The notes under the pieces: generated by a model | What the model was told of the DNA's origin: nothing | The model's database searches: none | The model's input: only the letters and a program-made list of their open reading frames with translations | Assembly (NCBI GenBank): GCA_022826535.1 | Contig: JAJDUS010000122.1 | Coordinates: 1 to 35,397 of the forward strand | Length of the DNA: 35,397 nt | Source: Prochlorococcaceae cyanobacterium jk18x1bzbins.87 | GTDB lineage: Bacteria; Cyanobacteriota; Cyanobacteriia; PCC-6307; Cyanobiaceae | Reading direction: 5' to 3' | Translations under genes and position numbers: made by a program | Part shown: positions 1 to 35,397 of the stretch, piece after piece | Layout of the letters: every line of letters starts with the position of its first letter | How positions within the stretch are numbered: the first letter of the stretch is position 1

Positions 1-1525
1 TCCCTGCTGGCAGCTCGCCAAGAGAGACACGGAAGGTCTCGTTCCCCTCCTCTTGCACCACCGTGGTGCTGTCGTCCACTGTCTGCACGGTGAATGTGTG
101 GGAGCCGCCGGCCTCGGCCGGGATCACCACCTCAGCGGGGCCCACCTCGTAGTCCTGGCCATAGGACACCCTCCTCTGACTGTCGAAGCTGGAGTGGAAG
201 CTGACGGCGCTGACGTCCGTGTAGTTGATGGGCACAGTGGTGGCGGTGCCGCGCTCCACGTCGATGCTCACCGTGATGCTCACCTGTCCCCCCTCCGTCA
301 CCCTGTAGGTCCCACTGTCAAAACTGACCTGCGGAGACCCCAACGGGAGAGAGCGCTCGATTGGGGGCACCCGCGGCGCCGTGTCACGGACCAGCACCGT
401 GTGCCCCGACGGGCAACTGGAGGCCTTCCCGTCGTTGACGTTGACCCTGGTCCCGTAGGCCGGGTTGTGGACGCGGCCGCCGTCGTCGTCGATGAGCGTC
501 GGCCGGTTGTCCGTTGTTGTCGACGGCGCGTCCCCCGACGTCCCGCCGATGGTGTACCCGTTGCCGGGACGCACCCAGGCGCACATGTGGTAGTCCCCGG
601 ACACGCCCTGGGTGGGCACCTTGAACCATTCAGTACCGATGTTGGTCCTGGTGATCACGCCGTGCCAGACTTCATTGGTCCAGGGCACCCGGGCCGCGAC
701 CTTGATGCGTAGAGCGCGGCCCGGGGGCGGGGTCTGGGTGCCCGGCAGATTGGCGATCCGCACCCGGAAATACGCGTCCTGACCCTCGTTCACCGCGTCG
801 CCGGTCATGTCGATGGTCACCTGCGGGTTCTCGACAACCCTGAGGTCGTCGTTGACGATCGTGTAGGCGCCCGGGTATGCATAGCCTTCTCCCGACGTGA
901 TGGTCGGGGTGATGACCACCCTCTCGTGCGGCTCGAAGGCATCGTCCGGCCTCACCTCGATGGAGACCTTGCTTGCCGCTGGCGGCGTTGTGCTTCCTGC
1001 CTCGATCATAAGTCCGCTTACGCAGTTGCTTCCAGTGATGGCAACGCCGTTTCTCAATATCCGGTAATCCTCGCCCGGATCCCAGGAGTTGTTACGGTCA
1101 AGCGTTGCCGCTCCAGAGAAGCATAGGTTGTATATAACATCATAGCCTACATATCTAACTCTTGTAGTTGTCCCCCCCAGACCACTGGGCACCCTAGTTG
1201 TGATGCTGGTTGCCTTGTTGAGCTCGACGCTGATCGGTCGGACGGTGGGAATCGGTACCGCCCGCCACCGACGTCCCACCCTTGCGGCTTCGGCCCCGGG
1301 GCCTTCCTTCTCGCGATCAACGCCGACATGCATCTGGATACGATGATAATGGTGGTGCGCATACGCATCCGCCCCAGCAAGGCCGAGCAGGAGCGCAGGA
1401 GACAAACCGCTTAGAATGCCCAGGATCAATGAAGTTGGCAGAAGGCCAGAAGTGGTTGGAGAGGATGAGATCGGCTTGAGAAATGCCATGATGCCGAATC
1501 CAGGAAAGGACTGGCGCAGATTCAT
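1..1525 (-). CDS. Secreted Calx-beta-like repeat protein, N-terminal part (partial)
   Basis: The reading frame is open on the minus strand from about 1525 to the window edge, roughly 508 codons, and the C-terminus lies outside. The N-terminus has a basic start followed by a hydrophobic stretch ending in LLLGLAGADAYA, which looks like a signal peptide, and then a His-rich HHHYHR segment. Two related beta-domain units follow. One includes NPQVTIDMTGDAVNEG (about 680-860). The other includes SPQVSFDSGTYRVTEGG (about 190-335) and leads to DDSTTVVQEEGNETFRVSL, the typical Calx-beta/extracellular-repeat pattern. Two in-frame ATGs are possible, 1525 and 1489; neither has a clear Shine-Dalgarno site, and the 1489 start places the signal peptide better. 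Such proteins are usually exported and act in adhesion or cell-surface contact, but ligand and role here are unknown. The next gene upstream is a broken rluD. Confidence 0.75.
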   Translation of the reverse strand, partial: MNLRQSFPGFGIMAFLKPISSSPTTSGLLPTSLILGILSGLSPALLLGLAGADAYAHHHYHRIQMHVGVDREKEGPGAEAARVGRRWRAVPIPTVRPISVELNKATSITTRVPSGLGGTTTRVRYVGYDVIYNLCFSGAATLDRNNSWDPGEDYRILRNGVAITGSNCVSGLMIEAGSTTPPAASKVSIEVRPDDAFEPHERVVITPTITSGEGYAYPGAYTIVNDDLRVVENPQVTIDMTGDAVNEGQDAYFRVRIANLPGTQTPPPGRALRIKVAARVPWTNEVWHGVITRTNIGTEWFKVPTQGVSGDYHMCAWVRPGNGYTIGGTSGDAPSTTTDNRPTLIDDDGGRVHNPAYGTRVNVNDGKASSCPSGHTVLVRDTAPRVPPIERSLPLGSPQVSFDSGTYRVTEGGQVSITVSIDVERGTATTVPINYTDVSAVSFHSSFDSQRRVSYGQDYEVGPAEVVIPAEAGGSHTFTVQTVDDSTTVVQEEGNETFRVSLGELPAG

Positions 1526-1543
1526 GCAGGTGCAAGTGGCTTT

Positions 1544-1572
1544 ACAGTAAAATTTGATACAGAAAGGGACAA
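1544..1572 (-). promoter_or_regulatory. Possible sigma-70 promoter of the secreted repeat protein
   Basis: On the minus strand a TTGTCC hexamer (1567-1572) is followed after exactly 17 bases by TACTGT (1544-1549). This sits directly before the two candidate starts at 1525 and 1489 in an AT-rich patch. The implied leader is short for the 1525 start and normal for the 1489 start. It is a pattern match only. Confidence 0.3.
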
Positions 1573-1597
1573 TGCCAAATTTTTTCGCTCTAATTGA

Positions 1598-2141
1598 TAC
1601 GCTATCCGCTCCTGGGTGAGGGGGTGGTTGAACCCCAGTTCAACGGCATGGAGCATCTGACCGGGCAAGGCCATGGGAAGGCGTCGGCAGCGGCTGTAGA
1701 GGGGATCCCCCACAACGGGATGCCCCCCCGTGGCTGCAATGGACACGAATCTGATGGGTGCGGGCCTGGCGCCCGTTCTCCTCCCCCACAACGGCATACC
1801 TGCGCCGGTCCACGGGATGACGTCCAATGGGGCCGTCCCATGCGCCCTGCTCCTGGGGCAGGACCCCATGGACAAGCCCCAGGTAGCGGCGGCTGCAACT
1901 GCGCTGGGCGATTTGCTGTTGCAAACTCATGAGTGCGGCCTGGCTCTTGGCCACCACCATGCAGCCACTGGTGTCCTTATCCAGCCGATGGACAATGCCG
2001 GGGCGCATCTTGCCGTTGATGCCTGGTAAATCAGGACAGTGGGCAAGGAGCCCGTTCGCCAGGGTGCCGTCCCGGTGACCGGGGGCAGGGTGGACCGTGA
2101 GGCCGGCGGGCTTGTTGATGACGATGATGGTCTCACTGGAA
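1598..2141 (-). pseudogene. rluD: rluD-type 23S rRNA pseudouridine synthase, truncated and frameshifted
   Basis: The minus strand encodes the catalytic domain of an RluA/RluD-family pseudouridine synthase: ETIIVINKPAGLTVHPAPGH, then RPGIVHRLDKDTSG with the catalytic Asp, then QARTHQIRVH. The first ~85 residues, including the S4 RNA-binding domain and a start codon, are missing; the sequence begins directly behind the hepT stop codon. At a run of seven C (1724-1730, seven G on the coding strand) the frame shifts, and GGHPVVGDPLYSR and HAVELGFNHPLTQERI continue in another frame. The normal C-terminal tail is lost after QERI. The tail is found instead at about 3063-3250 in a duplicated copy. The gene cannot make a full enzyme from this locus. 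Confidence 0.85.
1602..1692 (+). repeat. Duplicated rluD 3' segment, copy 1
   Basis: About 90 bases here match 3150-3240 almost perfectly, with only a few substitutions. Both encode, on the minus strand, LYSRCRRLPMALPGQMLHAV and then NHPLTQERI. Copy 1 remains attached to the rluD catalytic domain; copy 2 keeps the gene's proper C-terminus. Confidence 0.85.
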
Positions 2142-2498
2142 TCAACTGGTTTCCTGATTCAGTTCGCTCAGCAGTTGGGTGCAGTGCTGAACGAGGATCG
2201 GTAGATCTGTCTGAATAGCGCCCCAGACAATGCGATCACTCACGTTGAGGTACTCATGGGTGAGCAAGTTACGAAAATCGATGATCTGGCGCCCTTTCGG
2301 GATGGCTGCAAACAGCCGAGGGTTGCGCCGGGCAACCACTTTTAGGGCTTCGCCAATAATGATGAATTCCCGCTCTGTAGAAGACCGGACGAGCCGGCTT
2401 CTTCTGTAGGTATCTTCATCCAGTCCTGCGGTTGCCGCGGTGATGGCTGCGGCAGCTTCGAGGATGTCGTTGAGGTAGGCGCGGGGATCACGCAGCAT
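2142..2498 (-). CDS. hepT: HepT-like HEPN-domain ribonuclease toxin (DUF86)
   Basis: A 118-residue all-helical protein with the HEPN motif R-x4-H-x-Y (RNLLTHEY, about residues 76-83) near a conserved DFRN stretch, the signature of the HepT/DUF86 family. In studied systems HepT is an RNase toxin that is neutralised when its MntA partner adds AMP to the motif tyrosine. Its ATG lies inside the last codons of the upstream mntA-like gene (11-nt overlap), so the two are translationally coupled. The length is typical. The stop codon falls exactly where the truncated rluD sequence begins, which suggests the pair, or a rearrangement at its edge, cost rluD its 5' end. Confidence 0.85.
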   Translation of the reverse strand: MLRDPRAYLNDILEAAAAITAATAGLDEDTYRRSRLVRSSTEREFIIIGEALKVVARRNPRLFAAIPKGRQIIDFRNLLTHEYLNVSDRIVWGAIQTDLPILVQHCTQLLSELNQETS

Positions 2499-2799
2499 AG
2501 ATTTCCTGCTTGCTGGCCTCGATCGTTGCCTTGATATAGGGGTTGCGAACGGCGTCCACCATCACCAGGTCCACGGGGGCAGACAGGCTTTTGCGCAGTT
2601 CGCTCAGTAGGCTGAAGTAGGTCCTGTAGAGCGTTCCAGGTTCACAAGGTTGAAACTCCACCAACAGGTCGATGTCGCTCTCTCCATGGCGGTAGTCGGA
2701 TCGCACCACGGAACCAAAGGCATGCATGTGCGCCACCTGATGGCGTCGGCAGGCGTCGGTAATGGCCTCAAGCTGGGGCTGGGCAAGGGCGAGACTCAT
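2488..2799 (-). CDS. mntA: MntA-like minimal nucleotidyltransferase antitoxin
   Basis: A 103-residue nucleotidyltransferase with the polymerase-beta-type motif: HAFGSVVRSDYRHGESDIDL gives GS and DxD, followed by the hydrophobic LLVEF strand. The third acidic residue is probably in SAPVDLVMVD. Members of this family AMPylate the HepT toxin. Counting the residues, the spacing between GS and DxD is 11 rather than the usual 10, so an extra residue sits in the loop; activity is not assured. An AGGAG-like site (GGAGTGA) stands a few bases before the ATG at 2799. It is the first gene of a two-gene operon with hepT. Confidence 0.85.
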   Translation of the reverse strand: MSLALAQPQLEAITDACRRHQVAHMHAFGSVVRSDYRHGESDIDLLVEFQPCEPGTLYRTYFSLLSELRKSLSAPVDLVMVDAVRNPYIKATIEASKQEIYAA

Positions 2800-2867
2800 A
2801 GCGTCACTCCGACCAGCAACTGTCTTCTGTAGACTACCTCAATGAAGTGGCGCTAGCGCAGCGTTCG

Positions 2868-3092
2868 GCTGTGCTCGTGTGGTCTGGAACGACACCCCTT
2901 GGCCAAAAGCCGCGACCTGGATCCAGCCCTCCGCAACTGGTGGGCCAGCCTGAAGGTTCCAACCGTGAGGATCATGATCTGTCCCTGATGGTTGCTGTGC
3001 AGGTGGAGCTTGAAGCCAAAGACTATCCCATGGAGGCGCGGCTCCGTTGGCCCAGTTCCGACTCAGGGACAGCAGTCGGCAGCAGACCTTAG
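2868..3092 (-). pseudogene. IS982-family transposase fragment
   Basis: A minus-strand stretch reads VFGFKLHLHSNHQGQIM, matching [17 protein letters not shown] of the IS982-type transposase at the right end of the window. DNA similarity also covers the preceding segment, where SLSRNWA corresponds to the ISRNRVF region. There is no start, and frameshifts and stops interrupt it. It abuts the end of the duplicated rluD tail. It is a remnant, not a gene; the boundaries are approximate. Confidence 0.65.
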
Positions 3093-3357
3093 GCGCCGCA
3101 ACAGGATCTGAAAGCATGGGGGCAGTTCCGCCCGGCAGACAATCCGCTCCTGGGTGAGGGGATGGTTGAGCCCCAGTTCAACGGCGTGGAGCATCTGACC
3201 GGGCAAGGCCATGGGCAGGCGGCGGCAGCGGCTGTAGAGGGTTTTGTGAGGGCCATGGGCAGCAGGGGCATCCACCCGCTTCCCACCCCGTTCCTTGGGG
3301 AACAAGGGGCGGATGCCATCAACCTGCTCCTCGCTGAGCCAAAACAACTGGGCCATC
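3063..3357 (-). pseudogene. Chimeric ORF: IS5-family transposase N-terminus fused to rluD C-terminus
   Basis: A single open frame of about 97 codons starts at the transposase ATG (3357; MAQLFWLSEEQVDGIRPLF). It lacks the transposase residues between KRVD and DAPAAHGPHKTLY, and continues in frame as RluD: LYSRCRRLPMALPGQ, then HAVELGLNHPLTQERI and a plausible native RluD C-terminus (PPCFQILLRRLR). The join lies at a shared LY-[NS]-R coding sequence (CTCTACA...), which suggests recombination at microhomology. The last residues run into IS982 remnant DNA. The product would have neither a transposase catalytic core nor an rRNA-modification active site. Expression is unknown. Confidence 0.75.
3150..3240 (+). 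repeat. Duplicated rluD 3' segment, copy 2
   Basis: Partner of the repeat at 1602-1692, in the same orientation. Here the sequence is joined to a transposase N-terminus on one side and to the native rluD end on the other. The hepT/mntA pair and the IS982 fragment lie between the copies, as expected for insertion with duplication or repeated recombination. Confidence 0.85.
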
Positions 3358-3371
3358 ACCCATCCTCCTGC

Positions 3372-4043
3372 TGCTGTCATGCACCACCTTCTTGCAGCGG
3401 CGGGATGGGATGCAGGGCGAGATCCCCTGCTCCGCCAGCATCTTACGGATTTTGTCCCTATGATCCCCAGATCCCCATGGTCGCAGGCGGCAAATCCTTC
3501 AGCACCACACCGGCGCCAGGGAAGCCACTGCATTGCTCCTCACTTAGGTGTAGCCGTCGGGGACAGCCTTTGCTGTGGCAGACTCCATGAAGCTTGCTGG
3601 TCATGCCCCCCTTGGTGCCACCAATCAGGCGGGGATCAGACACCCTTGTTGAGACTGGATGCTGTGGGATGGGCTTTGAGATGGGTGATGTCAATCCTCA
3701 CCACCTCTCACTCTACGCCATCGGATGCTGACAACTCAGAAAACAGATCAAAGGCACCCTTGTCTGACCAGCCCCGGAAACGGTTGTAGAGGGTTTTGTG
3801 GGGACCATCGGCCGCGGGGCATCCACCCAGCGCAGCCCCTTCTGAATGACAGGGATGATGCCGCTCAACACCTTGCGGTCATCCACTCGCTCCCACCCCG
3901 TTCCTTGGGAAACAAGGGGCGGATGCGATCAACCTGCTCTCCGCTGAACCCCAACAACTGGGCCATCATCCCTCCTCCTGCTGCTCTCTTGGAGGTCCTT
4001 CTCTGGTAAGAGGATCATTCCTCACATTATGGGTCCTGACCCT
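3372..4043 (-). pseudogene. Decayed IS5-family insertion sequence with transposase remnant
   Basis: Reading the minus strand from about 4043, the terminal sequence AGGGTCAGGACCCAT is followed by a start region (MAQLLGFSGEQVDRIRPLF near 3974), then LRWV-type and RLIGGTKGGMTSKLHGV, then HLSEEQCSGFPGAGVVLKDL and a degraded DKIRKMLAEQGISPCI. The order is that of one IS5-family DDE transposase, but stops and frameshifts occur throughout. Near 3372 it runs into the N-terminus of another copy through a shared purine-rich sequence, so the right end is lost. Confidence 0.8.
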
Positions 4044-4097
4044 AAGGCCAAGAGAGGCCATCCCAACGACAACATAAGGTGTTTTGACCCTCAAAAC

Positions 4098-4212
4098 GCT
4101 CCTTTAGGGAAACACTGGGGAACCCCTTTCTGGCTCGGTCCTGGCTTTTGAAAAGCCTTGCTGTGATAGAGGAGTGACAGTCTTCTGTGAAAGCGCTTTG
4201 AAGTTGTCCGGT
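4098..4212. repeat. Inverted-repeat element (MITE-like), copy A
   Basis: About 115 bases with imperfect terminal inverted repeats (TTTAGGGAAACACTGG at the left; TTTCCTTAGGG at the right). The interior is shared with 12691-12816 and 26208-26326: CCTGGCTTTTGAAAAGCC, GAGGAGTGACAGTCTTCTG and GAAAGCGCTTTGAAGTT. There is no coding capacity. Right-end-like tails also occur near 4268 (TTCTCCAGCGGTTCCCTGGG) and 4339 (TTGTCCAGGCTTTCCCTGGG), probably debris of further copies. Confidence 0.75.
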
Positions 4213-4548
4213 CTTTCCTTAGGGAGAAACATGGAGCAGGTGCAATGATGACCCTCCTGGCTCACACGGTTCTCCAGCGGTTCCCTGGGGGCGCAGAGAT
4301 GAAAAATGGGAACTTCTGTGGACCCGCTTGGGAATTGTCCAGGCTTTCCCTGGGCTCAACACCCCGGATCAACACCAGGGGAAGGGGGCAAGGCCGGGGG
4401 TGCCCGTTTGGCCGCACATCCACAAAACTGGACAATGGTCACCCCCTCCGTCCCGTGTTTCCTTGAAGAAAAGTTTCCAACTCGAATTCCTGGACGCTAC
4501 ACTTTTTATTACTGCGATAGTTTAATTGGTCTGTAGATCGGAGGCAAG
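4213..4548. other. Leader region upstream of the first sigma factor
   Basis: No convincing gene. It holds the two right-end-like repeat tails noted under copy A and a short inverted pair (TTGTCCAG near 4338, CTGGACAA near 4427). An AT-rich stretch at 4490-4530 just before the sigma gene is where a promoter would be expected, but I cannot define -10 and -35 boxes with confidence. Confidence 0.4.
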
Positions 4549-5520
4549 ATGATGAAGAGAGATTGCTTTGGCTGGATGCTGGATGGGATTGGTCGTTCCA
4601 GGCTGTTGGCCCCGGATCAGGAGGTGAGTCTGGGGCGTGCCGTGCGCACTTGGATGGACTACCCTGGTGGGCCTTCTCAAGCCCCTGCGGGGATTTTGAA
4701 GGCCGGTCTTCATGCTCGGGGGGAAATGATCCGAGCCAATCTTCGCCTAGTGGTTCACTTGGCCAAGAAATACAGGACCCGAGGCTTGCCCCTTGAAGAC
4801 CTGGTTCAGGAGGGTAGCTTTGGCCTACAGCGGGCCGCAGAAAAATTTGATCCCGCCACCGGATACCGTTTCAGTACATATGCTTACTGGTGGATTAAAC
4901 AATCACTGCAACGGGCGGTGAGCCAGCAGGCGTCCAATATTCGCTTACCGTTCCATGTGGCGGATCGGTTGGCCCGCCTCACAGCTTGCACCCACCGCCT
5001 CACTCAACAGTTGGGCCGGCCTCCCAGTCTGGAGGAGGCGGCCCTTGCCATGAACGGAACCAAGGCACAGATTCGCCAGTTGGAGCAGACGGCACGGTTG
5101 CTGAGCGGGGCAAGCCTGGATGCCCAGGTGAAGAGTGAGGATGACAGCAGTTCCCTTGGCGAACTGATCGAAGACGAGCGCACCCAACCCATGGATGCCT
5201 TGGAGCAGGGCGATGTTTTGACGCAGCTAGAAAAGCTGATGGATACTGCCAAGCTTAGTGCCCGGGAGCGGCAGGTGGTGAGGCAGCGCCACTGTCTCCA
5301 TGAGCCCCTGCCTTTTCAAGGAATTGCCGGCAGCTTGGGACTCAGCCGTGAGCGTGCGCGTCAGATCGAGCAAAATGCCATGCGCAAGCTACGGCGGGCC
5401 GCCCGGGGCGGGGGGTCGTCCCACTGTAGACACCCCCGCACGGTGACCAAACAATTGTCCACACCGCACCGGTTGCTCAAGCGGGTACCACAGCTTGAAT
5501 CCTCCCCTGCCCATCCATGA
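4549..5520 (+). CDS. Sigma-70 family RNA polymerase sigma factor (cyanobacterial group 2 type)
   Basis: A 323-residue sigma factor. Region 2 lies at about residues 58-125: [38 protein letters not shown] and the -10-recognising [14 protein letters not shown]. Region 3 is at 130-210. Region 4.2 is at 237-286, ending [17 protein letters not shown], which keeps the RERxRQIE residues of the recognition helix. It lacks the long N-terminal 1.1 region of the primary sigma, as expected for a group 2 factor. GGAGG at 4540-4544 lies 4 bases before the ATG at 4549 and 7 before the ATG at 4552; the second may be the true start. A paralogue follows directly. Tail residues after 290 are low-complexity. It probably directs stress- or condition-specific transcription. 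Confidence 0.92.
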
Positions 5521-5654
5521 CACACCGCGGATTGCCCATGTGCTATGTGAGTTTTGATTTTGTGATGGTTGGCCTGACTGCTCAGCCATTTCGCTAAACT
5601 GCAGGAAATTGAGGGGGGATCCATTCACCCGTCACAAGATCATCGCCAAGCCCT

Positions 5655-6557
5655 ATGCCTGCAGAGATAAGCACCCTAGCATGGATGTTTCGGAGAATCT
5701 CTCAGTTTCGGCTGCTCACCTCCGAGGAGGAAACCAGTCTGGGCCAGATTGTCCACATGTGGCACAGCCATCCCAGTGGCCCGGATTCGGCCCCAAGCAA
5801 GTTGCGCAGGGCAGGACTTCAGGCTCGGAAGCAAATGATTCAGGCCAATCTCAGGCTTGTCGTCCATCTGGCGAAAAAATACCAGACCCGTGGTCTTCCC
5901 CTGGAAGATCTTATTCAAGAGGGTGCAATTGGTTTACAAAGAGCCGTGGAGAAATTTGATCCTTCCAAAGGCTATCGCTTTAGCACTTATAGCTACTGGT
6001 GGATTAAACAATCTTTACAACGGGCCATCACTCAAAAAGCCTCCAACATTCGTCTGCCGTTGCACGTGGCGGACCGCCTGGCCCGTCTGACGGTCACGGT
6101 GCAGCGCCTATCCGACAAGCGGGGACGGTTACCCACTGTGGCGGAAGTGGTTGAGGTGGGCAAAGAGACCCAGGCTCAAATCCGCCAACTGGCCCGGGCC
6201 GCCCAACTGCTCAATATGGTGAGTCTTGAGCAGCACATCCATGGTGGGGAGGATGGTGAGGAGAACCGTTTCCCCTTGGATCACCTCATTGACGAGCGCC
6301 CCCAGCCCATGGACAAATTGATGCAGGCGCTGGAGAGCGACTACCTGGCCGCCCTCATCACCACTGCCCGGCTGGGGAGGCAGGAATGGGAGGTGCTGCG
6401 GCAACGCCACTGCTTGAACCGGCGACCCACATTCCAGGACATTTCCAAGGGTCTGGCCCTCAGCCCTGCAAATGCGTTCCAGATCAACCAGAGCGCGCTG
6501 CGCAAGCTCCGCAATGCCGCACGAACGATGACCTTGGCCGCCGTCAAGTCTTCGTGA
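5655..6557 (+). CDS. Sigma-70 family sigma factor, paralogue with divergent region 4.2
   Basis: A 300-residue paralogue of the preceding gene, alignable from FGWM/LAWM onward. Region 2 (about residues 58-125) is well kept: [40 protein letters not shown]. In region 4.2 (240-288) the sequence [13 protein letters not shown] of the neighbour is replaced by LSPANAFQINQSA, so the arginines and glutamate that normally contact the -35 element are gone. It should still bind core polymerase and -10 DNA, but its -35 recognition is probably altered or absent. No good Shine-Dalgarno site precedes the ATG at 5655; ATG at 5685 is a shorter alternative. It ends 16 bases before the convergent nth gene. Confidence 0.9.
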   Translation: MPAEISTLAWMFRRISQFRLLTSEEETSLGQIVHMWHSHPSGPDSAPSKLRRAGLQARKQMIQANLRLVVHLAKKYQTRGLPLEDLIQEGAIGLQRAVEKFDPSKGYRFSTYSYWWIKQSLQRAITQKASNIRLPLHVADRLARLTVTVQRLSDKRGRLPTVAEVVEVGKETQAQIRQLARAAQLLNMVSLEQHIHGGEDGEENRFPLDHLIDERPQPMDKLMQALESDYLAALITTARLGRQEWEVLRQRHCLNRRPTFQDISKGLALSPANAFQINQSALRKLRNAARTMTLAAVKSS

Positions 6558-6559
6558 GT

Positions 6560-6573
6560 GCCCCCTAAGGGGC
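6560..6573. terminator. Possible bidirectional hairpin between sigma gene and nth
   Basis: GCCCC and GGGGC form a perfect five-pair stem around a CTAA loop, in the gap between two convergent genes. There is no clear T-tract on either side, so termination activity is only suggested by position. Confidence 0.35.
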
Positions 6574-7263
6574 TCAGGGCCTCATCGGCTCCGGGGCATA
6601 GGACGGGCAAAGGTGGGCCACAGCACAGCACCCGCAGTTTGGTCGTCGCGCCTTGCATACGGCGCGGCCATGGAAAATGAAGCGGATGGACAACAGATCC
6701 CAGTCCGATTGGGGGAGCAAGGCCATCAACTCCAGTTCAATGCAGGCTGGATCCATCGTGGCCACAAGGCCAAGCCGGTTGCCAAGACGGCGCACATGGG
6801 TATCCACCGTGACACCCACATTGAGGCCATAGGCTGTGGCCAACACCACATTGGCTGTTTTGCGGGCCACACCGGGGCACTGCAGGAGTGCTTCCATGGA
6901 CTTGGGCACATGGCCCTGGTGGCGCTCTAACAACAGGCGCGATGTGCCCACAATGTGACGGGCTTTGTTGCGATAAAATCCTGTGGAGCGCACATAGGGT
7001 TCCACCTGCTCCGGCTCCACAGCAGCAAAACTGGCGGCGTCAGGAAACCGGTCAAACAGGGCTGGCGTCACCCGGTTCACCCGCTTATCCGTGCATTGGG
7101 CCGAGAGGATGGTGGCCACCAGCAACTGGAAGGGATTGCACCAATCCAGGGAACAGCGTGCTTCCGGGTAGAGTTGGCCCAGTTGCTGAAGGATCAATGC
7201 CGCCCGCTGGCGCGGTGGTGGCCAGCGTGGGTACTCCCTGCTTGGCGTCAACTGATCAACCAC
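6574..7263 (-). CDS. nth: Endonuclease III (DNA glycosylase/AP lyase)
   Basis: Removes oxidised pyrimidines in base excision repair. With a GTG start at 7263 it is 229 residues, the family's usual size. The helix-hairpin-helix with catalytic lysine is CPGVARKTANVVL (K135). The catalytic aspartate is in VTVDTHVRRLGNR (D154). The C-terminal [4Fe-4S] ligands follow the C-x6-C-x2-C-x5-C pattern (C203, C210, C213, C219). An open frame extends upstream to 7362, but that would overlap the rseP coding region by over 100 bases and adds Gly/Pro-rich sequence without homology. TTG at 7251, overlapping the rseP stop, is another candidate start. It is transcribed after rseP and probably coupled to it. Confidence 0.92.
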   Translation of the reverse strand: MVDQLTPSREYPRWPPPRQRAALILQQLGQLYPEARCSLDWCNPFQLLVATILSAQCTDKRVNRVTPALFDRFPDAASFAAVEPEQVEPYVRSTGFYRNKARHIVGTSRLLLERHQGHVPKSMEALLQCPGVARKTANVVLATAYGLNVGVTVDTHVRRLGNRLGLVATMDPACIELELMALLPQSDWDLLSIRFIFHGRAVCKARRPNCGCCAVAHLCPSYAPEPMRP

Positions 7264-8339
7264 GATTTGAGGAGATTGAGTTGGGCGGTGTCGCGGACCA
7301 TTAACACCCCCACCAGTCCCAGTAGCAAGGCCAGTCCCAGGCGGTTCACCGCCAAGGTCCACCGTTCCGGCAACGGCCGCCCCCGCAGACCTTCCCAGAG
7401 CAGCAGCACCATCTGTCCCCCATCCAATGCGGGCAGGGGCAAGGCATTGAGCACAGCCAGGTTGATGGAAATCAATGCCGTGAACAACAGCAGGCTGGCC
7501 CCGCCTTGCTGAGCCAACTGGGCCCCCACCTCCACAATGCGCACAGGTCCCCCCAATTGCTGGGCCGTGGCCTGGAAGTGGGTCAGCAATTGGCCATAAC
7601 CCGCCAGGGTGTTGGCTGTGATGGACCAGAACCCCTGGCTTGCCGTGGCCAGCAATTCCCCCAGCCCACCCACGGGCCGATACTGGCCCATGCCATAGGG
7701 CTGAAGTTGGGCGCCAATGCGGCTGATCCCCTCCTCATCAAGCTGTGGGGTCACCTGACGCTCCTGGGGACCGCCACCCTCCAACTGGAGGGTCAGGGGC
7801 TTGTCGGGGTGGGTCTGCACTGTCGTGATGATGGTTTGCACGGCCCCATTCCCCTCCCCCAGGGGCTGGCCATTGACGGCCACAACATGATCCCCCGGCT
7901 GCAGGCCGGCCAGGGCAGCGGGGGAATGGGGACTGACTCCCGTCACCACAATGCCCTCGGCGGCGCTGATCCCATCGGGTACGCCATAAACGGCCCCCTG
8001 GGCCACCAGCACCACCCAGGCAAACATCAGGTTGGCCAGCACCCCTGCTGCAATCACCAAAGCCCGCTGGGGCAGGGGGCGGTTCCTGAACAGGTCGGGA
8101 TCTTGGGGATGGATCTCTTCTTCGGCATCACTGTCGGGGAAGGCCACATAGCCGCCGATGGGAATGGCCCGCAGGGCAAACTGAATCCCCCGACGCCGCC
8201 AGCCGAGAAGCACCGGCCCCAAGCCAATGGAGAAGCTGCTCACCCGAATTCCCTGCCATGTGGCCGCCAGAAAGTGTCCCGCCTCATGGATGGCAATCAG
8301 AAGCCCGAGCACAGCCAGGGCTGCCAAAATATGAATCAC
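7248..8339 (-). CDS. rseP: RseP-type site-2 intramembrane metalloprotease
   Basis: A membrane zinc protease that cleaves substrates such as anti-sigma factors within the membrane. With the GTG start at 8339 the protein begins VIHILAALAVLGLLIAIHEA, so the HEAGH zinc site sits in the first transmembrane helix as in the family. A PDZ domain follows at about residues 115-200 (LAGLQPGDHVVAVNGQPLG), and the C-terminal LNALPLPALDGGQ carries the third metal ligand in a transmembrane helix. The frame stays open to 8441, but that would run into mqo. The divergent mqo gene starts close by, so the promoters must overlap coding DNA. In marine Synechococcus this gene commonly lies near serS. Confidence 0.93.
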   Translation of the reverse strand: MIHILAALAVLGLLIAIHEAGHFLAATWQGIRVSSFSIGLGPVLLGWRRRGIQFALRAIPIGGYVAFPDSDAEEEIHPQDPDLFRNRPLPQRALVIAAGVLANLMFAWVVLVAQGAVYGVPDGISAAEGIVVTGVSPHSPAALAGLQPGDHVVAVNGQPLGEGNGAVQTIITTVQTHPDKPLTLQLEGGGPQERQVTPQLDEEGISRIGAQLQPYGMGQYRPVGGLGELLATASQGFWSITANTLAGYGQLLTHFQATAQQLGGPVRIVEVGAQLAQQGGASLLLFTALISINLAVLNALPLPALDGGQMVLLLWEGLRGRPLPERWTLAVNRLGLALLLGLVGVLMVRDTAQLNLLKSWLIS

Positions 8340-8385
8340 GGTGGCAACAGCATGATTGCGCCATTCTGCCCTTTGGGAAGGACTT

Positions 8386-9870
8386 GTGGAGCGAATCCAG
8401 GCGGATGCCGTCTTGGTGGGAGCAGGGGTGATGGGCGCCACCCTGGCGACGCTGCTTCAACAACTGGAGCCAGGGCTCACAGTGTTGATTCTGGAACGGC
8501 TGGAGCAGGTTGCAGCCGAGAGCAGTGCAGCCCTCAACAATGCCGGCACGGGCCATGGGGCCAACTGCGAACTCAATTACACCCCCATAGGGGCCCATGG
8601 TGGGCCCAATCTTCACAAAGCCCTGGCCATCAACGGGGCCTATGAGCAGAGCCTGCAATTCTGGGCCGCGCTGGTGGAACAGGGGGTTCTCAGCGGTCCT
8701 GGAACGTTTCTTCACCAGTTGCCCCACTACAGCCTGGTGTGGGGGGAGGAGGAGGTGGCTGCCCTGGCGCAGCGGCAGCAGCACATGGCTGCCCTGCCCC
8801 AATTTGCGGGCATGGCCTTCAGCCGGGATCACCGTGCCCTGTGGGACTGGCTGCCCCTGGTGATGGAGGGCCGCTCCGCTGGGGAGGTCATGGCCGCCAC
8901 CCGCTATGGACGGGGCACGGATGTGGACTTTGGCGCCCTCACCGAGTCCCTGGTACATTGGCTTCAGCGCCAGCCTGGAGTGGAGTTGCGCCTCAACCAC
9001 GCGCTGCACAAACTGCGGCGCAGGGCTGATGGGGGCTGGCGTCTGGATGTGGACCAGGGGGGCAAGAGGGTTCAGGTGGATAGCCCCTTTGTATTTCTTG
9101 GCGCTGGTGGCGGCGCCCTGCTGTTGCTGCAACGGGCCGGGGTGCCAGAGGCGCGGGGCTACGCTGGCTTCCCCGTCAGTGGCCAGTGGCTGATCTGCCA
9201 AACGGCGCCCCTCATTGACCGCCATTGGGGCAAGGTTTATGGCAAGGCCCCAGTGGGTGCGCCCCCCATGTCCATGCCCCATCTGGACAGCCGTTGGATC
9301 AGCGGCCGCCGCGGCCTTTTGTTTGGCCCCTATGCTGGCTTCAGCGGCAAATTTCTGAAGCACGGCTCCTGGCTGGATCTACCAGCCTCCGTGCGCCCCC
9401 ACAATCTGTTGTCCATGGTGGGGGTAGGGTTACGGGAACGTCGCCTGGTTGGCTATCTTCTGCAACAACTGGGGCAAGGCCCCAAGGAACGGCTGGCAAG
9501 CCTGCGCCGCTTTCTCCCCCAGGCACGGCCTGAGGACTGGCGCTTGGCCGTGGCGGGTCAGCGGGTGCAAATCATCAAACAGGAGCCTGGCCGGGGAGCA
9601 CAATTGAAGCTGGGCACGGAGCTGGTGGCAACAGGGGACGGCAGCCTGGCGGCCCTGCTGGGGGCATCGCCAGGTGCGTCAACCGCTGTCACCATCATGG
9701 TGGACCTTTTACGGCGCTGTTTTCCACAACGCTTCCAGAGCGGCCATTGGCCCCAGAGGCTGGCCCAACTGCTGCCCTACGACCCCGCAACGGCAGGCCC
9801 TGATTCCGCCTCTGCCCTGGCCCAGTGCCGCCAGCGTTGTGATACTATTCTGGGTCTGAGGGAGGTGTAA
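8386..9870 (+). CDS. mqo: Malate:quinone oxidoreductase
   Basis: A membrane-associated FAD enzyme that oxidises malate to oxaloacetate and passes electrons to the quinone pool. The N-terminal dinucleotide-binding fold is ADAVLVGAGVMGATLATLLQ. Family blocks include NNAGTGHGANCELNYTP, YGRGTDVDFGALT, FLGAGGGALLLLQ, GYAGFPVSGQWL and GPYAGFSGKFLK. The GTG at 8386 has a GGAAGGA site just upstream and gives the family's short N-terminus (VERIQADAVLVG); TTG at 8356 is a longer alternative. Length is about 494 residues, as usual. The 3' end overlaps the convergent serS by 26 bases. Confidence 0.95.
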   Translation: MERIQADAVLVGAGVMGATLATLLQQLEPGLTVLILERLEQVAAESSAALNNAGTGHGANCELNYTPIGAHGGPNLHKALAINGAYEQSLQFWAALVEQGVLSGPGTFLHQLPHYSLVWGEEEVAALAQRQQHMAALPQFAGMAFSRDHRALWDWLPLVMEGRSAGEVMAATRYGRGTDVDFGALTESLVHWLQRQPGVELRLNHALHKLRRRADGGWRLDVDQGGKRVQVDSPFVFLGAGGGALLLLQRAGVPEARGYAGFPVSGQWLICQTAPLIDRHWGKVYGKAPVGAPPMSMPHLDSRWISGRRGLLFGPYAGFSGKFLKHGSWLDLPASVRPHNLLSMVGVGLRERRLVGYLLQQLGQGPKERLASLRRFLPQARPEDWRLAVAGQRVQIIKQEPGRGAQLKLGTELVATGDGSLAALLGASPGASTAVTIMVDLLRRCFPQRFQSGHWPQRLAQLLPYDPATAGPDSASALAQCRQRCDTILGLREV

Positions 9871-11227
9871 TTACGGTGCAGCCCATGTAGGGCTGTAATG
9901 CCTGGGGAACGGCCACAGAGCCATCAGGCTGCTGGTACCACTCCAACAGGGCCGCCATAGTGCGGCCAATGGCCAGACCGCTGCCATTGAGGGTGTGGAG
10001 GAGGCGATTGCGTTTGCCTTCCTTCATGCGGATGGAGGAGCGGCGCGCCTGGAAGTCCCCACAGGTGCTGCAACTGCTGATTTCCCGATACACCCCTGCT
10101 CCCGCCAGCCACACCTCCAGGTCGTAGGTGCGACAGGCGGAAAACCCCAGATCAGCGGTGCAAAGTTCCACAACCCGGTAGGGCAGCTCCAAGGCCTGAA
10201 GGACTGCCTCCGCATCGGCGGTCAATTGCTCATGGGCCTCCTCGGAGGCATCCGGATGGCAGAACCAATAGAGCTCCACCTTATTGAACTGGTGGAGTCG
10301 AATCAGCCCACGGGTATCTCGGCCATAGCTGCCCGCCTCCCGGCGGAAGCAGGGGCTATAGGCCACATAGCGGCGGGGCAGATCCGTGGCCGGCAAAATT
10401 TCATCCCGATGCAGGGCGGTGAGGGGAACCTCCGCTGTGGGGCTGAGCCAGAGATCGTCATCGGCGCAGCGAAAGCTTTCCTCGGCAAATTTGGGCAGTT
10501 GGCCGGAGCCGGTGAGGCTGGCGGTGTTCACCAACGACGGGGGCAATACTTCCACATAACTCCGGCTGGTGTGCAGGTCCAGCATGAACTGAATCAGGGC
10601 CCGCTCCAGCCGCGCCCCCCAACCCATCAGGGTGATGAAGCGACTCTGGGCAATGCGCACGGAGCGTTCGCTTTCAAATAAGCCCAACGTCCTGGCCAAC
10701 TGCCAGTGCTCCGAGCCTGCCGCGGCGGGCTTGGGATCGCCCCAGCGGCGGCGTTCCACGTTATCGGCTTCATCCCGGCCATCGGGGCAATGGGGGGAGG
10801 GCAGATTGGGAAGCCGCAGCAACTCGTCTCGCAATTTCGACTGGGCATCGCGCTCCTTGGCCTCCAGGGCGGCCACTTCCTCCTTAATTTCGCTGCCCTT
10901 TGTCTCTAAGCTTTTCCCTAGTTGATATAAATCCTCTAAATCCTCTCTCTGCTGCCCCTGAGCTACCGTGATGTTGACGTGAAAACCGGGCGCAGACCCT
11001 AACTCAGGGGAAAGCTTGTTTCCCTTCTCATTGATCTGTCTGAGCACCCCTCCCACTTGCCGGCTAATCCTCTTGCCCTCAGCTTGCAACTGGGCGCGCC
11101 GCTCCGCCAGCTTTTGCACCTGCCGGGCATGATCATGGAGCTCCCCAATATTTACCGCAAGGCCACGACGGCTCAACTGCGCCGCCACATGGTCAGGGTT
11201 TTGGCGAAAAAGGCGTGGGTCAAGCAC
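9845..11227 (-). CDS. serS: Seryl-tRNA synthetase
   Basis: A class II synthetase that charges tRNA-Ser. The N-terminal MLDPRLFRQNPDHV start is encoded by GTG at 11227, followed by the coiled-coil arm and then the catalytic domain. Motif 2 is SPCFRREAGSYGRDTRGLIR with RLHQFNKVE. The Ser-binding region includes SSCSTCGDFQARR. Motif 3 is NGSGLAIGRTMAALLE. At 460 residues it is about 30 longer than most bacterial SerRS. The extra residues fall in the coiled-coil arm (about residues 61-95: LRQINEKGNKLSPELGSAPG and onward), which binds the long variable arm of tRNA-Ser. It is otherwise intact. Confidence 0.96.
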   Translation of the reverse strand: MLDPRLFRQNPDHVAAQLSRRGLAVNIGELHDHARQVQKLAERRAQLQAEGKRISRQVGGVLRQINEKGNKLSPELGSAPGFHVNITVAQGQQREDLEDLYQLGKSLETKGSEIKEEVAALEAKERDAQSKLRDELLRLPNLPSPHCPDGRDEADNVERRRWGDPKPAAAGSEHWQLARTLGLFESERSVRIAQSRFITLMGWGARLERALIQFMLDLHTSRSYVEVLPPSLVNTASLTGSGQLPKFAEESFRCADDDLWLSPTAEVPLTALHRDEILPATDLPRRYVAYSPCFRREAGSYGRDTRGLIRLHQFNKVELYWFCHPDASEEAHEQLTADAEAVLQALELPYRVVELCTADLGFSACRTYDLEVWLAGAGVYREISSCSTCGDFQARRSSIRMKEGKRNRLLHTLNGSGLAIGRTMAALLEWYQQPDGSVAVPQALQPYMGCTVITPPSDPE

Positions 11228-11291
11228 AGCAATGGTCCATTGGCGCTCTAAAGCCTAAGCAAAGCCCGGGGGCCGCTCCCTCTGCCCCGTC

Positions 11292-11537
11292 TCAGAGCAC
11301 CTGCACCACATCACTGATTTCCGGGATCATCTCCCGCAGCTTGCGTTCAATGCCCATCTTCAGGGTCATGGTGCTGCTGGGGCAACTGCCGCAAGCCCCC
11401 TGGAGGCGCACCTTCACGATGGGACCATCCAGTTCCACCACCTCCACGTTGCCCCCATCCGCTAGCAGAAAAGGCCGCACCTCGTCCAAAACTTTTTCCA
11501 CATTGTCCTTGGTGAGGGCCATGGTGTCCATGGTCAT
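11292..11537 (-). CDS. NifU C-terminal-domain Fe-S scaffold protein
   Basis: A small protein of about 81 residues from the ATG at 11537. It carries the NifU-C/NFU signature [18 protein letters not shown], in which the CxxC cysteines hold a transferable [4Fe-4S] cluster, and ends [11 protein letters not shown] as in cyanobacterial homologues. In cyanobacteria this single-domain NFU is the main Fe-S scaffold, supplying photosystem I among other targets. The frame extends to a TTG at 11552, but the ATG gives the usual N-terminus ([20 protein letters not shown]). It lies next to serS and mqo in the same neighbourhood as in marine Synechococcus. Confidence 0.93.
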
Positions 11538-11717
11538 GGGAAGGGGTAGCAACAGACCTCACCCTAGCGTAAGCCCCCATGGACCATGGGGGAAGCCGTT
11601 GCAGAGGGTGGCTTCAGAACGCCAGTGATCCATGGCGGAGAGGGTTGGCCAGGATCATGAACCTCTGAAAAAGTCCTGTGGCGTGATCAATGGAGCCATG
11701 GCTGGAGTTTTCCTGGC

Positions 11718-11852
11718 ATGAAGAGCATGGAGAAGCGCTTTGCGGACCTTGGGAATGAACGGGAGGAAGAAGCGGAAGACGGGGCGGGAGAAGTTTCTGG
11801 AGCGGATGGATATGCTGTACATGGGATGGTCTGTTGGAGGAGATCAGGCCGT
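11718..11852 (+). pseudogene. Remnant of an IS5-type transposase N-terminus
   Basis: In changing plus frames the DNA encodes MKSMEKRFADLGNE, RKKRKTGREKFLERMDML and LLEEIRPY, in that order. Together these match the N-terminus of classical IS5 transposases (a FADL ... KRKTRREKFL ... PWxxLLExIxPxYP pattern). It stops at 11852, exactly where the terminal repeat of another IS5-family element begins, so it was cut by that insertion. Confidence 0.65.
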
Positions 11853-12605
11853 AGGGTCGGGACCCATCATGTGAGGAATGATCCTCTCGGCAGAGAGGAA
11901 CCCCCAAGAGAGCACCAGGAGGAGATAGGTGATGGCCCAGTTGTTTTGGCTCAGCGAGGAGCAGGTTGATGGCATCCGCCCCTTCTTCCCCAAGGAACGG
12001 GGTGTGAAGTGGGTGGATGACAGGAAGGTGTTGAGCGGCATCATCCATGTGATTCAGAAGGGGCTGATGCCCCGTCCGATGTCACAGAGCCAGAGGTCCT
12101 GATGATTGACGCCACTGATCTCAAAGCCCATCCCATGGCGTCCAGCCTCAACAAGGGGGCGCCCCCCCCGCCTGATTGGTCGTACCAAGGGGGGCATGAC
12201 CAGCAAGCTCCATGGGGTCTGCCACAGTAAAGGTGGTCCCCTGCGGCTCCACACTGGGTGAGGGGCAATGCAGTGACTTCACCGGTGCTGATGTGTTACT
12301 CAAAAACCTGCCGCCTGCGGCCACGGTGATCGGGGATCAAGGGTAAGGGGGTATGACAGGGACAAAACCCGTAAGATGCTGGCCCAGCAAGGCACCCGCC
12401 TTGCATCCCGCCCCGTCGCTGCCGCAAGAAGCCAGTGCATTACAATAAGAGGTTGGGTCGCAAGCGTCACAAAATCGAGACGGTCTTTTCCCGACAGAAG
12501 GGCTGGCGGCGTCTTGCAACCCGCTACGACGGCTGCGCTCACGTCTTCCGTTCTGCCATCCTCCTGGCCGCCACCGTCCTCTTCTGGTGATGAGTCCTGA
12601 CCCTA
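11853..12605 (+). pseudogene. Decayed IS5-family insertion sequence with transposase remnant
   Basis: The ends are AGGGTCGGGACCCATCAT (left) and ATGAGTCCTGACCCT (right, inverted), flanked by TA on both sides. The transposase begins at 11931: MAQLFWLSEEQVDGIRPFF, then VLSGIIHVIQKGL, where an internal deletion removes the middle. Later pieces are VLMIDATDLKAHPMASSLNK (with the DDE aspartate), GRTKGGMTSKLHGV, and near the end KGWRRLATRYDGCAHVFRSA. Several frameshifts and stops make it non-functional. Confidence 0.85.
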
Positions 12606-12690
12606 GTACCCCCAAACTGACCAGGGGAGAGTTCCCGACCCGTTGGAGTCGATGCTGCAGATGCATTGTGTCCAACTCTTCTCCAGCGGT

Positions 12691-12816
12691 CCCCTCAAAA
12701 CACACTGGAAACCCCCCTTTCCAGCTCAGTCCTGGCTTTTCAAAGGCCTTGCTGTAAGAGAGGAGTGAGAGTCTGCTGTGAAAGGGCTTTGAAGTTTTCC
12801 AGTGTGTCTTGAGGGG
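12691..12816. repeat. Inverted-repeat element (MITE-like), copy B
   Basis: A 126-base element with nearly perfect terminal inverted repeats of about 21 bases. The left end is CCCCTCAAAACACACTGG; the right end reads CCAGTGTGTCTTGAGGGG, which inverted differs by one base. The interior matches copies A and C. It contains no gene. It replaces the 3' end of the ATPase pseudogene that lies to its right. Confidence 0.85.
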
Positions 12817-12822
12817 AGTTGG

Positions 12823-13500
12823 GTGGTGATCAGCAACTGCCGTGGTGAACGGCGATACAAACAAACCACGAGATTGGGCAATCGGCTGACCAGGACCGTG
12901 TGCAAGCCCAACTCGGGCCCCTCATCCTGCCCCAAGGTGAGACCCTGCAACCCGGAAATGGCAATCTGCAGGGCCTTGCTGATTTTACGGAGTCGGGCAT
13001 CACAGGGGCGCTGGGGTGTCGTGGCAATGGCCTCAGGGAAGTCAGCCCCGAAGGGACCGTTGCGCCGCCTGGCTGAACGCTCCAGGTCTCTCATCTGGAG
13101 GGACAATATGGAAGTAGCGGATGGAGGTCAAAAACTCCGTCAGGGGCCGAAAACCCTGGTTGACCACCACCTGCTCCAGGTGGATTTGCCACAGCCGGTC
13201 GGGGTCGGCCTCATCTGCCCATATCGGGTGGCACAGCACCTGAGCACCAGAACCATCCGTCACGATTTCCGCCACCACTTCGGGCAGGTGCTTTCGAGGG
13301 TGGTTGCGGACCTGTAACGAGTCATGCCATGGGCTGGCCGGGTTTGTTGTCTACGGTGATGGCCAGGGTAAACCCTGGTGGTTGTCGGGCATGTTGGACT
13401 TGCCAGAGGCGTTGGGATCCAGGAAAAACACCCTTGGGACAAAGGCCATCTCCACCCGTCCCGGAAAATTGCCCCAGTGCGTCATCTGCAAAGAGCTGAA
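12823..13500 (-). pseudogene. Broken AAA/SMC-like ATPase (AAA_21-type)
   Basis: On the minus strand, pieces of a P-loop ATPase appear in order but in different frames: VFFLDPNASGKSN (Walker A type, about 13395-13435), GFRPLTEFLTSIRYFHIVP (about 13105-13165), MRDLERSARRRNGPFGADF with PEAIATTP, RLRKISKALQIAISGLQGL, and YRRSPRQLLITT (about 12825-12860). The last is the segment just before the switch histidine, where the hairpin repeat cuts the gene. At least two frameshifts are needed and no complete N-terminus is visible. Intact relatives are often orphan or defence-associated ATPases. The role here is lost. Confidence 0.6.
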
Positions 13501-14338
13501 AAGAGTGCGCCCCTGTGGCCTTGCCGCTTGCCACGGGGTGCTTCGAAGTGCTCGGGGTCGCTGGCCGCCATGTCTCTATCACCGCGGTGGTCCTGAGGGT
13601 AGCTGAGGGCCACTGGTGGCCAGCCGGAACTGTCCGAGCCCCCTGTTGGGAGAAGTCCGGCGCTCCTCAACTAAAGATGTGGCGGCAACTTGGGCATCGA
13701 ATAGCCGAGCAGCAGTTTCAGGGTCCTGCTCCTGCTCCTGCTTCTTTCCGCGGAAGCGGGAACTCGCCCCACAATGGCCCCATGGTGGATGACCATACCC
13801 GAGCGGCCATTACCCATGGCGTTCACCCAGTGGTTGACGCCACAGGCCTCTCTTCAGTTTGGGCACACGAGGAACTGCTTCCGATTCTTCATCGTGCCCT
13901 TCAGAATGCCGTAGCAGGGACAGGGGACGACCCCGGCTTGGTCAATGGGGTGGTGGCCTGGGCATCCGCCACATCGCTGCAGGCCCCTTTTCGTTGGGAT
14001 CAATGTCATCCACCCGGTTGAAGAGTGTGGATATGGTGGTCTTCCTGATGTGGTCGCCTCAGCAAAAGGCGAGGGGCAAAGCAGCAGCAACCATCTGGAT
14101 TGGCCTTGGGTTCCCGGCATCAGCCGGATGGGTGAAATCCGGGGATGGTCCATGGCCAAGTGGGGCGACGGCCTCAAGCACAATCAACAACAAAGAGATG
14201 GGCCCCCAGCCCGCTTCAGGGGTCGGGCTGGAAGAGCACGGCCAGGGGGCACTGTCAGGAAAGCCTCACTGATTGCCCCTGAATGGTTGTGATTTTGGGG
14301 AAATGTCCCCACAGTGATCCCAAAGTCTTTCTTTAGAG
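13501..14338. other. Gene-poor stretch with no recognisable gene
   Basis: No reading frame here looks genuine on either strand. Fragments with a protein-like feel occur on the minus strand (for example PCYGILKGTMKNRKQFLVC near 13870-13930), but stops surround them and I cannot assign them. A small hairpin (GGGGA-AATG-TCCCC, near 14295-14310) lies just before the DUF4912 gene. The stretch is probably decayed accessory DNA. Confidence 0.4.
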
Positions 14339-15484
14339 ATGGCTGTTCCCCCCTTCTCCTCCTTGGCCCGCCTCACCCTGAGGCAACTGCGCGCCATTGC
14401 CAGCCAACTGGGCGTCAGCCTCTACAGCCGCAAAAGCAAAAAGGCTCTGGTTGAAGAGATTGGCCAGCGTCCAGGTGCGGTGGCAATGGCCTCGCCTGGG
14501 GACCCTGAATCCCAAGGGTCCGGCTCCAGGCAGAAGGATATCAGCGTTGCTGCCCCCCAGACCCTGCCCAGCACGGATGCGGTCGAGGAGGCGTCTGCAT
14601 CCCAGGATGCTGACCGCGTCGTCTTCCTGCCCCGTGATCCTGAGTGGGGCTACGTCTTCTGGGAGATCTCTCCGGAAACACGCAAAACTGCCGAGGCGGC
14701 AGGGGCCCAGCAGCTTTGCTTACGGGTCAGTGATGTGACCGGCTTGGGTGATGGCGTTGCCCATCCCCACACCCTTCAGGAGGTGCCCGTGGACCCAAAC
14801 GCTGCGGATTGGCATGTGCCCATGCCGCTCAGCAATCGGGATTATCGCGTTGAGCTGGGTTTTCGTCTTGAAGATGCCGGGTGGCTATCCGTGGCTTTCT
14901 CCGCCAAGGCAAGGGTTCCTGCAGCCAAGCCCAGCGAGCAGATTCTGGATCAGTTTGTGCCGTTTTCCCTGGATACCACCATCCCCATCCCTCTGCCCAC
15001 TCCAGAGGAATCCCCTCTGGATAGCACCCTCCACGAGCGTCTCTATCAGGTAGCCACTGGCTTCTCCCTGCGTCCTCGTCAAGGATCGGAAGTGTTCCAG
15101 CAACCGGGCCAGGAGCTGGGATTGCAAGGGGAGCAAGCGGGCTTCTCCGACTCTGCCGCTGGCATCTGGGCCAGTGGCCGCACGGACTCTGGTGTTGGCA
15201 TGGCGCGTCAGCGCTCCTTCTGGCTGGTGGCTGATGCCGAACTCATTGTCTATGGCGCCACGGATCCTGCTGCGATGCTCACCATCGGTGACGAGCCAGT
15301 GCCACTCACACCGGAAGGCACGTTCCGCATCCAGGTGCCGTTCCGCGATGGCCAGCAGAACTATCCCATCAAGGCGGTGGCCGCCGATGGGGAGCAGAAG
15401 CGTGAGGTCACCATGGCGTTCCAGCGCACAACCCCCTGCGACAACACCAACACCGCCGCAGATGCTGTAGGGGAGTGGTTCTGA
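14339..15484 (+). CDS. DUF4912 protein with N-terminal Rho_N/SAP-like domain
   Basis: A 381-residue protein. The N-terminus carries a Rho N-terminal/SAP-type helical unit (LTLRQLRAIASQLGVSLYSR, then KSKKALVEEI; residues 12-42). After a linker comes the DUF4912 core beginning VVFLPRDPEWGYVFWEIS (about residues 98-115), with RDYRVELGFR later. The C-terminal part (about 290-370: FWLVADAELIVYGATDPAAM, then TPEGTFRIQVPFRDG) looks like a second beta domain. The family is common in cyanobacteria and has no firmly established function; the SAP-like unit suggests nucleic-acid or structural binding. The ATG start has only a weak upstream Shine-Dalgarno match. Confidence 0.85.
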   Translation: MAVPPFSSLARLTLRQLRAIASQLGVSLYSRKSKKALVEEIGQRPGAVAMASPGDPESQGSGSRQKDISVAAPQTLPSTDAVEEASASQDADRVVFLPRDPEWGYVFWEISPETRKTAEAAGAQQLCLRVSDVTGLGDGVAHPHTLQEVPVDPNAADWHVPMPLSNRDYRVELGFRLEDAGWLSVAFSAKARVPAAKPSEQILDQFVPFSLDTTIPIPLPTPEESPLDSTLHERLYQVATGFSLRPRQGSEVFQQPGQELGLQGEQAGFSDSAAGIWASGRTDSGVGMARQRSFWLVADAELIVYGATDPAAMLTIGDEPVPLTPEGTFRIQVPFRDGQQNYPIKAVAADGEQKREVTMAFQRTTPCDNTNTAADAVGEWF

Positions 15485-15538
15485 GGCCACCCCAGCCGGA
15501 TCAAGGGTGCCAAGATGGGGCAAGTGTCCCCAACTTCC

Positions 15539-15715
15539 ATGAACAACACCTTGTTCAAGCTCCTCCCCGTGACGGGGGTTGTCATCGTTCCCCAGGTGGT
15601 GCCACGGTTGATGGTCCACCTGGGGATTGGCGCGGGCGTGGCGTTTGTGGTGGTGGCGGTTTGCTTGTGGTTTGCCCTACTGGTGAACCATGCACAGATG
15701 CCTGGGCATGGCTAA
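15539..15715 (+). CDS. Small single-pass membrane protein, hypothetical
   Basis: A 58-residue ORF beginning MNNTLFKLLPVTGVVIVPQV, with a strongly hydrophobic helix (GIGAGVAFVVVAVCLWFALL) near the C-terminus. It lies 54 bases after the DUF4912 gene in the same direction and ends just before the convergent MscS gene. An upstream in-frame ATG at 15515 exists. I do not recognise the family; the arrangement suggests a small membrane protein of the photosynthetic-bacteria kind. Moderate support only. Confidence 0.55.
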   Translation: MNNTLFKLLPVTGVVIVPQVVPRLMVHLGIGAGVAFVVVAVCLWFALLVNHAQMPGHG

Positions 15716-15718
15716 GGC

Positions 15719-16804
15719 TTATTCCCCTTGCCCAGGCTCTCGGGTTGAGTTGGCCGCCCCAGCCTGGTCCGGGTGATTGAGATAGAGGGTACGGGTTGGG
15801 AAGGCAAACGCGATGTCCTGTTCCGCAAACATCTGCACCAGCGCCACATTCACCTGCTGCTGGGCATCAAGGGCTTTCACGTAGTCGTTGGTGGGAATGT
15901 TGTAGCAGAGTTCAAAATCCAGACTGCTGGCACCAAACTCCACGAAATGGCAACGGTCAAATTCCGCATCCTGCACCCTCTCCACAATTGTTTGCACCAT
16001 GGCGGGAATCTGCTTCAGCACGTGGGGGGGTGTGTCGTAGGTGACACCAAAGCGGTAGATGCGGCGGCGGCGCTCCATCACGGTGTAGTTGGAGAGGGAC
16101 TGGTTGGCCAAAGACGAGTTGGTCATCACCACCAGCTCCCCATCCACGCTGCGCAACCGGGTGGAGTGGATGCCCACCTGCTCCACCTTGGCCCAGGTGT
16201 TGCTGTTGCCCACATGGAGAAAATCCCCCCTCCGGAACGGCTTATCCAATAGGATGTAGATGTATTCAAAGAACTCGGCCACAGGCTTCTGAAGTGCCAG
16301 GCCGGCACCGATGCCGCCGGCGCTCAGCAGGGCCCAGAGGGCGCCGAGGGGCACACCGAGGGATTGCAGGTAGATCACCCCTCCCAACACCCAAACCAAT
16401 GCCCGCAGCATGGGTTTCAGGGCTGTGAGAATCTCCAGGCTGGTATCGTCAGTCCCCACAACGCGCTGGAACGTACTGGTCAGCAGCCGCACCAGGGTGC
16501 GGTTGGCGGCTTGTACAAGAACCACTGTGGTCACCAGGCTGGTCAGGGCTGTAACGACTGCGTCGCCAATGCCCTCATAGGGAATCCCTTCCCAAGCCCA
16601 GTTCACCACCAGCATGGAGAACACGGGCACCAGAGCCTTATGGGCTGTCTTGATGACAAAGTCATCAAGGGTGGTGGTGGTTTTCCCGGTGAGCCGTATC
16701 GCTGTGGCCAGGACAATGCGCCCCAGCAGCCAGACCACGAGCAGCCCGCCCATCAGCTTGGCCAACGCGATGGACAAGGTGGCAATCAATTCTTGGCTGA
16801 GCAT
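15719..16804 (-). CDS. MscS-family mechanosensitive ion channel
   Basis: A 361-residue membrane protein. Hydrophobic segments fill the N-terminal half. The pore-lining helix is GALWALLSAGGIGAGLALQK with the Gly/Ala pattern of MscS TM3. The beta domain follows: FRRGDFLHVGNSNTWAKVEQ and VGIHSTRLRSVDGELVVMTN, with the NSSLANQSLSNYT motif. The C-terminal alpha/beta domain includes FGASSLDFELCYNI. Such channels release solutes on hypo-osmotic shock. The ATG at 16804 is clear. The neighbouring ABC1-kinase gene runs the other way from a shared 193-base spacer. Confidence 0.93.
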   Translation of the reverse strand: MLSQELIATLSIALAKLMGGLLVVWLLGRIVLATAIRLTGKTTTTLDDFVIKTAHKALVPVFSMLVVNWAWEGIPYEGIGDAVVTALTSLVTTVVLVQAANRTLVRLLTSTFQRVVGTDDTSLEILTALKPMLRALVWVLGGVIYLQSLGVPLGALWALLSAGGIGAGLALQKPVAEFFEYIYILLDKPFRRGDFLHVGNSNTWAKVEQVGIHSTRLRSVDGELVVMTNSSLANQSLSNYTVMERRRRIYRFGVTYDTPPHVLKQIPAMVQTIVERVQDAEFDRCHFVEFGASSLDFELCYNIPTNDYVKALDAQQQVNVALVQMFAEQDIAFAFPTRTLYLNHPDQAGAANSTREPGQGE

Positions 16805-16997
16805 GGAATCGCAGAAGAGCCATTGCTCAAACTAATCGCTGCAACGCTTCCCCACCTGCATCTGCTCCGCTGTCCGCAGCCCTACCCGAGCCAGACCCAA
16901 ATTGGGGCACGGTTGTTGATCCCTTGCCCTGTTACCTGCTGCCGGGGGAAATGCCCGTCAAAATCAGAAGAATTTTTTTAAGCTCATCCCACGTGTT

Positions 16998-18701
16998 TTG
17001 GTCAACTGTCCCTTGGTGTCTTCCCTACTGCAGGCTGAGCAGCCACTGCGCTATGACCACGGCAGGGACTTGCTCTGGCTACTGCTGCGGCCATGGAAGC
17101 TGATCAGCCGTCTTGTGGTGTTGCTACTGCACTTTACAGGGCTGGCGGTGCGGCTGGTGACCCAAGGGAATACCATGGATCCCGCGGTCCAGACCCGACT
17201 GGCCCGGACGGTATTAACCACCCTCACACAACTTGGCCCCTGCTTCATCAAGGTGGGACAAGCCCTCTCCACCCGCCCCGATCTGATCCCCAGCGCCTGG
17301 CTGGACGAGCTCACCAAGCTGCAGGATCAACTGCCGGCCTTTCCCCTGGAGACGGCAAAGGAGATGGTGATGACAGACCTGGGGCACCCTGTGGACAAGC
17401 TGTTCCGCAAGTTTCCCCAGGAGCCGGTTGCCGCGGCTTCGTTGGGGCAAGTGTACAAGGCGCAACTCAGCAATGGACTCTGGGTGGCGGTGAAGGTACA
17501 GCGCCCTGGCCTGGAGGCGGTGATCCGCCGGGACCTGGTTCTGCTACGGCTTCTTGCCATGGTGTTTGGCCCGGCCCTGCCCCTCAACCTGGGGGACGGC
17601 TTGGCCGCCATTGTCGATGAGTTCGGCAGCAAGCTTTTTGAAGAGATCGACTATGACGCCGAGGCCCATCACGCCCGCCGCTTTGCCCAGCAGTTCCGCG
17701 ACAACCCAACGGTGGTGGCGCCGGCAGTGGTCAGCAGCCACAGCAGCCAGCGGGTTCTCACCACCGTCTGGCTGGAAGGTCCCAAGCTTCGGGATCCAAA
17801 TGAGTTGCGCCGCCATGGCCTGGATCCCACTGCCTTGATTCGCACGGGCGTGACCGCAGGGCTGGAGCAGTTGCTGGACTATGGCTTCTTCCATGCGGAC
17901 CCCCATCCGGGCAATCTGATCGCCTTGCCTGGGCACACAGGGGATAAGGGGCACCTGGGCTATGTGGACTTCGGCATGATGGACGAAATCAGTCAGGATG
18001 ACCGCCTGATCATCACCGACTCCATCATCCACCTGATCAATAAAGACTATGAAAGCCTGACTGACGATTTTATCCGCCTGGGCTTTCTGCGGCCCGATGT
18101 GGATCGGCAGCGCATTGTGCCCGCACTCCAGGAGGTGCTGGCCATGAAGCTGGCCAATGCGGTGAGTGACTTCAACTTCAAGCAGGTGACGGACCGCTTC
18201 TCCGAGTTGATGTACGATTATCCCTTCAGGGTTCCAGCCCGGTTTGCCTTGATCATTCGCGCCCTGGTGAGTCAGGAGGGTGTTGCCCTGCGACTGGATC
18301 CCGGCTTCCGGATTGTTGGGGTGGCTTATCCCTATGTGGCGCGGCGATTGTTAGCGGCGGATACGGCGGAGCTACGGGACAAACTACTGGATGTGCTCTT
18401 TGACCAGGAGGGGCGGCTGCAACTGGAACGGCTGGACAGCCTGCTGAGGGTGGCCCGTGGGGGCGGCGGGGATGGGCAAGACGTGCTGCCCCTGGCCAGT
18501 TCAGGACTGCGTCTCCTGTTTACGGCTGATGGCCAGACGCTGCGTCAGCGCCTATTGCAAACCCTGGTGCGGGATGATCGCTTGCAGACTGGGGATTTGG
18601 CGGGTCTGCTGAGCCTGTTGCAGCGCCACTTTGGCGCGGCTGATGTGGCCAAGGGGCTGGCCCAGTCCCTCTGGAGGCGCCTCAATCCCCTCGCCATCTG
18701 A
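16998..18701 (+). CDS. ABC1/UbiB-family atypical protein kinase
   Basis: A kinase-like protein of about 560 residues of the ABC1/AarF/UbiB family, linked to quinone metabolism in bacteria and plastids. Residues counted from TTG at 16998: FIKVGQALSTRPDLIPSAW (KxGQ, 83-101), AAASLGQVYKA with the Ala-rich loop (145-155), VAVKVQRPG (catalytic Lys 166), FFHADPHPGNLI (297-308) and VDFGMMDEI (metal-binding DFG, 323-331). A long C-terminal extension continues to the end. The start is uncertain: TTG 16998 or GTG 17016, with no strong Shine-Dalgarno site. A cyanobacterial homologue set of several paralogues is normal. Confidence 0.92.
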   Translation: MVNCPLVSSLLQAEQPLRYDHGRDLLWLLLRPWKLISRLVVLLLHFTGLAVRLVTQGNTMDPAVQTRLARTVLTTLTQLGPCFIKVGQALSTRPDLIPSAWLDELTKLQDQLPAFPLETAKEMVMTDLGHPVDKLFRKFPQEPVAAASLGQVYKAQLSNGLWVAVKVQRPGLEAVIRRDLVLLRLLAMVFGPALPLNLGDGLAAIVDEFGSKLFEEIDYDAEAHHARRFAQQFRDNPTVVAPAVVSSHSSQRVLTTVWLEGPKLRDPNELRRHGLDPTALIRTGVTAGLEQLLDYGFFHADPHPGNLIALPGHTGDKGHLGYVDFGMMDEISQDDRLIITDSIIHLINKDYESLTDDFIRLGFLRPDVDRQRIVPALQEVLAMKLANAVSDFNFKQVTDRFSELMYDYPFRVPARFALIIRALVSQEGVALRLDPGFRIVGVAYPYVARRLLAADTAELRDKLLDVLFDQEGRLQLERLDSLLRVARGGGGDGQDVLPLASSGLRLLFTADGQTLRQRLLQTLVRDDRLQTGDLAGLLSLLQRHFGAADVAKGLAQSLWRRLNPLAI

Positions 18702-18712
18702 GGCTGCCCCCC

Positions 18713-19189
18713 ATGACGCCCTACACTGCAAACCACTGGAGTGGCACTGTTGTGGGTGAAAATGTTGTGGGCCCAGCGCTCCAAGAGCAACTGGATGCGC
18801 TACTGGGGGCCCCGCCCTACTGGCAGAACCAACCCCCCTATGCCCTCAGCGGGATTGGCCTGCTGGTGGCCTTGTTGTGTGGGCTGACCTTTGCCCGCCA
18901 AATCAGACAGCGGCTGGAGGATTGGAAGCAGGATCGTCTGCCCCTCTTGCCCTTGGGGCGTTTCACAACGGTGCTTCCCTATGGGGGCATCGTGGTGGGG
19001 ACCATCCTGTTTATTGGCGCCGGCCTGCAAGTGTTCGGCTTCAGGGCCGGGGGCAGCTTTTTCCTGGCCCTTCTTCTGGCTGTGCCCACCGGCGCCGGGC
19101 TCTGGAAACAGTTGGAGGACCTCATGGGGCAAGTGGAGGACGGCACCTTTGCCACCGCGGATTTCGACTTTTTTGAAACCCGCCGCTGA
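18713..19189 (+). CDS. Conserved-looking membrane protein, function unknown
   Basis: A 158-residue protein 11 bases downstream of the ABC1-kinase gene and probably co-transcribed with it. Three hydrophobic segments are visible: SGIGLLVALLCGLTFA (about 46-62), YGGIVVGTILFIGAGLQVFG (about 89-108) and FFLALLLAVPTGAGLW (about 116-131). A basic/acidic loop (RQIRQRLEDWKQDR) lies between the first two, and the C-terminus is acidic. I do not recognise the family. The pairing with the kinase may suggest a membrane partner, but this is inference only. Confidence 0.75.
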   Translation: MTPYTANHWSGTVVGENVVGPALQEQLDALLGAPPYWQNQPPYALSGIGLLVALLCGLTFARQIRQRLEDWKQDRLPLLPLGRFTTVLPYGGIVVGTILFIGAGLQVFGFRAGGSFFLALLLAVPTGAGLWKQLEDLMGQVEDGTFATADFDFFETRR

Positions 19190-19246
19190 TCCCGCAGTCC
19201 TTGACTGACACGGCATCAGCGGTGTTGCCGTGGTGACCCGGTGGCC

Positions 19247-19878
19247 AGGGTCAGGACTCATCATATGAGGAATGACCCTCTCAGCAGAGAGGGAGCCTCA
19301 AGAGAGCACCAGGAGGAGATGGGTGATGGCCCAGTTGTTGGGGATCAGCGCGGAGCAGGTTGATGGCATCCCCCCTTTGTTTCTCAAGGAACGGGGTGTG
19401 AAGCGGGTCGATGACCGCAAGGTATTGCGATGCCCTGGAGCCAGAGGTGCTGATGATTGACGCCACTGACATCAAAGCCCATCCCACGGCTCCAGCCTTA
19501 ACAAAGGGGGGGTGCCCCCCGCCTGGTTGGTGGCACCAAGGGGGGCATGACCAGCAAGCTCCATGGAGTCTGCCACAGCAAAGGTGGTCCTCTGCGGCCA
19601 CGGTGATTGGGGATCGTTAGGGTATGACAGAGACAAAATCCGTACGATGCTGGTCCAGCAGGGCATCACGCCTTGCATCACGCCCCGTCACTGCCGCAAG
19701 AAACCAGTGCATTACAGCAAGAGGTTGTATCGAATGCGCCACAAAGTCGAGAATCCCTTTTCCCGACTGAAGGACTGGCGGCGTCTTGCAACCCGCTACG
19801 GCGGCTGCGCCCACGTCTTCTGTTCTGCCATCCTCCTGACCGCCACCGTCCTCTTCTGGTGATGAGTCCTGGACCCTA
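19247..19878 (+). pseudogene. Decayed IS5-family insertion sequence with transposase remnant
   Basis: Terminal inverted repeats AGGGTCAGGACTCATCAT (left) and ATGAGTCCTGGACCCT (right) bound the element. The transposase begins MAQLLGISAEQVDGIPPLF, has an internal deletion after DDRKVL, and continues as PEVLMIDATDIKAHPTAPAL, then in other frames as GGMTSKLHGV, YDRDKIRTMLVQQGITPCI and KDWRRLATRYGGCAHVFCSA. Stops and frameshifts prevent a full product. The right end lies only 13-25 bases before the start of the response-regulator gene. Confidence 0.88.
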
Positions 19879-19891
19879 GGCTGATCTCAGG

Positions 19892-20629
19892 TTGAAGACC
19901 ACCGTGGCCATCAAATCACCCACTCGGCTGGCCCCTTCCAGGCTTCTCCTGGTGGAAGATGACGACACCATCCGGGAAACCATTGCAGAAAGCCTGACGG
20001 CTGAGGGATTTCTTGTGGATGCTGTGGCCCACGGCAACACAGCCCTGGATCATTTTCAGGACACTCTGGAGACCAGCCCGTTTGACCTGATCCTCTTGGA
20101 TCTGATGATGCCAGGTGTCCATGGTCTGGATTTCTGCCGCTACCTGCGCCGTCGGGGCTTCACCACTCCCATCCTGATCGTGAGCGCCAAGGATTCGGAA
20201 ACCGACCGGGTGGTGGGCCTGGAGGTGGGGGCAGACGATTATCTGGTGAAACCCTTCGGGATGCGGGAACTGGTGGCCCGCTGCCGGGCCCTGTTGCGCC
20301 GCTCCAGTCCCACCACAAGTCAACCTGTCGTGGAGGTGCTCAAGCATGGGAAACTGGCCCTCTACCCTGAAGAGTACTGCGCCAGGCTGAAGGGGCTCCC
20401 CCTGAATCTTCCCCCCAAGCAATACAAGTTGCTGGAGTTCTTCATGCGCCATCCCCGCCGTGTCTGGAGCCGGGACAAGCTCCTGGAGCGGATTTGGGGG
20501 CCGGACTTTATCGGCGATATCAAAACCGTGGATGTCCATATCCGCTGGCTCCGGGAGAAACTGGAGGACAATCCCAGTCAACCCCAGTTGATCACCACGG
20601 TTCGTGGGTTTGGGTATCGCTTTGGCTGA
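19892..20629 (+). CDS. phoB: OmpR-family response regulator, PhoB/SphR-like
   Basis: A receiver domain starts LLLVEDDDTIRETIAESL (acidic residues 22-25), with phosphorylated Asp70 in LILLDLMMPG, Ser98 and Lys120 (YLVKPFG). The winged-helix DNA-binding domain (about 150-245) ends VDVHIRWLREKLE and ITTVRGFGYRFG. The downstream overlapping gene is a PhoR-like kinase, so together they probably control the phosphate-starvation regulon; the symbol is tentative since other OmpR members look alike. The start is TTG 19892 or GTG 19904; both lie within 30 bases of a decayed IS, so the ancestral promoter and leader have probably been replaced. No Shine-Dalgarno site is obvious. Confidence 0.85.
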   Translation: MKTTVAIKSPTRLAPSRLLLVEDDDTIRETIAESLTAEGFLVDAVAHGNTALDHFQDTLETSPFDLILLDLMMPGVHGLDFCRYLRRRGFTTPILIVSAKDSETDRVVGLEVGADDYLVKPFGMRELVARCRALLRRSSPTTSQPVVEVLKHGKLALYPEEYCARLKGLPLNLPPKQYKLLEFFMRHPRRVWSRDKLLERIWGPDFIGDIKTVDVHIRWLREKLEDNPSQPQLITTVRGFGYRFG

Positions 20630-21788
20630 AGGGCTGGCGCTACTGCTGGGGGTGGGTTTGGGGCTGCTGGTCCCACGGCTCTTGCCGCGACGGTGGTCAT
20701 CAAGGCGCCATTTGCCCGTGGATAACCAGATATTCCAGTGGCTGCGACAGGCCCCCGTGGGGGTGTTGCTGTTGGATCAGCGGCAAATTATCCGCCTGGT
20801 GAACAGTAAGGCCTGCGCCCTGCTCCACCTTCCAGGCGGTGGGGCCCCACGGGAACACCGTCCCCTGTTGGACGCCATCCGTTGCCATCAACTGGAAGAA
20901 GTGAGTCGTCGGGTGCGCCGCACAGGCCAGCGGCAGCGCATCAAGTGGGTCCTCACCTCCACCAGCGCCAATCCCCACCACCTGGAACCCGTCACCACGG
21001 AACAACTGGAAGCGGTGGCCCTGCCCGGCCAGCAGGGCTGGGTGGCCGTCTTTCTCCTCAACCGCCACGCCCTGCTGGCCCAGAGGGAACAGCAGGAGCG
21101 CTGGGTCAGCGATGTGGCCCATGAACTGAAAACCCCCCTCACCGCCCTGAAGCTGGTGAGTGAAAGCCTGGTGGAAACCTGTAGTCCCCGCCAAGCCAGG
21201 CTGATGGAACGGTCGCAGAAGGAAATTATTCGACTGCAGAGCCTGGTGGAGGATTTGCTGGAGCTCTCGCGGCTGGAGAGCACATTGCTACAACATCACA
21301 CCACGCCCGTAACGGTGGTGGACCATGTGAACGCCGCCTGGCAGTTCCTGGTCCCCCTGGCGGAACCACGCCATGTGGGCCTGACCATCACCAGTACCAA
21401 CCCACCAGTAACCATCCCTGCTGATGCATCCCGTTTGCAACGGGCGTTGCTGAACCTGCTGGACAATGCCCTCCGCTATAGCCCCAACCACAGCACCATC
21501 CAGGTAAAAGTCGTGGCGGACGAGAATTGGCTCAAGCTGGATGTAGAGGACCAGGGTTCCGGCTTCAGTGAAGCTGACCTTCAACATGTTTTTGAGCGCT
21601 TTTATCGGGGTGATGTCTCCCGGGCGCGGGCCAACAGTCTCAGTGGCAGTGGCTTGGGTCTGGCCATTGTGCAGCAAATTGCCACCACCCATGGGGGGCA
21701 CGTGCGGGCCCTCAATCGCCCTGAAGGGGGGGCGTCCGTGCGCCTGACCCTCCCCATGGATCCACCCGTTTCCCCAGGAGGCACTTGA
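20604..21788 (+). CDS. phoR: Sensor histidine kinase, PhoR/SphS-like
   Basis: An N-terminal hydrophobic helix (LALLLGVGLGLLVPRLL) anchors it to the membrane. A PAS-like region follows (IFQWLRQAPVGVLLLDQ, about 43-59). The dimerisation domain has the phosphorylated histidine in WVSDVAHELKTPLTALKLV (H173). The ATPase domain shows the N box LLNLLDNALRYSPN, G1 DQGSGF and G2 SGSGLGLAIVQQIA. The start overlaps the end of the response regulator: GTG 20604 and TTG 20622 are both possible, so translation is coupled. With no large periplasmic domain it fits the PhoR type, which senses through the Pst/PhoU complex. Confidence 0.88.
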   Translation: MGLGIALAEGLALLLGVGLGLLVPRLLPRRWSSRRHLPVDNQIFQWLRQAPVGVLLLDQRQIIRLVNSKACALLHLPGGGAPREHRPLLDAIRCHQLEEVSRRVRRTGQRQRIKWVLTSTSANPHHLEPVTTEQLEAVALPGQQGWVAVFLLNRHALLAQREQQERWVSDVAHELKTPLTALKLVSESLVETCSPRQARLMERSQKEIIRLQSLVEDLLELSRLESTLLQHHTTPVTVVDHVNAAWQFLVPLAEPRHVGLTITSTNPPVTIPADASRLQRALLNLLDNALRYSPNHSTIQVKVVADENWLKLDVEDQGSGFSEADLQHVFERFYRGDVSRARANSLSGSGLGLAIVQQIATTHGGHVRALNRPEGGASVRLTLPMDPPVSPGGT

Positions 21789-21850
21789 TGGGTGGCCATT
21801 GAATCTCCAGGACGGGCTTGCCGAGACGCCCCCTACTATCTTCCTGTCCC

Positions 21851-24004
21851 ATGCCCAACGGATCGACTCTCAACTGGATCACCGGCTATATCTGGAGCAT
21901 TGCTGACGATGTGCTGCGGGATGTCTACGTCCGTGGCAAGTATCGTGACGTGATCCTGCCCATGACGGTGTTGCGCCGTCTGGATGCGGTGCTGGAACCC
22001 ACCAAACAAGACGTGCTGAAGACAAAAGCATTTCTGGACAAGAACGGAATCCACAACCAGGACGTCCCCCTCCAGCAAGCGGCGGGCCAGGCCTTCTATA
22101 ACACCTCCAGGTTCACCCTCCATGCTCTGCGGGCCAGGACCAGCCGCCAGCAACTCAGGGCCGACTTCGAGAACTACCTGGACGGCTTCTCGCCCAATGT
22201 ACAGGACATCCTGGACAACTTCGAGTTCCGTAACCAGCTCACAAAACTCTCCAGAGCAGACGCCCTGGGGGGCCTGATCGAGAAGCTCACCTCCCCGGAC
22301 ATCAATCTGGGCCCGGATCCCGTGGTGGATACCGATGGCACAGTGCGACACCACGGCCTGGATCACCACGGCATGGGCACAGTCTTCGAGGAGTTGATCC
22401 GCCGCTTCAACGAGGAGAACAACGAGGAGGCGGGGGAACACTTCACCCCACGGGATGCCGTGGAGCTCATGGCAAAGCTGGTGTTCCTCCCCATCGCCCA
22501 CCAGCTTGAATCCGCCACCTACCTGCTCTACGACGGCGCCTGCGGAACCGGCGGGATGCTCACCATGGCCGAGGAGGTGTTGCAACAGATCGCCAAGGAG
22601 CAGGGCAAGACCGTATCCACCCATCTCTATGGCCAGGAGATCAACGGCGAGACCTACGCCATCTGCAAAGCCGATCTCCTCCTCAAAGGGGAGGGAAAAG
22701 CCGCCGACAACATCAAGGGCGGCCCGGAATATTCCACCCTGTCCAACGATGGCTTCCCGTCGCAGGAGTTTGATTTCATGCTCTCCAATCCCCCCTATGG
22801 CAAGAGTTGGGAAACCGACCTGCAGCGCATGGGGGGCAAGAAGGAGATGGGGGATCCCCGCTTTGTGATTGAACACGCTGGCGATCCCCAGTACTCCCTG
22901 GTGACCCGCTCCAGCGATGGCCAGATGCTGTTCCTCGCCAACAAACTCTCCAAGATGAAGCAGGGGACCAGGCTGGGAAGCCGCATCGCCCAGGTCCACA
23001 ACGGCAGTTCCCTCTTCACCGGCACGGCGGGGCAGGGGGAGAGCAATATCCGCCGCTGGATCATGGAAAACGACTGGCTGGAAGCGATCATTGCCCTGCC
23101 GCTGAATTTGTTCTACAACACCGGCATCGCCACCTACGTCTGGGTGCTCACCAACCGGAAACCCCCACATCGGTGCGGCAAGGTGCAACTGATCGACGCC
23201 ACCGGGTGGTTCCAGCCCCTGCGCAAGAACCTGGGCCAGAAGAACTGCGAGCTGGGGAAACAAGACATTGAGACAATCTGTCAGACGTTCCTGGATTTCC
23301 AGGAGACGGAGCAGAGCAGGATTTTTGACAACGCGGCCTTCGGGTATTGGAAAGTGACGGTGGAGCGCCCCCTGCGGCTGGCGGTGGTCTGGTGCGAGGC
23401 GCAGCGGGAGCCCTTCTTCAATGCCTGCATCGGGGCCGGTGAGGTCCAATGGGCAGACGCCATGCAAGACATCCTGGACCAACTGGGTGCAGGACCCCAC
23501 CGGGATTTCAATGGGTTCCTGGAGACGGTGAAAACCCGGATGCAACGCCGTGGCATCAAGATGACGGCGAAGCGGAAAACCCTCCTGCAAACCGGACTGG
23601 CCCACCGGGACGAGACGGCCGCGCCGGTGGTGAAGAAAGTGCATCGGCGAGGAGCCCCTGCCAACCCCATCAACGGCCTGTTCGAGGTGGACCATGGGGG
23701 GCACAGGCGGGTGGTGGAGTATGAGCCCGATAGCGAATTGCGGGACACGGAGCAGATCCCATTACAGGAAGAAGGCGGGATTGAAGGCTTCCTGCAACAG
23801 GAAGTGCTTCCCTACACACCGGATGCGTGGTTCCCCCGCCAGGGCGTGAAGATCGGCTATGGGATCAGCTTCAACCGGTACTTCTACAAGCCGGAGCCAA
23901 TGCGCACCCTGGAGGAAATCCGGGCGGACATTCTGACGGTAGAGCGGGAAGCGGAGGGTCTGGTGCGGGACATCGTGGGCGGACAATACACAGCCCGCCA
24001 GTAG
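21851..24004 (+). CDS. hsdM: Type I restriction-modification DNA methyltransferase subunit
   Basis: N6-adenine methyltransferase of 717 residues. An N-terminal helical HsdM domain (1-150) precedes the catalytic core. FEELIRRFNEENNEEAGEHF leads to TPRDAV (179-204), the SAM-binding motif I is DGACGTGG (228-235) and the catalytic motif IV is LSNPPYGKSW (311-320). The long C-terminal part (about 500-717; PYTPDAWFPRQGVKIGYGIS, FNRYFYKPEP) is typical of the larger HsdM subtype. All key residues are present and the frame is intact. The ATG at 21851 gives the usual MPNGSTLNWITG N-terminus; an upstream TTG frame extension is unlikely. Unusually, hsdS and hsdR are not adjacent but 6-7.5 kb downstream. 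Confidence 0.95.
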   Translation: MPNGSTLNWITGYIWSIADDVLRDVYVRGKYRDVILPMTVLRRLDAVLEPTKQDVLKTKAFLDKNGIHNQDVPLQQAAGQAFYNTSRFTLHALRARTSRQQLRADFENYLDGFSPNVQDILDNFEFRNQLTKLSRADALGGLIEKLTSPDINLGPDPVVDTDGTVRHHGLDHHGMGTVFEELIRRFNEENNEEAGEHFTPRDAVELMAKLVFLPIAHQLESATYLLYDGACGTGGMLTMAEEVLQQIAKEQGKTVSTHLYGQEINGETYAICKADLLLKGEGKAADNIKGGPEYSTLSNDGFPSQEFDFMLSNPPYGKSWETDLQRMGGKKEMGDPRFVIEHAGDPQYSLVTRSSDGQMLFLANKLSKMKQGTRLGSRIAQVHNGSSLFTGTAGQGESNIRRWIMENDWLEAIIALPLNLFYNTGIATYVWVLTNRKPPHRCGKVQLIDATGWFQPLRKNLGQKNCELGKQDIETICQTFLDFQETEQSRIFDNAAFGYWKVTVERPLRLAVVWCEAQREPFFNACIGAGEVQWADAMQDILDQLGAGPHRDFNGFLETVKTRMQRRGIKMTAKRKTLLQTGLAHRDETAAPVVKKVHRRGAPANPINGLFEVDHGGHRRVVEYEPDSELRDTEQIPLQEEGGIEGFLQQEVLPYTPDAWFPRQGVKIGYGISFNRYFYKPEPMRTLEEIRADILTVEREAEGLVRDIVGGQYTARQ

Positions 24005-24109
24005 CGCCACAGCCTTCCCTGGAGATGGGCAACCCAAGGGAGGTGGAAGCATCCGGCGTCCAATGGGCTAAACTTCAGGTTGCCACTTCAAGCAGTCACG
24101 GAGTTGCCC

Positions 24110-24382
24110 ATGAACTTGGAAGTCGTTCTCTTTGGTACCGTGACCTTTGTCTACTCGTTGATTATACTCCTGCCCAGGTTCAGGCGTGAGCTGACTGCCG
24201 CAGAGACGGGAAACTGCCTCTTCATTGTGTCGGTATCCGGCCTGGTGCTGACCATCACGTTGATCCAGGATACCCATCCCCAAATTGCCGGACTGCTTGG
24301 GCTGATTGAGGTGGGGCTGGTGGTTGTGGTCATTGGCTGGTGGATGCTGAAGCTGGCAATACGAATCCTGCGGCCCAATTGA
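24110..24382 (+). CDS. Small three-helix membrane protein, hypothetical
   Basis: A 90-residue protein starting at ATG 24110 with a CGGAG Shine-Dalgarno-like site. Hydrophobic segments lie at about residues 5-22 (VVLFGTVTFVYSLIILL), 37-52 (LFIVSVSGLVLTITLI) and 61-85 (AGLLGLIEVGLVVVVIGWWM). A basic end follows. No enzymatic motif is visible and I do not recognise the family. It sits between hsdM and the AAA-ATPase gene. Small membrane proteins often accompany defence genes as effectors, but nothing in the sequence proves that here. Confidence 0.65.
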   Translation: MNLEVVLFGTVTFVYSLIILLPRFRRELTAAETGNCLFIVSVSGLVLTITLIQDTHPQIAGLLGLIEVGLVVVVIGWWMLKLAIRILRPN

Positions 24383-24908
24383 CAAATCAGACAGGAAACC
24401 AGGACCTGTGGGGAAGTGATGTTCACGGTGATGGAAGAAGGGTTGCCGCTTCCTGAAACAAGAGGATAGAAGCCCATCTCCCCACGAATGGCAACCCCTT
24501 TTCTCCAGAGGTCCGGCCCGGACTGGAGGAAGCTCCAGCCAGATCGCCCGGCATGACCGAAGGCCCTGCCCACACTGTGGGACAAAACCGCAGAGCGCTT
24601 GCGCTTTTCCCAGGAGAAGCTGGGGCCACCTCATCTCACCCCATGGTTGCTGACGGCCCATGGCCAGATGCTTCCTTACCCTTTCACCCGGAACGCGCCG
24701 GACAGGGGCAAAATCACCCCTTCAGCCATTAGGTTGGTTTCCACTGATCCCTCCACAAGCCCGACCCCAGGCCCATGCAAACCCTGCCCGAGATGTGCGC
24801 CGCCAGTCCGGCCCTGGATCGGGGGACGGGAAGGCTGGCATGTGAAATCATGGGGAAGCCTGGCCGGTCAATGGCCCATCGTATTGACCGGGAGGAAGGG
24901 AGCTAGCC
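24383..24908. other. Intergenic stretch with no recognisable gene
   Basis: About 525 bases without a convincing reading frame on either strand. I see no insertion-sequence ends and no transposase fragments. The last ~100 bases presumably hold the promoter and leader of the AAA-ATPase gene; a GGAGGAAGGGAG tract lies just before its ATG. Confidence 0.4.
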
Positions 24909-25904
24909 ATGGCACGGGCAGACCTGCTCCTGAAACTGGCCAAGGCGAGCACACAGGGGAATGACGAGCAAGTCCGAAGGGTCATCGAAGCCATGGCTGC
25001 AGAGGAGCGCGCCAAAAATCACACCATCCTGGCGGACAGGCTGCTGAGGCATCTGCAGAACGGCAACGGGCGGACACCACAGACGACGCCCCGGACACTG
25101 CGGGCATCAGCAGGCCCCCTGTTGGCGGAGATCATGCCGCAGCGCTGCCTGGAAGATTTGTTCCTGCCGCAGGAGGTGGAGGAGATCATCGGTGAACTCA
25201 TCGCTGAACAGCATCGCGCCGACCTGCTGCGTTCCTACAATCTGGAACCAAGACACCGCATTCTGCTTGCCGGGCCACCCGGCAACGGCAAAACCACCCT
25301 GGCGGAAGCTCTGGCCAACGCCCTGTGCGTCCCCATGCTGGTGGTGCGCTATGAAGCTGTCGTCGGGAGCTACCTGGGGGAGACGGCCCAACGCATTGCC
25401 CGTGTCTTCGAGGAGGCCCGGTCACACCGTTGTGTGCTGTTCTTCGATGAGTTCGACGCAGTGGGCAAGGAGCGGGGAGACCAGCACGAAACGGGGGAGA
25501 TCAAGCGGGTCGTCAGTTCGTTGTTGCTGCAGATCGATGCCCTGCCCAGCTTCGTGGTGGCCGTGACGGCCACCAACCACCCCGAACTTCTGGACCGGGC
25601 CATCTGGCGGCGTTTTCAAGTGTGTGTGGAGTTACCGGCGCCGAGGCGCGGCCAGGTCGAGAAGTGGTTCCGGCGCTTTGCAGAGCAGCACGGCCATGAG
25701 CTAGGCATGTCGCCGCGCAGCCTTGCCCAACGCCTGCAAGGGCTGAGCTTTGCCGAGATTGAGGAATTTGGTCACGATGTTCTGCGCAAGGCAGCCCTGG
25801 ATTCCCCAAACGGTGACGTCAAGGCCATCATTAACAGTCGGCTGCAGCGTTGGAAAGGGCGTTTCAAGCCAGGGGAAGCTGGCCTGGCGGAGGGTAATCC
25901 CTGA
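24909..25904 (+). CDS. AAA+ ATPase (partner of S8-peptidase type)
   Basis: A 331-residue classical AAA ATPase. Walker A is GPPGNGKT (122-129), the pore-loop-like segment is VVGSYLGETAQ, Walker B is VLFFDEFD (176-183), sensor 1 is ATNH (221-224) and the arginine-finger region is AIWRRF (231-236). The N-terminal 100 residues are helical. A strong GGAGG-rich Shine-Dalgarno tract precedes ATG 24909. It is followed within 2 bases by the truncated gene of a subtilisin-like S8 peptidase; such ATPase-peptidase pairs are found in accessory and defence regions, with the ATPase thought to control the peptidase. Since the peptidase is broken, this ATPase appears orphaned though intact. Confidence 0.88.
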   Translation: MARADLLLKLAKASTQGNDEQVRRVIEAMAAEERAKNHTILADRLLRHLQNGNGRTPQTTPRTLRASAGPLLAEIMPQRCLEDLFLPQEVEEIIGELIAEQHRADLLRSYNLEPRHRILLAGPPGNGKTTLAEALANALCVPMLVVRYEAVVGSYLGETAQRIARVFEEARSHRCVLFFDEFDAVGKERGDQHETGEIKRVVSSLLLQIDALPSFVVAVTATNHPELLDRAIWRRFQVCVELPAPRRGQVEKWFRRFAEQHGHELGMSPRSLAQRLQGLSFAEIEEFGHDVLRKAALDSPNGDVKAIINSRLQRWKGRFKPGEAGLAEGNP

Positions 25905-26207
25905 CGATGGTGGAGAGCAACGATCCCCTGCTGGTTTTCCCTGAGCCAGCGCGGGCAGCACGAGCCAAGCGGGTTGGCGGTGGTGGCAAACTTAAGATTC
26001 CCGATGCCGCGAGTCAGGCGAAGCGCTTGGAACCACAGTTCCAACGTCTCCAGGACGCCATGGACAAGCAGCGCATTGCGCTTCAGGATAATCCGCTTGG
26101 CATTGTTCCTGAGCAAGTGCTGGTTCTTAAGATTGTGGGCAGCATCCAGAACTTCATCAATGCGGTTGGCAAAATACCAGGGTTGGAGTGGTTGGGTGAG
26201 TACGAGC

Positions 26208-26326
26208 TTAGGGAAACACTGGAAAACCCCTTTCTGGCTCAGTTCCGGCTTTTTAGAAGCCTTGCTGTGAGAAGGCAATGAGAGTCTTCTATGGAAGCGC
26301 TTTGAGGTTCTCCAGTGTTTCCTCAG
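26208..26326. repeat. Inverted-repeat element core (MITE-like), copy C
   Basis: 119 bases; the left end TTAGGGAAACACTGG pairs with the right end CCAGTGTTTCCTCAG. The interior matches copies A and B, including GGCTTTTTAGAAGCCTTGCT and GAAGCGCTTTGAGGTT. A GAGC direct repeat also brackets this core (26204-26207 and 26327-26330), so the exact insertion unit can be read in two ways; the longer reading is supported by frame restoration. Confidence 0.75.
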
Positions 26327-26435
26327 GAGCCTCTGAACAGCCAGAGTCGTCTGCCGTCAGGCTCCTGCTTCGCCTGTCCCTACTGGGCTTCCCAAAAGCT
26401 CTCAGAGACTCAAGGGGTCTTAATTCAGAGGTTCC
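26211..26435. mobile_element. 225-bp non-coding insert with CTTA target duplication
   Basis: Flanked by CTTA at 26207-26210 and 26436-26439. Its ends are GGGAAACACTG and, inverted, GGGAACCTCTG (about 8 of 11 match). The left part is the 119-base inverted-repeat core (copy C). The right part begins GGAGCCTCTGAA and ends TTCAGAGGTTCCC, itself a weak inverted pair. It has no coding capacity, so it must have been moved by a transposase supplied elsewhere. Confidence 0.75.
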
Positions 26436-26520
26436 CTTAAAGAGATTGAGCCTGGTTACGGATCTGAAGATGCAAGAAAGCCGGAAAAGGCGCTGAAGGG
26501 TCAACTCTGTCATTTCCCTG

Positions 26521-26874
26521 GCGGCGGCGCCCCAGCGCGACCAGACTGCACGACGTGAGGGATGGCCATTGCCATGGCGGCTCCCGCACGATCTCTCCGG
26601 ACGGGATCTAGCCGGTCGGCTCACACTTCACTACGGCTCCTTGATACGAATGGGTGAAAGCCACATGACCATCATGCAGTCACGAAGACCAGCCAACACA
26701 GTATGACCATACCCTCCACCGCAAGCTGCACACCGGAACCATGAACGCCACCGTGAACGAGGTAAATTGGCAACGGGCCACCTTGTCACGGCTTTATGAC
26801 ATTTGCCTGTGAACACGCAAGTGTAGCACCAATATCGGTGTGGCCAAGTTGCTCAATCGGCTAGGTTGCCTGCC
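26521..26874. other. Gene-free stretch after the peptidase remnant
   Basis: No recognisable gene. The peptidase similarity ends at its left side. The right part leads into the HTH-ImmA gene, where a promoter is expected; no clear boxes or Shine-Dalgarno site were found. Confidence 0.4.
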
Positions 26875-28062
26875 ATGGCAACCGTCACTGTCAATCCGGA
26901 TGTTTTGATTTGGGCGCGGAAAACCGCAAACCTGACCCATGCGGAGGCTGCTGCAAAGGTTGGCATCAGGGACACAAAGACAATGGCTGCCGCTGAACGG
27001 CTTGCTGCCCTGGAGCAGGGGGAGGGGGCGCCAACACGGTCCATCCTGGTGAAGATGGCCAAGAGCTACCACCGCCCCCTGCTGACCTTTTACTTGCCAA
27101 CTCCACCACCACCAGGTGAACGGGGTACGGACTTTCGCCAGCCGGTGGGGGCATCGCCTGTGCTGGAGTCCGGGGTGGATGCCCTGGTTCGCGATGTGCG
27201 CAGCCGCCAGAGCATGGTTCGCGCCACCTTGATTGCCGAGGATGAAGCCGCCCCCCTGGAGTTCATTGGGGCATTGGGGAAACGGGCTGATCCGGCAGCC
27301 GCCCACAAGCTTTTGCGGCAACTGCTACCATCAGACCTGAACATCTGTTATTATAATGCGCAGAACCCTGGATCAGCTTTTCGTCTGCTCCGTTCCCATG
27401 TGGAGCAGATGGGCATCTTCGTGGTGCTCAAAGGAAATCTAGGCAGTTGGCACACAAAAATTGAACCTCGGACCTTCCGCGGCTTTGCCATTGCCGACCC
27501 CATTGCCCCTTTTGTGGTGATCAATGAATACGATTCTCAAGCTGCGTGGTCCTTTACGCTCCTGCATGAGCTAATCCATCTACTGCTGGGCCGGACCGGC
27601 ATCAGCGGCAGTGAAACAGAGCACCACCGTGAGGAGAGGTTTTGCAATCGGATTGCTGGCGAATGGCTTTTACCTGGTCAAGCCTTGGAATCTCTCAATT
27701 TTAACCAACGTTCAGACATTTGCAATCAAGTCACCAGTTTTGCAAGGAACCACAATGTTAGTGGAGCAATGGTTGCTTATCGACTTCTGCAAATTGGTCG
27801 CATCAACCAAAACACATACAACAAGCTGCACTCGGTTTTCCTTGAGCTGTGGAAGCAGCATCAGAATGACCGGAAAGAGAAAGAAAAGACTCGGAAAGGT
27901 GGCCCCAATCCCCATAGAATTCGTGCTCACCGCCTTGGCCCTGCCTTGCTCCAGTTCTGTCAACGCATGATGAACGCCGATGCCCTGTCAACCGCTAAGG
28001 TGGGCAGAATCCTGGGCATCCAGCCCAGCCAGGTTGGCAAGTTCTTTCAGTTCCAGGGTTGA
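26875..28062 (+). CDS. HTH-domain ImmA/IrrE-family metallopeptidase
   Basis: 395 residues from ATG 26875. The N-terminus (6-70) is a helix-turn-helix (VLIWARKTANLTHAEAAAKV, LAALEQGEGAPT). The C-terminal half carries the zinc peptidase motif HELIHLLLG (HExxH, 231-235) with a downstream Glu-rich segment (ETEHHREERFCNRIAGEWLL) typical of COG2856/ImmA-IrrE. Such proteins cleave repressors or antitoxin-like partners. The gene is followed 15 bases later by a DUF4411 PIN protein, a pairing known from predicted toxin-antitoxin modules, in which the HTH-peptidase protein would be the antitoxin/regulator. Base composition turns visibly AT-rich from about residue 250. Confidence 0.9.
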   Translation: MATVTVNPDVLIWARKTANLTHAEAAAKVGIRDTKTMAAAERLAALEQGEGAPTRSILVKMAKSYHRPLLTFYLPTPPPPGERGTDFRQPVGASPVLESGVDALVRDVRSRQSMVRATLIAEDEAAPLEFIGALGKRADPAAAHKLLRQLLPSDLNICYYNAQNPGSAFRLLRSHVEQMGIFVVLKGNLGSWHTKIEPRTFRGFAIADPIAPFVVINEYDSQAAWSFTLLHELIHLLLGRTGISGSETEHHREERFCNRIAGEWLLPGQALESLNFNQRSDICNQVTSFARNHNVSGAMVAYRLLQIGRINQNTYNKLHSVFLELWKQHQNDRKEKEKTRKGGPNPHRIRAHRLGPALLQFCQRMMNADALSTAKVGRILGIQPSQVGKFFQFQG

Positions 28063-28077
28063 TGGGGGAGGTGACAG

Positions 28078-28575
28078 TTGCTTTATCTTTTGGATGCTAA
28101 CGTTCTCATCGATGCCCACTATAAGGCCTATCCCATTGATCGGATCCCTGAGTTTTGGGGTTGGCTTGTGAACTGTGGAGAACAACAGCGGGTGAAAGTT
28201 CCCCTTGAGATTTATCAAGAAATTCTCCCTGGGAATCCAGGGAGAGATGTAGAAGATCTACTCTATAATTGGTTGAAAGAATATAAAGCTACAATCTGTC
28301 TTGACGAGGCTGTTGACAATAGTTTATTGCAAAGAGTCATAGAACAGTATGCACCTGATCTTTGCGATGAGGAATTTGAAACTCTTGGCCGTGATCCATT
28401 CCTCATTGCCTATGCACTACACGACACTAAACAACGCACTGTTGTGACCAATGAAGTCTCAAAACCCAAGAAAAAACGTGCGAACCGCCATATTCCTGAT
28501 GTTTGCAAAAATCTCAATATCCGCCACTGCAATACCTGGCAACTCATCAAAGAGCTTGACTTTAGAACACGCTAG
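28078..28575 (+). CDS. DUF4411 PIN-like nuclease, putative toxin
   Basis: 166 residues. The N-terminus YLLDANVLIDAHYKAYP has the first PIN aspartate (D6). Later acidic blocks include GRDPFLIAYALHD and TVVTNEVSKPKKKRAN, matching the DUF4411 pattern. The start is a TTG at 28078, supported by a strong GGGAGGTGA Shine-Dalgarno site just upstream (28065-28073), which leaves no ATG alternative of the right length. The gene is clearly richer in A/T than the core genes, consistent with recent transfer. It is the probable ribonuclease toxin of the module with the preceding HTH-ImmA protein. Confidence 0.88.
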   Translation: MLYLLDANVLIDAHYKAYPIDRIPEFWGWLVNCGEQQRVKVPLEIYQEILPGNPGRDVEDLLYNWLKEYKATICLDEAVDNSLLQRVIEQYAPDLCDEEFETLGRDPFLIAYALHDTKQRTVVTNEVSKPKKKRANRHIPDVCKNLNIRHCNTWQLIKELDFRTR

Positions 28576-28658
28576 TTTTCGTAAAGGCACATCAAAAATC
28601 GCCTTCCCCTTGCTTGAAAGCCTGCTAGCCTACGGAATCTCCACCCCACACCCACACC

Positions 28659-28979
28659 ATGCACCCCCTCGGCCAAATCCTCAGCACAGGGGGACGTGTG
28701 GTAGGATATGGACCCAATGCTATGCTACGGCACATGGAGCAGATCCCATCGCAAAACAAGGTCAGGGCTGAGGGGTTCCTGCGGCGTAAAGCGCTTCCGT
28801 ACGCGCCAGATGCGTGGCATGGCCTGGAGCCTGTGAAGGACAGCCACGAGTCCAGCTTTAACAGGCACTTCCACAAGCTCCAGCCGATGCAGGTGGTGGG
28901 GAGAGACACGGAGGGGCTATTGGGGAAGATCGTTGACGGACGGCAGCCGTCCATGGCCGTGCGGATGGGGGGTGGCTGA
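28659..28979 (+). pseudogene. HsdM C-terminal fragment, remnant of a second methyltransferase gene
   Basis: In one plus frame the DNA encodes EQIPSQNKVRAEGFLRRKAL and then PYAPDAWHGLEPVKDSHESS, FNRHFHKLQPMQ. This aligns with the C-terminus of the intact HsdM (EQIPLQEEGGIEGFLQQEVL, PYTPDAWFPRQGVKIGYGIS, FNRYFYKPEP). About 20 residues near the end are deleted and the methyltransferase core is absent. An ATG-initiated frame of 106 codons exists by chance. It ends 2 bases before the DUF2806 gene, so an hsdM once stood directly upstream of DUF2806-hsdS-hsdR. Confidence 0.8.
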
Positions 28980-28981
28980 AG

Positions 28982-30028
28982 ATGGCTGACATCACCTTGA
29001 AGGTGCCCGCACTCGATAAGCTCCTTGACTACTTGGCCAGTGGTGTTGGTGCAATCGCAGGACCATTGCTTGCTCCCTGGCGCGCTTCACGGGAAGGCAA
29101 GGCTAGGATAATTACGGCTGAAATGGGTGCCAAAGTTCGGCAGGTTCAGGCGGCCAAGGAAAACAGCACGTCGCAGTTGATCGCAAAAGCACAGAATGAA
29201 GCAAGGGAATATGTATCAACTTCTGATGTTCTAGAGCCTGATGGGGGCATCGAATCCAATATCATACGAAATGCGGTTAAGTTTCAGGCAAAAAAGAGGG
29301 TGATGAACGTTCGGGCGATTGCAGGCCACGCCGCTGAAGAATTGAAAGACAAGGAAGTCCTCGATCATGATCCAGACCCAGATTGGATCGCTCGTTTCTT
29401 TGATGGTGCTCAGGATGTATCGTCTGAAGAACTGCAGAAATTATGGGGAAAAATTCTTGCAGGAGAGATCAAATCACCTGGGCAGACCTCGCTACGTACT
29501 CTTTCTATTCTTAGAAATATGACGCAGCAGGAGGCTAAAAATTTCTCGGCCCTGATGCGTTTCCGGATCTCTGGCCTTATTTTTGACGAGGGCTTACGGA
29601 TGATGTTGGGTGACCATTCTGATTTAATGAGTCAGATGGTCCATTTTTCACATATCGGTCTTCTCGGTGGACATGGAGAATCTGAGAACATAACACTACG
29701 ACGTGATGGAAAATTTATACTTGAGCACCACGACCACGCTTTAATGATTGAAGGGTTGCCAGGCCAGCAGATCTGGAGGGATATGGTTCATAAAATCTCC
29801 ATTTTAACTCGTGCAGGTCTAGAGCTTGCAAAATTGTGTCAACATGAACTAGATCTCTTATACATATCCCACTTCTCAGAATTCTTGGTAAAACAGAATT
29901 GCAAACTTAAAATATATACAATTGCAGACCAGGACTATAAAAATTCTCAACCCTACGGGAAAGATATTGTTGAACCATTCGTTGATCCTGAAGAGCGGAA
30001 CCAACAGGAGCCCGACAATGCCGAATAG
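28982..30028 (+). CDS. DUF2806-domain protein in the restriction operon
   Basis: 348 residues. The start MADITLKVPALDKLLDYLAS and the following Gly/Ala-rich helix (GVGAIAGPLLAPW) plus a long charged helix resemble the DUF2806 family. A central block (DWIARFFDGAQDVSSEELQK, LWGKILAGE) resembles the part shared by such proteins and Abi-like families. Function is not established. The gene is AT-rich compared with hsdM and hsdR. Its last 11 bases overlap the hsdS start, so it is translated together with the specificity subunit and may modify or depend on the restriction system. Confidence 0.8.
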   Translation: MADITLKVPALDKLLDYLASGVGAIAGPLLAPWRASREGKARIITAEMGAKVRQVQAAKENSTSQLIAKAQNEAREYVSTSDVLEPDGGIESNIIRNAVKFQAKKRVMNVRAIAGHAAEELKDKEVLDHDPDPDWIARFFDGAQDVSSEELQKLWGKILAGEIKSPGQTSLRTLSILRNMTQQEAKNFSALMRFRISGLIFDEGLRMMLGDHSDLMSQMVHFSHIGLLGGHGESENITLRRDGKFILEHHDHALMIEGLPGQQIWRDMVHKISILTRAGLELAKLCQHELDLLYISHFSEFLVKQNCKLKIYTIADQDYKNSQPYGKDIVEPFVDPEERNQQEPDNAE

Positions 30029-31532
30029 CGAGGAATCCCGCCAAAGGAGCCACAAGGCCACCTTGCAACAGGTCGCTGCCAAATCGTGGACTGGCAAACC
30101 CTATCCCGCCTACAAGGATTCCGGCGTGGAGTGGCTGGGGAAGATGCCGGCGCATTGGGACTTGCAGCGCATGGCGACAGTTGCCGACATTTGGTTCAGC
30201 AACGTTGATAAACACACCAAGGAGGGGGAACATCCAGTTCGGTTGTGCAACTACATTGATGTGTACCACAACGAGCGAATCACTGTTGATATTCCGTTTA
30301 TGGCTGGAACAGCCAAGAGTAAAGAGATACAGAAATTCCGGCTAGCAGTGGGAGACGTGCTGGTCACCAAGGATTCCGAGAACTGGAAAGACATTGGGGT
30401 GCCGGCCCTCGTGGACTATGCTGCAGACGATCTTATCTGTGGATACCACTTGGCAATGCTCAGGCCCAAGAGGGAATCCCTTGATGGTGGATACCTTACC
30501 TATGCGCTGAAGGACTCACATGTAGCATGGCAATGCCAGGTGGCAGCAGTAGGCGTGACACGATATGGTTTGTCACAGAATGCGATCAAGTCTATGAGAA
30601 TCCCCCTCCCTCCTCTCTCCGAGCAACGCGCCATCGCCCACTTCCTGGACGACGCCAACGAACGCATCCAACGCTACATCCACGCCAAGGAAAAACTAAT
30701 CAAACTCCTGGAAGAGCAAAAACGAGTCATCATCCACCAGGCCGTCACAGGCCAGATTGATGTTAGAACTGGCCAGCCCTATCCGGCCTATAAGGATTCG
30801 GGAGTGGAGTGGCTGGGGAGAGTGCCCGCGCATTGGGAGGTTGGCACGGTGAAGCGGGGATATGACATCAAGCTTGGAAAAATGCTTCAGACGAAACCAA
30901 ACGATGCCAATGATATTGAAGTACCATATCTGAAGGCTAAGGACGTGCAATGGTTCAGTGTTCAGCCGATAAGTGGGACAAGGATGTGGGCAAGCCCAGG
31001 AGATATTGAGCAGTTCAGCGTTTCCGGTGGAGACCTGTTGGTGTGTGAAGGGGGAGAAGGTGGGCGCTGTGGAATACTGACAGGTTCAGTCAGTGGTCAT
31101 ATTATTCAAAACTCGCTACACAGAGTGCGATCACATTATGGAAATAGCAATACTTTTCTGCAATACACTATGCGTGCAATTGCGGAGACTGGTTGGTTTG
31201 TAGCCATCAACAACAAGGCCACCATTGCGCATTTCACATACGAGAAATTTGGTGCGCTCCGTGTCCCATTTCCAAGCTCTTCCGAGCAACACGCCATCGC
31301 CCGCTTCCTCACTGACACCTGTCAACGCATTTCAGCAGCCTGCGCTGCGGTGAAACGCGAAATTGAATTGCTCCACGAATACCGCACCCGTCTCATTGCC
31401 GATGTGGTCACCGGCAAGCTGGATGTGCGTGAAGCGGCGGCGGCGCTTCCTGAGGAAAATCCGCCCACCGGTGGGGACAACTGCCAGGATGGGATGGCGT
31501 TTGCCGTCCAGGTTCAAAGCCGCTGCCCATGA
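30018..31532 (+). CDS. hsdS: Type I restriction-modification specificity subunit
   Basis: 504 residues from ATG 30018, which lies within the end of the DUF2806 gene. It shows two target-recognition halves, each opening with the same module: GKPYPAYKDSGVEWLGKMPA (residues 26-45) and GQPYPAYKDSGVEWLGRVPA (about 251-270). Each half ends with a conserved helix region (PLPPLSEQRAIAHFLDDANE and SSSEQHAIARFLTDT), as expected of HsdS. The first half recognises one half-site of the DNA target and the second the other. The stop codon overlaps the hsdR start (ATGA). The subunit appears intact. Confidence 0.93.
   Translation: MPNSEESRQRSHKATLQQVAAKSWTGKPYPAYKDSGVEWLGKMPAHWDLQRMATVADIWFSNVDKHTKEGEHPVRLCNYIDVYHNERITVDIPFMAGTAKSKEIQKFRLAVGDVLVTKDSENWKDIGVPALVDYAADDLICGYHLAMLRPKRESLDGGYLTYALKDSHVAWQCQVAAVGVTRYGLSQNAIKSMRIPLPPLSEQRAIAHFLDDANERIQRYIHAKEKLIKLLEEQKRVIIHQAVTGQIDVRTGQPYPAYKDSGVEWLGRVPAHWEVGTVKRGYDIKLGKMLQTKPNDANDIEVPYLKAKDVQWFSVQPISGTRMWASPGDIEQFSVSGGDLLVCEGGEGGRCGILTGSVSGHIIQNSLHRVRSHYGNSNTFLQYTMRAIAETGWFVAINNKATIAHFTYEKFGALRVPFPSSSEQHAIARFLTDTCQRISAACAAVKREIELLHEYRTRLIADVVTGKLDVREAAAALPEENPPTGGDNCQDGMAFAVQVQSRCP
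30098..30160 (+). repeat. hsdS internal direct repeat, copy 1
   Basis: About 60 bases (CCCTATCCCGCCTACAAGG...) repeated at 30774-30836 with scattered third-position changes. They encode the YPAYKDSGVEWLG module that opens each recognition half. Such repeats allow exchange of recognition domains. Confidence 0.8.
30774..30836 (+). repeat. hsdS internal direct repeat, copy 2
   Basis: Partner of 30098-30160, in the same orientation within hsdS, separated by one full recognition domain. Confidence 0.8.
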
Positions 31533-33052
31533 CCACCGACACCACTGAACGGGGCTTGGAACGCCTCATTTGCCAGGCCCTCACCGGCGACCCGTGCGAT
31601 CCCCCCGCTAGCGGCACCATCGGCGAGCCGGCCTGCACCGATGGGGGCAGCGGCTGGTCCCCCGGCAACCACCACGATTACAACCGCGAACATTGCCTTG
31701 ACCTGGTCCAGCTCCGCAGTTTTCTCCACACCACCCAGCCCGAAGCCGCCCCCGCCCTCCGGCTGGATGAGGACTGCCCAACGCGCCACAAGTTTCTGGC
31801 CCGCCTCCAAGGGGAGGTGGCCAAGCGGGGCGTCATTGAAGTGTTGCGCCACGGCATCAAGCACGGTTCCCACCATCTCCAGCTTTTTTGCGGCACCCCC
31901 TCCCCCCGGAACCAGACGGCCCAGCGGCGGTTTCGTCAGAATCGGTTCACCGTCACCCGTCAACTGCGCTACAGCCTGGACGAAGGCCGGCGCGCCCTGG
32001 ATCTGGTGTTGTTCATCAATGGGTTGCCTGTTTTCACGTTCGAGTTGAAGAACAGGCTCACCAGGCAGACGTTTGAAGACGCCATTGCGCAATACAGAAG
32101 GGACCGTAACCCGCGGGAGTCCCTGTTCCAGTTCGGGCGTTGTGTGGCCCATTTCGCTGTTGATGAAAACCAGGTTTATTTCTGCACCCATCTCCGGGGC
32201 GAAGTATCCCGGTTTTTGCCGTTCAACCGGGGTTGGAACGGGGGCAGCGGCAACCCGCCCAACCCGGACGGCCTCAAGACGGACTACCTTTGGCATGATG
32301 TGCTCTGCCGGCAGAGCGTGGCCGCCATCCTGGAGAGCTACGCCCAGGTGGCGCCGTCCAGAACCGGCAACGCGGGCCAGGGCAGGTCCGTCCAGATCTG
32401 GCCCCGGTATCACCAGTTGGACGTGGTGCGCCGACTCCTGGCGGACGCCCGACAACACGGGGCGGGGAGGCGGTATCTGATCCAGCACTCGGCCGGCAGC
32501 GGCAAGAGCTATTCCATCGCCTGGCTGGCCCATCAGCTCATTCCCCTGGAGCAGGACGACAAGCTGATTTTTGATTCCGTCATTGTGGTGACGGATCGCC
32601 GCATCCTGGATCAGCAGATCCGCGACACCATCCGGCAATACGCCCAGGTGCGGGCCACGGTGGCACATGCGGAAGGGGCGGGGGATTTGCGCCGGTTCAT
32701 TGCCCAGGGCAAGAAGATCATCATCTCCACCATCCAGAAGTTCCCTTTCATCCTTGAGGAGATCGACAACCGGCAGCGGGGTCGCCGCTTCGCCATCATC
32801 ATCGACGAGGCCCATTCCAGCCAGGGGGGCAGCGCCAGCGCGGCCATGGCCCAGGCGTTGGGGGAGACGGAGGAGGAGACCGGCGAGGACCGGATCAATC
32901 GCTTGATGGCCTCCCGCAGGCTGCTGCCCAACGCCAGCTACTACGCTTTCACCGCCACCCCCAAGAACAGGACCCTGGAAATTTTCGGGAACCCGGAGCC
33001 CCAGGGGGACGGCGCACGGTACGCCATCGGCCGTTCCATGTCTACAGCATGA
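31529..33052 (+). pseudogene. hsdR: Type I restriction endonuclease HsdR, N-terminal part (frameshifted)
   Basis: The 5' part of hsdR, 507 codons. The nuclease domain carries the D...ExK motif (D158, E172, K174 in LDLVLFINGLPVFTFELKN). The motor domain begins with Walker A SAGSGKSY (321-328), then IIDEAHSSQGG (DEAH, 426-429) and YAFTATPKN (TATP). The frame is lost near 33021-33030: the continuing residues should read RPFHVYSMKQAIQEGFIL but are in another frame, and translation stops at 33050-33052. A single base missing in this region would explain it. The start overlaps the hsdS stop (ATGA). Confidence 0.88.
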
Positions 33053-34518
33053 AGCAGGCCATCCAGGAGGGGTTCATTCTGGATGTGCTCAAACACTACA
33101 CCCCCATCACCAGCTACTACAGACTGGCCAAGACCGTGGCGGACGACCCGGAATTTGACGCCAGGAAGGCCCAAAAGAAGCTGCGGCGCTATGTGGAAGG
33201 GCATCAGCACGCCATCCGGCATAAGGCGGAGATCATGGTGGACCATTTCCATGAACAGGTGATCGCCCACCGCAAAATTGACGGCAAGGCCCGGGCCATG
33301 GTGGTCACCAACGGTGTTGAGCGGGCGATCCAGTATTTCCACGCCATTCGCAGTTGCTTGAAGGAGCGCAAAAGCCCCTACCAGGCCATCGTCGCTTTCT
33401 CGGGGGAGCACAACGACGGCGGCAGGCCAGTGAACGAGGCCACCCTCAACGGGTTCCCATCCGCCAGGATCGCCGACAACATCCAACGGGATCCTTACCG
33501 TTTCCTCATTTGCGCCGACAAGTTCCAGACCGGCTACGACGAACCCCTTCTCCACACCATGTATGTGGATAAACCCCTGGCGGGGGTCAAGGCGGTCCAG
33601 ACCCTCTCCCGCCTCAACCGGGCCCACCCCGGCAAGCGTGATGTCTTCGTGCTGGACTTCCGGAACGACACGGAGACCATCAAGCAGGCGTTCTCCCCCT
33701 ACTACCGCGCCACCATCCTCTCCGACGAGACCGACCCCAACAGGCTCCACGACCTCCAAAGCCACCTGGACAAGGCCCAGGTGTATTCCCCCACCGACGT
33801 GGAGGCGTTCGTGGAGCACTACCTGAACGGCATGGGGCGGGAACAACTGGACCCGATTCTGGAGCAGTGCGTGGCGATCTACAGGAGCGACCTGGACGAG
33901 GACGGGCAGGCGGCATTCAAAGGCAAGGCCAAGGGCTTTGTGCGCACCTATGCTTTCCTCTCCTTGATCCTCCCCTACACCAACCGGGACTGGGAAGAGC
34001 GGTCGATTTTCCTGCATTTCCTGATCCCGAAACTGCCGGCCCCCGTGGAGGAGGACTTATCCAAAGGCATTCTTGACGCCATCGACATGGAAAGCTACCG
34101 GGCCGAAAAGCAAGCCCTGCGGGCCATCCTCCTGGAGGATGAAGACGGGGAAATTGACCCCGTACCCGACGAGGGCAACGGCAAACAGGGGGAGGCCCAG
34201 CCGGATCTGCTCTCCAGGATCATCGCAGATTTCAATCACCTGTTCGGTGGAATCCCGTGGGCAGATGAGGATCGGGTCCTGAAGATGATTACGGTGGAGA
34301 TTCCAGCCAAGCTGCTGGAAGATTTGGCGTTCAGCAATGCAAAAAAGAACTCGGATCCCGAAAATGCCCGTATTGAGCACGACGCAGCGCTTCAGCGGGT
34401 CATGGTGGACATCATGAAAGACAATACCCAGTTCTTCAAACACTTCATGGACAACCCGGACTTCAAACGATTCGTCAGCAACTCCAGCTTTGATGTGGCC
34501 TATAGGGGGAAGGGTTGA
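33049..34518 (+). pseudogene. hsdR: HsdR C-terminal part (after frameshift)
   Basis: An open frame of 489 codons that continues HsdR: FHVYSMKQAIQEGFILDVLK, then the second helicase lobe with ADKFQTGYDEPLLHTMYVDK and motif VI QTLSRLNRAHPGK. The C-terminal helical part ends near 34518. An ATG at 33049 falls within the natural sequence of the protein, so a separate product could in theory be made, but it would have neither nuclease nor Walker A. The two parts together have the length of a normal HsdR (about 1,000 residues). Confidence 0.88.
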
Positions 34519-34874
34519 GCTGGGGGTGGTGGCCTCTGCCGTGGGGCCTATGATGGGTTTGTTTTGAGATTGTCCAGGTCTTCTCCAGCCAATGCCTTTC
34601 CCCCTGTCACTGCCAAGCATTAATGCCATTGCCGAGGTCATCAGTGGCGGATCTGCTAACTAACCCGAGTTCTGTATAAGGGGATTGTAGGGAAGATTCT
34701 CTTGCCTTGGTTGAGTGCTGTGGGAAGCCTGATGGGAAGAGGGAAGAGGGGGAAGAAGCGACCCTGTTGCGACCTGCTTTCAGGCTGTCCAGCTCTTGGG
34801 TGGGGGGGAGGTTCCCAAATCAGGTATGACCTGATTCAGTATCCACCTGTACCACAGAAGCGGAAGGCCCCCTC
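34519..34874. other. Spacer between hsdR and the IS982 transposase
   Basis: No gene. A sequence ACCCGAGTTCTGTATAA near 34663 could be the left terminal repeat of the IS982 element, but the matching right end lies outside the window. A fragment TTGTCCAGGTCTTCTCCAG near 34570 resembles the right-end tails of the inverted-repeat elements. Confidence 0.4.
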
Positions 34875-35397
34875 ATGACGGATTCTACCATTGCCTTGTT
34901 CTGCTGTCTCGATGATTGTGCCAGGCTGGTTGAGGACTGGGAGCCTCACCACTTGATCCCCTCTAATCGCCAGCGCCGACGAGCTGCCAAGCTCTCCCTC
35001 GGCGAGATGCTGTCCATCATGGTGCTGTTTCACATCTCAGCTTATAAGGCTTTCAAGCCTTTCCGGCTCTACGGCCTCTCACAAGAGTATGGGGGCTGCT
35101 GCGGAGAACTCCCCAGCTATAGCCGGTTTGTGAGCCTGAAGCCTCGACTGCTGCTGCCGTTTTACCGGTTTACCTGCTGTTGCATGATTTCCGTGGGGAG
35201 AAGACCGGCATCTACTTTGCCGACAGTACCAAGCTGGCGGTCTGCCACAATGCACGCATCAGCCGGAACAGGGTTTTCCAAGGGATGGCCAAGCGTGGTC
35301 CTACCACCATGGGCTGGTTCTTTGGCTTCAAGCTCCATCTGCTCATCAATCACAAGGGCCGGATCATGGCCTTCAGGATGACGGATGGAAGCAGAGA
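34875..35397 (+). pseudogene. IS982-family transposase, frameshifted and cut by the window edge
   Basis: ATG 34875 opens a transposase: FCCLDDCARLVEDWEPHHLI, KLSLGEMLSIMVLFHISAYK and then [19 protein letters not shown], the N-terminal pattern of IS982-type enzymes. Near 35165-35175 one base seems missing. The original frame drifts, while a second frame continues [40 protein letters not shown], and [19 protein letters not shown], including the catalytic Asp in ADST. A -1 or +1 shift would be needed to read through. The 3' part of the gene lies outside the window. A fragment of the same family is present at 2868-3092. Confidence 0.85.

Follow-up and report, generated by a model that had tools for sequence, protein, structure and literature searches.

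The DUF2806 gene in the window (the whole stretch of 35,397 nucleotides of a Prochlorococcaceae cyanobacterium contig that was analysed) is probably an Abi-alpha-like exclusion gene that sits in a type I restriction operon as an exchangeable cassette, in the way that PrrC and DarTG2 are carried in other hsd loci. We hold this reading with somewhat better than even confidence. It is based on the DUF2806 assignment of the protein and its weak relation to Abi_alpha, on the position of the gene in the operon, on its recurrence beside hsdS in separate lineages, and on its replacement by a SIR2-HerA pair in a sister genome.

Features of the type I restriction locus in the window, with the matches on which each assignment rests.
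Feature	Position	Strand	Evidence
hsdM, type I methyltransferase subunit	21818..24004	+	N6_Mtase E=2.7e-50, HsdM_N; PADLOC MTase_I E=7e-244
ietA, AAA ATPase of IetAS defence system	24909..25904	+	PADLOC IetA E=3.6e-144
ietS stub, 124 aa, IetS N-terminus only	25907..26281	+	PADLOC IetS E=5.3e-29, profile 3-102 of 855
HTH + ImmA/IrrE-type peptidase protein	26866..28062	+	Peptidase_M78 E=6.1e-13; PADLOC RmrA E=7.2e-15
DUF4411 protein	28078..28575	+	PF14367 E=8.6e-32
hsdM 3'-end relic	28668..28898	+	45% identity to HsdM 621-698, E=7.2e-15
DUF2806 gene, 348 aa	28982..30028	+	PF10987 E=2.2e-33
AGGAG, ribosome-binding-like site for hsdS	30006..30010	+	sequence; 7 nt ahead of ATG
DUF2806 3' end / hsdS 5' end overlap, 11 nt	30018..30028	+	sequence
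hsdS, type I specificity subunit, 504 aa	30018..31532	+	Methylase_S E=2.8e-21
hsdR 5' part, frame closes early (frameshift)	31529..33052	+	HSDR_N, SWI2_SNF2
hsdR 3' part, different frame	33049..34518	+	T1R_D3-like

The product of the open reading frame at 28982-30028 passes the gathering cut-off of PF10987 as a whole protein (116.4 bits against 24.5), the match covering profile positions 7-102 of 221 only. The end of hsdM lies about 5 kb upstream, and the named genes between it and DUF2806 are all on the same strand. At 24909-26281 IetA is almost full length and is followed by just the stub of IetS, so the IetAS system of the window looks broken. The HTH-ImmA/IrrE-type protein and the DUF4411 protein that follows it (26866-28575) may form a toxin-antitoxin-like pair. 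The hsdM relic is contained in an open reading frame (28659-28979) which ends 2 nt ahead of the ATG of DUF2806. Downstream, hsdR is split near 33,013; it is a single open frame of 999 aa in locus L051 and of 1006 aa in L170, both from the genus of the window. A possible IS982-type transposase fragment (34875-35381; weak match, E=0.0019) is located 3' of hsdR. Scans for promoters and terminators gave no signal above shuffle level.

In a Pfam scan, the only other family matched by the window protein was Abi_alpha (PF14337, E=4.5e-4), at 20.7 bits against a gathering cut-off of 29. When 49 diverse DUF2806 proteins were compared, six matched Abi_alpha at E<=0.01, the best at 9.2e-7. TIGR03899 also matches the window protein (E=9.7e-29), but the score of 100.7 is below the NCBIfam cut-off of 155.65, and no PADLOC-DB model matched DUF2806 at E<=0.01. 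Abi-alpha of Enterococcus faecalis prophage 6 is described as an abortive-infection protein, shown experimentally, that acts through early lysis, and the same paper itself notes a similarity to PF10987 (PMC6356687). DUF2806 thus appears to be a distant relative of Abi-alpha which may work like it, without being filed as a member of Abi_alpha.

The AlphaFold2 model of the protein has a mean pLDDT of 78.6; residues 92-310 are mostly good, while 39-56 and much of 317-348 are poor. The predicted layout consists of N-terminal helices, a conserved helical core at about 92-165, a possible winged-helix domain at about 169-257 and a variable C-terminus. The order of elements in the 169-290 region is winged-helix-like, and the best VIA-align match was a MarR chain (Z 6.1, rmsd 2.9, 74 residues), a weak level which may reflect only a common arrangement. 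Foldseek returned no PDB match at E<=0.001, and BFVD returned one unnamed viral protein (E=1.5e-11). The sequence search of solved structures gave just two V-ATPase G-subunit coiled-coil matches (E about 0.7) and did not recover PDB 3H35, the entry named in the Abi-alpha paper (PMC6356687). Identity between the window protein and that of L051 is 73, 83, 63 and 50% in residues 1-90, 91-165, 166-260 and 261-348. A conserved core followed by a fast-changing C-terminal half would fit an effector with a diversifying sensor. A transmembrane N-terminus was considered and rejected: over the first 50 start positions, the 19-residue Kyte-Doolittle mean of the window protein reaches at most 1.31, below 1.6, and only 1 of 49 proteins reaches 1.6. 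Because of these low values, an amphipathic helix is the more likely form of the N-terminus.

The initial annotation placed the ATG of hsdS 8 bases before the stop codon of DUF2806, and this holds exactly: the ATG is at 30018-30020 and the TAG, in a different frame, at 30026-30028. An identical 11-nt overlap is found in L051 and L170 and also in L127, a remote locus of the same phylum. Since the overlap recurs in these three loci, its origin by chance was ruled out. In L143 the order is reversed, hsdS preceding DUF2806, with a 10-nt overlap if the start is GTG, and in L122 DUF2806 starts 4 nt downstream of hsdS. The DUF2806-hsdS pair is therefore tight in several lineages. Given the other tight junctions in the window, namely the 4-nt overlap of hsdS and hsdR (31529-31532) and the 2-nt gap between IetA and the IetS stub, the overlap is nothing special to this pair. 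The AGGAG 7 nt ahead of the hsdS ATG is also present in L051 and L170. As hsdS has its own such site, translational coupling to DUF2806 is not required, and the two proteins need not be made in the fixed proportion that had been suggested.

The gene content between hsdM and hsdS varies within the genus. Ten genomes were searched; DUF2806 is present in three of them (window, L051 and L170), and an hsdM of matching type, at 68-93% identity and in some genomes only in pieces, in the window and six other genomes. Gap contents were compared in the window, L051, L172, L173 and L174, the gap being visible up to hsdS in the window, L051 and L174 only. The window carries IetA, the IetS stub, the ImmA-type protein, DUF4411 and DUF2806. 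L051 carries a 171-aa ORF and DUF2806. In L174, IetA, a 171-aa ORF, SIR2 and HerA are present (SIR2-HerA at 7544-11376), HerA ends less than 100 nt before hsdS, and DUF2806 is absent. Both 171-aa ORFs have a HEPN-like look by eye, but they drew no Pfam match and are not assigned to HEPN. In L172 a CBASS cyclase and a phospholipase (264-2110) follow hsdM, and the contig stops before any hsdS; in L173 the region beyond hsdM holds a fragment of hsdR among other genes. Different defence genes thus occupy the hsd slot of related genomes, as is the case for an embedded cassette of the DarTG2 type.

The hsdM-tail relic precedes DUF2806 by 2 nt in both the window and L051, with the same 10-residue alignment gap in both. 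In L174 the SIR2-matching part is preceded by an 81-nt stretch resembling the relic (75%, E=5e-10); blastn with the window relic found it, and tblastn with HsdM did not bring it up. We infer an older, compact hsdM-cassette-hsdS-hsdR operon to which later cassettes were added at the hsdM end. In the alignment of HsdS proteins, an N-terminal extension of about 24 aa (30018-30090 in the window) is found in all three loci of the genus that carry DUF2806 and is missing from L174. The first target recognition domain (TRD1) of HsdS in L051 and L170 is 92-93% identical to that of L174, which is free of DUF2806, and because of this shared domain a link between DUF2806 and DNA specificity was rejected. 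As judged from these sequences, the cassette changes without change in the first specificity domain.

The genes of the locus also decay separately. In the window hsdR is broken and DUF2806 is intact; in L170 hsdS and hsdR are open and DUF2806 lies in two frames at the contig start; in L051 hsdM has one in-frame stop. Any of these frame breaks may be an assembly error, L051 being a metagenome assembly. Intact restriction-modification genes and intact DUF2806 do not co-occur consistently in the genus, a pattern which speaks against an obligate partnership. It also bears on a different reading, in which DUF2806 is a guard comparable to PrrC, which HsdM-HsdS binds and silences until a phage anti-restriction protein puts the enzyme out of action and so frees or activates the guard. 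Such a guard would account for the presence of DUF2806 on either side of hsdS in the window, L051, L170, L127, L143 and L122, and for an HsdS extension seen with DUF2806 and missing where SIR2-HerA takes its place, and PrrC, as described, is a precedent. Against it stand the uncoupled decay, the sharing of TRD1 between loci with and without DUF2806, and the 62 of 68 DUF2806-bearing genomes in which DUF2806 is not beside Methylase_S. We regard the guard as unlikely.

A quick tree was built with 83 DUF2806 proteins, with SH-aLRT as its only support measure; exact duplicates and four rows below 60 bits were left out, and of 24 close Pseudomonadota copies 6 were kept. The window and L051 share one branch (100) within a nine-row clade (99), which also holds L106/L122, L053/L143, L052, L040, L050, L004 and L005. 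Four of the five hsdS-adjacent rows of the tree belong to this clade; they come from Cyanobacteria, Acidobacteriota and Chloroflexota, and whether DUF2806 lies upstream of hsdS or downstream varies among them. The remaining row, L007/L127, sits on a very long branch outside the clade. Clustering of restriction-modification labels was not shown on the whole tree (4 changes; 42 of 500 shuffles needed no more). In L052, DUF2806 ends 17 nt before the likely start of a 1004-aa ORF with weak N6-methyltransferase matches; a distant HsdS-like gene on the other strand of this locus was picked up by PADLOC only. A search with a few Hsd reference proteins was negative in L040, L050, L004 and L005, and no Methylase_S lies near DUF2806 in L004 and L005. 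The A5 profile search for more clade members gave 6 of 245 and 2 of 147 genomes; the closer new members L187, L188 and L189, the last cut by the contig end, are not beside Methylase_S. In L187, DUF2806 is near a Dam-like gene.

Other gene arrangements were seen around the hsdS-adjacent copies. In L122 (2707-4690) and L143 (8164-10094), HsdS has an N-terminal nucleotidyltransferase domain and is preceded by an NTase_sub_bind gene, which we take to be HEPN-type. The arrangement resembles a toxin-antitoxin pair of which one member has been joined to the specificity subunit. In L122 a Fic gene (6295-7428) also separates DUF2806 from hsdR, and L127 has a 199-aa protein without Pfam match between hsdS and hsdM (9894-10493). 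Outside the clade, on the Paraburkholderia plasmid L009 (8001-10473), an Mrr_cat restriction endonuclease gene begins 130 nt after DUF2806. A narrower form of the guard proposal can be framed for the DUF2806 subfamily of Cyanobacteria, Acidobacteriota and Chloroflexota. The subfamily would be a dedicated guard of DNA-recognition subunits that docks on HsdS. In this genus the docking would use the N-terminal extension; in the two relatives where HsdS carries a fused nucleotidyltransferase domain, it would take place beside the HEPN/nucleotidyltransferase-type pair. Blocked restriction would then trigger abortive infection. We consider this proposal quite unlikely.

The frequency with which DUF2806 meets hsdS was surveyed with the PF10987 model in 386 genomes of the window's phylum and in 398, 199, 201 and 249 genomes of the phyla of L055, L053, L052 and L061 (Pseudomonadota, Acidobacteriota, Chloroflexota and Bacillota, as judged from the seed records). 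Matches were obtained in 8, 36, 3, 4 and 2 genomes respectively, in total 53 of 1433 genomes with 54 loci. DUF2806 adjoins hsdS in four of the 54 loci (G000, G222, G388, G1125), and in two of 49 (G222, G1125) when the five seed genomes are left out; adjacency could escape notice in loci near contig edges (G1173, G293, G494, G410). Conversely, by hand tally, 2 of the 54 hsdS genes in 48 DUF2806-bearing genomes adjoin DUF2806. From the same tally 0.095 hsdS-adjacent loci would be expected against the two observed among 49 (P(>=2)=0.004), under a null of random placement which ignores the clustering of defence genes. Among 68 DUF2806-bearing genomes, Methylase_S occurs somewhere in 40 and beside DUF2806 in six: G000, L051, L170, G222 (L127), G388 (L143) and G1125 (L122). 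The regular presence beside hsdS expected of an obligate type I subunit was thus not found in these 68 genomes. DUF2806 lies mostly away from hsdS, yet beside it more often than random placement predicts. In the Pseudomonadota sample, 26 of 37 loci match PF10987 at E<=1e-53 and seem to form a conserved group on the chromosome, which counts against the cassette reading.

A role for DUF2806 as a general partner of restriction was ruled out, as far as hsdS is concerned, by this five-phylum survey. The initial annotation had proposed a part in the restriction complex, to be abandoned if DUF2806 proved to be found mostly away from restriction genes. Across the whole family, with the window's own clade excepted, this is the distribution seen with respect to hsdS, and neither the two-way counts of adjacency nor the uncoupled decay support the proposal. 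Its other suggestion, an added abortive-type defence, gains indirect support from the Abi-alpha kinship and from the known defence genes in the gaps of sister genomes; we regard the abortive-defence reading as plausible.

DUF2806 is carried by mobile DNA, in favour of the cassette reading: the window protein is matched by 309 of 72,556 plasmid records, and one DUF2806 motif occurs at 38 viral-contig loci. The 1 match among 50,697 records of an annotated phage collection speaks against that reading. On the IncX4 plasmid L012, DUF2806 (5830-6681) is near a MipZ-type gene and no restriction-modification gene is listed nearby. DUF2806 might instead be a hitchhiker, that is, a plasmid or phage housekeeping gene without defence role, inserted by chance in an often-rearranged island. 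This IncX4 record and the many copies without hsd neighbours are in keeping with such an origin; its recurrence at restriction-modification genes inside one clade, the excess of hsdS-adjacent loci over random placement and the defence genes that otherwise occupy the gap make it rather improbable. Least probable is that DUF2806 is an accessory subunit or regulator of the enzyme, acting in assembly, specificity or restriction control: the adjacency and tight overlap with hsdS and the possible winged-helix domain would suit it, but few surveyed DUF2806 loci adjoin hsdS, L174 has the same hsd type without DUF2806, and the position upstream or downstream of hsdS varies.

The preferred reading, an Abi-alpha-like exclusion gene in an exchangeable slot, can be compared with known systems. 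Abi-alpha (EF2833 of Enterococcus faecalis prophage 6; DUF4393 in PMC6356687 and Abi_alpha in Pfam) is, as described there, a single exclusion protein on mobile DNA, like DUF2806, to which it has distant sequence kinship. The window protein differs in being longer (348 against 272 residues), in lying in a type I operon and not a prophage, and in its match below the Pfam cut-off. PrrC, an ABC-ATPase anticodon nuclease held by the restriction enzyme, is described from the EcoprrI type IC operon (PMC3874165, PMC2610378). Like PrrC, DUF2806 is an extra gene inside a type I hsd operon; the output of PrrC is suicidal, as that of DUF2806 may be, and neither an ABC-ATPase nor an anticodon-nuclease domain was found in DUF2806 by the Pfam scan. 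DarTG2 is described as a defence cassette inside a type I locus of E. coli, the RptR island (PMC12255303). There the site is between hsdS and hsdR and the insert a toxin-antitoxin pair, whereas in the window the site is between hsdM and hsdS and DUF2806 is found instead. By analogy, DUF2806 in the window is of the same kind as these hsd-embedded defence genes, with another cassette at another junction. From the profile cut-offs DUF2806 is a member of neither Abi_alpha nor TIGR03899, and from its domain content it is not PrrC.

In the mechanism we propose, DUF2806 would be read through with hsdS and hsdR and would therefore be expressed with the restriction enzyme. It could then serve as a second line, with abortive activity, against phages that escape or disable restriction. 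The N-terminal amphipathic and coiled helix may be a membrane or self-assembly part, and the conserved helical core, between this helix and the C-terminal half, may be another working part. The fast-changing C-terminal half would be the part that meets a phage product.

Because the SIR2-HerA pair holds the same place in the sister genome L174, an overlap between the stop of a neighbouring gene and the start of hsdS says little about whether that neighbour belongs to the enzyme. The DUF2806 family now stands near a family with experimentally demonstrated abortive infection, and in a slot of a type I operon whose contents appear to be exchanged; this placement makes a direct phage test worthwhile.
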